Below the pieces are notes generated by a model. That model ran no database searches and was not told the DNA's origin. It was given only the letters and a program-made list of their open reading frames with translations. Position numbers and translations under genes: made by a program. 64,000 nucleotides of DNA from Gluconobacter cadivus. GTDB taxonomy: Bacteria; Pseudomonadota; Alphaproteobacteria; Acetobacterales; Acetobacteraceae. Below, in pieces: positions 1-64,000 of the stretch. Position 1 is the stretch's first letter; the number at the start of each line of letters is the position of its first letter. Location: NCBI RefSeq assembly GCF_015244745.1, contig NZ_JABCQI010000008.1:124001-188000 (forward strand), read 5' to 3'.

Positions 1-1740
1 AATCGCTTTTCGAGCGTTACGGGCCTGACGCGCCTCCAAAGCGGTGTCGGCAAGGTTGCCCGCGCTGGTCTTGGCATGTTTCGCTCGCTTTCGCAGATCG
101 TTCCTGTTCTCGGGACAATTACGGGGGCAGCGTCCGTAGCGGGCATCTATAAGCTGGCAAGTGCCTGGGGCCAGTTCGGAACGAACTTGAGAACCGCGGC
201 AAATTCCATGGGGATGGCACCTAATCGTCTTATGGCGATGCAAAACGCGACGCGTCTGTCAGGTGGCTCTGGAGAGGCGATGTCCAGCGCTTTGCAGGGA
301 CTTTCGCAGACCCGTTGGGAAGCTACGCATGGCTTTGCTCCGGAAGCTATTGTCCAGTTCAAGGCTCTTGGAATCAGCCTGCAGGAACTGCAGAGGATGA
401 AGCCCGATGAAATGTTCGAACGGGTCGCCAAGCGTATCCGTTCGATCCGTGACCCGGCCGCCAAGGTTATCGCGGCAACGCAGATCTTTGGTGGTGCGGC
501 GCAAGGGTTGATGCCAATCCTGCAACAAACCGAAGAGCAGTATCAGGCCAACGTAAAGGAAGCTGAACGGCTGGGCGTCATGAACCGGGCCGGAGCTGAC
601 GCCGCTGATCGGCTTCGTCAGGCTCAGACGGGACTTACGGAAGCAGTTGAAGGGTTTGGGTATTCGCTGGCTCAGGCTGTTGAGCCAGTGATCACGCCTG
701 TCGTCAATGAGATGCGAGACTGGATTGCGGCAAACCGGGAATGGATTGCCCAGGATATCGCAGGATATGTTCACCGCTTCATCACTTGGCTTCGGACAGG
801 CGGATGGAGCCAAATCAAGAGTGATATCAGGAGCGTGTATGACGAAGTTCTGCACGTCGTGGATGGTTTGGGTGGTTGGAAAACTGCTGGAAAAATCGCG
901 TTAGGTGGAATCGCCGCGTTGTATGCCGCGCCAGTTATCGCGGGTATAGCTACTCTTTCGACCGCCCTATTGGGAATCTCGGGAGCATTTAATGGCATAG
1001 CTTTTGCGGCGGCTGGGGCAGTAGTGGCCTACAAGACTTGGCAGGATGTTCATCATCCAGAGCGAGCTCCGCAAAATCATCTTGTAACTGGTTTGCGCCG
1101 GCTATTTGGTTACGATCGAGATCCTGCCCAGCACGCATATGATTATTTCCGTTCACAAAATTGGACGCGACCGCAGGCGCTAGGAATAGTCGCGAGCTTG
1201 GATAGAGAGAGCCAAGGATTCACTCCGAATATTGAAGGCGACAAGGTAAACGGGAAATATACGGCGTACGGCTATGCCCAATGGCATAAGGCGCGACAGG
1301 ATCAGTTTAAATCAGTATTCGGCCACGACATTCGTACATCGACACCTGATGAGCAGCTCCAGTTTGTTCAATGGGAACTGACCCATGGAAAGTATGCAGC
1401 GGCCGGAAACGCTCTTCGAGGTGTCAATACAATTCGAGGTGCAGCTGACGTAATTACGCGGCAGTATGAAATACCTCAACATCCGGACGCAGAGTCGTCA
1501 ATCAGAGGCGATATTGCTGAAAAATGGGCCAGCAAGCTGGGGGATGCCACGCTTGCTCCATCACCCGCGGCGGCGCAGGGTCTTGATCAGAAGATTGCTC
1601 AGCTGCGTGTAGAGATTGATCACCGCAATGCTCCTCCTGGCTCGTCGGTGCAGGTGAAAAGCACCACACCGGGGCTGCAGGTCCACGCCATCAGCCAGCA
1701 TCGGGCGATGGACCCGGCGCTGACGACCGTTGGGAATTAA
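1..1740 (+). CDS. Phage tail tape-measure protein with C-terminal lysozyme domain (5' partial)
   Basis: The reading frame is open from base 1, so the true start lies outside the window; the first in-frame ATG is at 76. The visible part is a long helical protein with Ala/Gly-rich hydrophobic stretches (about residues 265-320 counted from the ATG), typical of tape-measure proteins that set tail length. From about residue 350 a second domain begins (YDYFRSQNWTRPQALGI, then DRES and AYGYAQWH) that resembles the phage tail lysozyme fold; Glu378 in DRES is the likely catalytic acid. It would open peptidoglycan locally during DNA injection. It heads a Mu-like tail operon and is followed by the DNA-circularisation-type gene. 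Confidence 0.85.
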   Translation, partial: NRFSSVTGLTRLQSGVGKVARAGLGMFRSLSQIVPVLGTITGAASVAGIYKLASAWGQFGTNLRTAANSMGMAPNRLMAMQNATRLSGGSGEAMSSALQGLSQTRWEATHGFAPEAIVQFKALGISLQELQRMKPDEMFERVAKRIRSIRDPAAKVIAATQIFGGAAQGLMPILQQTEEQYQANVKEAERLGVMNRAGADAADRLRQAQTGLTEAVEGFGYSLAQAVEPVITPVVNEMRDWIAANREWIAQDIAGYVHRFITWLRTGGWSQIKSDIRSVYDEVLHVVDGLGGWKTAGKIALGGIAALYAAPVIAGIATLSTALLGISGAFNGIAFAAAGAVVAYKTWQDVHHPERAPQNHLVTGLRRLFGYDRDPAQHAYDYFRSQNWTRPQALGIVASLDRESQGFTPNIEGDKVNGKYTAYGYAQWHKARQDQFKSVFGHDIRTSTPDEQLQFVQWELTHGKYAAAGNALRGVNTIRGAADVITRQYEIPQHPDAESSIRGDIAEKWASKLGDATLAPSPAAAQGLDQKIAQLRVEIDHRNAPPGSSVQVKSTTPGLQVHAISQHRAMDPALTTVGN

Positions 1741-1767
1741 CCCTCAAATCAGGGATGAAAAATTAAC

Positions 1768-3066
1768 ATGAGCGGCACTCTCGCCAGAACGGCGGCTGAA
1801 TATCTTCAGTGCTCGTTCCGTGGGGTGCCGTTTGCCGTGATCGGCAGCGGCGGCTCCAGTGGGCGCAAACAGGCTGAGCACGGTTATCCTGGACGCGCCG
1901 GTGTCTGGGTTGAAGACCTTGGCAAGAAGGCGCGGCGATATCGGATCCTTGGCTTTGTGGTCGGTGATTTGGCCTACGTGCAACGAGACGCTCTGGTGGC
2001 GGTCGTGGAAAGACCGGGGAATGGCCTGCTTGTGCATCCGTCCATCGGGGCAATTCAGGCAGCATGTACCCGCTTTGAATGGCGCGAGCGGGACGGTCGT
2101 CTGAATGTCGTGGATCTCGAGTTCGAATTCGTCGAACAAAAGAACCTACTCTCTACACTGATCGTCACGTCACTTCATGCTGCTGTGGCCGTCGCGCGCA
2201 TTGCGCTCTCTTCCGCATCCTCATCCAGTTATTCCAGCCGCACATCATCAGCATTTGCGACCGGAGGATCTGCCATTGCTGCAGCCCGGTCAGTTGCGAC
2301 TGGGTGGGGTGAGGGTGCGGTTTCGGCGATTGGCTCTTCGGAAGCGATGCAGTCTGCCGCCTCGGTCCTCCCCGGCAATAACGGCCGATATGCTTCTGGG
2401 GCAGGGGCTGAAACGGATGCAACGGCGACAGAGGATAGTGTTCTGGCCGCCCTCAGCGCCTCGCGAGGTGCGATTGAGGAGGATGCCGAGGCGATCATAG
2501 GTTTCACCACGGCCGCCGGGATTTCGTTGGCTGTGCAGGCCCTGACAGAAGCGCTTCGGGAGGCAATCGCAGATCCGGGCGTGCAAATCTCGCTTCTGTG
2601 GCCGCTGGCCTCATGCTCGGTCGATGTCATCAGCTCAAGTGCCCCTATCGGTGCCGCGCTGGCTACAGCCCAGACCGAAACCGCTGCCCTGTGTCGTCGT
2701 GCTGCTTTGGCCTCGATTGCCCAGGCCTGCTCGGACTGGAGCCCTGCATCGTCAGAGGATGCCGAGGCAATGTGCAGCCGCGTGGTCGCCCTGTTCGAGG
2801 CTGAGGAATTGATCGCGGCCGATGCACAGGATGACGCCAGTTGGGCGGCTCTAAAGGCTTTGCGGGTTCAGGTGTCGCAGGATCTGATGAAGCGGGCGGC
2901 AAAACTGCCTGACATCGTCACGATCCAGCGAAACGCGCCGCTGCCGGCACTGACACTGGCCCAACAGCTTTATGCGGACGGTACCCGATCCGATGATCTG
3001 GTGAATCGAGCTGATCCCGTTCACCCGGCATTCATGCCAACTGAGTTTGAGGCGTTGTCTTCATGA
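1768..3066 (+). CDS. DNA circularisation N-terminal domain protein (Mu gp43-like tail protein)
   Basis: The first 120 residues match the DNA_circ_N family: a segment FRGVPFAVIGSGG, then the hallmark RYRILGFVVGD followed by QRDALVAVVERPGNGLLVHPS. In Mu-like phages this gene sits between the tape measure and the gp44 baseplate gene, exactly as here, and probably encodes a tail or baseplate component; the name reflects an old functional guess. The remaining 300 residues are Ala/Ser-rich and helical. The stop overlaps the start of the next gene (ATGA), which indicates translational coupling. Confidence 0.85.
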   Translation: MSGTLARTAAEYLQCSFRGVPFAVIGSGGSSGRKQAEHGYPGRAGVWVEDLGKKARRYRILGFVVGDLAYVQRDALVAVVERPGNGLLVHPSIGAIQAACTRFEWRERDGRLNVVDLEFEFVEQKNLLSTLIVTSLHAAVAVARIALSSASSSSYSSRTSSAFATGGSAIAAARSVATGWGEGAVSAIGSSEAMQSAASVLPGNNGRYASGAGAETDATATEDSVLAALSASRGAIEEDAEAIIGFTTAAGISLAVQALTEALREAIADPGVQISLLWPLASCSVDVISSSAPIGAALATAQTETAALCRRAALASIAQACSDWSPASSEDAEAMCSRVVALFEAEELIAADAQDDASWAALKALRVQVSQDLMKRAAKLPDIVTIQRNAPLPALTLAQQLYADGTRSDDLVNRADPVHPAFMPTEFEALSS

Positions 3067-4250
3067 GCGGCATCATTGATCAGATTGAGCAGATCCTCGG
3101 CTATGGCGAGGATGCTCAGAAGACGGCTTCTGTTCTGATCAATGGTAGGCTCCTTACCGGCTGGACTGACGTCACGGTAAGATGTGGTGTCGATTTGATG
3201 CCGTGGGTTGCCGATCTGGGAATGACAGAGTACCAGCCCGCAAAAAGTGCATCAGAGAGTAATGAGAACTGGCTGGGCGATCTCAATAATCCAGCTGGCG
3301 TTCCTTTGGTGAATGAGGGGGACGTTGCTGAAGTCCGGATTGGAACGGATCTTCTGATCACCGGCTATGTCGTCACAGTCGTCGAGGCTGTCAGCCCGGA
3401 AAGGCATGAATTCCGCCTGCAGATCGCCAGCAAGAGCATGGATCTGGTGGACTGTTCGGCCGAGTTCTCCACGTATCAGATGAACTCGACCAATGCCTTG
3501 GCCCTTGCAAAAAGGGTAGCAAAATTCGCAAAGATCGACGTCGTCCAGATCAACGGGGCAGGGAATATTGATCTCCAGCAGTTCAGCGTCATCCTGACCG
3601 AAACGGCCTATGAGATCATCGAACGAGTGGCGCGCCTGGCAGGTGTGCTGTTCTATGACCTGCCCGATGGGAACGTGGCTTTCGCAGCTGTCGGAAGTCA
3701 GCGCATGGCCAGCGGTCTGATCTATGGCGAAAATGTCGAGCAGATGACCACCGTTCGAAGCACGGCGGGGCGGTTCTCGAGTATCACCGCCGTTCTGATG
3801 ACAACGGCTCTCCTGTTCAGTGAGCCCGGGGATGCTGACTACGTTGGTCAGATGGATGCCGTCACGTCCGGAGCGGTGGCAGAAGATCCGGGTATTGTCC
3901 GGACCCGGCCGCTTCTGATCCCGGCCGAGCTTGGTGATCAGGACTATGCCGTCACAACCAAGCGGGTCCAATGGGAGGTTGCGCGCCGATATGGGCGGGC
4001 GAACACAGTAACTGTGACGTGCGACAGTTGGCGCGATACCTCAGGCAACTTGTGGGCCGTCAATCACACGGCTCCTGTCCGCCTCAAGAGCGGACAGGAA
4101 ATGGATCTCGTGATTGCCGAGATTGTCTTTCGGCAAGGCGAGGACGGGACGCGTGCGGATCTCGTGCTGATGCCGCCTGAAGGTCTGATGCCTGAGCCAC
4201 TGCTCCTGCCGGCTCTCTCCAATGAGGGAATCCAGGCGATCAACAGCTAG
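3063..4250 (+). CDS. Phage baseplate hub protein, Mu gp44 (gpP)-like
   Basis: A 395-residue protein starting at the ATGA overlap with the preceding gene. The N-terminal part (ASVLINGRLLTGWTDVTV, later WLGDLNNPAGVPLVNEGDVAEVRIGTD) resembles Mu gp44/gpP-type hub proteins, which form the trimeric baseplate hub above the spike. Its place between a DNA_circ_N gene and a gp45-like spike gene supports this. No catalytic motif is evident. Confidence rests on both sequence flavour and fixed gene order. Confidence 0.8.
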   Translation: MSGIIDQIEQILGYGEDAQKTASVLINGRLLTGWTDVTVRCGVDLMPWVADLGMTEYQPAKSASESNENWLGDLNNPAGVPLVNEGDVAEVRIGTDLLITGYVVTVVEAVSPERHEFRLQIASKSMDLVDCSAEFSTYQMNSTNALALAKRVAKFAKIDVVQINGAGNIDLQQFSVILTETAYEIIERVARLAGVLFYDLPDGNVAFAAVGSQRMASGLIYGENVEQMTTVRSTAGRFSSITAVLMTTALLFSEPGDADYVGQMDAVTSGAVAEDPGIVRTRPLLIPAELGDQDYAVTTKRVQWEVARRYGRANTVTVTCDSWRDTSGNLWAVNHTAPVRLKSGQEMDLVIAEIVFRQGEDGTRADLVLMPPEGLMPEPLLLPALSNEGIQAINS

Positions 4251-4259
4251 GAAACGGAT

Positions 4260-4775
4260 ATGTCCTCACTCGCCCGTCTGGCGCGTCGTGTCGCAATGGC
4301 CTTTGGCTTGGGGCGGCAGACGGCGGACACCGATGAGTCACGTTCGACATCAACGGTTCAGGTTGCGCTGGCGAGCGGTGAGCTGAGATCAGACGTGCCG
4401 GTAATGCAGCTCTACGGCTTTGCAAGCCGCTCGGTACCAGGTAGCGATCTGGCGCTGATGTTTATCTCCGGTGATCGTACCCGGGCGGTAGCCGTAGCGT
4501 CCGGGGATCAGCGAGGACGTCCGTCCGATCTCGAGCCTGGCGAAGTCTGCCTCTATCATCCCCGCACCGGATCGAGAATTCTTCTAAATGAGCGCGGTGG
4601 AATAGAAATAACTGCAGCCGACGGCAACATATCGCTGAATGGAAATGTGATCCTAGACGGAAGTCTTGATGTGTCTGGGAATGCCAGCGTCGGGACTGGA
4701 GCAACGGGATCAGTACCGACTGGTACCGGCAAAACCCTGACGATCAGGAACGGGTTGATCACAAATATTTATTAA
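4260..4775 (+). CDS. Baseplate assembly protein V / Mu gp45-like spike
   Basis: A 171-residue protein with the Mu gp45 layout: an N-terminal OB-like region containing VMQLYGFASRSVPGSDL and EPGEVCLYHPRTGSRI, then a repetitive beta-rich C-terminus (DGNISLNGNVILDGSLDVSG) that would form the trimeric membrane-piercing needle. Mu gp45 caps the tail tube and contacts the outer membrane. The gene starts 9 nt after the gp44-like gene and belongs to the same operon. Confidence 0.85.
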   Translation: MSSLARLARRVAMAFGLGRQTADTDESRSTSTVQVALASGELRSDVPVMQLYGFASRSVPGSDLALMFISGDRTRAVAVASGDQRGRPSDLEPGEVCLYHPRTGSRILLNERGGIEITAADGNISLNGNVILDGSLDVSGNASVGTGATGSVPTGTGKTLTIRNGLITNIY

Positions 4776-4784
4776 GAGGAAGCA

Positions 4785-5195
4785 ATGAACGCTCAAGGCT
4801 CAAGTGTTTTTGACACGACGTACATTGATACCCTCACGGATCGTATCAACAAGATTGACGCATGTTCCGACTTGAAAAAACTAGCAGATGAGGCGCTGGC
4901 GTCATTTCAGGCCCAAATTAATGCCATTGAAGACGAAATAACGGCTTTGAAACCGATTGCCCAGTTGTTGGAAAATCCGGCAGCCGATCTGGCTAAGATT
5001 GCTTCATGGATCTCGGACTTTATCGAGGGCGTTCTGAAGCCGATGTATCAGCCATATATTACTATGGAGCAGCAGATTGCTGCAGCTATTGCGGCATATG
5101 CAAAGCTGGTGGCCGCAATCGAGCAGGCGGCAGAGCGCATTGGAGCATGTGTCATTGAGGCGCCCGCATTGGTGATCTCAGAAATCACCGACTGA
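4785..5195 (+). CDS. Helical phage protein of unknown function between gp45 and gp46 genes
   Basis: A 136-residue, almost wholly helical protein with heptad-like Ala/Ile/Leu patterns (DLKKLADEALASFQAQINAI and QQIAAAIAAYAKLVAAIEQA). An AGAGGAAGC sequence just upstream fits a ribosome binding site. I do not recognise a family. It occupies the slot between the spike and gp46-like genes, so a chaperone, tail-completion or baseplate-accessory role is plausible but is inference from position only. Confidence 0.7.
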   Translation: MNAQGSSVFDTTYIDTLTDRINKIDACSDLKKLADEALASFQAQINAIEDEITALKPIAQLLENPAADLAKIASWISDFIEGVLKPMYQPYITMEQQIAAAIAAYAKLVAAIEQAAERIGACVIEAPALVISEITD

Positions 5196-5203
5196 GGTAA
5201 TCC

Positions 5204-5707
5204 GTGGATATTGCGATCATCTGGAACGCCCGGGAATGCCGGGGCGACTGGACCATTGTGTCCGGTGATTTGGCTCTCGATAACCCGCTGCGCTCAGCCG
5301 TGATGGTCAGCATCTTCACGGACCGCGTCGCTCCGGAGCAGCCTTCATCTGAGGATTCTGCGGTCGCAATTCAGGCGCCTGGGAATGCTGCCATGAGCGG
5401 TCTGAACGATCGGCGCGGCTGGTGGGGGGATGCCTATGAGCAGGACAGACTTCCGATTGGCTCAAGGCTCTGGCAATTGCGCCGCGCCATCAAAGCAGGT
5501 GAGCAGGCCGTTCTGCTCGAGCTCAAGGACATTCTCAAGGAATGCCTGCAGTGGCTCATCGATGACGGCGTCGCGACCAGTCTTTCCATCCGGACTGCCT
5601 GGAGCGCGGTTAGTCCAAATACGGCTGAATTTGCGATCAGCGTGTACGAACCCGGGGCGGCAACGCCTCAGACATTTCTGTTTTCGTGGGCCTGGGAGGG
5701 GCTGTAA
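5204..5707 (+). CDS. Phage GP46 family baseplate protein
   Basis: A 167-residue protein with a GTG start. It contains features of the GP46 family: DWTIVSGDLALDNPLRSAVMVSIFTD near the start, split here as DLALDNPLRSAV and MVSIFTD, followed by RRGWWGD and GSRLWQLRRA. In Mu this protein is a baseplate wedge component, functionally like gp25/gpW of other contractile tails. The stop codon overlaps the next ATG by one base (TAATG). Confidence 0.85.
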   Translation: MDIAIIWNARECRGDWTIVSGDLALDNPLRSAVMVSIFTDRVAPEQPSSEDSAVAIQAPGNAAMSGLNDRRGWWGDAYEQDRLPIGSRLWQLRRAIKAGEQAVLLELKDILKECLQWLIDDGVATSLSIRTAWSAVSPNTAEFAISVYEPGAATPQTFLFSWAWEGL

Positions 5708-6822
5708 TGGCTTTCAGTCGTCCAACACTCACTGATCTGCGTCAGCAGGCTCTTCAGGATATCCAAAATGGAGGAATCAACGGGGTCACCGCCGTTCTGA
5801 GATTTTCTGTCCTCTACGTTCTCGCGATGGTTCTCGCTGGCCTTGCGCATCTACACTATGGCTATCTGGATTGGATCGCCAAACAAGCAGTCCCTTGGAC
5901 GGCAACGGGCATATTTCTGGAGGCTTGGGGCGGCCTCAAAAAGATTACCCGTAAGTCAGCCACATTTGCAGCGGGGCAAGTTTCATTTGTAGCTACCGGA
6001 ATAAAGATTGTTCCGGCTGGCACGACCATCCAGATCACCGGTGGCCTGCCGGCTGTCTCTACCTCCGATAGTGTGACAGCAAACGGTGTCACGGTTGTTC
6101 CATGTACGGTCCAGGCGGCGGGGGCGGCAGGCAACGTTGCTGCGGGAACCACGGCTATCTTGGGAAGTCCTGTAGACGGCATCCAGACTACTGGCTCCGT
6201 TACACTTGCTTTTACGGGCGGCGCCGATATCGAGAATGATAGCGATCTTCGGGGGCGGATCTTGGACGCCTTTGCAGAAGGCGGGGAAAACGGAGCCTCC
6301 AAAGACTATGTCAAATGGGCCAAGGGCGTTAGCGGCGTAACTCGCGCTTGGGTTAATCCGAATGGATATGGGGCAGGGACGGTCGTCGTCTATATCGCGA
6401 TGGATAATGTGCGGTCTGCTCAAGGTGGCCTTCCTCAAGGAACTGACGGATCCGCCACGGGCGAGAAAAGATATGTAACAGCCACAGGCGACCAGCTGAT
6501 TGTAGCGAACGCCTTGAGTGAAGAACGGCCCGTCACTGCTCTTGTCATTGTTTGCGCTCCCGCCGCACAGCCTGTCGACTTCACGATATCTGATCTGGGT
6601 GACTCTAATACGCCCAGCAATCAGGCTCTGATAAAAAGCGCCCTGCAAGACATGTTCACCCGACTCTCCAGCCCAGGAGCCACATTGTATCAGAACACCT
6701 GGATGGAAGCTTTGGGGGCCCTCGATCTCGAGCAGTTCTCGGTTCCATTTCCTGCGGAATCGGTCGTTGCTGCGAATGTCGGGTCAATGCCGACACTCGG
6801 TGCAATCAATTTTGAGTCCTGA
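5707..6822 (+). CDS. Baseplate J / Mu gp47-like protein
   Basis: A 371-residue baseplate wedge protein. I choose the ATG at 5707 because it overlaps the gp46-like stop (TAATG); an in-frame GTG at 5686 would sit inside the previous gene. The N-terminus (RPTLTDLRQQALQDIQ), the central TIQITGGLPAVSTSDSV region and ENGASKDYVKWAKGVSGVTR are characteristic of baseplate J proteins. Together with gp46 and gp48 homologues it builds the six-fold baseplate periphery. Confidence 0.88.
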   Translation: MAFSRPTLTDLRQQALQDIQNGGINGVTAVLRFSVLYVLAMVLAGLAHLHYGYLDWIAKQAVPWTATGIFLEAWGGLKKITRKSATFAAGQVSFVATGIKIVPAGTTIQITGGLPAVSTSDSVTANGVTVVPCTVQAAGAAGNVAAGTTAILGSPVDGIQTTGSVTLAFTGGADIENDSDLRGRILDAFAEGGENGASKDYVKWAKGVSGVTRAWVNPNGYGAGTVVVYIAMDNVRSAQGGLPQGTDGSATGEKRYVTATGDQLIVANALSEERPVTALVIVCAPAAQPVDFTISDLGDSNTPSNQALIKSALQDMFTRLSSPGATLYQNTWMEALGALDLEQFSVPFPAESVVAANVGSMPTLGAINFES

Positions 6823-6824
6823 CG

Positions 6825-7460
6825 ATGGGGGTTCCAGCCTTTTCTGCTGATGATTTTCGGCAGGCTCTTCTTCGGCTATTGCCCCAGGGTGCAATATGGT
6901 CCCGATCTCCTGATGCTCTGCCATCCAAACTTGCCTCCATTTGGGGCCAGACTTTTAAGCGCAACAGTCAACGTGGATCCGACCTCCTTTTAGAGACCTT
7001 TCCGCTGACAACTGCGGAACTTCTAGACGAATGGGAAAAGACTACAGGCCTGCCGGATCCATGTGCGGGTTCTAGTCCGACTGTGGCGCAAAGGCGATCA
7101 CAGGTCATTGCGCGCCTAACAGATAATGGCGGCTCATCCATCGCCTATTACGTGGCTTTTGCAGAAGCTCTTGGTTTCGATATTTCCATCACAGAATATG
7201 CGCCAGCTCGAGCAGGATTGCTGCGGGCTGGTGAGCCTGTTGCTGCAGCCGACTGGGCATTTGTTTGGGTGGTAAACGCCCCCGGATTTACTGTTCGCTA
7301 TTTTGTTGCGGACGCTGGGTCGGCTGGTGAGCCGCTAACGTCATGGGGCGATGCGGTGCTGAATTGCGAGATTAAAAGCCGCTGCCCAGCTCACACCGTC
7401 GTTCTGTTTGCCCAGAATGGCATGAATCTAATTTCAGATTTTGGGCCTGATATCCGTTGA
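6825..7460 (+). CDS. Mu gp48 / YmfQ-like tail protein (DUF2313)
   Basis: A 211-residue protein whose opening (DDFRQALLRLLPQGAIWSR) and following LLLETFPLTTAELLDEWEKT and GLPDPC are diagnostic of the YmfQ/gp48 family of baseplate proteins. It starts 3 nt after the gp47-like gene and closes the conserved baseplate block, linking baseplate and fibre genes. The start ATG follows directly after the upstream TGA. Confidence 0.88.
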   Translation: MGVPAFSADDFRQALLRLLPQGAIWSRSPDALPSKLASIWGQTFKRNSQRGSDLLLETFPLTTAELLDEWEKTTGLPDPCAGSSPTVAQRRSQVIARLTDNGGSSIAYYVAFAEALGFDISITEYAPARAGLLRAGEPVAAADWAFVWVVNAPGFTVRYFVADAGSAGEPLTSWGDAVLNCEIKSRCPAHTVVLFAQNGMNLISDFGPDIR

Positions 7461-7474
7461 AAGGATAAGGTTTT

Positions 7475-8059
7475 ATGTACGGAATAGATAATACGACGTC
7501 GGTCGCTTCAATGCCCGCTATCTCAGCGGCGGGAACGGCAGGCTTCTTTACCGGGGGGAGCCCCGCTGCAGGACTTCCTGCGACCATTTTAGAGGCTGAC
7601 TGGCTCAATATGGTCCAAACCGAACTGCTCAATGTTGTAGGCGGTGCAAACCTGAAGCCAGATAAAGGCAACCTGTCTCAGATTCTTCAGGCCATTAAGG
7701 CATTGATCGGGGCCGGATCGGGCTTAGATATATCTCTTTCAAATCCGGGGTATGTCACGTTACCCGGAGGATTCATTATTCAGTTTGGGACCGCGTCAAC
7801 TGGCGAGAGCGGATTTCAGAAAATCGATTTCCCAGTTAAATTTCCGACCACCGGCGTGCTCGGTTTCGCGGGAGAACTGGCTGGTGCCGGAACGTGGGCG
7901 TCCAATCAGCCCAGCCTGTATTCCATTTATAGTGGCCTTACGACGGAAGCGATGACTGTGTACGGGGTCCGTTGGGATCCGGCTTCGGGCGCCCCTTCAA
8001 CAGGAACCTGGGTCGGTGCTCAGGGAATGGGTTTTGGCTGGGTAGCCATAGGCTGGTAA
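7475..8059 (+). CDS. Short tail fibre protein
   Basis: A 194-residue protein located where tail-fibre genes follow gp48. The N-terminus is a baseplate-attachment-like segment (EADWLNMVQTELLNVV). The C-terminal half (GYVTLPGGFIIQFGTAS, ending in VGAQGMGFGWVAIGW) looks like the fibre-tip domain that ends in a W-x-A-I-G-W beta strand. An AGGATAAGG site precedes the ATG. It probably binds a cell-surface receptor. Confidence 0.75.
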   Translation: MYGIDNTTSVASMPAISAAGTAGFFTGGSPAAGLPATILEADWLNMVQTELLNVVGGANLKPDKGNLSQILQAIKALIGAGSGLDISLSNPGYVTLPGGFIIQFGTASTGESGFQKIDFPVKFPTTGVLGFAGELAGAGTWASNQPSLYSIYSGLTTEAMTVYGVRWDPASGAPSTGTWVGAQGMGFGWVAIGW

Positions 8060-8092
8060 AATGACCCTAAATGACTGCCGGAGGCAGGCTCC

Positions 8093-8542
8093 ATGAAATG
8101 GACCCCATGCCAACGTATTGTACAAGCAGAGGTGCCAGTTTCGTTTCGTGTCCAAGGCGTTATTGCTCCTCTCTTGTTATATTGGCCAAGCGCATATCTG
8201 GGCTCAGGCGCAGATTACAGTGTGGATTTTTCATTTTTATTAGGTCCTTCTGACCGAATCTCGGTTGTCGAAGCGATTGCAACTGGTGGACAGCTTGCCT
8301 GGAGCAGCGCATTCGGATCGCGGGCCACGCTTTGGATCCAATGGCTCGCGGCCGGTCTGCAGACCGTCACGCTGTCTGTGCGCACGGCCCTCGGTGCTGT
8401 CCTCTCGGTAACCGTTTCCATCAGCATTATTTGCGCGCCAGCGTTGATATTCCCTGCCGGACCTGACTACGCCCCCAACGCTTTCCTGCTCGGCTCAGCG
8501 ATTGTGCCTGATAGCTCTGGAAACCCCCTGATCTTCGGATAA
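8093..8542 (+). CDS. Fibre-tail adaptor-like protein
   Basis: A 149-residue beta-rich protein. Its middle (SGADYSVDFSFLL, later QWLAAGLQTVTLSVRT) lines up with residues 35-125 of both collagen-like fibres in this window (SADCLDYVLDFSTLL and later MWSAVAGTLVVAFLAS). I therefore read it as a stand-alone copy of the domain that docks fibres to the tail. An upstream GGAGG lies about 11 nt before the ATG. The family assignment is inference from this internal similarity. Confidence 0.55.
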   Translation: MKWTPCQRIVQAEVPVSFRVQGVIAPLLLYWPSAYLGSGADYSVDFSFLLGPSDRISVVEAIATGGQLAWSSAFGSRATLWIQWLAAGLQTVTLSVRTALGAVLSVTVSISIICAPALIFPAGPDYAPNAFLLGSAIVPDSSGNPLIFG

Positions 8543-8547
8543 ATCCC

Positions 8548-8958
8548 ATGTCACAACTTGCGTCTGACCCAGCACTCACGCAGACCAGCGTGCAGGCAAC
8601 GGATCTGCTCGTCTTTCTGCGGCCGGTTCTAAATGCCCAGAACACTCTCACCGGCTATGAGCCCTGCAACATTGCCGCGGGTAATTTCGCCGTATCTGTC
8701 GTGGCCCTCGGCCTTCTCCAGCTTGGTCAGACGCTACCGACGACAGCCCCTGAGGGTGGTGGCCTCTGGATGGATAACGGGACGTTCGCATACTCGGCCG
8801 TAACCGGCACAACGTCCGGTCTGCCTTTGTCTCCTCAGGCTACCGCCGCCTCCCTTGCCGCGCTTCTGGCAGCGATCCCGGCCATGGGCGCTGGCACCAA
8901 TTTCAGTGGCTTCCAGAACAATGCTGGCGTCGTAACGCAGGTGGATGACGGGAAATGA
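8548..8958 (+). CDS. Phage structural protein of unknown function
   Basis: A 136-residue Ala/Thr/Leu-rich protein (TQTSVQATDLLVFLRPV, later LPLSPQATAASLAALLAAIP) with no family I recognise. It begins 5 nt after the adaptor-like gene, and its stop overlaps the start of the large spike gene (ATGA). It is therefore translationally coupled to both neighbours and is probably a minor fibre or spike-attachment component. Confidence 0.65.
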   Translation: MSQLASDPALTQTSVQATDLLVFLRPVLNAQNTLTGYEPCNIAAGNFAVSVVALGLLQLGQTLPTTAPEGGGLWMDNGTFAYSAVTGTTSGLPLSPQATAASLAALLAAIPAMGAGTNFSGFQNNAGVVTQVDDGK

Positions 8959-11288
8959 TGAAGCGGATTATCCCTGCCTTCCTGGTGCTCGCACCCTGTC
9001 TGGCGCTCGCGGCACCGATTACGATACCATGGCGCGCGCCCGGAGGCGGAATTTCAGGGGCGTCCAGGATCCTTGGCGCCGGAACAACGCTCGACGGCAA
9101 GACAATGCTCGACCTGTTGACCCAGGTGGATGCCAACACGGCCCTGGCAGCCGCGGCCATTCCCAAATCCGGGAACATCAATGCGACCGGAAGCCTGATC
9201 GCGCCGATCCTGTCGCCCTCTCTTCAGGGTGTTTTTGCAAACCTGGCTTCGATCGGTTCTGCGCCTGTTCTCAGTATCGGCGGGACCCAGTCGTCCTATC
9301 TGGTCCCGGGCCAGAATTCCGATCCTTACATCTCGCCTCACGCGCTATGGCTGGGGGCGCAGCGCGCCGGAGCCAGTACGGGAACGCCTCTTGACCAGTA
9401 TGGCACCGGCTCCTCAATCGTTCTGCGAGGGCATCCCGACGGGTATATGGATCAGGGCTGCCTTTACTGCGCAGTGATGACGAACGCGCCTGTCTTCGCA
9501 AGCCGCGCGGGTCTGACGAGCGATATCAATCTCATCGAGAATATCGGCAAGGATACCTCGTTTGACACGGTGGTTCACTACGATCAGAGCGGCGACGTTG
9601 AGCCTGTTCTGACGCTGGAGAACGTGACCTACGACGCCACGCATATCTATCTGCCCTCTGGTTCACCCCTTACGGCACAGCAGATCGCCCGCATCCATCC
9701 GAACCAGTACGTCACGACGAACTCGATCACCGGCGACGTGGCCCAGACCGAGATCCGCACGACGGATAGCGGCATCCAGAACCCGACGGTTGGCACGAGC
9801 CTGAACCCGAAGAATTACTATGTGACCACGGTTGCCAGCGTCGCCGCTGATGGAAGTTCGATTACGGTCAACGGCTGGGGAATTCTGAACGGGAACAGCA
9901 CAGGGCATCCGTGGAAGACGGGCGACGTCCCTACGGCCACCTACGACACGGTGCGGAGCAATTTCGGGCACGCCGTCGCCATGATCGGTTCACCGACACA
10001 GACGGGCGGGACCAACACCTATCTGACGTTTGACCCTACGCAGAACCCGCATAGCGCGATCGACTATATCAACGCCTACGAATTCGACATGCATTACAAC
10101 GGCGACAAGTCGAACGAGGCGACCATGCGCGGGATTGTTATCAGCATGGATTGCGAGGGCGCAGCGGCTCCTGCGGCCGGGGTTTGCTATCACCCGACCT
10201 ATGACAGCACCGGACTGATCATCAACGGGGCCAACCTGCCAAACGGCATTCAGAACACGGTGTCCGGCTGGGCCAACGAATACAAGGGATACAATTTCTA
10301 CATCCCTGGTTCACAGGCTCCAGCCGTCGGACAGGGCAAGTCTCACACCAATTTCGAGAGTTTCACCCCGTCGCAGGATGGCCACCAGATGGTCATGAGG
10401 ACTTCGACGCAGCAATATTCCACAAGCACCTCTCCGACATGGACCGATTACCGTGTCAATCTCGGTCTCGTCATCGACGGAACACGTTGGGACAGCTCGG
10501 GCAGCACCGGGTCACCTATGGGGTATCTGTCGTTTGATTACTCCGGCGCGAACCTGGGCGGTGTCTGTTTGATTGGCAACAGCACCACAGCCACCGATCC
10601 CGACGTGCCGGGTCTCTGTGTTCGCGGCAGCGGTGACGTTTACATGCCGTGGTCTGTGCATCTTTCTGGAAATGGCTCCATCGTGGGGAGCAGCGCAAAC
10701 GGCAACCAGACTATCGGAGCCACGCTCCAGCCGGATGCAAACGGTGACTGGAATGTCGGCACACAGGTTTCAGGCGGCGCAAACATCCGGGGCGTCAATC
10801 TGTATTACGGAACCGGCGCAAACCTGACCGGTACGATGCACGCTGGCGTCGTGAATGCTCCATGGTTTGAGGTCGGGGACGGAAGCAACGGTGCAATCAC
10901 CTACAAGCATGGGTCCTTCATGCAGGCGACGAATGCTGCTGGCGGGATCACTGCCACCTTGACGCCTGATGATTCCGGAAACTGGACATTTGGGACGCAG
11001 GTTGCGGGAGGCGCAAATGTTAGCGGGATCAATACGCTGACGGCGACTACGATCAAGGGAACGGTCTCGAATACGCCGTATCTGGAGGGCGTCGCCCTGG
11101 TCCGGGCAGCAGCCACGAACCAGACCCTCTCGGATATCGAAAACTCCTCCCACCAGCCGTCAGACCGGGTGTTCTGCGGGGACTGTCGAAACTCGGGACA
11201 GGGTGCCGGAGAAGGCTCGGGCCGCTGGATTTTCCTCGATACCAAGTCTCAATGGCGCTCCGAAGACGGCGTGATTGCCGCGGACTGA
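8955..11288 (+). CDS. Large tail-spike-like protein with an apparent Sec signal peptide
   Basis: A 777-residue Gly/Ser/Thr-rich beta protein. It opens with MKRIIPAFLVLAPCLALAAP, a textbook signal peptide with an AxA-like end, which is unusual for a virion protein. The body resembles spike or surface-binding proteins. Near the C-terminus two related repeats occur (LQPDANGDWNVGTQVSGGAN and LTPDDSGNWTFGTQVAGGAN), about 75 residues apart. It is followed by a strong terminator, so it closes the tail operon. Either it is a spike with a hydrophobic N-terminus or a phage-encoded exported protein. Confidence 0.7.
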   Translation: MMKRIIPAFLVLAPCLALAAPITIPWRAPGGGISGASRILGAGTTLDGKTMLDLLTQVDANTALAAAAIPKSGNINATGSLIAPILSPSLQGVFANLASIGSAPVLSIGGTQSSYLVPGQNSDPYISPHALWLGAQRAGASTGTPLDQYGTGSSIVLRGHPDGYMDQGCLYCAVMTNAPVFASRAGLTSDINLIENIGKDTSFDTVVHYDQSGDVEPVLTLENVTYDATHIYLPSGSPLTAQQIARIHPNQYVTTNSITGDVAQTEIRTTDSGIQNPTVGTSLNPKNYYVTTVASVAADGSSITVNGWGILNGNSTGHPWKTGDVPTATYDTVRSNFGHAVAMIGSPTQTGGTNTYLTFDPTQNPHSAIDYINAYEFDMHYNGDKSNEATMRGIVISMDCEGAAAPAAGVCYHPTYDSTGLIINGANLPNGIQNTVSGWANEYKGYNFYIPGSQAPAVGQGKSHTNFESFTPSQDGHQMVMRTSTQQYSTSTSPTWTDYRVNLGLVIDGTRWDSSGSTGSPMGYLSFDYSGANLGGVCLIGNSTTATDPDVPGLCVRGSGDVYMPWSVHLSGNGSIVGSSANGNQTIGATLQPDANGDWNVGTQVSGGANIRGVNLYYGTGANLTGTMHAGVVNAPWFEVGDGSNGAITYKHGSFMQATNAAGGITATLTPDDSGNWTFGTQVAGGANVSGINTLTATTIKGTVSNTPYLEGVALVRAAATNQTLSDIENSSHQPSDRVFCGDCRNSGQGAGEGSGRWIFLDTKSQWRSEDGVIAAD

Positions 11289-11306
11289 TCCTCTTCATCA
11301 CTGACA

Positions 11307-11328
11307 AACCGCCTCCGGGCGGTTTTTT
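11307..11328 (+). terminator. Intrinsic terminator closing the tail operon
   Basis: CCGCC and GGCGG arms around a short loop are followed by six T residues, 20 nt after the spike gene stop. It belongs to a series of similar hairpins in this region (12,128; 12,685; 13,107). Confidence 0.85.
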
Positions 11329-11339
11329 ATGGATAAACC

Positions 11340-11678
11340 ATGCCTGACACCGTCATGACCGCCCCGATCGACAAAGCACTCTCTGACAAGGACATCATCA
11401 TCCGTGCCCTGGAAGATCGGGTTCTCAAGCTGGAAACGCTGGTCTCGGCCCTGGGAGACAATCAGTCTGATCTGCGAGCCGAGATGCGCTCGGAAATCGC
11501 GTCCCTGCGCACCCAGATCAAAGACCTGAAGGAAGAACTGGAGGCAGGGATCAAAGCCCTCGGATCCAAGTTTGATCGCGTCATGGGTGGCAAGGCCGTG
11601 GTTACAGCACTTGTTACTCTGGCGACGTCAATCCTTGGGTCCGGGGTGGTTCATTTGGTGGTGTCGATTGGGAAGTGA
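11340..11678 (+). CDS. Small coiled-coil protein with C-terminal membrane segment
   Basis: A 112-residue protein. Residues 15-80 are a long charged coiled coil (ALEDRVLKLETLVSALGDNQ and onward), followed by one hydrophobic segment (VVTALVTLATSILGSGVVHL) and a short tail. It lies just after a terminator and upstream of the lysis genes. It could be a holin-like or membrane-anchored accessory protein; no specific family is recognised. Confidence 0.65.
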   Translation: MPDTVMTAPIDKALSDKDIIIRALEDRVLKLETLVSALGDNQSDLRAEMRSEIASLRTQIKDLKEELEAGIKALGSKFDRVMGGKAVVTALVTLATSILGSGVVHLVVSIGK

Positions 11679-11680
11679 GA

Positions 11681-11953
11681 TCAGGAAGAGAGAGAGGGAT
11701 CGGAATACCTATCCGGCAATACTTCAGTAAATACACATATTTTGTGAGAAATATGTGAACCTTCAATTTCCCAAAAAATGTGCTGGATGTCCTTGATTCG
11801 GACAGTATATTTTAAGTCGCTGTCATTCATTGAAATCCCATTTATGGAGTCGCCTATCTGCAATGACATAAATGGTGAATTACTTACGTAAGAAGCTGCG
11901 ACACATGAGCTATCATTCGGTTCGTAGATTTCAAGATGATAATCGGTTCTCAT
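11681..11953 (-). CDS. AT-rich hypothetical protein
   Basis: A 90-residue ORF on the strand opposite to the phage genes, in a visibly AT-rich patch (about 11,690-12,110). An AAAGG sequence lies about 8 nt before its ATG. The protein is acidic (LEIYEPNDSSCVAASYVS) with no recognised motif. Base composition and orientation suggest a moron inserted between phage modules. It might also be a chance ORF, so confidence is moderate. Confidence 0.5.
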   Translation of the reverse strand: MRTDYHLEIYEPNDSSCVAASYVSNSPFMSLQIGDSINGISMNDSDLKYTVRIKDIQHIFWEIEGSHISHKICVFTEVLPDRYSDPSLSS

Positions 11954-12127
11954 TGGAACGAGCCTTTAATTGCGAACAATGATCGATTAATAACCTTATC
12001 TTATTTTCTTGTAAAAAAATATGTAAAAATTTTCCTGAGGAAACGTTCTATATCCGCTTTTCGTCTCAATTTGTTGAGCTGCTTGTGATTGTTAAGTAGT
12101 CACAAAGCACCTATCTAAACCTCCTCC

Positions 12128-12154
12128 CAAAGCCGCCCATCCGGGCGGCTTTTT
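12128..12154 (+). terminator. Intrinsic terminator upstream of endolysin gene
   Basis: GCCGCCC and GGGCGGC arms followed by seven T residues. It ends transcription coming from the AT-rich patch and lies 17 nt before the endolysin start. Confidence 0.85.
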
Positions 12155-12170
12155 TTATGGAAAACCCCTA

Positions 12171-12674
12171 ATGCATAACATCGCCATCGTTCTAGCCACG
12201 GCGCTACTGCGGCGCCCAGGGTTCGAGGGCTTTTGCGCAACGCCCTACGTCTGTCCGGCGGGATACTGGACGATCGGGTATGGCAGCCGCTGGCTGGCCA
12301 ACGGACAGCCCGTCACGGCCCGGACCCCTCCTATCGATCGGACTGCTGCTGACAGTCTCCTGCTCCAGACCGTGACGACGCTCGATGCCGCGCTGTCCCG
12401 CCTTGTCCATGTGCCGCTGTCGGACGTCCAGCGTGCGGCCCTGCTGTCCTGGCAGTACAATGTCGGGACAGCCGCCGTCGAAAGCTCGAGCCTACTGCGC
12501 AAGCTGAATACCGCAGATTATGCCGGCGCAGCCGACGAACTGCTGCGCTGGGATAAGGCCACGGTGCGCGGCCATCTGGTTGAGCTGCCCGGTCTCGCTA
12601 AACGTCGCGCTTATGAGCGGGATGTCTTTCTCGGAAGGCGATCCGTACCAACGGACACTCTCCTCTCTGCCTAA
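12171..12674 (+). CDS. Phage endolysin, GH24 lysozyme family
   Basis: A 167-residue muramidase that would cleave peptidoglycan at lysis. The active-site signature Glu-x8-(Asp/Cys)-x5-Thr is present as Glu19, Cys28 and Thr34 (FEGF ... YVCPAGYWTIGYGS), with Cys in the middle position, as in a subset of phage lysozymes. LLSWQYNVG and the C-terminal RRAYERDVFL are also typical. The N-terminus is only weakly hydrophobic, so a clear signal-anchor is not evident. A terminator follows, then a holin-like gene. Confidence 0.9.
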   Translation: MHNIAIVLATALLRRPGFEGFCATPYVCPAGYWTIGYGSRWLANGQPVTARTPPIDRTAADSLLLQTVTTLDAALSRLVHVPLSDVQRAALLSWQYNVGTAAVESSSLLRKLNTADYAGAADELLRWDKATVRGHLVELPGLAKRRAYERDVFLGRRSVPTDTLLSA

Positions 12675-12684
12675 AAATCCTGAT

Positions 12685-12706
12685 GCCGCCCCCGAGGCGG
12701 TTTTTT
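12685..12706 (+). terminator. Intrinsic terminator after endolysin
   Basis: CCGCC and GGCGG arms around a short loop, followed by six T residues, just after the endolysin stop. The following gene's ribosome site (TCTGGAGAA) begins a few bases later. Confidence 0.8.
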
Positions 12707-12725
12707 CATATCTGGAGAACTGAAA

Positions 12726-13061
12726 ATGGACTGGACAACCCTGTTCCAGACGGTCCTGCCGTACCTGCCTGCGCGCTATGCGGGCGACATCGTCTCGATC
12801 CTCACTTTCCTGATCGCGGCCGCCGCTCTGGTCATGCGCTTCTGGAAGCCGCCCGCCTCGGGCAGCAAGCTGGCGCTGCTCTACAAGGTCGTTTCCAGCC
12901 TGGCGCAGTCGAAGGGCTGGAACACGAATGCTTATCAGCCCGATGCCAAGGCGCTGATGATCCCGGCCGAGGCCAGCCGCACGATCGAGGCGGCAAAGCT
13001 GGGCCTCGATCCGGCGTCCACCCATCCCCAGGCTGGCGCGCCTCCCAAACCGACCGCCTGA
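12726..13061 (+). CDS. Holin-like small membrane protein
   Basis: A 111-residue protein with an N-terminal hydrophobic segment (ADIVSILTFLIAAAALVMRF region, about residues 19-38) followed by basic residues and a soluble tail. A GGAGAA site lies 8 nt before the ATG. Position directly after the endolysin suggests a lysis role such as a holin. With one obvious membrane segment and no recognised family, this stays inference. Confidence 0.6.
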   Translation: MDWTTLFQTVLPYLPARYAGDIVSILTFLIAAAALVMRFWKPPASGSKLALLYKVVSSLAQSKGWNTNAYQPDAKALMIPAEASRTIEAAKLGLDPASTHPQAGAPPKPTA

Positions 13062-13106
13062 CCCGAAGGAGGCAGGCTCACGCCTGTCAGACCGCTTTTT
13101 CTTCCG

Positions 13107-13129
13107 CCGCCCTCTGAGGCGGTTTTTTT
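13107..13129 (+). terminator. Intrinsic terminator before lipoprotein gene
   Basis: CCGCC and GGCGG arms with a run of seven T residues. The sequence from here through TATGTCTGGAGA to the next ATG recurs almost unchanged on the minus strand at 24,407-24,445. Confidence 0.8.
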
Positions 13130-13144
13130 ATGTCTGGAGACTTC

Positions 13145-13645
13145 ATGCGCAATCGCTTTCTCGCCCTCAGCCTCGGTGCCCTTCTTCTCGGCTCCACGGC
13201 TGCCTGCACCACCACGCCGACCACGGCGACCTTCAACACAGCCGCGCTCAACAACGACGCCACGGCCATCGCCTATGCCGTCCAGGCGATCGAGGGCATT
13301 CCCGAACTGGAAAGCCATCTGTCTGCTGCGGACAAGGCCAAGTTCGACAATTTGGTCGCACAGATCCGCAGCGTGACGGCACAGGTCGCGGCCAACTCCA
13401 ATGGCTCGATTACCGTCGCGACCGGCAAGGACTGGGCCAAGTCACTCGGCACGGATCTCGAAACCCTGCTGGCGATCGCAACGCCGATCGTGAAGGTCTA
13501 TTCGCCCTCGGCTGCCACCTACATGCAGACCGTCCAGGCGATGATTCCGCTGGTCGAGTCTTTGGCCGGTGTCACGGCTGCGCCCTATGCCGCACCTCTC
13601 CAGTCGCCGGAGTTGATCCGCGCCCGGATCTATCAGGGCGTCTGA
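13145..13645 (+). CDS. Phage-encoded lipoprotein
   Basis: A 166-residue protein. I choose the ATG at 13,145 over 13,130 because CTGGAGA lies 7 nt before it and the signal peptide then begins MRNRFLALSLGALLLGSTAA with the lipobox cysteine next. The mature part is Ala/Thr-rich and helical with no recognised domain. Outer-membrane anchoring is expected. Roles such as spanin partner or superinfection exclusion are possible but not shown by the sequence. The start of this gene is duplicated in the decayed remnant at 24,407. Confidence 0.75.
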   Translation: MRNRFLALSLGALLLGSTAACTTTPTTATFNTAALNNDATAIAYAVQAIEGIPELESHLSAADKAKFDNLVAQIRSVTAQVAANSNGSITVATGKDWAKSLGTDLETLLAIATPIVKVYSPSAATYMQTVQAMIPLVESLAGVTAAPYAAPLQSPELIRARIYQGV

Positions 13646-13668
13646 CCATATTCCCGACGTCGGGAAAA

Positions 13669-13702
13669 AGGGGAGCGGCTTCGGCTGCTCCCCTCTTTTT
13701 TT
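13669..13702 (+). terminator. Intrinsic terminator after lipoprotein gene
   Basis: GGGGAGC and GCTCCCC arms capped by a GGCTTCGGCT stem-loop, followed by a T-run. A second palindrome (TTCCCGACGTCGGGAA, 13,651-13,666) lies just before it. Confidence 0.88.
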
Positions 13703-13717
13703 GTTTCCGGAGATCCC

Positions 13718-14470
13718 ATGCAGGACAGAAAACTGGGCAAGCGCGCCCCGAGACATGACCCGCGCACCTATCGCCTCGGCCGGGTGCTGGCCGTGCGTCT
13801 GCCGGCCGTGCCCGAAGCGCGGGACTGGTCGCAGAACGTGCCTTATCAGATGTGGGGTAATGACCGCTTCGGCTGCTGCGCGTTTGCTGCTCACGCGGCC
13901 CTGGTGGCGACCTGGACGAAGGCCGCGCAGAGCCTTGTGATGCTCTCGACCGAAACGGTGCTGGCCAACTACGCAGCGCTGACGGGCTTCGATCCTGATA
14001 CGGGCCAGAATGACAACGGCACCATCCTGCTGGACGAACTCAACGCCTGGCGTCGTAACGGCCTGCTCCGGCCGGGACAGACACGCGATTACCTGACCGC
14101 CTATGGCTCCATCGCGCCGACCGATGTCGTGGGCATCCGCCGTGCCATCGCCTATCTGGGCGGTGTGCTGGCGGGTGTGCAGGTGCCGCAAGGCTTCCTC
14201 GATCTGGGTCTGGGCGAGACCTGGGACTGGGATGCCATCTCCAACCACACGCCTGCGGGCGGGCATGCGATCGCGCTTGTCGGCTACAACCCGGACGGCG
14301 TGTTCTTCAACACCTGGGGCACGCGCACCTTTATGCCGTGGGGCACGTTCGTGCGGATCGCGGATGAAGCTTATGGCCTGCTGTCGCGGGAGAATTGGCT
14401 GGGCATTCCCGGCACGGCTCCGACCGGTGAGGACTTCGACGCGCTGCTGGCAGAAGTGAGGGCCGCGTGA
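13718..14470 (+). CDS. Papain-like cysteine peptidase-fold protein
   Basis: A 250-residue protein with the order of a C1-type peptidase. A cysteine pair in GNDRFGCCAFAAHAA (Cys53/Cys54) occupies the nucleophile position, His183 lies in AGGHAIALVGYN and Asn198 in FFNTWG. No signal peptide is visible. It could be a virion-associated or cytoplasmic peptidase; whether it is active is unknown. It is preceded by a CGGAGATC ribosome site. Its last 35 codons are duplicated, with a frameshift, in the remnant at 24,211-24,407. Confidence 0.7.
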   Translation: MQDRKLGKRAPRHDPRTYRLGRVLAVRLPAVPEARDWSQNVPYQMWGNDRFGCCAFAAHAALVATWTKAAQSLVMLSTETVLANYAALTGFDPDTGQNDNGTILLDELNAWRRNGLLRPGQTRDYLTAYGSIAPTDVVGIRRAIAYLGGVLAGVQVPQGFLDLGLGETWDWDAISNHTPAGGHAIALVGYNPDGVFFNTWGTRTFMPWGTFVRIADEAYGLLSRENWLGIPGTAPTGEDFDALLAEVRAA

Positions 14471-14558
14471 ATAACGAAAGAAATCCGCGCCTCTTTCCCA
14501 CTATGCGAAAGGCCAAGAGAGGCTTTCGCGTCGCAATGCCGCCAGAAGCGAGGGCTGC

Positions 14559-16361
14559 ATGACCACGGTTCACAATCTCACGCCGTCCCCGCTGCGGACG
14601 GTGACGCTCCAGTCCTGCACCGGCCTGTTTGCCCAGGTGATGTGGACGCCGAAATCCTCGGCCGACTGTCTGGACTATGTGCTGGACTTCTCCACCCTGC
14701 TGGCTGGCACAGGCGACACGCTGACCGCGATCCGCTCCGCCGTCGTCACGACGGCCCCGGGTGGGCAATATGACCTCAAGGTCATGTGGTCGGCCGTGGC
14801 CGGGACACTGGTCGTGGCGTTCCTCGCCAGCGGGCAGCCGAACACGGCACAGAAGGTCCTCTTTGAAATCACGACCCAGCAGGGCCGCGTCTATTCCGTG
14901 ATGGCTGTTCTTCAGATCACGGCGCTGACCGTGGCGACCGCCCCGCCATCTGACTTCCCGGCCGACACGCTGACGAACGGCAAGGTGCTGATTGCCGGCA
15001 TCGAGGCACTGCCCTCCGGGTATTCCTCAAACGGCCGCGTTGTGATGGCGACAGAAGACGCCGCTCCCGTGGGCACGCCGTCGTTCGAGAGCGTGACAGC
15101 CGGGACGTATTCCGGAGACGGTTCGGGGCTGAATGTCACGTCAGGTGGCAAAGCCCAGACCATCGGTCAGTGGATTGCGGCACTGTCTTCGGGCGGGACA
15201 CAGGGCGTCGGCGTCAAGTCGATTAACGTCATGCAGGGGGCGGTCACGGCAGGCCAGCCGTCGACGGTAACTCTGACCGCCACGCTCACGGATGGCACGA
15301 CCACGGCTCCGGCCATATTCGAAGCACCTGCGGGGGCTGTCGGCGCTACAGGTCCTCAAGGCGCGCCCGGGGCGAAGGGGGACACTGGAGCGACAGGCGC
15401 CACGGGAGCGGACGGCAAAGACGGAGCTAACGGAACGACCGGCGCGGATGGCGTCGGGATTGCGTCCGTCGCAGTAACTCAAGGCGCGGTGACGGCAGGG
15501 CAACCCTCTACCGTGACACTGACCGCTACGATGACCAACGGGGCAACGGCTCCAGGAGTCTCGTTCAGTGCTCCAGCCGGGGCGGCTGGTTCAGACGCTG
15601 ACGTGACGGCGACGAATATCGAAACCGCGCTTGGGTATACGCCTGCGAATGGGGCAAATTACTTTCCACTCGCAATCGACAACACCAAAGATTCTTCGGG
15701 CAATTACAACCTCCCGGCTGTAGTGGCTACGAACTCTGGTTTCGATAACTCTGGTGGGTTGTTCACTCTGGGTTATGCTGACGACCCGGTCATTCAGATC
15801 GGGATGTATAAAGGATACTTCGGAGAAAATTCCGTCATTATCCGGTCCATGACCAGTCAGCCCGTTGGCATCATCATCAGTAATCAGGATGGATCGGGTA
15901 CAAGCGTCAGCGCACACAGGCTTCCCACAGGTGACGGCGCAACGCAGTCGAGCTGTATAACAGTGGATGGTCGTCTTGGTGGCGCCACAGGTGCTTATTA
16001 CTTCACCAATCAGGACAACAGTGGCGGAAACTACTGGAAGATCCAAGCCAACACACAGGATACTTCTGATGGTTGGCCGGATGATTTGCAGATCTTTGCG
16101 GCTGTGAACGGGAATGCGAGTTGGCAGACTACGCCTGCCGTCTCCTTTTCCGCTAAAACCAATCAAGCCACTCTGGCGGCAGAGCCTCTCGTTCTGGCTT
16201 ACAACGCCTACACCTTTGCTACATTACCGACGTCACCCGTTGCATGGCAGCGCGTTGTCGTAACGGACAAGGCCATCGGCTCTGGCGCTCAGGGTGTCAT
16301 GGCGATGTGGAACCCGAACACGAAGGCCTGGACAGGTCTGGGCGGGGAGACGCTGGTATGA
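14559..16361 (+). CDS. Collagen-like phage tail fibre (copy 1)
   Basis: A 600-residue modular fibre. Residues 1-125 form a tail-docking domain (NLTPSPLRTVTLQSCTG, then DCLDYVLDFSTLLAGTG). Two related beta segments (QGAVTAGQPSTVTLTAT) flank a Gly-x-Y collagen-like stretch of about 12 triplets near residues 265-300. A variable region follows, then a conserved C-terminal tip (LVLAYNAYTFATLPTSPVAW). Ends and docking domain are nearly identical to the inverted copy at 22,434-24,209, while the middle differs, as expected of receptor-binding variation. Its stop overlaps the next start (ATGA). Confidence 0.85.
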   Translation: MTTVHNLTPSPLRTVTLQSCTGLFAQVMWTPKSSADCLDYVLDFSTLLAGTGDTLTAIRSAVVTTAPGGQYDLKVMWSAVAGTLVVAFLASGQPNTAQKVLFEITTQQGRVYSVMAVLQITALTVATAPPSDFPADTLTNGKVLIAGIEALPSGYSSNGRVVMATEDAAPVGTPSFESVTAGTYSGDGSGLNVTSGGKAQTIGQWIAALSSGGTQGVGVKSINVMQGAVTAGQPSTVTLTATLTDGTTTAPAIFEAPAGAVGATGPQGAPGAKGDTGATGATGADGKDGANGTTGADGVGIASVAVTQGAVTAGQPSTVTLTATMTNGATAPGVSFSAPAGAAGSDADVTATNIETALGYTPANGANYFPLAIDNTKDSSGNYNLPAVVATNSGFDNSGGLFTLGYADDPVIQIGMYKGYFGENSVIIRSMTSQPVGIIISNQDGSGTSVSAHRLPTGDGATQSSCITVDGRLGGATGAYYFTNQDNSGGNYWKIQANTQDTSDGWPDDLQIFAAVNGNASWQTTPAVSFSAKTNQATLAAEPLVLAYNAYTFATLPTSPVAWQRVVVTDKAIGSGAQGVMAMWNPNTKAWTGLGGETLV

Positions 16362-16957
16362 GGGGGCTGCTGCTCTGCGGGCTTCTGGCCCTCTCGGCCT
16401 GCTCGGCCGGATCCGTGTCGCCCGTCACGATCAGTCAGGCCATTGCCGGTGTCCAGGCGGATCTGACGAAGGCCGGTGTTGTGAGCGTCTCGGGCGTGCA
16501 GCACTGGACGCCCGATCAGGCTGCCCGGTTCGATGCCAACGTCCGGGCGCTCCAGTGCGCGCAGCAGACGTCTGATCCGGTCGTGGCCATGATTGCCGGG
16601 CCAGTGACGATGGATCTGTCCGGCAGCTTCAGCCAGTCGGGATCGTTCTCTGTTTCAGCGTCGTCAGCTCTGCCGGTCTTCGGGCTCCAAGCCGATGCCA
16701 GCCGAACGAAAGGCCAGACCCTGAACGTGCCCGTCCAGTTCGTACCGCTGTCGGCTCTGGCGGATGCCGAGGCTGGGCGGGAGGTCGGTTATGCTGGAGC
16801 GCTGCTCGGGCAGAATGATGTCGTGCGGGAGGGGGTGGCTGCTCGGATTGAGACAGACCGGACGGCACTGGCAGCGCATGTCGAGGTGCTGATCTCGAAT
16901 GTCGCGCGCTGCCTTGAAACGAGAGTCCGGCCATTCGTAGGCGTTAAGAAGGGATAG
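16358..16957 (+). CDS. Fibre-coupled lipoprotein (copy 1)
   Basis: A 199-residue protein whose ATG overlaps the fibre stop (ATGA), so it is translationally coupled to the receptor-binding protein. The longer frame from 16,244 is an upstream extension inside the fibre gene. The signal peptide MRGLLLCGLLALSACSAG has a lipobox at Cys15. The mature part is conserved with the copy at 21,835-22,437. Function unknown; coupling to a fibre suggests a host-surface or fibre-related role such as receptor masking, which is inference. Confidence 0.75.
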   Translation: MRGLLLCGLLALSACSAGSVSPVTISQAIAGVQADLTKAGVVSVSGVQHWTPDQAARFDANVRALQCAQQTSDPVVAMIAGPVTMDLSGSFSQSGSFSVSASSALPVFGLQADASRTKGQTLNVPVQFVPLSALADAEAGREVGYAGALLGQNDVVREGVAARIETDRTALAAHVEVLISNVARCLETRVRPFVGVKKG

Positions 16958-17062
16958 GAATGGACGCTAGGGAGCGGGCATATTCGGGCAGGGCCGGAAA
17001 GCTTATCCACCAGCATACCGTATCAAAACAATCTAATTATAAATATATTTTTATAATAATAT

Positions 17063-17950
17063 TTATTTTATTTTCCGATATTTTCTTTTTCTCCTTTTAA
17101 ATTCTTTCATCATTATTTTTTCTGAATTAACAGCAGTTATAAATATTAATGGTATGATTGCAGAAATCCTCAAAAATCTTATTATATTATTGCCTGGCCC
17201 TCCGCCCCTCACTACCATTCCACACAGTTTTGTTACGCCATCGTAAGCGGAAAATACAGGTGACCCGCTGAACCCATTAATGGGAAATAGTACCGGTTTG
17301 GGGTTTGTTACCCTAACCTCTGTTAATGCACCATTATCATTTATGTTTGCGCGTTCGCATATCAAACTCCTTTGATCTAAAACAATGCCTTCTTTTTCGT
17401 AATCTATTGTGTTGAAAGCTTCTGGATATCCTGTAATTAAAAAAAGAAAACATTTTCTTATATTAATCTCTTTTTCTACATGGATGTCATCCAAACCTAT
17501 TTTTCTTACATCTATCTTAAATACATCTGTATCCCCATCAAATGCGTTTGAGTCTGCTTCAAATATAGCTACATCCGAAACATCCTCATCATCATATATC
17601 GCAATATAATCCTCAACATTCTGAATCGGATGATAAGCGATCACAGAAACCCAATCTTGGTCGGTGAGTTTTTCTCTATTTCTTGTAATTCTGCGCTTTA
17701 ATATTCTGATTTTATCCAATGAGTCTGCATCAATTGTCTTGGTGAGCCTATTCGATATGACATGCAATGCAGTTATGATGAAGTATCTCTTCCTTAGTCC
17801 GTATGACCATTTTATTATAAAGCAAGTACCCCCACGCCATGTATCAATAAGATCTCCGGTGCCGTTATTATATATAATTGGCCGGCAACATCTTTCAGCC
17901 CTATTTATGTGCCTTTTATTTAATTTATCTTTTCTTGATATATTGTTCAT
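17063..17950 (-). CDS. AT-rich trypsin-like serine peptidase domain protein
   Basis: A 295-residue protein in strikingly AT-rich DNA, opposite to the phage genes. The chymotrypsin-fold triad is visible: His63 in YFIITALHVIS, Asp126 in SDVAIF and Ser228 in INGFSGSPVF. No signal peptide is seen, so it is probably cytoplasmic; the C-terminus is very basic (KEFKRRKRKYRKIK). Base and codon use unlike its neighbours indicate recent acquisition. Such orphan proteases occur in phage and defence cargo, but a defence role here is inference. Confidence 0.75.
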   Translation of the reverse strand: MNNISRKDKLNKRHINRAERCCRPIIYNNGTGDLIDTWRGGTCFIIKWSYGLRKRYFIITALHVISNRLTKTIDADSLDKIRILKRRITRNREKLTDQDWVSVIAYHPIQNVEDYIAIYDDEDVSDVAIFEADSNAFDGDTDVFKIDVRKIGLDDIHVEKEINIRKCFLFLITGYPEAFNTIDYEKEGIVLDQRSLICERANINDNGALTEVRVTNPKPVLFPINGFSGSPVFSAYDGVTKLCGMVVRGGGPGNNIIRFLRISAIIPLIFITAVNSEKIMMKEFKRRKRKYRKIK

Positions 17951-18086
17951 TTGTTAAACCTTTACTTTATATTACTTTATCATATTGGTTAATATGTAAG
18001 TTATTTCTTAAATCCATCTAATAATCTAGACTTTAAAATTTATACACTGCGTGTCAATTCCTGAGATGGGCCGATGTAAGAGAAAG

Positions 18087-19346
18087 TTACCAACTCCTGG
18101 CCTTCACGATCTCCTCCAACCGGGTCGTGTAACGAGCTGACAACAGGGACTGTCGCGGCGACCATGTCCGCTTCAGTCCCGTTGATCCCGGCCGGAGTGT
18201 CCCGCTTCCAAAACGGGCGTTCACCGCATCCAGTGCGGCCATGACCGTGGCGGACTGGACCGGATCCCGGAATGCGAACATCTGGCCCTGACTGCCAGCA
18301 GGGCGGAGATCAGACAGAATTACCCCTGCCTTGAAATACCGATAGCCCGGAAGCCAGATAGCGCAGCCGAGCGCTGTAGCGTGTCGGATCAGATCCCGGG
18401 CGTCAGACGTCGGCTCGATCGTGACGGCCGCGTGCTTTGCGTACCAGGGATCGCCATTATGCGGATTGGTCTGCATCAGAACGGAGAGATGCGCCGCTTC
18501 CAGTCCATCTTCTCTCAATTTCTCCGCAGCCCTGTTTGCATAGTGTGCAATGGCCTCGCGGATCTCCTCCCATTTCAGCAGTAGGCGCCCGAACGTTCGG
18601 GTTGAGGCAATGCTTTTGCGGGTGGCAGCGATATCTGACAGGGGCAGGCACGACTGGCCGCGCAGTTCGGCCTGAACCCGGCCGCCTACGACTGTCAGCA
18701 TCTGACGCACAGTCTTTGCATCGAGGGCTACGAAATCGGCAATCGTCTCGATGCCTGCTCCCAACAGCTTGTGCTTCGTCTGTCGGCCGATACCCCAGAC
18801 TTCATCGATACTTGTCCGGCAATACCAGTCCTGACGCACGACCGGGTCTGTCAGGTCACACAGGCCGTCCAGTTCTGCGTGATCCTTGGCGAGACCATTC
18901 GCCAGCTTGGCGATCGTCTTGGTCGGCCCCCAGCCGATACAGGTGGGAATCTTCGCGTGATTGGCCACGTCCTGGCGGATCTGCCGGCAGCGCTCATGCA
19001 GATCTCCGGGCAGGTCACTTAGATCGAGAAACATCTCGTCGATCGAATATGGCTCTACGGCTGGCAGGCGCTCTGCCAGGACCTGATACATCCGCCGCGA
19101 CATGTCGGCATACAACGCATAGTTTGAGGAGTACCAGACGACCGGCCGGCTTTCGGGACGTTTGCGGGCAATGTGCCAGGCGTCTCCCATTTTGACGCCA
19201 AGCGCCTTGGCCTCCCGGGTCCGCGCAATGGCGCAGCCGTCATTGTTGCTGAGGACCACAACCGGTTTGTGCTTCAGGCGAGGCTCAAACGCGCGCTGGC
19301 AGGAACAGTAAAACGAATTGCCGTCGATCAGGCCGTAGACGCGCAT
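18087..19346 (-). CDS. umuC: Error-prone DNA polymerase V catalytic subunit UmuC
   Basis: A 419-residue Y-family polymerase that copies past DNA lesions when bound by UmuD'. The metal-binding motifs are present: YGLIDGNSFYCSCQ at the N-terminus and YSIDEMFLDLSDL near residue 100. They are followed by IGWGPTKTIAKLAN and the helix-hairpin-helix VWGIGRQTKHKLLGAGI; the C-terminal little-finger region is complete. The ATG at 19,346 overlaps the umuD stop (TGATG), so the two are coupled under the LexA site at 19,747. Confidence 0.95.
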   Translation of the reverse strand: MRVYGLIDGNSFYCSCQRAFEPRLKHKPVVVLSNNDGCAIARTREAKALGVKMGDAWHIARKRPESRPVVWYSSNYALYADMSRRMYQVLAERLPAVEPYSIDEMFLDLSDLPGDLHERCRQIRQDVANHAKIPTCIGWGPTKTIAKLANGLAKDHAELDGLCDLTDPVVRQDWYCRTSIDEVWGIGRQTKHKLLGAGIETIADFVALDAKTVRQMLTVVGGRVQAELRGQSCLPLSDIAATRKSIASTRTFGRLLLKWEEIREAIAHYANRAAEKLREDGLEAAHLSVLMQTNPHNGDPWYAKHAAVTIEPTSDARDLIRHATALGCAIWLPGYRYFKAGVILSDLRPAGSQGQMFAFRDPVQSATVMAALDAVNARFGSGTLRPGSTGLKRTWSPRQSLLSARYTTRLEEIVKARSW

Positions 19347-19726
19347 CACACGTCCGTTCGGACCAGGCCGGTGGCCACAGCCCAGATTGCTACATCCGTG
19401 TCATCATCGACCTGGACTGGGGAAGCTCGGGGAGAAGACGATCGCAGCCACCATTCTCCAGCTCGCTGGGTCAGTTCACAGACCCGCAGCTCGTCGCCGA
19501 CGCTGGCCACCACTACAACACCTGCCCGGGGTGCCACGGCCGAATCCACGACCAGGATGTCGCCATGCCGGATGGCGCGACCAAGAAGGGCATCGCCTTC
19601 CACACGGACCGGATATCGGCTGGGCTGTCGCAGATCGAGAGCGGTCGACATCAGGTCGATCGTGCCTTCGATATTGTCCCCTACGGGGGATGCGAAGCCG
19701 GTCGTACGGTCGCCTTGGTAGTTCAT
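19346..19726 (-). CDS. umuD: UmuD'-like polymerase V subunit lacking the Ser-Lys catalytic dyad
   Basis: A 126-residue S24-family protein. I choose the ATG at 19,726, which has GGAGG at the right distance; that GGAGG lies inside the longer frame that begins at 19,741. Aligned to E. coli UmuD by FASPVGDNIEGTIDL and HGDILVVDSAV, the nucleophile Ser60 is replaced by Ala46 (VEGDALLG) and the general base Lys97 by Cys83 (LRVCEL), with the same 37-residue spacing. Only nine residues precede the GF that follows the normal cleavage point. It therefore looks like a ready-made UmuD' that needs no RecA-stimulated self-cleavage. Confidence 0.88.
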   Translation of the reverse strand: MNYQGDRTTGFASPVGDNIEGTIDLMSTALDLRQPSRYPVRVEGDALLGRAIRHGDILVVDSAVAPRAGVVVVASVGDELRVCELTQRAGEWWLRSSSPRASPVQVDDDTDVAIWAVATGLVRTDV

Positions 19727-19746
19727 ATTTCTGGCCTCCATAACGA

Positions 19747-19761
19747 GAACAGAAAGAGAAC
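19747..19761 (-). promoter_or_regulatory. LexA operator (SOS box) of umuDC
   Basis: GAAC-AGAAAGA-GAAC on the plus strand, i.e. GTTC-N7-GTTC on the coding strand: an exact match to the alphaproteobacterial LexA site. It lies about 20 bp upstream of the umuD start, where it would block transcription until DNA damage. Confidence 0.88.
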
Positions 19762-19943
19762 AAGACAGAGCGCGTCAATGATTCTCTGATGACACGGGAT
19801 AAATTTGGGCGAGGGCAGGGGACGTTGGCTTGGCGAGGAGTCCTATGACGTCGAAAGAAAGACCTTAATGCAAAAAGTAGGCAATCCCATCTGATGGGGC
19901 CAAAAAAATAGACTTCTATCAATTACTTAGAGGAAAATTTAAC

Positions 19944-19993
19944 CTGCCTTCACACGGCAGGGGTCACAGGTTCAATCCCTGTCGCGCCCACCA
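19944..19993 (+). pseudogene. 3' half of a tRNA-Val(CAC) gene, probable phage attachment-site scar
   Basis: The anticodon arm (CTGCC, loop TTCACAC, GGCAG), variable loop, T-arm (ACAGG, TTCAATC, CCTGT), acceptor 3' strand CGCGCCC, discriminator A and encoded CCA are all present. The expected 5' half (acceptor 5' strand, D-arm) is absent, and AT-rich DNA precedes the arm. Integrases commonly recombine in the 3' half of tRNA genes, so this is best read as one attachment site of the prophage, with the intact tRNA at the other end outside the window. Confidence 0.8.
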
Positions 19994-20160
19994 TCCGAAA
20001 TTCTTGGAAATCCTATCTCATATATTGCGATATAAACTCAGGTTGCGTTGGCAAGAAACAGTATAGTTTGTTCTGCATCCGTTCAGCAGATTTACTTTTC
20101 CCTGTTAAATCGATTTCCAGCCTCATCATCCTGAAATATTCACTGTATTCGCAGACAATT

Positions 20161-20778
20161 TTAGAGATCTTGTACCAGCAAAAGGGTTGCGAGAAAAAGC
20201 ACTACGCACCCAATAACAAGATCCTGAACCTTCCATGATTTCGGCGTAGCGAATATTGGCTGTAAAAAACGTGCACCATAGCCTAATGCACCAAACCATA
20301 GAAAACTGGCAGATGCCGCCCCGGCTGCAAAAAAGGGCCTAAGGGGAAGTGGCTGCGCTGTCGACGCTGTGCCCATCAAGAGAACTGTATCGAGATAGAC
20401 GTGCGGATTAAGCCAGGTAAACGCTGCGACTGAGGTCAATGCTTTCGACAAAGCAACAGAATCGCTTTGAGTGACTGTCATGCTCTCCGAGAGAGTAACC
20501 AGACGCAGCGTTCTTAGGCCATACCAGAACAGAAACCCAGCACCGGCGAGTGTAAATCCTTTCGCGATTTGTGGGAAAGTTTCCAGCAGAGCCCCCATTC
20601 CACTCACCCCCGCGATAATCAGGATAGCATCTGAAAAGCCGCAGAAAAGGACAATGGGACCGACATGCTCTTTCTTCAGACCCTGTCGAAGAACGAACAG
20701 ATTCTGAGCGCCGATCGCGACAATCAGTGAGGCAGAAAGCGCAAAACCGGAAAAAAAGCTTGTAATGAAAGACATCAT
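20161..20778 (-). CDS. argO: LysE/ArgO family amino-acid exporter
   Basis: A 205-residue membrane protein with about six hydrophobic segments. The N-terminal signature LIVAIGAQNLFVLRQGL and AFTWLNPHVYLDTVLLMG are typical of LysE/ArgO exporters of lysine or arginine. It is divergently transcribed from an ArgP-type LysR regulator 70-75 bp away, the classic arrangement in which ArgP with a basic amino acid activates the exporter. The exact substrate cannot be read from the sequence. Confidence 0.9.
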   Translation of the reverse strand: MMSFITSFFSGFALSASLIVAIGAQNLFVLRQGLKKEHVGPIVLFCGFSDAILIIAGVSGMGALLETFPQIAKGFTLAGAGFLFWYGLRTLRLVTLSESMTVTQSDSVALSKALTSVAAFTWLNPHVYLDTVLLMGTASTAQPLPLRPFFAAGAASASFLWFGALGYGARFLQPIFATPKSWKVQDLVIGCVVLFLATLLLVQDL

Positions 20779-20851
20779 TCAGCCTCCTTACGGAGCGACT
20801 TCGAAAAAGGAAAACTTGTTTTTCTTATCCTAATGAAGCAATCCTTTATTG

Positions 20852-21754
20852 GTGTTGGATTATAATGCTCTTGCGGCCGTAAGCGCTGTCATCCGGGAAG
20901 GCTCCTTCGACAGTGCGGCCAGAAAATTAAACATTACGGCTTCTGCTGTTTCTCAGCGCGTCAGAGGATACGAAGACCGGCTGGGTGCTCTGCTGATTAT
21001 TCGCGGCCAACCGTGCAGACCGACAGAACTGGGCCAAGCCCTGGTGACACATCTCGACAGGGTTCATCTGCTCGAAGCGGAAATCCCTCATCTTTCCTTC
21101 GCGTCAGGGCCTTTGTCTCCACCTGAGGTTACTCTGAGAATCGCCGTAAATGCTGATAGTCTTGCAACGTGGTTTCCAGGTGCAATCTCGCGCTTTGCTA
21201 TGAAAGAAGGAATTTGTTTGGACCTTCTTGTCGAGGATGAAACCTGTACAGCTGACCGCTTAAGATCAGGCGAGGTTATCGCTGCAATCACCGCCCAAAC
21301 AGAGCCAGTCCCGGGATGCAGCTCCATCCAGCTCGGGGGCATGCAGTATGTTGCCTGCGCTACGCCTGATTTTGCAGCGCAATACTTCAGAACCGGAGGT
21401 ACCGCAGCTGAGTTTCAGGAAGCACCGTGCATATGCTTTGACCGCGACGATGGTCTGGAGGCGCGATGGTTGCATGCTCTGCACAAGACAGATCTACCGC
21501 GGCGGATACATTACGTCCCCTCTACGCACGGTTTTCTGGATTTTACACTCAATAGTTTTGGATGGGGGTTACAGCCGCACGCCTTGGTGGACAGGTATCT
21601 ATCTCAGGGAAATCTGATTGAAATCGTTCCTGGCCACCGTCTTACCGTAGATCTCCACTGGGTCATACCGAGATTCAAGAATAAACTGTTGAACGATCTT
21701 ACTCTTCACTTGAAAAATGAATGCGCCATATATTCTTTAATACCTGGAATATAG
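20852..21754 (+). CDS. argP: ArgP (LysG/IciA)-type LysR transcriptional regulator
   Basis: About 300 residues. The N-terminal winged helix-turn-helix reads LDYNALAAVSAVIREGSFDS and then AARKLNITASAVSQRVRGYE, and is followed by a LysR effector domain. Length and the RPTELGQAL motif fit ArgP, which senses lysine and arginine. The start is uncertain: TTG at 20,849, GTG at 20,852 and TTG at 20,855 are all possible; I prefer GTG. The gene is paired with the exporter on the other strand, whose promoter it probably controls. Confidence 0.88.
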   Translation: MLDYNALAAVSAVIREGSFDSAARKLNITASAVSQRVRGYEDRLGALLIIRGQPCRPTELGQALVTHLDRVHLLEAEIPHLSFASGPLSPPEVTLRIAVNADSLATWFPGAISRFAMKEGICLDLLVEDETCTADRLRSGEVIAAITAQTEPVPGCSSIQLGGMQYVACATPDFAAQYFRTGGTAAEFQEAPCICFDRDDGLEARWLHALHKTDLPRRIHYVPSTHGFLDFTLNSFGWGLQPHALVDRYLSQGNLIEIVPGHRLTVDLHWVIPRFKNKLLNDLTLHLKNECAIYSLIPGI

Positions 21755-21834
21755 TTTTCAAAAATAATATATTCACCTTGATAGTTCATCTTTCTGATCT
21801 TTAGGATTAGGGATGATCTGAAAGATCCCGAAAA

Positions 21835-22437
21835 TCACTTTCCGCGAACACCAACAAATGGATGATCTGATCCGGGCGGGCAGGGGGAACCATATCCACC
21901 GATCAACAGCTGGACATGCGTAGCCAACGCGGATCGATCTGCTTCGATCCGCGTTGCGGCTTCAACACGGACAGCGTCGTTTTGCCCCAGAAGGACTCCA
22001 ACATATCCGACCTCACGTCCAGCCTCGGCATCAGGCAACGCCGACAGAGGCACGAACTGGACCGGAAGACTTAGAGTTTGGCCCTTCGTTCGGCTGGCAT
22101 CGGCCTGCAAACCAAAAACAGGGGTAAAGCTTGACGTCGAGACGGAGAACGACCCCGACTGACTAAACGTGCCGGACAGATCCATCGTCACCGGCCCGGC
22201 AATCATGGCCACGACCGGATCGGACGTGTTCTGCGCGCACTGAAGCGCCCGTACATTGGCGTCGAACCGGGCGGCCTGATTGGCCGTCCAATGCTGTACA
22301 CCCGACACACTGACCACACCGGCTTTCGTCAGATCCGCCTGCACCCCGGCAATGGCCTGACTGATTGTGACGGGCGCGAAGGACCCGGCAGAACAGCCAG
22401 AAAGAGCAAGCATTCCACAGAGCGCCAGCCTCCTCAT
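21835..22437 (-). CDS. Fibre-coupled lipoprotein (copy 2)
   Basis: A 200-residue lipoprotein (signal MRRLALCGMLALSGCSAG) very similar to copy 1 at 16,358-16,957 over most of its length (for example SDPVVAMIAGPVTMDLSG). The C-terminal 20 residues diverge, with a Gly/Pro-rich segment before the shared PFVGV end. The start overlaps the fibre stop (ATGA), as in copy 1, so the coupling is conserved. The reading frame is intact although the module around it has decayed. Confidence 0.75.
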   Translation of the reverse strand: MRRLALCGMLALSGCSAGSFAPVTISQAIAGVQADLTKAGVVSVSGVQHWTANQAARFDANVRALQCAQNTSDPVVAMIAGPVTMDLSGTFSQSGSFSVSTSSFTPVFGLQADASRTKGQTLSLPVQFVPLSALPDAEAGREVGYVGVLLGQNDAVRVEAATRIEADRSALATHVQLLIGGYGSPCPPGSDHPFVGVRGK

Positions 22438-24209
22438 ACCAGCGCCTCTCCACCCAGACCTGTCCACGCCTTCGTATTCGGGTTCCACATCGCCATGACA
22501 CCCTGAGCGCCAGAGCCGATGGCTTTGTCCGTCACGACAGCACGCTGCCACGCAACAGGGGATGTCGGCAGTGTGGCGAAGGTGTAGGCGTTATAAGCCA
22601 GAACAAGAGGTTCTACTGCCAGAGTGGCCTGGTTCGTGGCGCGGGTAATGGATACAGCGGGCGCGGCCAGATAAGCAGAACTGTCGGAAGATGCGGCTGT
22701 AATATTGAAGGTAGCAGCGCCATTTTGCGTAGATGGGCACGATATCTTCCAATAAACGCCTTCCCAATCCTTTTCGATCCACGCAATACCGCTCTCGCCC
22801 CAAGTGCCATCTATACCAAACCACGGCGAGGCAAGCGCAGTGTTTCCACTGGAATTATGCGTAAATAGATATCCTTGATAGCCGTCCTTGTCCTGTAACG
22901 TCAGGCAGGGCGGGTTATTGTCTTTTGATACTATTGTAAATCTATTGTAGTTGTTATTGGAGTTAAATCCAACATTAATACTGTGGTTATTCCCGATATC
23001 CCACATTGAAAACAAAGAACCGTCCGAGCCTGCATCGGAGGGATGCGTTAAAGCCGGAATATTTGAAATCGATGCCATTTGTAACGGCAGATAATTCGCG
23101 CCGTTCGCCGCAGTGTATCCTAAGGCGGTATTAATCGCCGCCGCTGTCAGATCCGTCGTACTTCCGCCTGAACCCGGCGCACCTGCCGGTGCTTGAAAAG
23201 AAACTGCTGGAGCGGTTGCACCATTGCTCATTGTCGCTGTGAGCGTAACCGTGGATGCCTGACCCGCTACGACCGTCCCCTGACTTACGGCGACGGACGC
23301 TATTCCTATGCCGGACGCGCCGACAGGACCAGCCGCACCTGTTGCGCCCGTATCGCCTTTCGGTCCAGCTGCACCTGTAGCACCTGTAGCACCTGTAGCA
23401 CCTGTAGCACCTGTAGCACCTGTAGCACCTGTAGCACCGGCTGGAGCCACGAATGTTGTCGGTGCCGTCGTCGTGCCATCAGTGAGAGTAGCCGTCAGCG
23501 TTACGGTCGAAGGCTGGCCGGTTGTGACAGGGTCCTGCGTCACATCAATCGATTTGACACCGACACTCTGCCCCCCCCCCGAGGACAGCGATGCAACCCA
23601 TTGGTCGATGGTCTGGGCTTTGCCGCCGGACGTGACATTCAGTCCGGAACCATCACCGGCATATGTCCCGGCCGTCACGCTCTTGAAAGATGGCGTGCCA
23701 ACAGGGGCGGCATCCTCAGTCGCCATGACGACCTGACCGTTCGACGAATAACCCGAGGGCAGCGCCTCCACGCCCGCAATCAGCACGTTGCCGTTCGTCA
23801 GGGTGTCGGCAGGGAAATCCGAGGGGGGAGCGGTCGCAGCGGTGAGATCCGTGATCTGCAAGACGGCCATTACGGAGTAGACCCGGCCCTGCTGCGTCGT
23901 GATCTCGAAGAGGATTTTCTGCGTTGTGTCCGGCTGGCCGCTGGCGAGAAATGCCACCACCATCGTCCCGGCGACGGCACTCCACATGACCGTGAGAGCA
24001 TAATCTCCACTTGCCGTAATAACCGTGGCCGATCTGATGGCGACAAGCGTATCACCTGTCCCGGCCAGAAGCGCCGAGAAATCCAGCGAATAATCCAGAC
24101 AGTCAGCAGACGACTTCGGACAAAAAGTGACTTGAGAGACGACTCCGTTGCATCCCTGCAAAGTAATCGTCCGCAGCGGAGATGGGGTAAGATTATGAAT
24201 TGTGGTCAT
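22434..24209 (-). CDS. Collagen-like phage tail fibre (copy 2)
   Basis: A 591-residue paralogue of the 14,559-16,361 fibre in inverted orientation. The docking domain (NLTPSPLRTITLQGCNG) and tip (LVLAYNAYTFATLPTSPVAW) are nearly identical to copy 1, while about residues 370-530 are unrelated. The collagen-like part is dominated by seven identical Gly-Ala-Thr triplets encoded by a perfect 9-bp repeat, and a G10 run lies just before it. GAGGACTGC precedes the ATG. The frame is intact in this sequence. It probably comes from a related prophage or an inverted duplication. Confidence 0.82.
   Translation of the reverse strand: MTTIHNLTPSPLRTITLQGCNGVVSQVTFCPKSSADCLDYSLDFSALLAGTGDTLVAIRSATVITASGDYALTVMWSAVAGTMVVAFLASGQPDTTQKILFEITTQQGRVYSVMAVLQITDLTAATAPPSDFPADTLTNGNVLIAGVEALPSGYSSNGQVVMATEDAAPVGTPSFKSVTAGTYAGDGSGLNVTSGGKAQTIDQWVASLSSGGGQSVGVKSIDVTQDPVTTGQPSTVTLTATLTDGTTTAPTTFVAPAGATGATGATGATGATGATGATGAAGPKGDTGATGAAGPVGASGIGIASVAVSQGTVVAGQASTVTLTATMSNGATAPAVSFQAPAGAPGSGGSTTDLTAAAINTALGYTAANGANYLPLQMASISNIPALTHPSDAGSDGSLFSMWDIGNNHSINVGFNSNNNYNRFTIVSKDNNPPCLTLQDKDGYQGYLFTHNSSGNTALASPWFGIDGTWGESGIAWIEKDWEGVYWKISCPSTQNGAATFNITAASSDSSAYLAAPAVSITRATNQATLAVEPLVLAYNAYTFATLPTSPVAWQRAVVTDKAIGSGAQGVMAMWNPNTKAWTGLGGEALV
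23372..23438 (-). repeat. 9-bp perfect tandem repeat in fibre copy 2
   Basis: Seven full copies of CACCTGTAG (plus a CACC partial) on the plus strand, coding for Gly-Ala-Thr triplets on the minus strand. The unit length is a multiple of three, so slippage would change fibre length without breaking the frame. Confidence 0.95.
23571..23580 (-). repeat. Ten-base G homopolymer (C10 on plus strand) in fibre copy 2
   Basis: Ten consecutive C on the plus strand form G10 in the coding strand within Ser-Ser-Gly-Gly-Gly-Gln. The equivalent site of copy 1 reads TCGGGCGGGACACAG and has no such run. Runs of this length are prone to slippage and would switch the fibre gene off by frameshift. Confidence 0.9.
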
Positions 24210-24210
24210 G

Positions 24211-24407
24211 CAGTCCTCATGTCGTTCAGAAACACGTCGAAATTTTCAGCGTTCCGGCGTCCTACCCGGAAGACCCAGCCAGCTCTGCTGCCGCGGCAGA
24301 CCATAGGCTTCATCGCCCCTCAACTGATCTGTGGTCGGAGTTTGCATTCCACCGAAACGGCCGACAGACGCATGGGCGGCACCGAATACGAAGAAGCGGT
24401 TGCGCAT
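24211..24407 (-). pseudogene. Fused remnant: lipoprotein start joined to papain-like peptidase end
   Basis: The ATG at 24,407 begins MRNRF, as in the 13,145 lipoprotein, behind the same TCTGGAGA leader. The frame then changes and from about codon 30 matches the peptidase C-terminus (DEAYGL, WLGLPG), but stops at 24,246. A one-base frame shift restores the match (ENFDVFLNDMRTA against EDFDALLAEVRAA) up to the fibre start. It is the scar of a deletion that removed most of both genes. A short 53-codon ORF remains, probably without function. Confidence 0.8.
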
Positions 24408-24420
24408 GTATCTCCAGACA

Positions 24421-24445
24421 TAAAAAAACCGCCCAAAAGGCGGTT
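24421..24445 (-). terminator. Intrinsic terminator at the head of the inverted module
   Basis: On the minus strand, CCGCC and GGCGG arms are followed by seven T residues. It is the counterpart of the terminator at 13,107-13,129. Confidence 0.75.
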
Positions 24446-24761
24446 AGGAGAGTTAGGTTGATGGGGCAGCACGGAAAGCATCTTCATAGAGAAGCAAAGT
24501 CGCGCGCACCGAGGAAAATCATGTGTCAATCCGGCACTTTGCGCAAACTGCCTGTCTTATTAGAATAAGCGGTTGAACCGTTATCATTGGCTATAGCCAC
24601 GCAATTCCCCCCTATAACGCACAACATTCCTTCTCCTGCCTTCATATGTAAGAAAACCATAGGATGCATGCGGCTATCGCGTTATGAAGATTTAACAGTT
24701 TTTCCAGAAAGCCGATCATGAACGCACTGACACCCTCAATTCCGACTGGTTCATACAATAC
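24446..24761. other. Intergenic region between phage remnant and SDR gene
   Basis: About 316 bases, turning AT-rich towards the right. I see no convincing ORF, RNA gene or terminator here. It probably contains the promoter of the SDR gene and marks the border between phage remnant and host DNA. Confidence 0.5.
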
Positions 24762-25619
24762 ATGAAGCTTTTTTCCTTCAAAAAGGGAGTGTCAGTACCA
24801 TCTTGCGCCGTCATGACGGGTGGAACAGGCGGAATTGGATGTGAAATTGCAGGGCTTCTTCTGGAAAAAGGATGGGATGTTCTTCTACTGACGCGCCAAC
24901 CACGCAAAGCTGAAGAACAGATTTCCAGCAGAAACGGTCGGTTTGAGGCTGTTTATTGTGACCTTACCAAACCTGAAGATCTGGAGGCCATCAGTGCCAC
25001 CATTCTGGAAAGAAAAAAAAGTATCGGACTATTGATTCATTGCGCGGGAAAAATACAGCCCGAGCTGACCAAAGATCTCACTCGGCACAGCCTTGAAGAA
25101 CAGATGGCGATCAATCTGACATCACCAATACTCATGACCAGTCAGTTGCTGCCAAACCTGTCCCCGGCTTCACATATCGTCTTCGTCAATTCCATTGCTG
25201 GCGTCATGCCCCTTCAGGGAAGTGCCGTGTATAGCGCAACAAAGTTCGGCCTCAGGGGTTTTGCACGGTCATTGGCGTTGGAGTTCAAAGCCGGAACAAT
25301 CCGAGTTTCGTCTATCTTTCTTGGCGCCGTCGACACTCCAATGCTTGAACAGGAAACACGGGATGGTGGATCCGTACTCAACTTTGTCAACAAGCCTCTT
25401 CCGGCGCGGCATGTGGCCAGCCTGATCATCCGGACCAGCGAAGGAAGGGGACGTGAAATCTTTCTACCTGCGCTGGATGGGATTTTCGCTCATGCATGCC
25501 TGATCATGCCTTGGCTCCTACGAATGACCTCCCCGATTCTAGAAAAAATCGGCCATATTGGACTGCGCCGCTTTCAAAAAAACAAACAACACTTCCATAA
25601 ATCTAGAAATTATTCCTGA
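24762..25619 (+). CDS. Short-chain dehydrogenase/reductase (SDR) family protein
   Basis: A 285-residue NAD(P)-dependent oxidoreductase. The cofactor motif TGGTGGIG lies near residue 20, followed by HCAG (in place of NNAG), a serine in FVNSIAGVMPLQGSA and the catalytic pair YSATK. The substrate is not predictable. The C-terminus has an extra hydrophobic and then basic stretch (IMPWLLRMTSPIL, later RFQKNKQHFHKS), which could associate with membrane lipids, as in some SDRs acting on lipids. It stands alone and is AT-richer than the core genes downstream. Confidence 0.85.
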   Translation: MKLFSFKKGVSVPSCAVMTGGTGGIGCEIAGLLLEKGWDVLLLTRQPRKAEEQISSRNGRFEAVYCDLTKPEDLEAISATILERKKSIGLLIHCAGKIQPELTKDLTRHSLEEQMAINLTSPILMTSQLLPNLSPASHIVFVNSIAGVMPLQGSAVYSATKFGLRGFARSLALEFKAGTIRVSSIFLGAVDTPMLEQETRDGGSVLNFVNKPLPARHVASLIIRTSEGRGREIFLPALDGIFAHACLIMPWLLRMTSPILEKIGHIGLRRFQKNKQHFHKSRNYS

Positions 25620-25788
25620 ATTCCCGATATTGTTTTGTATAAATTTTTTTACTCAATGAATAACATATTGAAACAAAGAGACACTACTCAGCCAAAATAT
25701 CATCCATAGGAAATTTTAACGATTTATTGACGAAAAATATGAAGGGATATACGCTCTCTGTCATCTTACACTTTCGGAAGGCTGTAAC

Positions 25789-26097
25789 GTGCCACGTGTA
25801 ACGTTGACTGATTTTCTGCAAGTGACTCAATGGTCGAATGACCAGCTTGCGCACCGGATTGGCCGTACAACAGATGATATTCTGCGATGGTCTCATCATG
25901 ACGCTGAATTGCCGAAGCCGCTTCAGCAATGGATAACGCGCGTCGTAACAGCCTTCCAAACAGAACCTCCGCCGCGCGGATATGCCATGGAGCGTTCTGC
26001 AAGCTGCTCCTTCAATGATGATGCATCAATGACTGTCGTATGTAGCGTCTGCAGTCTAGCCCCCCGCTGTAGACAGGGGATCTACGCCAAAAACTGA
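25789..26097 (+). CDS. Small protein with helix-turn-helix-like segment, unknown function
   Basis: A 102-residue ORF from a GTG start. LTDFLQVTQWSNDQLAHRIG and TTDDILRWSHHD suggest a helix-turn-helix-like N-terminal half. The tail contains CSVCSLAPRC, a Cys cluster of uncertain meaning. No clear ribosome site is visible (CGGAAGG lies some distance upstream). It ends 8 bases before the convergent deoxyribosyltransferase gene. Reality of the gene is moderately likely. Confidence 0.45.
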   Translation: MPRVTLTDFLQVTQWSNDQLAHRIGRTTDDILRWSHHDAELPKPLQQWITRVVTAFQTEPPPRGYAMERSASCSFNDDASMTVVCSVCSLAPRCRQGIYAKN

Positions 26098-26105
26098 GGC
26101 TGAGT

Positions 26106-26711
26106 TTATATTTCTGCGTAAAGCCGTTTCGAAAGACACGCAGCAGCCTGCCGAAACGCTTGAAAAAAATCGCCATCAATGGCGACGCTGCCGCCCGTCA
26201 TCTCAATAAAGCCCTCGACCATTCCATTCTGAAGCAGCCCTTCAGAATGGACCAGCATACCATCGGGATCTTCCATGCACCCTGAGGAGGGGGCATCACC
26301 CTCAGGCCTTGCGGAAAGGCTCTCATTCCACACATCCCGCCAGTAAGTCTCGACCTTCTCGGAATAGAGGCGTCCGTCTACGGTATAAGCCTGCATCGGC
26401 TTTCCAAGACCCATCATGTAACCGATTTCAACCGCCGTTCCTGGATCCATCTCGGGAGAACGACGGAACGGATCAATACAGAACAGACCTGCGGCACAAC
26501 GGTCCATCAGATCACGATCCGCGCGGACAAAGGCAAGAATAGTCTCCCGCCCTGGAGGCAGCAGACGTGCTTCGGCCTGCCCATCAAAGGGCGCAATACC
26601 CTCAAGACCATATTCTGCGCAGATCGATTTCAAACGCGCAAACAAATCAAGAGCCTGCGGCCTGAACACCAGATCACCGGCCAGATAGACTGGAATAAAA
26701 TTCTCTGACAT
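26106..26711 (-). CDS. Nucleoside 2-deoxyribosyltransferase family protein
   Basis: A 201-residue protein of the NDT family, which moves 2-deoxyribose between bases or hydrolyses deoxynucleosides in salvage. Seen: N-terminal VYLAGDLVFRPQA, DRDLMDRCAAGLFCIDPFR and the active-site stretch DPGTAVEIGYMMGLGKP, which carries the conserved Glu nucleophile. The family also includes DNA-modification and nucleotide-hydrolysis members, so the substrate is open. Confidence 0.85.
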   Translation of the reverse strand: MSENFIPVYLAGDLVFRPQALDLFARLKSICAEYGLEGIAPFDGQAEARLLPPGRETILAFVRADRDLMDRCAAGLFCIDPFRRSPEMDPGTAVEIGYMMGLGKPMQAYTVDGRLYSEKVETYWRDVWNESLSARPEGDAPSSGCMEDPDGMLVHSEGLLQNGMVEGFIEMTGGSVAIDGDFFQAFRQAAACLSKRLYAEI

Positions 26712-26808
26712 AGGCCACAGCCTCTACAGATTTCCGAAACGAAAATAAAGTCCCGCAGGATACACCCTGGGGCAACAAATATTCGGGCCATTATGTTTTG
26801 GAAAATAC

Positions 26809-26900
26809 TGGCGGAGGGGATGGGATTCGAACCCACGATACGACTTACATCGTATAACGGATTAGCAATCCGCCGCCTTCAGCCTCTCGGCCACCCCTCC
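26809..26900 (-). tRNA. tRNA-Ser(GCT)
   Basis: On the minus strand the gene begins GGAGGGGTGGCCGAG, has anticodon loop TTGCTAA (anticodon GCT), a long class II variable arm (ATACGATGTAAGTCGTAT), T-arm TTCGAATC and 3' CCCCTCC, G, CCA. The acceptor stem pairs fully. It reads AGC/AGU serine codons. Confidence 0.97.
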
Positions 26901-26935
26901 GCACTTTACGCGGTTTGCACTGCGTAAGCAGGAGT

Positions 26936-26986
26936 GTTCTTAGGGGGTAACCGCGTCGTGGTCAAACCCCCTAAGAACATTTTTTT
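26936..26986 (+). terminator. Thirteen-base perfect inverted repeat with T-run, between gatB and tRNA-Ser
   Basis: GTTCTTAGGGGGT and ACCCCCTAAGAAC arms enclose 17 bases and are followed on the plus strand by seven T residues. The U-tract thus faces the plus strand, although the flanking genes are both on the minus strand. On the minus strand the hairpin can still mark the gatB mRNA end. Confidence 0.7.
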
Positions 26987-26990
26987 CGCC

Positions 26991-28444
<1,454 letters not shown>

Positions 28445-28448
<4 letters not shown>

Positions 28449-29935
28449 GCCGACACTCCTGCATGAAGGGTGGGTCTGTGATGGAATGCCGCCGCCTGCT
28501 CGATGGCATGACCGGCAGCAATCAGCGTCTCTTCATCGAAGAACTTACCGATAAGCTGTAACCCAAGCGGCACACCGCGCGCATCCAGACCAGCCGGAAC
28601 GGACAGGGCAGGGACACCCGCCATGCTCGCAGGAACCGTAAAGACGTCATTCAGATACATCTGCACCGGATCGGTCGGCTTTTCGTCCTGTGCAAAAGCG
28701 CCCGATGGTGCGGTCGGCGTCAGAAGAACGTCGACATTCTCGAAAGCTTTCAAGAAGTCCTGCTGAATCAGCGTCCGGACCTTCTGCGCGCGCAGGTAAT
28801 AAGCATCGTAATAACCCGAAGACAGCACATGCGTGCCGATCAGGATACGACGCTTGACCTCTTCACCAAAACCAGCAGCACGGCTGGCTTCATAGAGACC
28901 ATCCAGCGAAGGCGCACTCACACGCTCACCGAACCGGACGCCGTCATAACGGGCCAGATTGGAAGACGCTTCCGCAAGAGCTGCAATATAATAGGACGGA
29001 AGCGCATATTCTGTATGTGGCAAACTCACATCAAAGATAGTCGCTCCTGCCTCTTGCAGCCATCTCATTCCCTTTTCCCATAACAATGCCACGTCATGGG
29101 ACAGACCTGTTTTTGTATAATATTCTCTGGGAATACCAACGCGCAGACCTTTAACGCCACGCTTCAGGGAAGCTTCGTAGTTCGGAACAGGGGTATCGAC
29201 GCTCGTGGAATCACGCGGATCGAAACCAGCCATCGATTCGAGCAGAATGGCGCAATCCTCAAGATTACGGGCCATCGGACCAGCCTGATCGAGCGAGCTT
29301 GCAAAAGCAATCGTCCCGAAACGCGAGCAGCGACCATAGGTCGGCTTGATCCCGGCAATCCCTGTAAAGGCCGCCGGCTGACGGATGGAACCACCCGTAT
29401 CCGTGCCGGTCGCACCCAGCACGAGCCCCGCCGCGACTGCTGCGGCTGATCCACCGGAAGACCCACCCGGAACCAGCTTGGCGTCAGAATCCTTGCGCTT
29501 CCAAGGATTTTCAACCGGACCGAACGCGGAGGTCAGATTGGCCGACCCCATGGCAAACTCATCAAGATTCAGCTTGCCCAGAAAAACTGCACCGTCTTTA
29601 AGCAGATTGGCCGTAACCGTGCTTTCATAAGGCGGTACGAAATTGCCAAGGATTTTGCTGGCCGCCGTAGTGCGAACGCCATTCGTGCAGAACAGATCCT
29701 TGATGCCCAGCGGAATACCGCAAAGGTTCCCGCCTTCGCCCTTGGCCAGAGCCGCGTCCGCAGCCTTGGCGCCTTCGCGAGCCCGATCGGGCGTGCGGGT
29801 GATGAAGCTGTTGAGCTGACCGTCCAGACGCTCGATCGCGTCAATATGAGCGTTCGTCAGTTCGACCGCAGAGATCTTGCGCGCCTTGAGCGCGTCCCGG
29901 GCCGAAGCCAGCGTGAAATCGTGAATGCCGGACAT
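28445..29935 (-). CDS. gatA: Aspartyl/glutamyl-tRNA amidotransferase subunit A
   Basis: A 496-residue amidase-signature enzyme that releases ammonia from glutamine for GatB. The Ser-cisSer-Lys triad is visible: Lys79 in [10 protein letters not shown], Ser159 in [11 protein letters not shown] and Ser183 in [12 protein letters not shown]. Full length for the family. The start overlaps the gatC stop by one base (TAATG), and the gene is coupled to gatB by ATGA. Confidence 0.97.
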
Positions 29936-30222
29936 TATTCAACCACCTTCGGTACCGTGAAGAACGGACCTTCCCGTTCGGGGGCATTGGCCAGAACCTT
30001 GTCACGGCAATCGCCATCCGTGACCCGATCTTCCCGCAGACGGGGCTTTGCCAGACCCGTACCAATCATGGGATCAACGCCCATGACATCCACTTCCTTG
30101 AGCTGTTCCACCCAGTCGATGATGGAGCCCATATCCTGTCCGAGAGTTTCAACCTCTCCGGGCTGGAGACCGATCCTCGCCAGTCTGGCGATGCGCGTAA
30201 CCGTTTTCGCGTCGAGCGACAT
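29935..30222 (-). CDS. gatC: Aspartyl/glutamyl-tRNA amidotransferase subunit C
   Basis: A 95-residue subunit that stabilises GatA-GatB. It opens with the family pattern of a helical N-terminus ([17 protein letters not shown]), followed by [10 protein letters not shown] and, near the end, REDRVTDGD and [18 protein letters not shown], which are characteristic of GatC. It is the first gene of the operon, divergent from ruvX about 70 bases away. Confidence 0.95.
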
Positions 30223-30291
30223 GAATATTCCTGAGCAAGAGGAAATTTTATGGTGGCTTTTCAGCCTTCGAGGGGATCATAACGCCGTGCT

Positions 30292-30774
30292 ATGCCCCTG
30301 TTCAATCCACATGATCTCCGTAATCTCGTTCAATCCGGTCAGCGCATCCTCGGGCTGGACCCCGGATCGAAGACCATCGGCGTCGCGCTGACGGATGTTT
30401 CTCTCATGCTGGCCTCCCCATTGATCGGCCTCAAGCGCAGAAAACTGGGAGAAAACGCTCAGGAACTTGCCAAGATCGTCCACACACAGGACGTCGGTGC
30501 CCTTGTTGTCGGACTGCCGCTTTCACTGGATGGATCTTTTGGCCCTGCAGCCCGTGCGGCCTCCGACTGGACGCAGGCTTTGTCCGAACGTCTCGGGATT
30601 CCCGCAGGACTATGGGACGAACGACTGTCTTCCAGTGCCGTCAACCGTTTCCTGATTCAGGATGCCGACATGACACGAGGGCGCCGCGCCGAAGTCGTCG
30701 ACAAGATGGCCGCCGCTTATATGCTTCAGGGGTGGCTTGATGCCTCACGCCCTGAAGCCCCGGAGCTTTTCTAA
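30292..30774 (+). CDS. ruvX: Putative pre-16S rRNA nuclease / Holliday-junction resolvase-like YqgF
   Basis: A 160-residue RNase H-fold protein. ILGLDPGSKTIGVALTD carries the first catalytic Asp, LVVGLPLSLDGS is the conserved Pro-Leu-x-x-(Asp/Asn)-Gly motif, WDERLSSSAVNRFL the acidic middle motif and VDKMAAAYMLQGWLD the last acid. YqgF proteins process the 5' end of 16S rRNA. Divergent from gatCAB. Confidence 0.93.
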   Translation: MPLFNPHDLRNLVQSGQRILGLDPGSKTIGVALTDVSLMLASPLIGLKRRKLGENAQELAKIVHTQDVGALVVGLPLSLDGSFGPAARAASDWTQALSERLGIPAGLWDERLSSSAVNRFLIQDADMTRGRRAEVVDKMAAAYMLQGWLDASRPEAPELF

Positions 30775-30793
30775 ATTTGAGAATGTTTCCGCC

Positions 30794-30904
30794 TCAGTTG
30801 TTACTGCTTTTCGCCAACGCGGAACGCCATGATGTATTGGCCAGAACACGGAACCACATCCGGGCCGTAAGTGCGCCGATGAACAGGCAAAACAGGAACT
30901 TCAT
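30794..30904 (-). CDS. Small single-span membrane protein
   Basis: A 36-residue ORF with GGAGAG six bases before the ATG. The sequence MKFLFCLFIGALTARMWFRV gives one membrane segment and a short basic tail (LANTSWRSALAKSSNN). No family is recognised. The good ribosome site and hydrophobic N-terminus support translation, but the length makes it tentative. Confidence 0.45.
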   Translation of the reverse strand: MKFLFCLFIGALTARMWFRVLANTSWRSALAKSSNN

Positions 30905-30994
30905 GATTTCTCTCCACTCATGAAGCTCTAAAACGAACTAAATTGGTCCAGGTTCTCTAACGAAGCGTTTCAAAGTGTTAAGGTGCGCTGAAAA

Positions 30995-31144
30995 ATGATG
31001 TTTCGCACATCGATCTTGATAATTCTTCTGGGACTATCAGCCTGCGCTCATACGTCCGATGACGGCAGTGCCTCAATCACCCAACATCACTCATCCCGTC
31101 ATGGAGCATATGCAGGAGCAGGGGGTGGCTGGTCCGGGTTCTGA
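30995..31144 (+). CDS. Small lipoprotein
   Basis: A 49-residue ORF starting at tandem ATG codons (30,995 and 30,998). A signal peptide FRTSILIILLGLSACAH has a clear lipobox (LSAC), so the mature lipoprotein is only about 32 residues, rich in His, Gly and Ser. The upstream ribosome site is weak (AAGGTG). It ends one base before the convergent transglycosylase gene. Function unknown. Confidence 0.55.
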   Translation: MMFRTSILIILLGLSACAHTSDDGSASITQHHSSRHGAYAGAGGGWSGF

Positions 31145-31981
31145 TCAGTGCTGACGCCACGCAAGCCGGACCGGCATGGCACGATAGGATGCAAGATCCC
31201 GTCCGCCATGCACAGGCAGAGCGCTCCCGGCCTGACCGACGGCGTGATGGATAATCCGGGGCGGTGGCGCGTAAGACACCATATGAACAGACGGCATGGC
31301 TTCCATGCGCGGCGTCGGACGTTCGGAAAATCCGGATTGTCGGTTCAGCGCAAAATAGGGCGCAGGTCTGGCGGCTGGAAGCATGGCCTGAAGACCTGAC
31401 GCTGTCATGACAACCTGCGGCAGAAAATCAGGCGGCCGGTAGCTGTCGGGCTGTCCGTTCCAGATGGCCAGAACATGTCGGGCGTAATCCGCACCAAGGG
31501 CCGGGGTGAGGGAGTGGTAGGCTGCCGTCGCCGCGGGCCAGCCCTGAAGCTGGTTATGCAGTCCAGACAGGAAACGGGCACCGTAGCGGGCATTGCTGAA
31601 CGGATCAAAAGCATCTTCAAGCGAAAAAAAAGCGTCCGGATGATGATGCAGGTTGATCTGCATGCAGCCCACATCAATCGAAAAGATGCCGTGCGCCTGA
31701 AAATCCCGCACCGCCGCAATGGCTTCGTCCTTGCTCTCGTAGAAATACCCTTTGCCAGCCGCATTGACGGTCCAAGGCCAGGCGACAGTCGCCGAACCAT
31801 TCGGGTCCCGCCGCCCGCTCTCCACACGACTGATGGCATCCAGAAGACGAGGGGGGATTCCTGCCTGCTGTTCGGCAGCCTGCACCGCCGTTTTACAGAC
31901 AGATGAAACATCAAAAGCCTTCGCAACCGGCACACCGGAGAGCGTCATGGCAGCAGCAAGACAACGAACTTTCCCGATCAT
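31145..31981 (-). CDS. Lytic transglycosylase (SLT-domain) protein
   Basis: A 278-residue periplasmic peptidoglycan-cleaving enzyme. I choose the ATG at 31,981, which gives a signal peptide (KVRCLAAAMTLSGVPVAKA); the frame is open further upstream, into the aminopeptidase gene. The SLT domain shows LLDAISRVESGRRDPNG with the catalytic Glu, then DVGCMQINLHHHP and DPFSNARYGARFL. The C-terminal 80 residues are Pro/Ala/His-rich and unstructured. It could serve cell-wall turnover or assembly of an envelope machine. Confidence 0.88.
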   Translation of the reverse strand: MIGKVRCLAAAMTLSGVPVAKAFDVSSVCKTAVQAAEQQAGIPPRLLDAISRVESGRRDPNGSATVAWPWTVNAAGKGYFYESKDEAIAAVRDFQAHGIFSIDVGCMQINLHHHPDAFFSLEDAFDPFSNARYGARFLSGLHNQLQGWPAATAAYHSLTPALGADYARHVLAIWNGQPDSYRPPDFLPQVVMTASGLQAMLPAARPAPYFALNRQSGFSERPTPRMEAMPSVHMVSYAPPPRIIHHAVGQAGSALPVHGGRDLASYRAMPVRLAWRQH

Positions 31982-32030
31982 TTTTCTGCTTATGACCGGG
32001 AAAGGTAAAAAAACGGTTATGCCTGCAACT

Positions 32031-33812
32031 TTACCGAACGAGCGGTTTGCAGGACTCCGCCAGCCACTCTGCGACTTCTGGTTCAACATGCGGCGAAACC
32101 CGCGCCTGAACCTCGGCGTGGTATGCATTCAGCCAGTTCAGCTCGGCATCATTCAGCAGCGCCACATCAATCAGCTTACGATCAATCGGCGTGTAGCTGA
32201 GGATCTCGAACTCCAGAAATGCGCCCTTGCTGCCCTTGAACGAAGACGGGCGCACCAGCATCAGGTTCTCGATCCGGATTCCATATTGTCCCGGTTCGTA
32301 ATATCCCGGCTCGTTGGAAACGATCATGCCTACTTCAAGCGCAACAGGACGCGGCGCAGGGGAGATGTTCTGCGGGCCTTCATGAACGGACAGATAGCTT
32401 CCGATGCCATGTCCGGTCCCATGATCGTAGTCCATCCCAACCTGCCACAGGGCCGCGCGTGCCAGAACATCCAGCCTGTGTCCGGTTGTGCCGGGCGGAA
32501 AACGAATGCGGGAGAGAGCGATATTGCCCTTCAGGACACGTGTGAACGCTTCCCGCACATTGGCTGGCGGCTCCTGATCGCCGACCCAGAGCGTGCGGGT
32601 AATATCCGTCGTGCCGAACGGATACTGACCACCACTGTCGATCAGATAGACGCTGCCTGCTTCCAGAACCCGATCATGACCGACCTGCGCCCGATAATGA
32701 GGGAAAGCACCATTCGGTCCGACTGCGGAAATGGCGTCAAAGCTCTGCTCCCGATAATCATTGGAGCGGGCACGCAGGCTGTCCAGACGGGTAACTAGAT
32801 CCGTCTCGTGCTGGCCGATTCCTGACACCGTCAGGGAATACAGAAAGCGGGCCATTGCAACGCCGTCATGGGCATGGGCCTGACGCGCGCCCTCCTGCTC
32901 AACACTGTTCTTGATCGCTTTTGGAAGCGTGCAAGGGTCCGTTCCGTCCACAACCGTCGCACCGCCAGCCTGAAGCGTGGTGTCGAACCACACGGCCGTC
33001 GAAACCGGGTCCACGCGCACCGTTCTACCCTTGAGAGCCGCAAGACGCGTTGCCAGTTCCGCAGGGGCATGAACTGTCACACCCGAACCACAGACATCTA
33101 TCACGCCGGCCGCCAGACGCTCCGATGAAACGAACCATTCGGCCGTTCCGTCAGCGTGCAGGATGGCATAGCCATGCGCGACAGGGGTCAGAGGAACATC
33201 GCTGCCACGAATATTCAACAGCCATGCCAGCGAGGTGCAGTCTGCGATGATGGCAGCATCGTGCCCGGCCTGGCTCAGAGCCTGCCCCAAACGCAGGCGC
33301 TTGTCGGCACTGCTTTCGCCAGAAAACTCCAAAGGCTGCGGCATGACCTGACTGGCAGGAGCCTCTGGACGGTCTGCCCATGCCTGATCGATGGGATTAT
33401 GCGACAGCGCGACAAGTTCAACACCCGGCGTCTGCCATGACGCCAGCATGGACTGGCTGACCAGACGCGGATCATACCCGATTCTCAGCCCGTTCGCCTG
33501 CTCCGCCAGCCAGTCGGAGAGGGGTTCCAGAGAAATATGCCGCCGCTCCCACAGATCATGCGGAACCTGTTCTTCCAACTGCACCGTATAACGCCCGTCG
33601 GAAAACACAGCGGCCACGTCCGGCAGAATGGCGGCAAGACCGGCACTCCCTGTAAAGCCCGTCAACCACGCCAGACGCTCGGCACAGGGGGCGACATACT
33701 CGCCCAGATATTCATCACCCCTCGGAATGATGAAACCGTCAACGCCCAGTGCTTTGCAGGCTGCGCGAACGAGGGCAGGGCGCTCGTTGAGCGGGATGGA
33801 GGACAGGGTCAT
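32031..33812 (-). CDS. Xaa-Pro aminopeptidase (M24 family)
   Basis: A 593-residue metallopeptidase that removes N-terminal residues preceding proline. It has the long three-domain layout: two creatinase-like N-terminal domains, then the pita-bread catalytic domain. Metal ligands are visible in VYLIDSGGQYPFGTTDITRT, GTGHGIGSYLSVHEGP and GMIVSNEPGYYE, with the last Glu in IENLMLV. Its ATG overlaps the stop of the acetyltransferase gene by 4 bases, so both belong to the uvrD-prmA transcription unit. Confidence 0.93.
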   Translation of the reverse strand: MTLSSIPLNERPALVRAACKALGVDGFIIPRGDEYLGEYVAPCAERLAWLTGFTGSAGLAAILPDVAAVFSDGRYTVQLEEQVPHDLWERRHISLEPLSDWLAEQANGLRIGYDPRLVSQSMLASWQTPGVELVALSHNPIDQAWADRPEAPASQVMPQPLEFSGESSADKRLRLGQALSQAGHDAAIIADCTSLAWLLNIRGSDVPLTPVAHGYAILHADGTAEWFVSSERLAAGVIDVCGSGVTVHAPAELATRLAALKGRTVRVDPVSTAVWFDTTLQAGGATVVDGTDPCTLPKAIKNSVEQEGARQAHAHDGVAMARFLYSLTVSGIGQHETDLVTRLDSLRARSNDYREQSFDAISAVGPNGAFPHYRAQVGHDRVLEAGSVYLIDSGGQYPFGTTDITRTLWVGDQEPPANVREAFTRVLKGNIALSRIRFPPGTTGHRLDVLARAALWQVGMDYDHGTGHGIGSYLSVHEGPQNISPAPRPVALEVGMIVSNEPGYYEPGQYGIRIENLMLVRPSSFKGSKGAFLEFEILSYTPIDRKLIDVALLNDAELNWLNAYHAEVQARVSPHVEPEVAEWLAESCKPLVR

Positions 33813-34354
33813 GAAAAGTCCTTTTCCACAGAAGACATATCGTCGAGGCAGAGTGTCATGAACAGCAGATCAAGCCAGCGGTCACGCTTGCGCCCCACTT
33901 GTGGGAGTATGCCGCAGGTCTGGAAGCCAAAATCGCGATGCATCGCAACGGACGCAACATTATCTGCCGTGATCCCAGCCACCATGACGTGAAATCCAGC
34001 ATGTTTTGCATGCTCAATCAGGGCAAGCAGAAGAGTACGGCCAACGCCCCGACGCTGATACAGAGGCGAAACGTAAACCGAGTGTTCGATTGTACGAGCA
34101 TAGCCTTCATAAGATCTGAAAGACCCGTAAGAGCCATATCCCATCACTTCGCCAGCCGTATCGACAGCAATAAGCACGGGATATCCGTGCGCCAGCCTGT
34201 CCTCGAACCACTGACGCCTCTGCTCCAGCGTAAAGGGTGTCGTGATCCAGAGCGCATCGGTGTGCTCGATGGCATCATTGGTAATCCGCAGGATTGCCGG
34301 AAGGTCGTCCTGACCGGCGCTTCGGATCACCGGTAATGCACGCGGTGGATTCAT
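33809..34354 (-). CDS. GNAT acetyltransferase, phosphinothricin acetyltransferase-like
   Basis: A 181-residue acetyl-CoA-dependent transferase. The layout fits the Pat/Bar subgroup: IRSAGQDDLPAILRITNDAI at the start, VMGYGSYGSFRSYEGYART in the middle and the acetyl-CoA loop YQRRGVGRTLLLALIEHA. Members acetylate phosphinothricin, methionine sulfoximine or related amino acids; the substrate here is unknown. It starts one base into the prmA stop and overlaps the aminopeptidase start. Confidence 0.88.
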   Translation of the reverse strand: MNPPRALPVIRSAGQDDLPAILRITNDAIEHTDALWITTPFTLEQRRQWFEDRLAHGYPVLIAVDTAGEVMGYGSYGSFRSYEGYARTIEHSVYVSPLYQRRGVGRTLLLALIEHAKHAGFHVMVAGITADNVASVAMHRDFGFQTCGILPQVGRKRDRWLDLLFMTLCLDDMSSVEKDFS

Positions 34355-35262
34355 CAGGCGCGGCGGCGCAGGATCAGCGTGGCCCAGTCGCCCTCACGCA
34401 GAATACGCTCCAGCACAAGACCCTGACGCTGATGCGCCACCAGAACCATCCGCGCCTGACTATAAAGCAGCCCGGCCAGAATGGCCGTTCCGTTCGGCGC
34501 AAGATTCAGCGCCAGAGACTGCGCCATCCGGCACAGCGGGCGCGCAAGGATGTTGGCGAAAACCAGATCATACGGCGCTTTGGCGCGTACGGCCTCGGTC
34601 TGCCAGCCATTACCAAAACGGCAGTCCAGCAGATTCCCCTGACCGTTCAGCCGCGCGTTGAGCTTGGCCGTCCGGACGGACCAGGGCTCGATATCGACCG
34701 CCAGAACCGGACGGTGCAGCAGCTTTGCCGCAGCCATGGCCAGAATGCCAGACCCACAGCCCATATCCAGAATACGCTGCGGCTTGCGATACGCCACCAT
34801 CTCCAGAGCCCGCAGACAGCCGCGCGTCGACCCATGCTCGCCCGAACCAAAGGCAATCCCGGCATCCAGTGTAATCGTCAGACGGGACTGATCGGGCGCG
34901 CCATGAAGATGAGTGCCACGAATGGCGAAGCGCTTACCGACATTCTGTTGAGGAAAAGACTCATAAGTCCGGGCCAGCCAGCCTTCAGATTCGGTCGGGG
35001 TGCGTTCAAGCTCCGCCTCACAGCCGGTCAGCAGCCGCGCGACCGCCAGAGCGTTCTCCAATTCGTCTTCCTTGAACCCCGTATCCTTCACGCCTTCCAC
35101 GCGCCAGTATTTCTGCGCGTCATCGGCTTCGAAAATACCGACCGTTTCGCAGGCACACATCAGCGCCTGTTCAAACAGGGGAACAAAAGGCTCTTCAACC
35201 GTGATGGACAGGGTTTCGAGCGCACTGGCATGGCGACGGCCAATGCTGCGGGGTGCCATCAC
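34354..35262 (-). CDS. prmA: Ribosomal protein L11 methyltransferase
   Basis: A 302-residue SAM-dependent enzyme that methylates lysines of ribosomal protein L11. The N-terminal half is a substrate-recognition domain. The Rossmann part holds DAGIAFGSGEHGSTRGCLRA, the SAM-binding ILDMGCGSGILAMAAAKLL, VLAVDIEPWSVRTAKLNARL and DLVFANILARPL. Overlaps the uvrD stop by 4 bases. Confidence 0.95.
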   Translation of the reverse strand: MMAPRSIGRRHASALETLSITVEEPFVPLFEQALMCACETVGIFEADDAQKYWRVEGVKDTGFKEDELENALAVARLLTGCEAELERTPTESEGWLARTYESFPQQNVGKRFAIRGTHLHGAPDQSRLTITLDAGIAFGSGEHGSTRGCLRALEMVAYRKPQRILDMGCGSGILAMAAAKLLHRPVLAVDIEPWSVRTAKLNARLNGQGNLLDCRFGNGWQTEAVRAKAPYDLVFANILARPLCRMAQSLALNLAPNGTAILAGLLYSQARMVLVAHQRQGLVLERILREGDWATLILRRRA

Positions 35263-37493
35263 GATCTGATCTCCACAAAGTTTGACATGACGCGCTTAAC
35301 GCCACCGTTTTCAAAATTGATGTGCAACTGCTGTCCGTCAGCACCGATAACCGTGCCTTCACCGAACTTGTGATGAAAAACCGTCGCCCCGATCGCAACA
35401 GTCGGCTCCGACTTCACGTCATGAAGTTTCGGGCGCGGGGCACGGAACCCTGAAGGGCGCGTGCTGGTGAGTGGCCCCGACGCGAACATGGACGGTGCCG
35501 CCGCAGCCTGACGCCGGGTCTCAAAGGCCTGCCCATTCATCTGAACATGTTCGGACGGGATTTCCTCAATAAAGCGGCTCGGCATTGAAGACTGCCAGTT
35601 CGCATAAATGCGTCGGCTGGCCGCATGCAGCACGATCGCCCGACGACGCGCCCGCGTCAGCCCGACATAAGCCAGTCGCCGCTCTTCCTCCAGCGCCCGG
35701 TTTCCACCTTCGTCCAGCGACCGCTGGGACGGGAACACGCCTTCCTCCCAGCCCGGCAGGAACACCGTGTCAAACTCCAGCCCCTTGGCGCCGTGCAACG
35801 TCATGAGACTGACCTTGTCGTCGGACGTCTCACTCTCCGTGTCCATGACAAGCGCGACGTGCTCCAGAAAGCCCTGAAGCGTTCCGAATTCGCCAATCGC
35901 GCGTAGAAGCTCGCGGATATTGTCCAAACGACCCGGAGCCTCAACGGAGCGGTCGTCCCGCCACATCTGAAGATAGCCGCTGTCTTCAAGAAGCTGTTCA
36001 GCCGCAACGACGTGACCTTCGGTCTCCAGCGTGGCCTTGGCTCGCTGGAACGCGCCCATCAGCCCGTCTAACGCCTCTTTCGACTTGCCTTTGAGCAGCC
36101 CTTCCTGAAGCTGCCAGCTCACCGCTGCCGTCAGCGGGCCGGGGAGCGCCCGTGCCTGACCATGCAGCTTCTGCACGGCCACTGCACCAACGCCACGCTT
36201 GGGAACATTGATAATCCGCTCGAACGCCAGATCATCCGCAGGCTGCGACAGAACGCGCAGATAGGCCAGACAGTCCCGGATCTCCGCGCGTTCGTAAAAT
36301 CGCAGCCCGCCCACAACGCGATACGGAATCCCGATCAGCATCAACCGCTCTTCAAACGGCCGCGTCTGGAACCCGGCCCGCATCAGGATGGCGATTTCCG
36401 AAAGCGGGTGCCCGTCAGCGCGCAGACGCTCAATCGCCCCACTTACGATTCGCGCTTCCTCATCAGAATCACGAACGCCGATGATCTGAACCTTCTCGCC
36501 GTCCGCATCCTCACGGCCCGGCCGCAGCGTCTTGCCCAGCCGTCCCTCATTATGGGCGATCAGACCAGCCGCGGCCGCGAGGATCTGCGCCGTAGAGCGG
36601 TAATTGCGCTCCAGACGCACCACTTCCGCGCCGGGAAAGTCCTTCTCGAATCGCAGAATATTCTCAACTTCCGCCCCACGCCAGGAATAGATGGACTGAT
36701 CGTCATCCCCCACGCAGGCAATGTTGGATGGTCCATGCTCGCGCTTGGCCAGCAGACGCAGCCACAGATACTGAACGGTATTGGTGTCCTGATATTCATC
36801 CACGAGGATGTAGCGAAAACTTCGATGATACTGCGCCAGAACATTCGGCTGGTTCCGCAGAATCTCCGTCATATGCAGCATCAGATCGCCGAAATCGCAC
36901 GTATTCAGTGCAATCAGACGCTCCTGATACGCCCGGTAGATCGCCAGCGCATGACCATTCGCAAAATCTGAATCCTCAGCCGGTGTCACCCGGTCAGGCG
37001 TCAGTCCGCGATCTTTCCAGCGCTGGATGATGCCCATGAGCTGGTTCGGCGGCCAGCGTTTGGTATCGATCTTCCACGGCTCCATGATCTGCTTGAGCAG
37101 GCGGATCTGATCGTCTGTATCGAGAATATTGAAGCTGCTGGTCAGACCGACATATTCCGCATGACGCCGCAGCATCCGCGCGCAGATCGCATGAAACGTC
37201 CCCAGCCACAGCCCTTCCGCAGGCTCACCCAGAATCGCGCTAACACGCTCGCGCATTTCGCGTGCGGCTTTGTTCGTGAAGGTCACGGCCAGAATCTGGC
37301 TCGGATAGGCGCGTCCAGTCAGAAGAATATGAGCGAACCGCGTCGTCAGGACGCGCGTCTTGCCCGTTCCCGCACCCGCCAGAATGAGGAGCGGGCCTTC
37401 GGTCGTCTCGATGGCGCGTCTCTGCTCCGGGTTGAGGCGGGAGAGATACTCGGGCGCGGAGGCAGGCGTGGGGGAAGAGAGGTCTTGCGGCAC
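35259..37493 (-). CDS. uvrD: ATP-dependent DNA helicase UvrD/PcrA
   Basis: About 744 residues of a superfamily 1A helicase for mismatch and excision repair. Motifs in order: LNPEQRRAIETTEGPLLILA, Walker A AGTGKTRVLTTR, VTFTNKAAREM, VDEYQDTN, GDDDQSIYSWRGA, LERNYRST, TLHGAKGLEFDTVFLPG and YVGLTRARR. I place the start at the GTG at 37,493, just after GGGAGG; the frame is open upstream into radC, but that extension is not like UvrD. The start is therefore uncertain. First gene of the uvrD-prmA-GNAT-peptidase unit, divergent from radC. Confidence 0.93.
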   Translation of the reverse strand: MPQDLSSPTPASAPEYLSRLNPEQRRAIETTEGPLLILAGAGTGKTRVLTTRFAHILLTGRAYPSQILAVTFTNKAAREMRERVSAILGEPAEGLWLGTFHAICARMLRRHAEYVGLTSSFNILDTDDQIRLLKQIMEPWKIDTKRWPPNQLMGIIQRWKDRGLTPDRVTPAEDSDFANGHALAIYRAYQERLIALNTCDFGDLMLHMTEILRNQPNVLAQYHRSFRYILVDEYQDTNTVQYLWLRLLAKREHGPSNIACVGDDDQSIYSWRGAEVENILRFEKDFPGAEVVRLERNYRSTAQILAAAAGLIAHNEGRLGKTLRPGREDADGEKVQIIGVRDSDEEARIVSGAIERLRADGHPLSEIAILMRAGFQTRPFEERLMLIGIPYRVVGGLRFYERAEIRDCLAYLRVLSQPADDLAFERIINVPKRGVGAVAVQKLHGQARALPGPLTAAVSWQLQEGLLKGKSKEALDGLMGAFQRAKATLETEGHVVAAEQLLEDSGYLQMWRDDRSVEAPGRLDNIRELLRAIGEFGTLQGFLEHVALVMDTESETSDDKVSLMTLHGAKGLEFDTVFLPGWEEGVFPSQRSLDEGGNRALEEERRLAYVGLTRARRRAIVLHAASRRIYANWQSSMPSRFIEEIPSEHVQMNGQAFETRRQAAAAPSMFASGPLTSTRPSGFRAPRPKLHDVKSEPTVAIGATVFHHKFGEGTVIGADGQQLHINFENGGVKRVMSNFVEIRS

Positions 37494-37520
37494 CCTCCCG
37501 ATATAGAGTGAGATAACGCC

Positions 37521-38210
37521 ATGGCCAACACCTATCCCCGCATCGACCTGACACGCGGCACCGGTCCACAGGGGCACCGGGCCAGAATGCGCGCACGCGT
37601 ACTGAACACTGGTGCGGGCACGCTGGCGGACTATGAAATTCTGGAAATGCTTCTTTTCGCCGGCGTACCGCGCAAGGACACGAAGCCGCTCGCCAAAGGA
37701 CTGATCGGACATTTCGGCAGTCTGGTCGAGGTCTTTCGTGCTCCAACGCAGGTCTTACGGGCAGCGGGCCTGAAAGACGACGCCATCCGTGTCCTGCGCC
37801 TCCCCGGCGTTGCGGCAGAACGGCTGGCGTCTTCGGAACAGCGCGAACGTCCGACACTGAGCAACTGGGAGCAGTTGGTAACATATCTCGATCAGGCGCT
37901 TGAAGGCGGCATCCCGGGACAGTTCCGGCTGCTATATCTCGACAATCGCAACCGTCTTCTAGCGGACGAAACAGCGCCCGACGCCGATACGCCAAGCGAA
38001 CGCAACCGCGCCATTGCCATCCGGGCGCTCGCATTGCACGCAACGGCCCTAATCGGGTTCTACGTCCGCCCGACAGAGCGTCCCGCAGATCTGTCACAGG
38101 CGGCCAGACAGCTGGATTTTGCAATGCGCCCCCTGTCCATCACGCTGCATGACGTGCTCGTCACAGGAAACGGACCACCATCCAGCCTGCGTCAGGAAGG
38201 ATTGCTGTAG
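37521..38210 (+). CDS. Degenerate RadC-like protein lacking the JAMM metal site
   Basis: A 229-residue protein of RadC shape: a helix-hairpin-helix-like N-terminus (LADYEILEMLLFAGVPRKDT) and a JAB-like C-terminal half (FRLLYLDNRNRLLADE). The metal-binding HxHPSGD...D segment seen in the next gene is replaced by GFYVRPTERPADLSQ, and the DHFIIG motif by HDVLVTG. It therefore cannot bind zinc in the usual way. The stop is one base before the ATG of the intact RadC, so the two are a coupled tandem pair, probably of duplication origin. Confidence 0.82.
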   Translation: MANTYPRIDLTRGTGPQGHRARMRARVLNTGAGTLADYEILEMLLFAGVPRKDTKPLAKGLIGHFGSLVEVFRAPTQVLRAAGLKDDAIRVLRLPGVAAERLASSEQRERPTLSNWEQLVTYLDQALEGGIPGQFRLLYLDNRNRLLADETAPDADTPSERNRAIAIRALALHATALIGFYVRPTERPADLSQAARQLDFAMRPLSITLHDVLVTGNGPPSSLRQEGLL

Positions 38211-38211
38211 G

Positions 38212-38958
38212 ATGGACAGTGAAACGAGCGGCTTCTCGGATGGCATGACGGGCCTGTCATCGGCCGATCTGAGACAGATCACAGCCCTGACCGAGCCTCC
38301 TTCAAAACTGGAACCGCCACGCGCCCTTCTGACGGGCCGGGGGCGCCATCTCGACGATGCGACCCTGCTGCATCTGATGACCGCCCTGTTCACAGGACGG
38401 GAGGAGGGCAGCGCCGAACTTTCACATACGCTTTTTGCCCGTTTTGGATCGCTAGCCGCCGTTCTTTCTGCCAGCAACCGTGAACTTGAAAGCATCACAA
38501 ATATGGGCACGCATATGGTGCCCATGATCCGCCTCCTTCAGGAAGCGGCGCTTCGCTACAACCGGGCGCGCCTTCCACCCGAAGACGTTCTCGATAGCGA
38601 ACAGAAACTGCTCGATTACCTCACGGCCCGTCTGGCCCGGGAAAATATCGAGCAGTTCCGGATCCTGTTTCTGAACGAGAAAAACAGCCTGATCGCTGAC
38701 GAAGCTCAGGCCAGAGGTACCGTAAACCACACGCCCGTCTATCCGCGCGAGGTTGCCAGACGCGCCGTAGAAGTCGGGGCGAGTGCTCTGGTTCTGGTCC
38801 ATAACCATCCAAGCGGCGACCCCACACCCTCAGAAGCCGATCTTCAGATGACGATGCAGGTTCAGGCCGCGCTGGATGTGGTCGGCGTCACGATCGCGGA
38901 CCATTTCATCATCGGCAACGGCCGCCACACCAGTTTCCGACGCAGCAACCTGCTCTGA
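38212..38958 (+). CDS. radC: RadC family protein with intact JAMM motif
   Basis: A 248-residue protein; I choose the ATG at 38,212 because it directly follows the stop of the first RadC-like gene; the longer frame reaches back inside it. An N-terminal hairpin-helix region is followed by a JAB domain with IEQFRILFLNEKNSLIADE, then VHNHPSGDPTPSEAD, where His197, His199 and Asp210 are the zinc ligands, and ADHFIIGNGRHTSF. RadC's cellular role is still debated (it is not clearly a repair enzyme). Confidence 0.92.
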   Translation: MDSETSGFSDGMTGLSSADLRQITALTEPPSKLEPPRALLTGRGRHLDDATLLHLMTALFTGREEGSAELSHTLFARFGSLAAVLSASNRELESITNMGTHMVPMIRLLQEAALRYNRARLPPEDVLDSEQKLLDYLTARLARENIEQFRILFLNEKNSLIADEAQARGTVNHTPVYPREVARRAVEVGASALVLVHNHPSGDPTPSEADLQMTMQVQAALDVVGVTIADHFIIGNGRHTSFRRSNLL

Positions 38959-38962
38959 ACCT

Positions 38963-40087
38963 TCACCCCCGAGGCGGCAGAAGCCCCTTGAGGGCCAGTT
39001 CTCCGGGAAGAGCGCCACGCGGAAAAATGGTGTTTACATGACCCATTTTCCGGCCTTCACGCGCCTCCGACTTTCCATAAAGATGGAGCGACGCTCCATC
39101 CGTCGCCAGAATGGCCGGAACCCGCGCCATGTCCTCCGGGCCGATCAGATTGTGCATAACCGCATCGGAATGGCGGCGCGCAGGCGGGAGCGGCAGCCCC
39201 GTAACTGCACGAACATGCATCTCAAACTGATCCACCAGACACGCATCCATGGTCCAGTGACCGGAATTGTGCGGGCGGGGGGCAATCTCGTTCACCATGA
39301 GGCTTCCATCCGCCGCATGGAACATTTCCACGCCCATAATCCCGACCAGCCCCAGCGCTTCCGCGATCTGTGCCGCCATATCCTGCGCCTGTCGGGCAAT
39401 ATCAGGCATAACGCGGGCAGGCGCGAGCGTCACATCCAGAATGCCGTTCCGATGGCGATTTTCCACCGCATCGAAACAGCGCACAGTCCCGTCCAGACCA
39501 CGCACAACCATCACACTCAGCTCACGCTCGAAGTCGATCATCTTCTCCGCAACAAGCGGGTAGGGCAGATCGTCCAAGGCGGTCAAAGCTTCGGCATCCG
39601 GCACGCGGAACTGACCCTTGCCATCGTAACCAAAGCGCGTCGTCTTGAGAATCAGCGGGAAACCCAGCGTTTCCAGCTCATGCAGATCCTCGGGACCATT
39701 AACTGCACGCCAAGGCGCAAGGCTGACACCGATTTCGGAAAGACGCGTCTTCTCCGCAATCCGCTCCTGACTGATCCGAAGAATGTCGCCTCCCGGACGC
39801 ACCGGACGACGTTTTTCCAGAAATGCCAGACCTTCGGCGCTGATATTCTCGAATTCGAACGTCACCACATCGCAACGGGAGGCAAAATCCTCAAGCACGG
39901 CAGGGTCGTCATACGCCCCCACAGTAACAGAAGACGCGACTTCCGTGGCAGGGCTTGGGAAATCCGGGCTCAGAACATGCACATGATAGCCGAGCTTCGA
40001 TGCAGCAACAGCAGACATGCGACCAAGCTGGCCACCGCCAATAATCCCGATCGTACTACCGGGCGCAAAAACGTCCTGTGTGTTCAT
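38963..40087 (-). CDS. purK: N5-carboxyaminoimidazole ribonucleotide synthase
   Basis: A 374-residue ATP-grasp enzyme that carboxylates aminoimidazole ribonucleotide in purine synthesis. Seen: [64 protein letters not shown] and [18 protein letters not shown]. The ATG at 40,087 overlaps the purE stop by 4 bases (ATGA); the longer frame to 40,345 lies inside purE and is not coding. Confidence 0.95.
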
Positions 40088-40608
40088 TCGACAGGAACGT
40101 CCGCCACCGCAGCCGTCTGCGTCGCCCGCCAGGCATCCAGACGCGCCATGACCTGCCCATCGGAAACCGAGAGGATCGACGCTGCCAGAAGGCCCGCATT
40201 GATGGCACCAGCCTTGCCAATCGCCAGCGTCCCCACCGGAACACCACCGGGCATCTGGACGATGGACAGCAGACTGTCCTGGCCATTCAGCGCCCGGCTC
40301 TGGACGGGAACGCCCAGCACAGGAACGCTCGTCCATGCCGCGCACATTCCCGGAAGATGTGCGGCCCCGCCAGCGCCCGCAATAATGACATGCAACCCAC
40401 GCCGACGCGCCGTCTTGGCGTATTCCACCAGACGGTCAGGGGTGCGGTGTGCAGACACAATCCGTCGCTCATGGGCAATGCCCAGATCGTCAAGAATGTT
40501 GCAGGCATGGCGCATGGTGTCCCAGTCGGACTGGCTTCCCATGATAACGCCAACGCGGATCGGCATGTCACCCTGAAGGGTTTCGTCGGCGGAGAGGATC
40601 TGGCTCAT
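40084..40608 (-). CDS. purE: N5-carboxyaminoimidazole ribonucleotide mutase
   Basis: A 174-residue enzyme that moves the carboxyl group made by PurK to carbon 4. Class I motifs are seen: [44 protein letters not shown] and [20 protein letters not shown]. It starts directly after the stop of a DUF465 gene and overlaps purK. Confidence 0.96.
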
Positions 40609-40809
40609 TCAGGCAATATTATCCGGGATGAGACGGGTCTCGATCCACGAAATCTCATCTTTAAGCTGAAGCTTGCGCTTTTTAAGGCGCTGAAGCTGAA
40701 GCTGGTTGAGGGGATGATGGACGAGACGCTCGATGACAGTATCCAGATCGCGATGCTCGCTGCGCAGTTCGTGCAGACGTTTCAGCATGGCATTGTCGTC
40801 AGTCATCAT
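40609..40809 (-). CDS. DUF465 (YdcH-like) small coiled-coil protein
   Basis: A protein of about 66 residues, starting at ATG 40,809 or 40,806; the longer frame adds 30 unlikely residues. The sequence (LKRLHELRSEHRDLDTVIER, later LQLQRLKKRKLQLKDEISWI) is the DUF465 helix pair. The function of the family is not established. It lies immediately before purE, as is common in alphaproteobacteria. Confidence 0.88.
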   Translation of the reverse strand: MMTDDNAMLKRLHELRSEHRDLDTVIERLVHHPLNQLQLQRLKKRKLQLKDEISWIETRLIPDNIA

Positions 40810-40928
40810 GGCATCCGGTCCCGGAGAACAGTCAGGCATTGTGGAGAGACTGATTCTTTCCACTCTCTCCAATGCAGTATCATGCCTGAAGGGCACCGGA
40901 CCAGTACCCGTCAGGCATTCATCCCGGA

Positions 40929-41513
40929 TCAGGCGTGACTGTCGCTGTCCGGCACATAGGCTTCCACGACCGGCAGGGCATGACCTTCGCGCGCCAGACG
41001 GTCATTCGCAGCCGTGACGGCAGCATGAAGATCGGTCTGGGTGCACAGACCAAGGATCACCGGGTCGCGCGGCTTAATGTTGGCACTGTTCCAGTGCTGG
41101 CGATCACGGACTTTGATGATGGTATCCTTGGTCGTGCCAAGCAGCTTGACGATCTGGGCCTCGGAAAGCTGCGGGAACTGGCGCAGAACGAACGCAATGG
41201 CATCCGGACGGTCATTGCGCTTGGCAACCGGCGTATAGCGCGCACCCTTGGCGCGACGCTTCACAGGGCTGGCCGTCGGCATGATCTTCAGGCGTGCGTT
41301 GGTATCTTTTTCGCAGCGCTTGATTTCGGCTTCGGCAAGCTGGTGGTTCTTGACCGGATCGTAGCCGTTGATTCCGGCCGCAACTTCGCCGTCTGCAATC
41401 GCCTGAACTTCAAGCGGGTGCATGCCACAAAATTCTGCGATCTGAGTGAAGGTTAGGCCGGTTTTCTCGATCAGCCAGACGGCCGTCGCCTTGGGCATCA
41501 AAGGCAGGGTCAT
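40929..41513 (-). CDS. trcR: Cell-cycle transcriptional regulator TrcR-type (DUF1013)
   Basis: A 194-residue protein of the DUF1013 family, found almost only in alphaproteobacteria; the Caulobacter member TrcR is a cell-cycle regulator. Seen: LMPKATAVWLIEKTGLTFTQ, FCGMHPLEVQAIADGEVA, a second HTH-like segment (SEAQIVKLLGTTKDTIIKVR) and HWNSANIKPRDPV. I choose the ATG at 41,513 because the family starts MTLPLMPKAT. Confidence 0.88.
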   Translation of the reverse strand: MTLPLMPKATAVWLIEKTGLTFTQIAEFCGMHPLEVQAIADGEVAAGINGYDPVKNHQLAEAEIKRCEKDTNARLKIMPTASPVKRRAKGARYTPVAKRNDRPDAIAFVLRQFPQLSEAQIVKLLGTTKDTIIKVRDRQHWNSANIKPRDPVILGLCTQTDLHAAVTAANDRLAREGHALPVVEAYVPDSDSHA

Positions 41514-41686
41514 GTCGATGCGTTCCTTGCTGGGACACGGAGGGAGCCAGCTTCCGCAGGCACCGATCAGGCGTATCCGGCGAGGAAACAATCCCGCCCG
41601 GGATATGATCGCGGCACCTGCTGGATGCTCTGCGATAATGCAAACGGGTATGGGCCACCAAAGCCGCGATGGTCAAGCACCAAAAC

Positions 41687-41717
41687 GGAAAGGCGAGCTT
41701 TTAAGGCACGCCTTTCC
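41687..41717 (-). terminator. Hairpin downstream of hsp20
   Basis: GGAAAGGCG and CGCCTTTCC arms around a 13-base loop; on the minus strand GTTTTGG follows. It sits 7 bases after the hsp20 stop and would end its transcript. Confidence 0.65.
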
Positions 41718-41723
41718 TGTAGC

Positions 41724-42182
41724 TTATGCCGTATAAACAGTTCCAGACGGAGCAGTCTGCCCCGTTCCGTTCCGAACCGGAATACGGCGCGGCCTGGCAG
41801 CCTCCGGCACAACCTGCCGGACCATGATGGATAGCAGGCCATTCACCAGATCCGCCTGATCGATTTCCGTGTGATCGGCGAGCACAAAACGGCGCTCAAA
41901 GGCCCGGGTGGCGATACCGCGATGCAACCACTCCCGGTCACGACTATTCTCCGGAACGCTCCCGCGCACGACAAGCGTGTTGTCTTCCTGAACAACATCC
42001 ACGTCTTCAGGCCGAAAGCCCGCAAGAGCCATCGTCAGAACGTAATTCGTCTCGCCGGTTTTTTCGATATTATAGGGGGGATAGCTTGGAAGGGCCTGAG
42101 CATTGGCAACATTGCCAGCCATTGTGGCCAGACGGTCGAAACCGATCGCGCTGCGAAACAGCGGTGTAAAGTCGTAAGTCAC
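41724..42182 (-). CDS. Hsp20 / small heat-shock protein (IbpA-like)
   Basis: A 152-residue alpha-crystallin-domain chaperone that holds unfolding proteins. Seen: NIEKTGETNYVLTMALAGF, the HRGIATRAFERRFVLADH strand pair and NGLLSIMVRQVVPE, with a flexible C-terminus containing RRIPV as the I-x-I/V-like anchor. The start is a GTG with GGAGG at 6 bases. A TTTGACC/CCATAT pair about 45-70 bp upstream could be a heat-shock sigma promoter, but this is weak. Confidence 0.92.
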   Translation of the reverse strand: MTYDFTPLFRSAIGFDRLATMAGNVANAQALPSYPPYNIEKTGETNYVLTMALAGFRPEDVDVVQEDNTLVVRGSVPENSRDREWLHRGIATRAFERRFVLADHTEIDQADLVNGLLSIMVRQVVPEAARPRRIPVRNGTGQTAPSGTVYTA

Positions 42183-42338
42183 TGAAACCTCCTTCTGGCA
42201 GGAATCATCTGGCGCATTTCCCGATATGGCAAAATGCTGTGGTCAAACCAGCCACGACCCGAACGGCATCGCGGCTGATCCTCCAGATAGGTTCCGACCT
42301 GTCCGCCTTCAAGAGGAGGCGGGAGGAGGGGCGCCGAA

Positions 42339-42566
42339 TTACTTCGTGCGCGTACCGATGCCTGCAAAGCGCTTGTTGAACTTTGCAACCTGGCCTCCGG
42401 TATCCATCATACGCTGGACACCCGTCCAAGCCGGATGGGACTTCGGATCAACGTCGAGACGCAGCGTCGCGCCCGGCTCACCGTAGCAGGAATGCGTCTT
42501 GTATTCGGTCCCGTCGGTCATGATGACGGTGATTTCGTGGTAGTCAGGATGGATGCCGGATTTCAT
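42339..42566 (-). CDS. rpmE: 50S ribosomal protein L31
   Basis: A 75-residue ribosomal protein. It opens [19 protein letters not shown] and contains [20 protein letters not shown] and [10 protein letters not shown], typical of the alphaproteobacterial form. The zinc-binding CxxC pair of the other form is absent (one Cys, in THSCYG). Divergent from mscL, with a hairpin (CCGCCT/AGGCGG, 42,303-42,322) after the stop. Confidence 0.95.
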
Positions 42567-42755
42567 GAATATCTACTCCATAAAGAAAGCTCCGATGCCG
42601 ACCGGAGCGAATCATCAGGCGCGTATAACGGAAACCGCTTCCAGATGAAAGTAGCCTTTACTGGATCATGTGAGTCCGTTTATCCCTTGCAATGAAAGCG
42701 GGCTCGAATGTCAGGCCTGCAACCGTGGCTTCACGGATCTCAAGAAAGGTTTGAT

Positions 42756-43214
42756 ATGAGCGAGACGAAACACACCCTGCACACTCCGGGCTGGGTCAGC
42801 GATTTCCAGAAATTCATCATGCGCGGCAACGTGCTCGATCTGGCCGTCGGTGTCGTGATCGGTGCCTCGTTCAGCGCGATTGTCGGCAGTGCAGTCAAAG
42901 ATGTCCTGACGCCATTCATCGGCCTTCTCACCGGCGGTGTTGATTTCTCAAACCTGTTCATCACCCTCAAAGGACCGGTGAAAGACACGCTCGCCGAAGC
43001 CCAGAAGGCAGGCGCAGTGACCGTGAATATCGGCCTGTTCCTCAATGCCGTGATCCAGTTCCTGATCGTGGCCTTCTTCATTTTCTGGCTGACCCGCATC
43101 CTCAGCAAACTCAGCCGCAAACACGACGAAGCTCCTGCCGCTCCGCCGGCTCCGAGCAAGGAAGAGGTTCTCCTCACGGAAATCCGCGACCTGCTGGCGC
43201 AGAAAAACTCCTGA
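42756..43214 (+). CDS. mscL: Large-conductance mechanosensitive channel
   Basis: A 152-residue channel that opens at high membrane tension and protects against osmotic downshock. Seen: FQKFIMRGNVLDLAVGVVIG in the first transmembrane helix, the periplasmic loop and a second membrane helix (VIQFLIVAFFIFWLTRIL). A Pro/Ala linker leads to the C-terminal helix (KEEVLLTEIRDLLAQ). The ATG at 42,756 fits family length; the frame opens earlier at 42,708. Its stop overlaps the next gene's ATG. Confidence 0.96.
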   Translation: MSETKHTLHTPGWVSDFQKFIMRGNVLDLAVGVVIGASFSAIVGSAVKDVLTPFIGLLTGGVDFSNLFITLKGPVKDTLAEAQKAGAVTVNIGLFLNAVIQFLIVAFFIFWLTRILSKLSRKHDEAPAAPPAPSKEEVLLTEIRDLLAQKNS

Positions 43215-43606
43215 TGACACCCCAGAAAGCCTCACGTTCCGCAGTCTGGCGCTCTGCGACAGCCCTGCTTGTAGCGGGGGGCTTTCTGGCCGGATGCGTG
43301 GCACGCCCTGAAATGACGGGACTGCCGCCATCCCCCAATTCCCGGCTTTATGCGTATCTAATCGCGCATGGCATGGCACGGGGAGCTGTCATGACAAGAC
43401 AGATCGGACCCGATGGACTGACCCGACTGGTCACTCTGGACAAAGCAGCACAGCAGGCAACCCTGAACGCACTGAAGCTGCAAAGCTCATCCGCAAACAG
43501 GCAAGCCGATCAGGCGCTCTCCAACCTTCTCGCTGATCTGCCGCAAAAGCCGCCTCCCATGACGAGCCATCCATCAGAGCAGACACAAAAAAACCGGCTC
43601 CCCTAA
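43214..43606 (+). CDS. Small lipoprotein downstream of mscL
   Basis: A 130-residue protein with signal peptide SAVWRSATALLVAGGFLAGC (lipobox LAGC). The mature part has helical segments (RLVTLDKAAQQATLNALKLQ) and a Pro/Gln-rich end. It overlaps the mscL stop by one base, so it is co-expressed with the channel. No family recognised. The terminator hairpin overlaps its stop codon. Confidence 0.75.
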   Translation: MTPQKASRSAVWRSATALLVAGGFLAGCVARPEMTGLPPSPNSRLYAYLIAHGMARGAVMTRQIGPDGLTRLVTLDKAAQQATLNALKLQSSSANRQADQALSNLLADLPQKPPPMTSHPSEQTQKNRLP

Positions 43607-43624
43607 GGAATGCCGGTTTTTTTG
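43587..43624. terminator. Bidirectional terminator between mscL unit and secF
   Basis: AAAACCGGC and GCCGGTTTT arms with A-run on the left and T-run on the right, so it serves both the rightward mscL-lipoprotein unit and the leftward secDF unit. Confidence 0.88.
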
Positions 43625-43639
43625 TGAGAACTGACCGTA

Positions 43640-44578
43640 TCAGCCTGCGTCCGTCTCTTTGCGCAACCGCTTCTCGCCCATCAGAAGCAGAAGCGGCGCT
43701 GCGATGAAGATGGACGAGGACGTTCCTACGACGATCCCGAACAGCATGACCGTCGCAAACCCGGTCAGGGTGCTTCCCCCAAACAGTGCCAGGGGCAGGG
43801 CTGCCAGAAAGACCGTCATGGACGTACCAAGTGTCCGGTTCAGGGTTTCGTTGATGGACAGGTCCAGCAACTCCCGCAGCGGCATCGTCCGATACTTGCG
43901 CAGGTTTTCCCGAATACGATCGTAAACGACAACCTTGTCGTTTGTGGAATAGCCCAGGATCGTCAGAAGAGCCGCAACCATCACCAGATCGAATTCAAAA
44001 CGCGTGATGGCCAGAAAACCGATCGTTTTGGTCAGATCCAGAATAAGCGTCACCACAGCACTGATGGCGAACTCACGCTCGAAACGAACCCAGATATAAA
44101 CCAGAATCATCGCAAGGCTGAAGCCAAGCGCCAGCAGGCCGTCACGGAACAGTTCGGAGGATACCGAAGCCCCCACGGCGTCAGCACGCAGAACCTGCGT
44201 GCCCGGTTCAGCAGCCGATATGGCGTTCTTGACACCATCGACCAGTTTCTGGGTCTGCGCCTCGCGATCCGCACCTTCGGGAGCGTTGATCGAAATCCGA
44301 ACATCGCGCGGCGACCCGAACGCCTGAACTGCGTCCGGATGAATACCGGCATGATCCAGAGCCGCCCGCAACTTGCCGAAATCGGCAGGACCGGGGGTCT
44401 GGGCTTCCACAATGATACCACCGCGGAAATCCAGCCCAAGTTTCAGACCGGGTTGGAAGAACAGAATGACGGAAGCAATGGAAAGGACCGCCGAAACGAT
44501 CAGCCCCATGTGACGGCCGCGCATAAAATTGATGCGCTGATCGTCACGGACAAAACGGAAAAGAGGACGTGACAGCAT
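43640..44578 (-). CDS. secF: Protein translocase subunit SecF
   Basis: A 312-residue membrane protein that, with SecD, uses the proton-motive force to pull proteins through SecYEG. Seen: a first membrane helix followed by LGLDFRGGIIVEAQTPG, a periplasmic domain and the conserved C-terminal helices with GYSTNDKVVVYDRIRENLRK and RTLGTSMTVFLAALPLALFGG. I choose the ATG at 44,578, five bases after the secD stop. Confidence 0.95.
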   Translation of the reverse strand: MLSRPLFRFVRDDQRINFMRGRHMGLIVSAVLSIASVILFFQPGLKLGLDFRGGIIVEAQTPGPADFGKLRAALDHAGIHPDAVQAFGSPRDVRISINAPEGADREAQTQKLVDGVKNAISAAEPGTQVLRADAVGASVSSELFRDGLLALGFSLAMILVYIWVRFEREFAISAVVTLILDLTKTIGFLAITRFEFDLVMVAALLTILGYSTNDKVVVYDRIRENLRKYRTMPLRELLDLSINETLNRTLGTSMTVFLAALPLALFGGSTLTGFATVMLFGIVVGTSSSIFIAAPLLLLMGEKRLRKETDAG

Positions 44579-44583
44579 GACGA

Positions 44584-46128
44584 TCAGACCGGAAGTTCTT
44601 TGGGACGGGCGAGGGCGTACCACCGCACGACCAGAAGGCGTGACAGCAGGAGGGTCGTAAAGAGGGTCGTAACGATACCGATGGTGATCGTCAGGGCAAA
44701 GTTGCGCACCGGCCCTGTTCCGAACACGAACAGCATGACATGCGCCAGAAATGCCGTGGCGTTACTGTCGATGATCGTGCCGGTCGCGCGGTCGAAACCT
44801 GCCTGCAGAGCCTGAAGCGGACCCCGACCGCGCTTCACTTCCTCGCGGATACGCTCATTGATCAGGATATTGGCATCAACGGCCATACCCAAAGTCAGCA
44901 GCATACCGGCCATACCCGGCAGGGTGAGCGTCGCCTGAAACAGCGACAGGATCCCAACCATCAGGATGAGGTTCGCAAACAGCGCGATATCGGCATACAG
45001 ACCAAAGCGCCCGTAAAACAGCACCATGAACACGATGACCAGAAGCAGACCGGTCAGCAGGCTGATGATACCGGCACGAATGGACGCAGCACCAAGGCTC
45101 GGGCCGATCGTCCGCTGTTCGACCACCGATAGCGGAGCAGGCAGCGCACCGGCGCGCAGCAGCAATGCCAGATCCGACGCACTGCGCGCATTGAAGCCAC
45201 CCGTGATCTGACCGTTTCCAGCCGTGATCGGGCTGATGATGTTCGGGGCCTCAATCACCTTGTTATCAAGCACGATCGCAAAGCGCTTGCCAACATTGGC
45301 CCGTGTGACGTTCGCAAACGCCGTTGCACCCGCGCTGTTGAGCTGGAACGTCACAGCCCAGCCACCGCTCTGCTGATCGATCACTGCACCGGCATTCGTC
45401 AGATCCGTGCCGTCAACGTCAACGTGATCCTGAACCGCGACCTGTGTATGCATGCTCTCGTCTTCAAGCATCGTCGAGCCGGGGCTGGCAACGCTCGGGT
45501 TCGGAGCCAGCAGACGGAACGTCAGGCGTGCCGTTGTGCCCAGCAGGCTCTTGATCCGCTCGGGATCGCTGACGCCCGGAAGCTCGACGACAATCCGATC
45601 GTCGCCTTCACGCGCAATGCTCGGATCAATCGCACCCGTCGCATCGATACGACGGCGAACGATCTCAATGGACTGCGCCACGGCTTCGCGCGCACGGGCC
45701 AGCATCGCCTCATGCTGAAGTGTCAGAACAATCCGCCCGTCTTTTTCGGACGTTGTAAATTCGTTCGGCACCACAGGCGGCAGGGACTGCATGGCCTTGA
45801 ACGCTGCGTCACGCTCGGCATCCGAACGCGGCATAAAGCTCAGGCTTGCGGTCGCATCGTCACGGACGAAATCCCGGTATCCGAGAGAGTGATCCAGAAG
45901 GGTCTGGCGCACCTGATCCTGAAGGGATTGCAGACGATCATGCTCAAGGGATTTCAGATCGAGCTGAAGGAGAAGGTAGGACCCACCCCGCAGATCGAGC
46001 CCCAGATGGATCTGCCGCCAGGGCAGGGACGGTGCGGGAGAACGCAGGAAATTGGGCAGACACAGGAGCACGCCAATCAGGCAGATGCCTGCGACGCCCA
46101 GCAGTCTGAGCCGGCTATAATACATCAT
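44584..46128 (-). CDS. secD: Protein translocase subunit SecD
   Basis: A 514-residue SecD with six membrane helices. Seen: HLGLDLRGGSYLLLQLDLKS, the large P1 periplasmic domain with IELPGVSDPERIK-like VVELPGVSDPERIKSLLG, and the C-terminal AGMLLTLGMAVDANILINER and GFDRATGTIIDSNATAF. It lies directly upstream of secF. The usual yajC partner is not in this interval. Confidence 0.96.
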   Translation of the reverse strand: MMYYSRLRLLGVAGICLIGVLLCLPNFLRSPAPSLPWRQIHLGLDLRGGSYLLLQLDLKSLEHDRLQSLQDQVRQTLLDHSLGYRDFVRDDATASLSFMPRSDAERDAAFKAMQSLPPVVPNEFTTSEKDGRIVLTLQHEAMLARAREAVAQSIEIVRRRIDATGAIDPSIAREGDDRIVVELPGVSDPERIKSLLGTTARLTFRLLAPNPSVASPGSTMLEDESMHTQVAVQDHVDVDGTDLTNAGAVIDQQSGGWAVTFQLNSAGATAFANVTRANVGKRFAIVLDNKVIEAPNIISPITAGNGQITGGFNARSASDLALLLRAGALPAPLSVVEQRTIGPSLGAASIRAGIISLLTGLLLVIVFMVLFYGRFGLYADIALFANLILMVGILSLFQATLTLPGMAGMLLTLGMAVDANILINERIREEVKRGRGPLQALQAGFDRATGTIIDSNATAFLAHVMLFVFGTGPVRNFALTITIGIVTTLFTTLLLSRLLVVRWYALARPKELPV

Positions 46129-46284
46129 ATCAGGTCGAGACGTCCTCGGCGGATTTGGACAGATCGTTTTTCAGATCATTTTCTGGCCGGGACCATGCCG
46201 TTTCCGCCATGCCGATGCAACCTTTTGCCTGTTTGGACGAGCACGACCTTCCCGGAAAACAGCGCGCCTGATAAGCGTATCTGC

Positions 46285-47280
46285 ATGAATACAGCGCAGC
46301 ACCTTCGTGTCGGTATCGTCGGAGCCGGTCATTTCGGACGGTTTCACGCCCTTAAATCCGCAGCAAACCCGGCCGAACAGCTTGTCGCTCTTTATGACCC
46401 CGATCCAGCCCGCGCAGCCGTTGTGGCAGCAGAAGTTCGTTGCGGAATTGCCACAAGCTACGAAAATCTTCTTGAACAGGTCGATGCCGTCATTATCGCC
46501 GCCCCGGCGGAATATCATTTTCCCCTGACCAGTCAGGCTCTCAGAACCGGGCGACATGTTCTGGTCGAAAAACCCATCGCCGCGACGCTGGACGAGGCAT
46601 ATGCCCTCGCTGAACTGGCCGAACAGACCGGAAAAATCCTTCAGGTCGGACACCTGCTGCGCTACTCCGCCGAACATCACGCCATCACCGAACGGATCAA
46701 GGCGCCCCTCTACATTGAGGCAACCCGCATTGCTCCATACAAACCCCGCGGGACGGATGTTTCGGTCATTCTCGATCTGATGATCCATGACCTTGATCTC
46801 GTTCTGGCGATCGTGGACAGCCCCATCGCGGAAATCGACGCACTGGGCGCGGCTGTTTCGAGCGCGCATGAAGATATTGCCAACGCCCGCGTCAGATTTG
46901 AAAACGGATGCGTAGCTACCATCACCGCAAGCCGGATTTCCCTGAAAACAGAACGCCGTATGCGACTGTTCTCACAGGACGGATATCTTTCTGCCGACTT
47001 CATGGAGCGCAAGCTGAGCTTCATCGGCCGTGAACGGGGCCTTCCCCTTCCGGGCACAGGCGGGTTCCGCCGTGAGGCCATAAGCTGGAAAGACCATGAC
47101 AATCTAGCAGCCGAACATGAGGCCTTCGCCGCCTCATGCCTTTACGGCGCGCCCGTTCTGGTCGATGCGCAGGCTGGAATTAGAGCTCTGGATGCTGCCA
47201 TCCGTGTCACGGACAGCATTAAGCGATCCAGAGAGATCATGGAGCTTTCCGGCCTGATTCCATCCCCACCAAAAAGCTGA
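46285..47280 (+). CDS. Gfo/Idh/MocA family oxidoreductase
   Basis: A 331-residue NAD(P)-dependent oxidoreductase, usually acting on sugars or nucleotide sugars. I choose the ATG at 46,285; the frame upstream is antisense to secD. Seen: LRVGIVGAGHFGRFHALKSA, the family core VLVEKPIAATLDEAYALAEL and a DLMIHDLDLVLAIV segment with the catalytic His. Divergent from secD by about 160 bases. Close homologues often sit near lipid A genes, which are not present here. Confidence 0.88.
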   Translation: MNTAQHLRVGIVGAGHFGRFHALKSAANPAEQLVALYDPDPARAAVVAAEVRCGIATSYENLLEQVDAVIIAAPAEYHFPLTSQALRTGRHVLVEKPIAATLDEAYALAELAEQTGKILQVGHLLRYSAEHHAITERIKAPLYIEATRIAPYKPRGTDVSVILDLMIHDLDLVLAIVDSPIAEIDALGAAVSSAHEDIANARVRFENGCVATITASRISLKTERRMRLFSQDGYLSADFMERKLSFIGRERGLPLPGTGGFRREAISWKDHDNLAAEHEAFAASCLYGAPVLVDAQAGIRALDAAIRVTDSIKRSREIMELSGLIPSPPKS

Positions 47281-47295
47281 AGAATTTCTTTCAAA

Positions 47296-49104
47296 TCACT
47301 GATTTTCAAGAAGTTCTTTTTTCATTTCCAGTTCAAGCCATTCTTCTTCCGACAGGGTGAGTTCTCTCTCAGAAATTTCCAGAAGCTGCGTGGTCTTCTC
47401 GAATTTTGCATAATCCCGGCTATAGAGTTCCGGGTCTGCGAGAATGTCGCGGTAGGCCTGAATCTTCTTCTCCAGATCAGCCATTTTCTTAGGCAGCAGG
47501 TCCAGAGCCCGCTTGTCGTTATAGCTAAGTTTTTTCGTCTTTTTGTCTGTTTTCAAAGCAGATTTTGGTGCGATTTCTTCTGCGCCAGAAGAGGGAATTT
47601 CACGACCTGCCGGGGCCTCTCCACGCTGAATCAGCATGTCCGAGTAGCCGCCCGCATATTCGATCCACTCACCACCGCCATCTGACACCAGAACCGAACT
47701 CGCAACCCGATCCAGAAAATCACGATCATGACTTACCAGCAGAACCGTACCCGCATAATCGGCCAGCATATCCTGAAGAAGATCCAGCGTTTCCAGATCG
47801 AGATCGTTCGTCGGCTCATCAAGCACCATGAGGCTTGACGGCTTGGCCAGAGCACACGCCAGCGCCAGCCGACCGCGCTCTCCCCCTGAGAGTTTTCCAA
47901 CCGGGGTGCGAGCCTGTTCAGGACGGAACAGGAAGTCTTTCATATACCCAATGACATGGCGCTTTTCGTCGCCGACCTGCACCATATCTCCACTGCCACC
48001 AGCAAGGGTCTCAGCAAGCGTTTTGCTAGGATCAAGGCTTTCCCGCTGCTGATCCAGCGTCACCATAGCAACAGAAGGCCCCATCTTGATGGTGCCTGAT
48101 TGTGGTTCCATTTTTCCGGTTAAAAGGCGCAGAAGCGTTGTTTTACCCGCACCATTTGCTCCCACCAGACCCAGCCGATCACCACGCAGAATTCTCAGAT
48201 CGAGATCCCTGACGATGGCCCGATCATCATAAGCCCAGTTGACGCCTTCTGCTGCAATCGTGATTTTGCCCGCGCTTTCAGCATCAGTCGCAGCCATCCG
48301 CAGCGTACCCTTGTTGCGGGAGGCAAGCTCACGACGCTGCGCCCGAAGCGCCGCCAGTTCTCCGACACGGCGGACATTCCGTTTACGGCGCGCCGTGACG
48401 CCATAAATCATCCAGTCTTCTTCCCGCGCGATCTGGCGGTCCAGCTTGTGCGCATCGCGCTCCTGCTGTTCCAGAACCTCATCGCGCCAGGTTTCATAGC
48501 GGGCAAACCCCTGATCGAGCCGCCGCGTCACCCCATTTTCCAGCCAGACGACACTGCGAGACAAAGTCTCCAGCAAGCGGCGGTCATGGCTGATAACGAT
48601 CATCGCACAACGGGAGGCAGACAGTTCCTTTTCCAGCCATGTGATGGACGGAAGGTCCAGATGGTTGGTCGGCTCGTCCAGCAGCAGCAGATCAGGCTCG
48701 GCCGCAAGAGCGCGGGCGAGGGCGCAGCGCCGCACTTCACCGCCCGAAAGACTTTGGCAACTTTCCTCGCCCGTCATCCCGAGTTCCGCCAGCATGGAGC
48801 GTGCACGGTAAGATTCGGTCTCATCAAGACCTTCAGATGCATAATCGAAAGTCGTGGCGTAGCGCGAAAGATCCGGCTCCTGCGCGAGATAATGGACCTT
48901 TGTGCCGGGCTGCACGAAACGCTTGCCCGAATCCGTCACGATATCGCCCGAAGCAATCTTCAGCAGCGTGGATTTTCCGGAGCCATTGCGTCCGACAAGA
49001 CAGATACGCTCACCGGGCAGAACAGCAAGCTCTGCGCCATCAAGAAGCGGTCGTCCGCCAAGAGTAAAAGTAATATTCTGAAGGGAGAGGATGGGTGCCG
49101 ACAT
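47296..49104 (-). CDS. uup: ABC-F ATPase Uup
   Basis: A 602-residue soluble ABC-F protein with two ATPase domains and no membrane part. Seen: Walker A GRNGSGKSTLLKIA, signature LSGGEVRRCALARALA with LLLLDEPTNHLDL, the second Walker A GANGAGKTTLLRLL and signature LSGGERGRLALACALA with MVLDEPTNDLDLETL. The C-terminal coiled coil typical of Uup is present (YNDKRALDLLPKKMADLEKK). Uup acts on ribosomes and limits transposon excision in E. coli. Confidence 0.94.
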   Translation of the reverse strand: MSAPILSLQNITFTLGGRPLLDGAELAVLPGERICLVGRNGSGKSTLLKIASGDIVTDSGKRFVQPGTKVHYLAQEPDLSRYATTFDYASEGLDETESYRARSMLAELGMTGEESCQSLSGGEVRRCALARALAAEPDLLLLDEPTNHLDLPSITWLEKELSASRCAMIVISHDRRLLETLSRSVVWLENGVTRRLDQGFARYETWRDEVLEQQERDAHKLDRQIAREEDWMIYGVTARRKRNVRRVGELAALRAQRRELASRNKGTLRMAATDAESAGKITIAAEGVNWAYDDRAIVRDLDLRILRGDRLGLVGANGAGKTTLLRLLTGKMEPQSGTIKMGPSVAMVTLDQQRESLDPSKTLAETLAGGSGDMVQVGDEKRHVIGYMKDFLFRPEQARTPVGKLSGGERGRLALACALAKPSSLMVLDEPTNDLDLETLDLLQDMLADYAGTVLLVSHDRDFLDRVASSVLVSDGGGEWIEYAGGYSDMLIQRGEAPAGREIPSSGAEEIAPKSALKTDKKTKKLSYNDKRALDLLPKKMADLEKKIQAYRDILADPELYSRDYAKFEKTTQLLEISERELTLSEEEWLELEMKKELLENQ

Positions 49105-49164
49105 GGCTTCTTATGTGTCGCAGCGGAGCACCCGCCGCAAGCCACCCCACTCCAAATTATGCCA

Positions 49165-49905
49165 TCAGACGAACGTGACCCCACCAGTGACAGCCTGATA
49201 GGTCGCGACAGCCAGCGTCATCGGCTCGAACGGCTTGGTGATGACAAAAGACGGCTCCTGCGTTTCGCCCGTCAGCAGACGCTCGGGATAGGCCGTAACG
49301 AAAATGACCGGCGCCTCATGGGTCCGCAGGATGCGCCCGACGGCCTGCATACCGTCTCCGCCGCCACCAAGATTAATGTCCGCAAGAATGAGGCCGGGTT
49401 TCGTTTTTGCAGCCAATTCAACGGCATCCGCTTCGGTATGCGCCACGCCTGCAATTTTGTGACCACAGCGCTCGACCAGATCCTGAATATCCATGGCGAT
49501 GATCGGCTCGTCCTCAATAATCAGAACGCTGGTCTGGGCAATTCCCTGAAGGCCAGCCCGGGCCTTGTTGAGTTCAGCCGCAGCCTCTTCTTCAGTTAGG
49601 CCAAGAGCCTGCGCGCTGGAGGAGAGAGACTGTTCCTCAAGCGACGTTAGCAGAAGAAGAGCGCGCTGACGTAGCGGCATACCCACCGCAGCATCCCCTG
49701 CATGCTGCTCCGTGAACTTACTGACAAGTAGGCCGTAGAGCGCCTGTCGTGCGGACAGATTGCTATTGCGATGTGTCTCCATCAGCGTTTTCAGTGCCGC
49801 GGCGACAAGCTGATCGCCCGTCTTCTGATCACCGACAAGAGCGCGGGCAAAACGGCGGGCATAGGGAAGTGCCTTGACGAGTTCCTGACGCGCCAGATCA
49901 GTCAT
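49165..49905 (-). CDS. phyR: PhyR-type anti-anti-sigma response regulator
   Basis: A 246-residue regulator of the general stress response. The N-terminal 120 residues mimic an ECF sigma factor (ALPYARRFARALVGDQKTGD, QRALLLLTSLEEQSLSSSAQ). The C-terminal receiver has VLIIEDEPIIAMDIQDLV, phospho-acceptor Asp176 in GLILADINLG and the conserved Lys in FVITKPFEP. Phosphorylated PhyR binds NepR and frees EcfG. Divergent from the sigma genes, with the kinase at 51,717. Confidence 0.95.
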   Translation of the reverse strand: MTDLARQELVKALPYARRFARALVGDQKTGDQLVAAALKTLMETHRNSNLSARQALYGLLVSKFTEQHAGDAAVGMPLRQRALLLLTSLEEQSLSSSAQALGLTEEEAAAELNKARAGLQGIAQTSVLIIEDEPIIAMDIQDLVERCGHKIAGVAHTEADAVELAAKTKPGLILADINLGGGGDGMQAVGRILRTHEAPVIFVTAYPERLLTGETQEPSFVITKPFEPMTLAVATYQAVTGGVTFV

Positions 49906-50044
49906 GAGTTCATGGCCTCCTGAAAAAGATATCTGCCGACCCACCCCTAAACGGAATGCATCCTGCTATGAAGGTCGAATAACCATGACACGATGCCCAA
50001 TCTCCGTATAGTGTCTGTGGCTGCGCGGTCGTCTGCAATGTCGC

Positions 50045-50635
50045 GTGAAGGATATTCTTCTGAGCACATCAGCGTCCGAAGGGCACCAATCGGGCCCATC
50101 TTCCCAGAAAGTCAGCTTTCACAGCAGCCTTTTGCAGACCCTTCCGGATCTGCGAGGCTTTGCGCGCTTTCTGACACGGGACGCGACTGCGGCGGACGAT
50201 CTGGTGCAGGATACGATCGTGCGCGCTCTGGCGTCGCAGGATCAGTTCCAGCAGGGAACAGCTCTAAAAGCATGGCTGTTCACAATACAGCGAAACGCTT
50301 TTTACGAGCAGACCCGTCGACGCAGCCGCGAGCAGGAAATCATGCTCGATATCGAACTCGATATGCAGCCATCTACAGCTGTTCCGTCCCGCCAGAATGC
50401 CCGTGATGCTGTTCAGGATCTGGGAGAGCTGCTCTGGAAACTCCCGGATCTGTTGCGTGAAGCCCTGATCCTCGTAGGAGGACAGGAACTCTCCTACGAA
50501 GATGCCGCACAGGTCTGCAACGTTCCTGCTGGCACCATGAGGGCGCGAGTTTCCCGTGCCAGAACCCGGCTTGCGGAGCTAGCGGCAGAAAATACTGACA
50601 TCCCAGAGACGGATCCTGAAAAAAAAATCATCTGA
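50045..50635 (+). CDS. EcfG-family RNA polymerase sigma factor (first copy)
   Basis: A 196-residue ECF sigma factor with a GTG start. Region 2 is seen in LPDLRGFARFLTRDATAADD and LVQDTIVRAL; KAWLFTIQRNAFYEQTRRR is the family's hallmark. Region 4 is LPDLLREALILVGGQELSYED then AAQVCNVPAGTMRARVSRAR. It lies opposite phyR (about 140 bases apart). A second sigma gene follows. Confidence 0.9.
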   Translation: MKDILLSTSASEGHQSGPSSQKVSFHSSLLQTLPDLRGFARFLTRDATAADDLVQDTIVRALASQDQFQQGTALKAWLFTIQRNAFYEQTRRRSREQEIMLDIELDMQPSTAVPSRQNARDAVQDLGELLWKLPDLLREALILVGGQELSYEDAAQVCNVPAGTMRARVSRARTRLAELAAENTDIPETDPEKKII

Positions 50636-50771
50636 TTTATGGCTGAATTCCGGGGGATATGGACACGACACCCTCTGTTTTTAAAAATTATTCTCTTCCC
50701 GCTGCAACATTCTCATTCGACCATTCATTGATCTCCTGAAAACAGACAGAACGAAATCAGGAGTCAGTTCC

Positions 50772-51347
50772 ATGACGTTCCACGATCAGGTTATTGCCAT
50801 TCTTCCGAAGCTGCGCGTTCAGGCCCTCTCACTGACCCGCAATCGCGCTGCTGCAGAAGACCTCGTACAGGACGCCGTGTGCAACGCTCTGGCAGCACAA
50901 AACAGCTTCATCCCGGGTACGAATTTCTCGGCATGGATGCATCGTATCCTGCGTAACCGTTTCATCTCAGACCTGCGCAAACGTCGTGAAACAACCGATA
51001 TCGATGATGTGCCCGCAGCATCTTTTGCCAGCCCGGCGACGCATGAAGACAATCTTGCCCTGAAGGATCTGTCGATGGCGCTTTCCCGCCTTCCATCCGA
51101 TCAGCGCGAGGCCTTGGTCATGGTCGTGATTCAAGGCATGAGTTATGAAGAGCTGGCCGAGGCTACGGATTGCGCTGTCGGGACTGCAAAAAGCCGCGTT
51201 TTCCGGGCACGTCGTCAACTGGAAGCCTGGATGAGCGGAGACCTTCCGACCAACGACAAACTTCGCGTCAAGGTCAAAGCCCTGCGTGATGCGATGGACG
51301 CCCGTCGGCGCGCTGGTCACGCATCTGAGGATCTCATGCTCTCCTGA
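50772..51347 (+). CDS. ecfG: EcfG-family RNA polymerase sigma factor (second copy)
   Basis: A 191-residue ECF sigma factor of the same group as the preceding gene, but closer to canonical EcfG. Region 2 is LVQDAVCNALAAQNSF, then FSAWMHRILRNRFISDLRKR. Region 4 is LPSDQREALVMVVIQGMSYE then ELAEATDCAVGTAKSRVFRA. GGAG lies 11 bases before the ATG. It is followed by nepR, the usual partner order. Confidence 0.92.
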   Translation: MTFHDQVIAILPKLRVQALSLTRNRAAAEDLVQDAVCNALAAQNSFIPGTNFSAWMHRILRNRFISDLRKRRETTDIDDVPAASFASPATHEDNLALKDLSMALSRLPSDQREALVMVVIQGMSYEELAEATDCAVGTAKSRVFRARRQLEAWMSGDLPTNDKLRVKVKALRDAMDARRRAGHASEDLMLS

Positions 51348-51546
51348 TGCGTTGCCTGTAAGAGAGCAGATCCCAGTCCATTGCGGATTGGAAGCGATTG
51401 CAGAAAACGCGACGTTTTCGTAAGACTGTTTCTGGCAGTTCATCCTGTAACGGCTTCTCAAAAGGAATCCGGAGTTCGCGCCATAATCAGTATCAGAGGT
51501 GCATAATCTGCACTTCTGACGTCACAGGAAGGTTCGGGACCAGCCA

Positions 51547-51720
51547 ATGACCGCAGGAGACAAGCGGAAGTCTTCAGTCGACGATATAAAGGGGGAGGAA
51601 CAGGACTCACCTTTCGGTATCTGGCTGAGCCGGGGTCTGCACCAGCTTTTCGACGATGTTGCAAATGAGCCAATTCCCGATGAGCTTCTCCGACTGATCG
51701 AGGAAGACCGAAACAAGTGA
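51547..51720 (+). CDS. nepR: Anti-sigma factor NepR
   Basis: A 57-residue protein. The NepR core is clear: FGIWLSRGLHQLFDDVANEP followed by IPDELLRLIEED. NepR holds EcfG inactive until phosphorylated PhyR displaces it. No strong ribosome site is visible (AGGAAGG lies further upstream). The stop overlaps the kinase GTG by 3 of 4 bases (GTGA), so the two are coupled. The 199-base gap before it holds an inverted repeat GAAAACG-cga-CGTTTTC (51,403-51,419). Confidence 0.92.
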   Translation: MTAGDKRKSSVDDIKGEEQDSPFGIWLSRGLHQLFDDVANEPIPDELLRLIEEDRNK

Positions 51721-53591
51721 CTGTTCTCCGGTCTGGTTCTCCAGACCTGAATCCGCGGCGCTGGCACCGCCTGCTTCGCGGACGCAAGGCGCTGCGCCAT
51801 ATCCGAATGCTCGATACTGTAGGCGCTCGGGTTATGGCGCTGATTGTTGCGACCACCCTTCCTCTCGCAATCATCGCGTCCATGCTTGCCTGGCACAGCT
51901 ATCAGCAGAATGTCGGCAATAGCGCTTTGCGTACGGAACGCGATACGCAGCTTGCGATTTCAGAAATCACGACAGATCTGGACCAGACCCATACCCTTCT
52001 GGATATGCTGGCCGATGGAGACATTTCATCCGGAAATGCTCTTCGGGAATTCGCGCTCGTCCAGATGGTCTCCCAGCATCACTACTGTCTGTTGATGCTG
52101 ACGGATGCCGAGGGGCGACCCTCGGTCGTACTGCCGTCGCCTTCAACTCAGGACCCGGCGATCTGTCACTCACCGGAAAATGCGTCGCCTTCGATGATGT
52201 CTGCTTCCGCAAGACTGCCCGTCGCCGGAATTGATGTGCTCAAGGGCGCGCGAGGCCCACTTCTGAAATTTGTTGTTCCCATTCTCAGCAACAATTCCGT
52301 TTCGGGCTATATCGTAGCTATACGGACCTTGGGGTGGCAGCAGAACCATCTTCGAAAAGGGGACAGTCGGCTTCTTCTTGGTACGGAAACTAATTCCCGG
52401 CATTTTCTCGCAATGCCTGATGGTTCTCTCTACTCGCTTTTTCCGGATCGTCCCGTATCGGTCAACCTGCCCCCAAAAGCGATGGCCCGTCTTCAGCGGG
52501 ATATTACCGCCCAGAGCCAACATGACGTTTTCACAAATCAGGGCATTACATATGCCTTTCAGAACGCTTACGGGCCGGTCAGCCTGATTGTCGCTACCGA
52601 GCGCACAGCGGAAGAAAGCCATGCCCTGAATATCTTTCTGATCCGGGTCAGCCTGATTGTTGGACTTCTGGTTCTTGAACTGCTGGGCGTGGCACTAGGC
52701 GCCAGTATCTTCCTGGTTGATCCCCTTGAAAAACTTGCGCTTGCCGTTGCGGACTGGAGGCGGGGCGCCCTGTTCGCGCCCAGAAACAACCATTCTATTC
52801 CACTTGAAATCCGGCATCTGGAAAAAGCCTTCCTGCGTGCTACACGCCGCCTGACCCAGCATGAAAAGGCTCTGGAACAGTCAGCCCGCAATCAGGACAT
52901 GCTGATCCGCGAGATCCATCATCGCGTGAAGAACAACTTGCAGGTCGTGGCATCACTGCTCAATCTTCAGGCAAGTCGGATCCGCTCACACGAAGCCCGT
53001 GAGGAATTCCGCCTCGTACGGGACCGTGTAAGAGCACTCGCGACCCTGCATCGTTATCTCTACTCGGAAAACGGCCTTTCCGCTCTGGACGTCCAAAGCT
53101 TTCTTGAAGAACTCTGTAGCATTCTGCTGTCAGCCAACAGCATGAATGCTCAGACCCGTATCCGACTCCGGCTTGATATCGAACATGTCCTGATCTCACC
53201 CGATCAGGCCGTACCGATTGCGCTCATCGTGACGGAAGTTCTCAGCAATGCCCTGCGATATGCGTTTCCAGGCGAGCGGGCAGGACGTATCGTCATTGCC
53301 CTTCACAAAGTTGTACCGCCAGATCCGGACAAAGAAGGACTGGTAGAACTGAAGCTGGGTGATGACGGCATTGGCATTGATGCCGGTCAGGCCAGCGAGT
53401 CCCGGACGCGTAGGGAAGGGATCGGTATGCAGCTCATTCGTGGATTTGCCCGACAAATCAATGCGGACATGACGGTCAGCAATGAAAACGGAACCTGGTA
53501 CACTCTGCGTTTCATTCCAGAACGCCCGTCCCTTACGGCACTCGCCATGGCGCGCGAGGCCATTAATCACGACGAAGACTCGGTGCGGTAA
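51717..53591 (+). CDS. HWE/HisKA_2-type sensor histidine kinase (PhyK-like)
   Basis: A 624-residue membrane sensor kinase with a GTG start coupled to nepR. Two membrane helices (about residues 37-60 and 302-327) flank a large periplasmic sensor region. A HAMP-like linker follows. The HisKA_2 dimerisation box is IREIHHRVKNNLQVVASLLN (His402 probable phosphosite). The ATPase domain has EVLSNALRYAFPGE, LGDDGIGID and GIGMQLIRGFARQI. Position in the phyR-ecfG-nepR cluster identifies it as the likely PhyR kinase. Confidence 0.9.
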   Translation: MTVLRSGSPDLNPRRWHRLLRGRKALRHIRMLDTVGARVMALIVATTLPLAIIASMLAWHSYQQNVGNSALRTERDTQLAISEITTDLDQTHTLLDMLADGDISSGNALREFALVQMVSQHHYCLLMLTDAEGRPSVVLPSPSTQDPAICHSPENASPSMMSASARLPVAGIDVLKGARGPLLKFVVPILSNNSVSGYIVAIRTLGWQQNHLRKGDSRLLLGTETNSRHFLAMPDGSLYSLFPDRPVSVNLPPKAMARLQRDITAQSQHDVFTNQGITYAFQNAYGPVSLIVATERTAEESHALNIFLIRVSLIVGLLVLELLGVALGASIFLVDPLEKLALAVADWRRGALFAPRNNHSIPLEIRHLEKAFLRATRRLTQHEKALEQSARNQDMLIREIHHRVKNNLQVVASLLNLQASRIRSHEAREEFRLVRDRVRALATLHRYLYSENGLSALDVQSFLEELCSILLSANSMNAQTRIRLRLDIEHVLISPDQAVPIALIVTEVLSNALRYAFPGERAGRIVIALHKVVPPDPDKEGLVELKLGDDGIGIDAGQASESRTRREGIGMQLIRGFARQINADMTVSNENGTWYTLRFIPERPSLTALAMAREAINHDEDSVR

Positions 53592-53703
53592 TCACGTAGC
53601 AGCCCCAGGTTTTCCCTTTAAAACCACAAAAAACTCTAAATAAGCTGCAAGAATTGCTCGAGGCACTGTCTTGTCGCGCTTTTGCGACCTATATGCAGGG
53701 GTC

Positions 53704-55389
53704 ATGAAGGCCGACAAGACAATCGCAAAAGCGTGGGTAAAGGCACAGGGACGCGCCAGCCGCTCCCGAACCTCTGTCGTAGTATGTTTAGGATTGCTCT
53801 CAACCCTGCTGGGACTCCTGCAGGCCTGGGCGCTGGCACGAACGCTCGCCTCAGTGCTGACACACGACACGGACAGTATCGGTCCGGCGATTGTCGCCTT
53901 CCTTCTGGCCTGCCTCCTCAGGGTCATTCTCTCGACCGTGCAGGAAATGACCGCCATATCCGCCGGAATTCAGGGTCGCCGCCGTCTGCGAAAAGAAGTG
54001 CTGGATCGTATCCTCAATGAAGGACCAGCTCTTCTGCGTCGCCACCACAGCGCAGCCATCGCCGCAACGCTGGTTGACCGGATCGAAGCGCTCGACGGCT
54101 ACTTTGCGCGCTGGCTGCCTGCCGCGTCGCTCTGGCTGGTCTCTCAATGGCTGGTCGTGATCGCAGTTTACCTCGAGAATCATCAGGCTGGCCTGATCCT
54201 CGCTGCCTGTTGCGCCGTCCTCCCCATCTTTCAAGCCGTCTTCGGAATCGCCACAGCTGTGGCGTCCCGCAAACAGTTTCTGGCCATGGCACGCCTTCAG
54301 ACGCGTTTTTTGGACCGCGTGAAAGGGATCGCGACCATCGTTCTCTCAGGCGGAACTGAACGCGAGACACAGGCTCTGGCGAAAAGTGCCGACGATCTGC
54401 GCCAACGGACCATGAAAGTCCTGAGGATCGCCTTTCTTGCTTCCGCAACCACGGATGTGGCGATGGTCGTGGCACTCGTGCTGATCGTCGTAACGCAGGC
54501 CCACACCCTCATGGGGCATCCGTCCAACGCCGTCCTGACCCGCGCGCTCTACGCCGTTCTTCTGGTTCCTGAAGCGTTTGCCTCGTTCCGGGCACTTTCA
54601 GCAGCTTATCAGGATCGTGCGCACGCCACCGCCGCCGCAGAAGCCATGCATGAACTGGCCCCGCTAACCGAACGGATAGTCACCACTCCCGATATCCTCC
54701 ATGCCGACAGCGGCATCTCCGTCACGGCAGAGAATGTCTCTTTTGCATGGGACGAGCAGCGCGGCACGGTCATTCACGATATCAGCTTCGTTCTTGCCGC
54801 AGGTGAGACACTGATTCTGGAAGGTGCCTCCGGAGCAGGGAAATCCACGCTTCTGGAACTGCTGCTCGGCTTCGTCTCCCCCTCACAGGGGCGCATCCTG
54901 TTTGATGGTCAGGACATGCAGGGTTTTTCTCCGCGACAGATTTCCTCCCTGATCAGCTGGATCGGTCAGAAGCCGGTCCTGTTTGCCGGGACCATCCGTG
55001 AGAACATCCTGTTCGCCAAGCCCGATGCAACGACCGACGAACTGAACCATGCCATTTCCGCGGCTGCCGTCGATCAGTACCTCTCATCCCTGCCGGACGG
55101 TCTGGAAACGCGGATCGGGGAGGGCGGCTTCGGTCTCTCCGGCGGTCAGGCGCAACGCATTGCCATTGCCCGCACCTATCTCAAAAACTCGCCGCTTCTG
55201 CTGCTGGATGAGCCAACCTCCCATCTTGACCCGAAAACCGAGGCCAGCATCCTCGCAAGCCTGAAAGAACTGGCAAAAGGCCGGACTGTCATTCTTTGCA
55301 GCCATTCCGCACAGGCCCGACAGTTTCAGGGACGCCACCTTGTCCTTGATGGTGGCCGCGCCATCGCCTTTACGGGAGAAGCCGCATGA
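53704..55389 (+). CDS. cydD: Cysteine/glutathione ABC exporter subunit CydD
   Basis: A 561-residue fusion of six membrane helices and an ATPase. Walker A GASGAGKSTLLELL, Walker B LLLLDEPTSHLDPKT and signature GLSGGQAQRIAIARTYL are present. CydDC exports cysteine or glutathione to the periplasm and is needed to assemble cytochrome bd. I choose the ATG at 53,704; a TTG at 53,671 would lengthen it. The stop overlaps the cydC start (ATGA). Confidence 0.9.
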   Translation: MKADKTIAKAWVKAQGRASRSRTSVVVCLGLLSTLLGLLQAWALARTLASVLTHDTDSIGPAIVAFLLACLLRVILSTVQEMTAISAGIQGRRRLRKEVLDRILNEGPALLRRHHSAAIAATLVDRIEALDGYFARWLPAASLWLVSQWLVVIAVYLENHQAGLILAACCAVLPIFQAVFGIATAVASRKQFLAMARLQTRFLDRVKGIATIVLSGGTERETQALAKSADDLRQRTMKVLRIAFLASATTDVAMVVALVLIVVTQAHTLMGHPSNAVLTRALYAVLLVPEAFASFRALSAAYQDRAHATAAAEAMHELAPLTERIVTTPDILHADSGISVTAENVSFAWDEQRGTVIHDISFVLAAGETLILEGASGAGKSTLLELLLGFVSPSQGRILFDGQDMQGFSPRQISSLISWIGQKPVLFAGTIRENILFAKPDATTDELNHAISAAAVDQYLSSLPDGLETRIGEGGFGLSGGQAQRIAIARTYLKNSPLLLLDEPTSHLDPKTEASILASLKELAKGRTVILCSHSAQARQFQGRHLVLDGGRAIAFTGEAA

Positions 55390-57062
55390 GTGCCTCACTG
55401 CCCACGCGCCCGGAAACACGCAGCGAAACAGCGCTTTCCCGAATCCTTCAGGTCTGGCGTCCGCAATATACGCGTCTCATCACAGGCATCATCATTGCCG
55501 AATTGGCCGTCTGTGCGGGACTGGCCCTAATGGGGCAGGCAGGTGGTCGTCTTGCGGGCGCTGCGATCGGCGTTGGAGCCGCCTATCTTCTTCTGCGCCT
55601 GTCCGGTGCCGCCCAGATCGTCCTGCGCTATGTGGAACGTCTGTATACTCATGACGCCATGTTCCGCGCTCTGGCGGATCTGCGGGTTTGGTTTTATCGC
55701 AAACTCGCTGATGGCGCTGCGGCAGGGCTGGGTTTCCAGCGTTCGGGGGATCTGTTGTCCCGCCTCGTGTCCGACGTCCAGACGCTCGACAGCCTCTATC
55801 TGCGAATTTTTGTCCCGCTGGTTTCAGCGCTGCTGACGCTTCCAATCTCCACGATCGTCTGGATGAAAGCAGGAACACAGGCCGGGCTGCTGACAGGCGC
55901 ACTCTTTGCCGTTCTCGCTTTCGTTCTTCCATTGATGGGCGCGCACCTGTCCAAACGTTTCGGGCCGGACATCCTGCATGCAGAATCCGAGCTTCGGGTT
56001 GCTGCACTCGATCTGACCTCGGGCCTTCGCGAGGCACGTGCGTTCGGTGCGGAAGACGTCCTCACCGCGGTCGTTACGGAGCGGCAGGAAACCCTCTTCA
56101 AGGCCCAGCGCCGCCAGCAGACCCGTATGGCGCTCATGCAGGGTTTTGCAGGCCTGATCGCTAAAGGGGGCATCGCCATCATCCTGTGCGCGGTTGCTGG
56201 ACTCCTGTTCCCGCAGGCACCCGCAGTCGCTGGCCTTACAGCGCTTTTCGTTGCCATCACGGCCCTCGAAGGCGTGACAGGTCTGGCACGGGCCGGTCTG
56301 CTGAGCGGACAGGTCAACCACGCCGCCCAGCGGATCGTTGAGATTGCCGATAAGGCTCCCCCCGCTCCAGAAGGCAACGGACCGCTACCGGCCGGACGGG
56401 ATCTGCGTCTCGAAAACGTGACGTTCAGCTGGACACCGGATCGGGCGCCGATCTTCCACAATCTGAGCCTGACCCTGCGTCAGGGAGAGCGCGCGGCGCT
56501 GATCGGGCCTTCCGGAGCTGGAAAATCCAGTCTGGCCGCGCTGATCCTCAAGGCCGCATCTCCTGTTCAGGGCCAGATCCTGCTGGGCGGGACTGACATC
56601 AACACCCTGCGCGACAGCGATCTCCGCTCCCAGATCGCATGGCTGTCACAGGCCAGCCACCTGTTTGATGATACGGTCCGCGGCAACCTGCTTCTTGGCC
56701 GAGAAAATATTTCCGAAGAAGCTCTCTGGACGGCTCTAGAACAGGCCCGGATCGCGGATGTCGTTCGCAGCCTGCCTGACGGACTTGAGACATGGATCGG
56801 CGAAGGCGGCTCGAAACTTTCGGGCGGGCAGGGGCGCCGTATTGCTCTGGCGCGTGTCCTGTTGTCCGATGCGCCCATTCTCGTTCTTGACGAGCCGGCA
56901 ACAGGGCTGGACGCCGATACCGAGCGCTCATTTCTCGAAACGCTCAATAACGCGACCGCAGGGCGAAGCGTTCTGCTGATCGCGCATCGTCTGACAGGCG
57001 TGGAAAAACTTGACCGCATCTGGCGTCTGGAAGACGGACAGGTTATTTCCAGTGCATGCTGA
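55386..57062 (+). CDS. cydC: Cysteine/glutathione ABC exporter subunit CydC
   Basis: A 558-residue partner of CydD. Membrane domain with six helices, then Walker A GPSGAGKSSLAALI, signature KLSGGQGRRIALARVLL and Walker B ILVLDEPATGLDADTE. The order cydD then cydC with ATGA overlap matches the family. The bd oxidase genes cydAB are not in this window. Confidence 0.9.
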   Translation: MSASLPTRPETRSETALSRILQVWRPQYTRLITGIIIAELAVCAGLALMGQAGGRLAGAAIGVGAAYLLLRLSGAAQIVLRYVERLYTHDAMFRALADLRVWFYRKLADGAAAGLGFQRSGDLLSRLVSDVQTLDSLYLRIFVPLVSALLTLPISTIVWMKAGTQAGLLTGALFAVLAFVLPLMGAHLSKRFGPDILHAESELRVAALDLTSGLREARAFGAEDVLTAVVTERQETLFKAQRRQQTRMALMQGFAGLIAKGGIAIILCAVAGLLFPQAPAVAGLTALFVAITALEGVTGLARAGLLSGQVNHAAQRIVEIADKAPPAPEGNGPLPAGRDLRLENVTFSWTPDRAPIFHNLSLTLRQGERAALIGPSGAGKSSLAALILKAASPVQGQILLGGTDINTLRDSDLRSQIAWLSQASHLFDDTVRGNLLLGRENISEEALWTALEQARIADVVRSLPDGLETWIGEGGSKLSGGQGRRIALARVLLSDAPILVLDEPATGLDADTERSFLETLNNATAGRSVLLIAHRLTGVEKLDRIWRLEDGQVISSAC

Positions 57063-57117
57063 ACGGCTGTGCGCCGCCCCAGCTTCACGCCTTTCCACCC
57101 TGACAGGACGCTACGCC

Positions 57118-57525
57118 ATGGCACGTTTCCTCTCCCTCATCCGCATCGCGGCCCCGGTTTTCGTTCTGTCAGCTGCGCTGGCAGGATGCGCCGAACAGCC
57201 CACGCGCGACAGCTACGTCGTTTTCTTCGACCGTGAATCCGTCACACTCAGCCCTGTCGCACAGGCTGTCGTCACCAAGGCCGCAGCAGCAGCCCGCGCT
57301 GAACATGCCACGGTCGTCCGCGTTTCTGGCTCTGCCGGGGTGAATGGTGATGCTGCAGTTCTGAAGGAACTGGCCACGAGCCGCGCGCAGGTTGTTGCCA
57401 CACAGCTCAGCAGTGACGGGATCAACGGCGCCAAGATCGAAATGACGCCCTACACACCAAGCCAGCTTGAAGATTCGCACGTCGCCCTGCGCCGCGTTTC
57501 CATCACCATCGTTCCGGGTCTCTGA
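57118..57525 (+). CDS. Lipoprotein with OmpA-like C-terminal region
   Basis: A 135-residue protein. I choose the ATG at 57,118, which gives signal peptide RIAAPVFVLSAALAGC with a lipobox. The body (YVVFFDRESVTLSPVAQAVV, later GSAGVNGDAAVLKELATSRA) resembles an OmpA-like periplasmic fold that binds peptidoglycan, although the conserved residues are only partly visible. It sits between cydC and recQ; no clear shared role. Confidence 0.75.
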   Translation: MARFLSLIRIAAPVFVLSAALAGCAEQPTRDSYVVFFDRESVTLSPVAQAVVTKAAAAARAEHATVVRVSGSAGVNGDAAVLKELATSRAQVVATQLSSDGINGAKIEMTPYTPSQLEDSHVALRRVSITIVPGL

Positions 57526-57538
57526 TCCGGAAGCAGAA

Positions 57539-59407
57539 ATGACGGAATCGCAGGCCACGCCTCCCGATCAGGCGGGTGCCGGTACAGCGCTGTCTCCTGA
57601 GGACGTTCTGGCGGAAATCTTCGGATTTTCGGGGTTTCGCGGCCTCCAGCAGGAGGCCGTCGAAACGGTCATGCGGGGCGAAGACGTTCTCGTCCTCATG
57701 CCGACTGGCGGCGGCAAGAGCCTGTGCTATCAGGTTCCTGCGCTCTGCCGGGATGGGATGGGTCTCGTCATTTCACCCCTGATCGCCCTGATGGACGATC
57801 AGGTGGCCGGTCTGCGGCAACTTGGAGTTCGGGCAGCCGCCCTGCATTCCGGGCTTGAACCGGATGAACGCGAACAGCTCCAGAGCGATCTGCGCAACAA
57901 CCGGATCGACATTCTTTATATTTCCCCCGAACGCCTGCTTCAGCCGTCCACAGCGAATTTCCTGTCTAAGCGCCGGATTTCCCTGATCGCCATTGACGAA
58001 GCACACTGTATCTCGGCCTGGGGGCATGAATTCCGTCCGGAATACCGCGCACTTGCCAGCCTGCCTGAGATGTTCCCCGGCGTTCCGCGCATTGCCCTGA
58101 CGGCCACAGCCGATCCGAGAACACGCGACGATATCCTGAACGCCTTGGGCATGCCCGACGCACAGGTTCTGATGGCGAGCTTCCATCGCCCCAACCTGAT
58201 CGTGGAAGCCCGCGCCAAAGCCAGCGAGAGCCGTCAGCTTCTCGAAACGCTTCAAAGCCATCGCGAAGGCGCCTCCATCGTTTATTGCGGCAGCCGCAAC
58301 AAGACCGAGCGCGTCGCCACAATGCTGCGTGACAAAGGACTGACGGCTCTGCCGTTTCATGCAGGCCTGTCTGCCATCGAAAAACGCGCCACCCTGATGC
58401 GCTTCCGCTCCGGCGAAGAAATGGTGATCGTCGCGACCATCGCCTTTGGCATGGGCATCGACCGGCCCGACGTGCGCTGCGTCGTTCATCTGGACATGCC
58501 CTCATCGCCGGAAGCATATTACCAGCAGATTGGACGGGCAGGGCGCGACGGCGAGCCTTCCGACACTCTCCTGCTTTATGGCGGAGAGGACATGGCCCGG
58601 GCGCGATACTGGCTCGAACAATCCGCCGCCCCCGACCACGAAAAACGCGTGATGCAGGCCCGGCTGGAAAGCATGATCGCGCTCACCGAAACCACTGGCT
58701 GCCGCACACAGGCGCTTCTTGCGTGTTTCGGTGAGAACCTTGCCCAGCCCTGCGGGCATTGTGACAACTGCATCAACCCGGTCTCGACCTTCGACGGCAC
58801 ACAGGCGGCCCAGAAGGTCCTCTCCGCGATTTATCGCACCGGCCAGCGCCTTGGTGCGGTCCAGCTCTCCAATATCCTGCGCGGCAAGACGAACGAGACG
58901 ATCGAGCGCAATGCCTACCAACATCTTTCCGTATTCGGCATCGGCAAAGAGCATAGCGAACAGTGGTGGCGTGCCGTCATCCGACAACTGATCGCACGGG
59001 GCGCCATCCGGATGCATGGTGAATATGGCAGTCTGGCGCTCCAGAGCGAGATTGCCCGCCCGATCCTGCGCGGTGAGGAACGTGTCGCGCTCAGGCTCGA
59101 AGCTAAAGCTGCATTGACGGCAAGCGCGGGCTCTGACGGCAATACGGAAAACGACCGCCTCTCAGCGGATGAAAAGCCGTATTTCGATGCCCTGCGACAG
59201 TGGCGCCTGTCTGAAGCGCGGGAACAGGAAATCCCGCCTTATGTCATTTTCCACGATTCCGTCCTGCGGGATATCGCCCGCGAACAACCGGACAGCCGGG
59301 ACGGGCTGGGCTGCATTAAAGGCGTCGGCGCCTCGAAACTGGATCGCTACGGAACCGCCGTCCTGACTGTCCTGCGGGAAATCCGCGAGCCTGCCTCAGC
59401 CCACTGA
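57539..59407 (+). CDS. recQ: ATP-dependent DNA helicase RecQ
   Basis: A 622-residue helicase. I choose the ATG at 57,539. Seen: Walker A LMPTGGGKSLCYQVPAL, DEAH box IDEAHCISAWGHEFRPEY, TATADPRTRDDIL, IVYCGSRNKTERVA, FHAGLSAIEKR and QIGRAGRDGEPSDTLL. The RQC zinc site is CFGENLAQPCGHCDNC, and the HRDC domain closes the protein. Starts 13 bases after the lipoprotein. Confidence 0.95.
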   Translation: MTESQATPPDQAGAGTALSPEDVLAEIFGFSGFRGLQQEAVETVMRGEDVLVLMPTGGGKSLCYQVPALCRDGMGLVISPLIALMDDQVAGLRQLGVRAAALHSGLEPDEREQLQSDLRNNRIDILYISPERLLQPSTANFLSKRRISLIAIDEAHCISAWGHEFRPEYRALASLPEMFPGVPRIALTATADPRTRDDILNALGMPDAQVLMASFHRPNLIVEARAKASESRQLLETLQSHREGASIVYCGSRNKTERVATMLRDKGLTALPFHAGLSAIEKRATLMRFRSGEEMVIVATIAFGMGIDRPDVRCVVHLDMPSSPEAYYQQIGRAGRDGEPSDTLLLYGGEDMARARYWLEQSAAPDHEKRVMQARLESMIALTETTGCRTQALLACFGENLAQPCGHCDNCINPVSTFDGTQAAQKVLSAIYRTGQRLGAVQLSNILRGKTNETIERNAYQHLSVFGIGKEHSEQWWRAVIRQLIARGAIRMHGEYGSLALQSEIARPILRGEERVALRLEAKAALTASAGSDGNTENDRLSADEKPYFDALRQWRLSEAREQEIPPYVIFHDSVLRDIAREQPDSRDGLGCIKGVGASKLDRYGTAVLTVLREIREPASAH

Positions 59408-59411
59408 AACT

Positions 59412-59903
59412 TCAGTCATGGGTCAGTTCGTCAGGCCCCGTCACCGTGAAGCTGACAGTGATGCTGCCGCCGTTGAGAATATCGAAAGTGAAGGGCACTT
59501 TGCTCCCTACGGCAGGCATCTGCCGGATACCCATGCACATCATGTGATAGCCCGAGCGCGGGAAAATCATCGTGGAGTCGTGAGGCAGAGCCAGATGCGT
59601 GAAGAGGTCATTCGCCCCTTCGGTCTGCTGTTGGTTCGTATGATGTGCAACCACGTTTTGACAGAGCGGAGATGAAATCCCCTTCAGGAGGTGATCCACG
59701 CTATCGTCGTTGCGAATCGTGAAGTAACCCGCCCCACGGTCTGGAAAATATGCCGAAGGGCGGAACGTCCCGTCCAGAACGACAACGCGCTCCGCATCAT
59801 GAGCGGCATCCGGCGGTGGCGCAGTTCCTGAAAGGGACTGCTGGGCGAAGGCCTGCGACGCAGAGAAAACAAAGAGGGCGGTCAGGACAGATACCCGTTT
59901 CAA
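59412..59903 (-). CDS. PCu(A)C-type periplasmic copper chaperone
   Basis: A 163-residue protein that delivers copper to cytochrome oxidase. I choose the TTG at 59,903, which gives GGGAG 7 bases upstream and a good signal peptide (KRVSVLTALFVFSASQAFA). The PCuAC domain is seen in GAGYFTIRNDDSVDHLLKGI, ending in the metal-binding FPRSGYHMMCMGI. It runs convergent with recQ. Confidence 0.85.
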   Translation of the reverse strand: MKRVSVLTALFVFSASQAFAQQSLSGTAPPPDAAHDAERVVVLDGTFRPSAYFPDRGAGYFTIRNDDSVDHLLKGISSPLCQNVVAHHTNQQQTEGANDLFTHLALPHDSTMIFPRSGYHMMCMGIRQMPAVGSKVPFTFDILNGGSITVSFTVTGPDELTHD

Positions 59904-60024
59904 CGACAGTCTCCCGTGAATGTAGGCAGTCTCGTGTAAGGCCCCGTTTGGGCCAGAACGCATCATCCGGTAAAGTGCGCCCACTTACCCGGCCCCGACA
60001 AGGCCCGAACTCTCAGGATCGCGA

Positions 60025-60525
60025 ATGCGTTGCCCTTTTTGCGGACATGACGATACCCAGGTCAAGGACAGCCGCTCCACGGAAGATGGCGTTGCCATCC
60101 GTCGCCGGCGCGTCTGTTCAGCATGCACGCAGCGTTTTACGACCGTCGAGCGCGTTCAGCTCCGCGAACTTTCCGTCAACAAGGCGGACGGAAGGCGCGT
60201 TCCTTTTGATCGGGACAAGCTGGCACGCTCCATTCGTGTCGCCCTGCGCAAGCGTCCGGTTCCCGAGGAACGTCAGGAACAGCTGGTCAACGGACTGGTC
60301 CGGCAGCTCGAAGCCTCGGGGGAGCATGAAATTTCTTCCCATCGCATCGGTCAGCTTGCGATGGACGCATTGCGCGAAGTGGATGGTGTGGCCTATGTCC
60401 GCTTCACCAGCGTCTACCGCGACTTCCGCGAGGTCGAGGCCTTCTCGAAAATCCTCGCCGACATGAAACCTATTCCCGGGGGAGCAGACATGCCGCACCC
60501 CGACGACTCCCAGGAGACACCATGA
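60025..60525 (+). CDS. nrdR: Transcriptional repressor NrdR
   Basis: A 166-residue zinc-ribbon and ATP-cone protein that represses ribonucleotide reductase genes when dATP is high. Seen: [20 protein letters not shown], the second Cys pair [10 protein letters not shown] and the ATP-cone [18 protein letters not shown]. It is coupled to nusB by a 4-base overlap. Confidence 0.96.
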
Positions 60526-61007
60526 CCGTTACCGACGCCCCCGCCACAAACCCGACGCGCCGCAGCCGGACCATCGCCCGTGTCGCGGCCGTTCAGGCGC
60601 TGTTCCAGTGCGAACAGTCCGGCGACACGGCGGAAACCGTCATCAGCCAGTTCATTCGTCATCGCCGCGTCAGTTCCACGGCCCTGTTCGAAGACGGCCA
60701 TATCCCAGATGCCGACCTGAAGCTGTTTCAGGAAATCGTCCTTGGCGTCACCCGTCGACAGGATGATATCGATACAAAACTGAGCGCCGTTCTGCCCGAA
60801 CAGTGGCCACTGCCGCGGCTGGACCCTGTTCTGCGTGCATTGCTGCGTGGTGCCGTTTTTGAGCTGATCGGCACGGACACACCGGACCGGATCATCATCA
60901 ACGAATATCTGGACGTCGCTCACGGCTTCTTCTCCGGCGACGAACCCAAGATGGTCAATGGCATCCTCGATACTCTCAGCCGCAGCGGTAATGACGGCAA
61001 CGCCTGA
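60522..61007 (+). CDS. nusB: Transcription antitermination protein NusB
   Basis: A 161-residue all-helical protein of the ribosomal RNA antitermination complex. Seen: [59 protein letters not shown] and [11 protein letters not shown]. Starts in the nrdR stop (ATGA) and ends 3 bases before thiL. The riboflavin genes often found between nrdR and nusB in alphaproteobacteria are absent. Confidence 0.95.
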
Positions 61008-61010
61008 TTC

Positions 61011-61988
61011 ATGACGGGCAGATCGGATTCCGAAGACGCCGGATCAAGCGAGTTCAGCTTCATTGCCCGTCATTTCCGGCCACTCGCCGGACCGGAAGCG
61101 CTCGACCTGCGGGATGACTGCGCACTGATGCGCTGTCCCGTAGGCGAGGAGTTCGCCATCTCGACCGACACCATGGTCGAGAACGTCCATTTTCTTCCGG
61201 ATGACCCACCAGAAACTCTCGGTCGCAAGCTGTTGCGGTGCAACCTCTCCGATCTGGCGGCCATGGGCGCACGGCCTCATGCCTATACGCTGAACGTAAC
61301 CGTCCCACGCGGAGGGCGACACGACGAAAGCTGGTTTGCTGCATTCTCGCACGGCCTTGCAGAAGACCAGCACCACTACGGTGTGCATCTGATCGGCGGC
61401 GATACCACCTCCATCTCTGGGCCACTGGTTCTGTCCGCAACTGTATTCGGACTTCTCAAACAGAACACAGCGCTTCGCCGCAACACCGCCAGAGCAGGCG
61501 ACGATATCTGGGTGACCGGCACGATCGGAGACGCCGCTCTGGGCTTGCTCGTGCTTCAGGGCAGGCTCAAGGATCCGTCGGGCTTTCTGGCCACACGATA
61601 CCGCCTGCCTCAGCCCAGAACCGGCTTAAATCTTCACGGCATTGTCAACGCAGCCATGGATATCTCAGACGGCCTCGTGCAGGACTGCGGCCATATCGCA
61701 GCAGAATCCGGCGTCCAGCTCGTTATCGAATCGGAAGCCGTTCCTGCTTCGGAGGCTGCCGCATCGCTCGGGCAGGACTGGCTCATGCAACGGCTGTGTG
61801 GTGGCGACGATTACGAACTGCTCCTCACATGCCCGCCCGAACGATCACGTGTACTTCAGTCTGTATGCAAAGGTGCTCGAATCCCGGTCCATCGTATTGG
61901 TCGAGTGCAAACGGGACGAGGCGTCAGACTTCTGGACGCAACAGGGCAAGATATTGCGCGCGAACAGGGTGGCTGGCAGCATTTCTGA
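61011..61988 (+). CDS. thiL: Thiamine-monophosphate kinase
   Basis: A 325-residue enzyme making thiamine diphosphate from the monophosphate. Seen: LRDDCALMRCPVGEEFAIST, DTMVENVHFLPDDPPETLGR, NLSDLAAMGARPHAYTLNVT, GGDTTSISGPLVLSATVFG, DISDGLVQDCGHIA and CGGDDYELLLTCP. All fit ThiL. Last gene of nrdR-nusB-thiL. Confidence 0.95.
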   Translation: MTGRSDSEDAGSSEFSFIARHFRPLAGPEALDLRDDCALMRCPVGEEFAISTDTMVENVHFLPDDPPETLGRKLLRCNLSDLAAMGARPHAYTLNVTVPRGGRHDESWFAAFSHGLAEDQHHYGVHLIGGDTTSISGPLVLSATVFGLLKQNTALRRNTARAGDDIWVTGTIGDAALGLLVLQGRLKDPSGFLATRYRLPQPRTGLNLHGIVNAAMDISDGLVQDCGHIAAESGVQLVIESEAVPASEAAASLGQDWLMQRLCGGDDYELLLTCPPERSRVLQSVCKGARIPVHRIGRVQTGRGVRLLDATGQDIAREQGGWQHF

Positions 61989-62013
61989 AGCCACCCTGTA
62001 ACAAACCTAGCCT

Positions 62014-63207
62014 TCAGGCCGGATCGTCGATCGGCCGTTCATAAAGCCGATAGCGCTTGTAAGGCTCGGGCACGATGCTTTCTGCCAGATTGCGCATGTT
62101 GGAGTCAGAAGCCTGAATCCAGCCCAGCTCCACCCAGGAATAGGGCAGGGACTTCCGGCGACGCATCAGTTCGGCAATCGCCAGAGACGGCAGAAGTGCC
62201 CCCAGAACGGTGCCACGTAGACGCTGCGTTACACCGAGCAGAATAACTCGCGCCGAATGAAAGCGATGCGTCGTCAGACGGGCCGCAAGCTTCACCCAAC
62301 CCAGAGGCGAGGGCGCACCACCCAGATCACCGGCAATATCGTAAAGATTGGGAACCACCAGCGCCATGGCGACGGGTTCACCATCCTGATCGATCTGGAC
62401 GTAATGTTCAGGACGAAGAACCGGACCAAGCTGCTTGATCATGGCCTTCATCTCGTAATCCTGAAGGGGTACGAAATTGAACTTGTCGCTCCAGGCATCA
62501 TTGTAAAGCTGACGCAGGATTTCGCCCTGCTCGGCAATCTGCTTCTTCGACAGACGCCTGATGGCAATGGAGCCGAGTCGGCCTTCACCAATTTTCAGAT
62601 CGCCCGGAACCTTGAAACGCGATTCCGTCTGATCATCAAGATCGAGCTTATAGCTCAAAAGGTCTTCAACGGGCGTATAGCCCGCGTCTTCAACCAGTTT
62701 CCCCATCAGGCGCGGATGCCAGGGCATGGCGACCATCAGGGGTTGGTCCTGCCCTTCGATCATCAGGCCGGATTCGCCATTGCCGCTCAGCGTCACCGGC
62801 CCGCGCATTGTCTGCATGCCCTGAAGACGCAGCCAGCTCCGGGCCGTCTCCAGCAGTGCGCTGACGACGCTGCCTTCAGGAACAGCATCCAGCGCGCCGA
62901 AACAGCCGATTTTCATGCCCCAGTGCTCAATGGCACGATGGTCCACGATTGCTGCAATGCGCCCCACAGCCGTGTTTCCACGCCATGCCAGAAAGTAGCG
63001 GATGCTCGCATGGCGGAAAATCGGCGCTTTTTTCGGGTTCAGCAGATCATCCTGTTCCATGTCGAAAGCAGGGACAAAGCCCGTCATTCCGGCGTAGATA
63101 CGACGCGGAAGCGTCGTAAACAGTTTGAGATCAGCCCGCGTCGTCACTGGCCGAACCACAAGATCATCATGCGGCGCAGGGATGTCAGTCCTGTCGGGCA
63201 GTGTCAT
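62014..63207 (-). CDS. GNAT-like acyltransferase fold protein, possible ceramide-synthase-type enzyme
   Basis: A protein of about 397 residues from the ATG at 63,207 (the frame continues to 63,273). The sequence has the large GNAT-like family plan: RRIYAGMTGFVPAFDMEQDD, RYFLAWRGNTAVGRIAAIVD, GCFGALDAVPEGSVVSALLE and MRGPVTLSGNGESGLMIEG. Members are widespread in alphaproteobacteria and are often misnamed. Caulobacter ceramide synthase belongs to a similar fold, but I cannot confirm orthology. Divergent from an SDR gene. Confidence 0.7.
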   Translation of the reverse strand: MTLPDRTDIPAPHDDLVVRPVTTRADLKLFTTLPRRIYAGMTGFVPAFDMEQDDLLNPKKAPIFRHASIRYFLAWRGNTAVGRIAAIVDHRAIEHWGMKIGCFGALDAVPEGSVVSALLETARSWLRLQGMQTMRGPVTLSGNGESGLMIEGQDQPLMVAMPWHPRLMGKLVEDAGYTPVEDLLSYKLDLDDQTESRFKVPGDLKIGEGRLGSIAIRRLSKKQIAEQGEILRQLYNDAWSDKFNFVPLQDYEMKAMIKQLGPVLRPEHYVQIDQDGEPVAMALVVPNLYDIAGDLGGAPSPLGWVKLAARLTTHRFHSARVILLGVTQRLRGTVLGALLPSLAIAELMRRRKSLPYSWVELGWIQASDSNMRNLAESIVPEPYKRYRLYERPIDDPA

Positions 63208-63346
63208 AATGGCAGGTGTACCTCTGATCGAAAAAAACATCCCGTCCAGCGGGCTGATGTGCCAGTACGGCACGGGGTCGCATCTTGTTGCATGGGAGGG
63301 CTATACCCTTCCAGCCCCGATCCGACCACGAATAAAGCGGTTTTCC

Positions 63347-64000
63347 ATGCCAGAGACTTCTGTTTCTTCTTCCAGCGACCCGTTTCACGTCCTCATCACC
63401 GGAGGATCCAGCGGGATCGGCGCCGCTCTGGCGCTTCACTACGCCCGTCCGGGAACTCATCTGACACTCTGGGGCCGCAATCCCGAACGGCTGGCAGACA
63501 TTGCCGCACAGGTCGTCCGTAAAGGCGCCTCGGCAGACATTCTGTCCCTCGATCTGTGCCGCACGGACGATGCTCTGGATGCTCTGCGAAAAACAGACGA
63601 CGCGCAGAAAATCGATATTCTGATTCTGGGAGCCGGGCTGGGCGATATCCGCCCCGAAGGCGCCCTGACGGAAACAGCCGAACAGGTCCGCGACATCTCT
63701 CTTGTCAACTTCACAACCCCTGCGACCCTTGCCACCGAAATGGCCTCACGTATGGCTGTTCGAAAAGAAGGCCGGATCGCACTGGTAGGCTCCGTCGCGG
63801 CATTCCATGATCTTCCGGTCGCAACGGCCTATAGCGGCTCAAAAGCCGGTCTGGCACGCTTCAGCACGGCCCTGCATGCCGCCATGACCCCTCATCATGT
63901 CTCTGTCACCCTGATTTCTCCCGGTTATGTCGACACGCCGATGAGTCAGCGGCTCGAAGGAGCGCGACCCTTTCTCGTCTCCTCAAAACGCGCTGCCCGC
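63347..64000 (+). CDS. Short-chain dehydrogenase/reductase (3' partial)
   Basis: The frame is open from the ATG at 63,347 to the end of the window (218 residues). Cofactor motif ITGGSSGIGAALALHYARP, then LGAGLGD in place of NNAG, a serine in VGSVAAFHDLPV and the catalytic pair YSGSK, with SPGYVDTPM after it. The C-terminus lies outside. Divergent from the GNAT-like gene 140 bases away, perhaps sharing a pathway such as lipid synthesis; the substrate is unknown. Confidence 0.88.
   Translation, partial: MPETSVSSSSDPFHVLITGGSSGIGAALALHYARPGTHLTLWGRNPERLADIAAQVVRKGASADILSLDLCRTDDALDALRKTDDAQKIDILILGAGLGDIRPEGALTETAEQVRDISLVNFTTPATLATEMASRMAVRKEGRIALVGSVAAFHDLPVATAYSGSKAGLARFSTALHAAMTPHHVSVTLISPGYVDTPMSQRLEGARPFLVSSKRAAR

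What the first reader, a model, noticed from the sequence alone, without database searches (positions are those of the whole stretch)
14559..24209. Inverted pair of tail-fibre/lipoprotein modules flanking umuDC and the tRNA scar
Two collagen-like fibre genes, each with an ATGA-coupled lipoprotein, face each other across about 4.9 kb. Docking domain, tip and lipoprotein are strongly conserved, while the fibre middle differs. Such inverted homology can recombine, either inverting the segment (moving the attachment scar and umuDC) or swapping fibre middles by gene conversion, which would change host range.
Basis: partly seen in the sequence, partly recalled or inferred. Interest (0 to 1): 0.72.

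Follow-up and report, generated by a model that had tools for sequence, protein, structure and literature searches.

The report
Inverted prophage tail-fibre modules in Gluconobacter
Two related phage tail-fibre genes probably face each other because two phages inserted in opposite directions at the same tRNA gene, one since decayed but with its fibre kept intact, and in a sister species such a leftover fibre shares its presumed receptor-binding part with a resident phage.

Summary
In detail: two fibre genes, each ATGA-coupled to a lipoprotein-like gene, face each other around umuDC and a 53-nt tRNA-Val 3' fragment (68.9% identical over 2351 nt; longest exact run 47 nt). The genus is Gluconobacter. 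Module 1 is the right end of an apparently complete 45.8-kb prophage in tRNA-Val(CAC); the "scar" is its attR. Module 2 lies outside it, a decayed remnant found at the same site in G. albidus. Relatives show phages in this tRNA in both polarities (a kondonii genome holds two, int to int), so sequential opposite-polarity integration best explains the pair. Inversion is not supported: attL and attR are direct repeats, and LIP and umuC are convergent in 10 of 10 places (7 genomic, 3 contigs that may be sister strains). Exchange is supported, but elsewhere: in G. cerevisiae an orphan and a resident prophage fibre share a 98.7%-identical middle, while the same-site G. kondonii orphan has another (41.4%). 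Orphan docking domains show low dN/dS (0.08, 0.13) behind a conserved promoter-like leader. New is the persistence of orphan modules as apparent partners in exchange; exchange with defective prophages itself is known.

The parts
13718..14470 (+). papain-like peptidase-type phage gene (pept), the usual upstream neighbour of fibre or LIP; phrog_19005
   Evidence: homologues in 22 of 26 Gluconobacter genomes; the peptidase label is my reading, no Pfam family reached its cut-off
14559..16361 (+). fibre 1 (prophage-borne): Gp77 docking domain, collagen-like stretch, hinge, variable middle, conserved tip
16358..16957 (+). LIP1, lipoprotein-like, ATGA-coupled to fibre 1; phrog_28078, unknown function
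17063..17950 (-). trypsin-like protein in a variable cargo slot between LIP and umuC (weak Trypsin_2 and LmuA hits)
   Evidence: the same slot in G. kondonii holds an OLD-like ATPase
18087..19349 (-). umuC-like Y-family polymerase gene of the prophage
19346..19741 (-). umuD-like S24 peptidase gene of the prophage
19944..19996 (+). 53-nt 3' fragment of tRNA-Val(CAC): attR; direct repeat of C8:98201-98253, which overlaps the 3' part of the intact tRNA-Val gene
20161..20778 (-). LysE-type exporter gene, host side
20849..21754 (+). LysR regulator gene, host side
21835..22437 (-). LIP2, lipoprotein-like, ATGA-coupled to fibre 2
22434..24209 (-). fibre 2 (orphan module): second docking type, middle nearest to the G. 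kondonii orphan among the pairs compared
24210..24426 (-). decayed remnant: 5' end of the lip13130 homologue fused to the 3' end of the pept homologue
   Evidence: (reading of the sequence)
24427..24445 (-). intrinsic-terminator-like hairpin in the leader
24455..24529 (-). conserved promoter-like leader (P-box TTGACA...CGGTGCGCGC...CTATGA), shared with orphan modules of other species
   Evidence: function inferred, and a sigma-70 consensus scan does not report it
24762..25619 (+). SDR host gene, neighbour of the tRNA-Val integration site

Best explanation
tRNA-Val(CAC) is an integration hotspot entered by related myovirus-like phages in two opposite polarities. An older phage of one polarity left module 2, whose neighbouring phage genes decayed while its leader, fibre and lipoprotein gene stayed intact. 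A phage of the other polarity, carrying module 1 and umuDC, later integrated between the tRNA and that remnant, so the two modules face each other. The segment does not act as an inversion switch. The conserved docking/hinge and tip are shoulders across which fibre middles are exchanged by homologous recombination between prophages and orphan modules. Shown: anatomy, att polarity, a remnant at the same site in a second species, both polarities in relatives, a shared near-identical middle in G. cerevisiae, low dN/dS. Inferred: order of events, polarity of the lost phage, that exchange alters receptor binding, that the orphan module is expressed.
For: Intact tRNA-Val at C8:98176-98250 with a direct 53-nt copy at window 19944-19996; integrase at the tRNA end; undisturbed site in G017, tRNA-Val and SDR 190 bp apart. 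Opposite polarity in G008, G023 and the second prophage of G016, where the LIP or umuDC end abuts the intact tRNA and the integrase lies about 110 bp from a distal fragment; G016 C6 holds both polarities int to int. Module 2 has the orientation expected of the opposite-polarity class, and G. albidus has a fibre+LIP module at the same site with an intact tRNA-Val beyond it and no homologue of the window prophage's genes hit in between. Exchange: G. cerevisiae orphan against prophage fibre, 76.4% over docking columns 0-150 (105 differences in 444 nt), 96.9% over 150-240 (8 in 255), 98.7% over the middle (6 in 456), 95.1% over the tip (9 in 183), while the same-site orphans of G. kondonii and G. 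cerevisiae are 81.0% in docking 0-150 but 41.4% in the middle. Low dN/dS: docking 0.08 and 0.13, LIP2 0.10.
Against: No att copy remains on the SDR side of module 2, so its polarity is inferred from gene order. The docking tree does not group module 2 with the G. albidus orphan with support, and the lip/pept deletions of the two differ. The breakpoint statistic was 0 of 300 permutations for all five pairs tested, modules 1 and 2 included, so it shows uneven divergence and not exchange by itself; the exchange rests on the near-identical tract. dS near 1 is close to saturation, and low dN/dS could reflect overwriting from active phage copies. The docking dS at the orphan sites is above that of the host genes (0.76 against 0.27-0.49; 1.09 against 0.67-0.87), and in the G. 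kondonii/G. cerevisiae pair docking dN/dS (0.13) is above all four host neighbours (0.02-0.09). The exchange is documented in one genome and its direction is unknown. Modules 1 and 2 show no recent exchange in the middle. Low-confidence structure models gave no test of the receptor-binding role.
Confidence: 0.72

Rival explanations
1. The pair works as a homology-driven inversion switch: recombination between the inverted modules flips umuDC and the att fragment and alternates the fibres.
For: Inverted homology with a 47-nt exact run, above published minimum pairing lengths (passage of PMC3945230). The att core also stands in the other sense relative to umuDC in G008 and G023, which on its own could be read as a flip.
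Against: att cores of the window prophage are direct; 10 of 10 places hold LIP and umuC in one orientation; in G008 and G023 the tRNA beside umuDC is the intact one and a diverged integrase sits at the other end, so the whole prophage polarity differs and not the segment; a flip would turn attR against attL and block ordinary excision (inference); no invertase among the annotated genes between.
Confidence: 0.05
2. The history is as above, but module 2 is a dead prophage remnant with no role; its intact reading frames reflect overwriting by related phages, and the fibre mosaicism is ordinary phage-phage recombination before integration.
For: Neighbouring lip and pept genes are truncated; fibre genes are known to be mosaic (PMC13195805 abstract; PMC3945230 abstract and passages); the orphan docking dS exceeds that of the host neighbours.
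Against: A module at the same site in a second species with docking dN/dS 0.08 at dS 1.09 and LIP dN/dS 0.10; the promoter-like leader is conserved across orphan loci at two chromosomal sites while the genes right behind it decayed.
Confidence: 0.35
3. Module 2 arose by duplication and inversion of module 1 within this lineage.
For: The two modules are homologous and inverted.
Against: They are only 68.9% identical; fibre 1 groups with five other phage-borne docking domains (100/99) and fibre 2 does not; G. albidus has the module at that site without a module 1 between it and the tRNA.
Confidence: 0.03
4. Orphan fibre modules belong to a host-kept, dispersed particle system (gene-transfer-agent- or tailocin-like) sharing one promoter type.
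For: In G000 the same leader precedes module 2, a lysis-type cassette, a 948-aa tailspike-like gene and a levansucrase gene.
Against: GTA_TIM (PF13547) in 0 of 26 genomes, the only such family tested; no structural cluster with the leader was seen; one of the four leaders precedes a levansucrase; a weaker match stands in the G008 prophage (score 18.5), so the leader may simply be a phage element.
Confidence: 0.08

Closest known systems
Temperate phages acquiring DNA from defective prophages by relaxed homologous recombination (De Paepe et al. 2014, PMC3945230; abstract and passages read)
   Same: Exchange between a resident defective prophage copy and a phage genome across diverged homology; the published minimum pairing segments (31-34 bp RecA, 23-27 Red-beta) are shorter than the longest run seen here.
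   Different: Here the exchanged part is the fibre middle, and the chromosomal partner is a single fibre (with or without lipoprotein) module held at one site in more than one species; no recombination assay exists. A YqaJ/RecE-like exonuclease is in another prophage of this genome; for the window prophage's left arm I only read its ORFs by eye and recognised none.
Genus-wide recombination of tailocin tail fibres in Pectobacterium (PMC13195805; abstract read)
   Same: Fibre loci at a fixed chromosomal neighbourhood exchange variable parts across a genus by recombination.
   Different: There the fibres sit in a full tailocin cluster; here the orphan modules stand without structural genes.
Site-specific tail-fibre inversion of phages Mu and P1 (recalled; P1 Cin and p15B Min appear only as a title in the PMC3945230 reference list)
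   Same: Inverted arrangement of fibre sequences.
   Different: No invertase among the annotated genes between the modules and no second orientation seen.
Tandem prophages at one attB in Mycobacterium abscessus (PMC9934374; passages read)
   Same: Two prophages accumulate at one attachment site.
   Different: In G. kondonii the two lie int to int; in the window one has decayed to a single module.
Acetobacter temperate phages phiAO1 and phiAP1 (PMC8566455; passages read, start of abstract in a listing)
   Same: Temperate phages of acetic acid bacteria with a distant docking-domain relative (38.9% and 35.9% over 18% and 17% of fibre 1); phiAP1 integrates at a tRNA gene.
   Different: tRNA-Ser rather than tRNA-Val; only the docking part of fibre 1 matched. 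The lipoprotein gene was not searched in the phage collection.

Membership tests
Mu/P1-type invertible tail-fibre segment | both orientations found among isolates | tested here: not met
   10 of 10 places in one orientation, across species and not within one strain
Mu/P1-type invertible tail-fibre segment | invertase gene next to the segment | tested here: not met
   the five annotated genes between the modules are trypsin-like, umuC, umuD, LysE and LysR; only this interval was annotated for it
Mu/P1-type invertible tail-fibre segment | short crossover sites at the segment ends | tested here: inconclusive
   inverted repeats found are gene-length homology plus weak chance-like pairs
Prophage remnant (module 2) | homologues of prophage genes, some truncated | tested here: met
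   lip13130 start fused to pept end; open fibre and LIP frames
Prophage remnant (module 2) | flanking att copies | tested here: not met
   no att copy on the SDR side; the tRNA side is shared with the later prophage
Integrated temperate prophage (module 1) | direct att repeats, integrase, terminase, capsid, tail genes | tested here: met
   terminase and capsid labels are my reading of the proteins, integrase and sheath are by PHROGs; induction not tested
Relaxed recombination with defective prophage | near-identical exchanged tract bounded by diverged sequence | tested here: met
   G. cerevisiae orphan and prophage fibre
Relaxed recombination with defective prophage | dependence on a phage recombinase | not testable with these tools
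   needs a recombination assay; only an exonuclease was found, in another prophage
Rhodobacter/Caulobacter-type gene transfer agent | GTA_TIM (PF13547) protein encoded | tested here: not met
   0 of 26 genomes; among 14 control genomes Caulobacter vibrioides was positive

The most novel reading that the evidence does not exclude
Gluconobacter chromosomes keep a dispersed, leader-tagged archive of phage receptor-binding genes (fibre-lipoprotein modules, a tailspike) that outlives the prophages that brought them, is held by purifying selection, and trades receptor-binding middles with resident prophages; some resident prophages lack this fibre gene and might be served in trans, or orphan fibres might act as decoys in the assembly of incoming relatives.
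Probability: 0.2. Interest if true: 0.75.

Novelty: new variant of a known kind. Interest (0 to 1): 0.45.

Why it matters
It shows how an inverted pair of phage modules can arise without any inversion: two related phages use one tRNA in opposite polarity. It also gives a concrete case where a fibre gene left in the chromosome stays open next to decayed phage genes, sits at the same site in another species, and, for a comparable orphan in a sister species, shares a near-identical presumed receptor-binding part with a resident prophage. If orphan modules are kept because they are used, bacterial genomes hold a working stock of fibre parts, which would bear on how phage specificity diversifies and what hosts gain from prophage debris.

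Tried and rejected
Inversion switch: rejected on att polarity and on 10 of 10 places in one orientation. The 10 places are G000 C8, G016 C6 prophage A, G002 C1, G002 C12 (LIP fragments), G021 C10 (umuC fragment), G023 C3, G010 C34 (LIP fragment), and viral contigs L120, L121, L124 (umuC fragment). L120 prints the same LIP protein as G016 prophage A and may be that strain or a sibling. Left out: G008 C18, with no LIP beside its umuC (its pept and umuC are convergent too), and G000 C11, whose LIP and umuC fragment lie about 17 kb apart.

Duplication of module 1: rejected (68.9% identity, different docking groups).

Gene transfer agent: tested with one family only, 0 of 26.

Structures: AlphaFold models of LIP (mean pLDDT 41.4, 10 sequences) and of the fibre 1 middle and tip (47.5, 8 sequences) were too poor for fold searches, so none was run. 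Solved-structure searches gave two matches for fibre 1, both over its collagen-like stretch, and no credible match for LIP (best E 0.017, a designed protein). LIP has no match in the plasmid collection.

Leader: a sigma-70 consensus scan found no promoter at the module 2 leader; the -35/-10 reading (TCGGTG or TTGGTG, 17 nt, CTATGA or alike) is my own by eye. RNA folds of four leaders gave z-scores of -1.50, -2.23, -0.53 and -2.04, so only the terminator hairpin is claimed. A crude consensus scan scored the module 2 site no higher than two chance sites in the prophage's left arm; the weight-matrix scan separated them, but it covers only sequence held by then and was built from 12 of the sites it finds. 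One search covered 26 genomes: 28 places in 17 genomes, against 1 for the reversed control pattern; the places in G014 and G013 look like chance.

Rows dropped: one search printed only loci from L069 on, longer than 3 kb, with umu hits, plus ten named contigs, and left out gatB, SDR, LysR and HTH rows; one search did not print six loci whose hits one search had listed or shown empty; one search left out LysR rows. The fibre set holds 14 sequences; the docking tree used 13, without the one cut at its N-terminus. Breakpoint tests were run on 5 pairs, sliding profiles on 14 pairs.
Full report
What is there. The window lies in a Gluconobacter genome: its relatives G016, G021, G025, G007 and G019 carry contigs of the same lengths as G. 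kondonii, G. albidus, G. cerevisiae, G. roseus and G. sp. Dm-62 records. Bases 1-19996 are the right part of a prophage. Its core tRNA-Val sequence stands twice in direct orientation, at an intact tRNA-Val(CAC) gene, C8:98176-98250, and as a 53-nt fragment at window 19944-19996, about 45.8 kb apart. The left arm carries an integrase and a tail sheath by PHROGs, a DnaB-type helicase by Pfam, and, by my reading, terminase and capsid genes. Module 1 (pept, fibre 1, LIP1), the trypsin-like gene and umuDC are therefore inside the prophage; LysE, LysR and module 2 are outside.

The two modules. Fibres 1 and 2 share a Gp77 docking domain, collagen-like repeats, a hinge, a variable middle and a conserved tip, and each overlaps a lipoprotein-like gene by ATGA. 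Over 2351 aligned nt they are 68.9% identical, with exact runs of 47 and 29 nt. By region: 74.5% (alignment columns 0-150), 78.0% (150-240), 42.8% (middle, 410-582), 88.4% (tip, 582-648).

Why they are inverted. In G017 tRNA-Val and the SDR gene are 190 bp apart with nothing annotated between. Prophages at tRNA-Val occur in two polarities. In one (window; G016 prophage A; G002 C12, whose other end was not seen) the umuDC end lies at a tRNA fragment. In the other (G008, G016 prophage B at tRNA-Val CAC; G023 at tRNA-Val GAC) the umuDC or LIP end abuts the intact tRNA, and a diverged integrase (62-66% to the window's) lies about 110 bp from a distal fragment. G016 carries both, int to int, in tandem. 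Module 2 has the orientation expected of the second class. In G. albidus a fibre+LIP module stands at the same place beside SDR, with an intact tRNA-Val about 8 kb beyond it on the same contig. Behind the module the lip13130 and pept homologues are reduced to fragments in both species, by different deletions. The simplest history is an old integration in one polarity, decay, and a later integration in the other polarity. No att copy was found on the SDR side of module 2, so the polarity of the lost phage is inferred.

No sign of inversion. In all 10 places where I found LIP and umuC (whole or as fragments) side by side, they are convergent: 7 in whole genomes, 3 in viral contigs, of which one is probably the lineage of a genome already counted. 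The window's att cores are direct. An inversion between the modules would turn attR against attL and block ordinary excision (inference). In G008 and G023 the att core stands in the other sense relative to umuDC; I read this as the opposite polarity of whole prophages, because there the intact tRNA is on the umuDC side and the integrase at the far end.

Exchange of fibre middles. Fourteen fibres were aligned. In G. cerevisiae an orphan fibre (C6) and a prophage fibre (C8) differ at 105 of 444 nt in docking columns 0-150, but at 8 of 255 in 150-240, 6 of 456 in the middle and 9 of 183 in the tip. The orphan at the same chromosomal site in G. kondonii is 81.0% identical to the G. cerevisiae orphan in docking but 41.4% in the middle. 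At the module 2 site, module 2 and the G. albidus orphan are 80.9% identical in docking and 43.6% in the middle, while the module 2 middle is 64.6% identical to that of the G. kondonii orphan, at a different site. In both same-site pairs examined, then, the middle differs far more than the docking part. A breakpoint statistic exceeded 300 of 300 permutations in all five pairs tested, modules 1 and 2 included, so it marks uneven divergence and does not by itself show exchange. The direction of transfer in G. cerevisiae is not known, and the C6 contig ends 840 bp beyond the orphan fibre, so re-sequencing is wanted.

Are the orphans alive? Between same-site orphans, docking dN/dS is 0.08 (dS 1.09) and 0.13 (dS 0.76), and LIP2 0.10 (dS 1.25). 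Neighbouring host genes give 0.063-0.125 at dS 0.67-0.87 in the first pair (three genes) and 0.022-0.090 at dS 0.27-0.49 in the second (four genes). The orphan docking dS is the higher in both pairs, and in the second pair so is its dN/dS, so overwriting from phage copies or weaker constraint is possible. In the docking tree the six phage-borne fibres form one group (100/99), apart from the other seven, which are orphans or of unclear context; module 2 and the G. albidus orphan are not joined with support.

A shared leader. A promoter-like element, TTGAC...GGTGCGCGC...CTAT, precedes the orphan modules at the SDR site, at a second site, and the G. roseus module; at module 2 a terminator-like hairpin follows it. 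A relaxed pattern found 28 places in 17 of 26 genomes against 1 for the reversed control. In G000 the four places precede module 2, a lysis-type cassette, a 948-aa tailspike-like gene and a levansucrase gene. In the loci held by then the weight-matrix scan did not report it near module 1; it did report a weaker match in the G008 prophage (18.5 against 39-47 for the sites it was built from). Its function is inferred.

The fibre is optional. Of 14 places where pept is at least 87% identical to the window's, 6 have the fibre behind pept and 8 do not; in G. kondonii pept runs straight into LIP by ATGA.

Verdict. Observation right, switch interpretation not supported, exchange interpretation supported in a sister species. 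Exchange with defective prophages is a known process (PMC3945230, abstract and passages), as is genus-wide fibre exchange in tailocins (PMC13195805, abstract). No paper on this Gluconobacter case came up among the titles listed (15 of 59; 20 of 68; 12 of 41; 12 of 131; 4 of 4; 1 of 1); that is a limited search.

Noticed in passing
L148 14931-16677; also L149, L151, L153: A chromosomal cassette p12726-lip13130-pept(-LIP) without hits to structural phage genes, beside an M3 peptidase gene in G000. A variant of the same leader was found once each in 14 of 26 genomes, each with a pept hit about 1.1 kb on. No LIP was hit there in G000 and G021.
   Followed up: partly
L068 10399-13245; L164 7406-10252: A 948-aa tailspike-like gene (PHROGs tail) beside an N-formylglutamate amidohydrolase gene in two species, behind the same leader.
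   Followed up: partly
L169 118-1500: A levansucrase (GH68) gene of G000 behind the same phage-type leader.
   Followed up: partly
L060 9347-11267 and L066/L067 against L057: The SDR-HTH-p26106 block between tRNA-Ser and tRNA-Val is inverted in G. kondonii and apparently in G. cerevisiae (split over two contigs) relative to G017, G007 and the window.
   Followed up: no
L047 9174-9385: A group I intron match (47 bits, just below the family cut-off of 50) next to the G. kondonii orphan fibre, perhaps in a tRNA gene; ARAGORN reported no tRNA there.
   Followed up: no
window 17063-17950; L060 13354-15006: The slot between LIP and umuC holds different genes in different prophages: trypsin-like here and in G002 C1, OLD-like ATPase in G. 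kondonii.
   Followed up: partly
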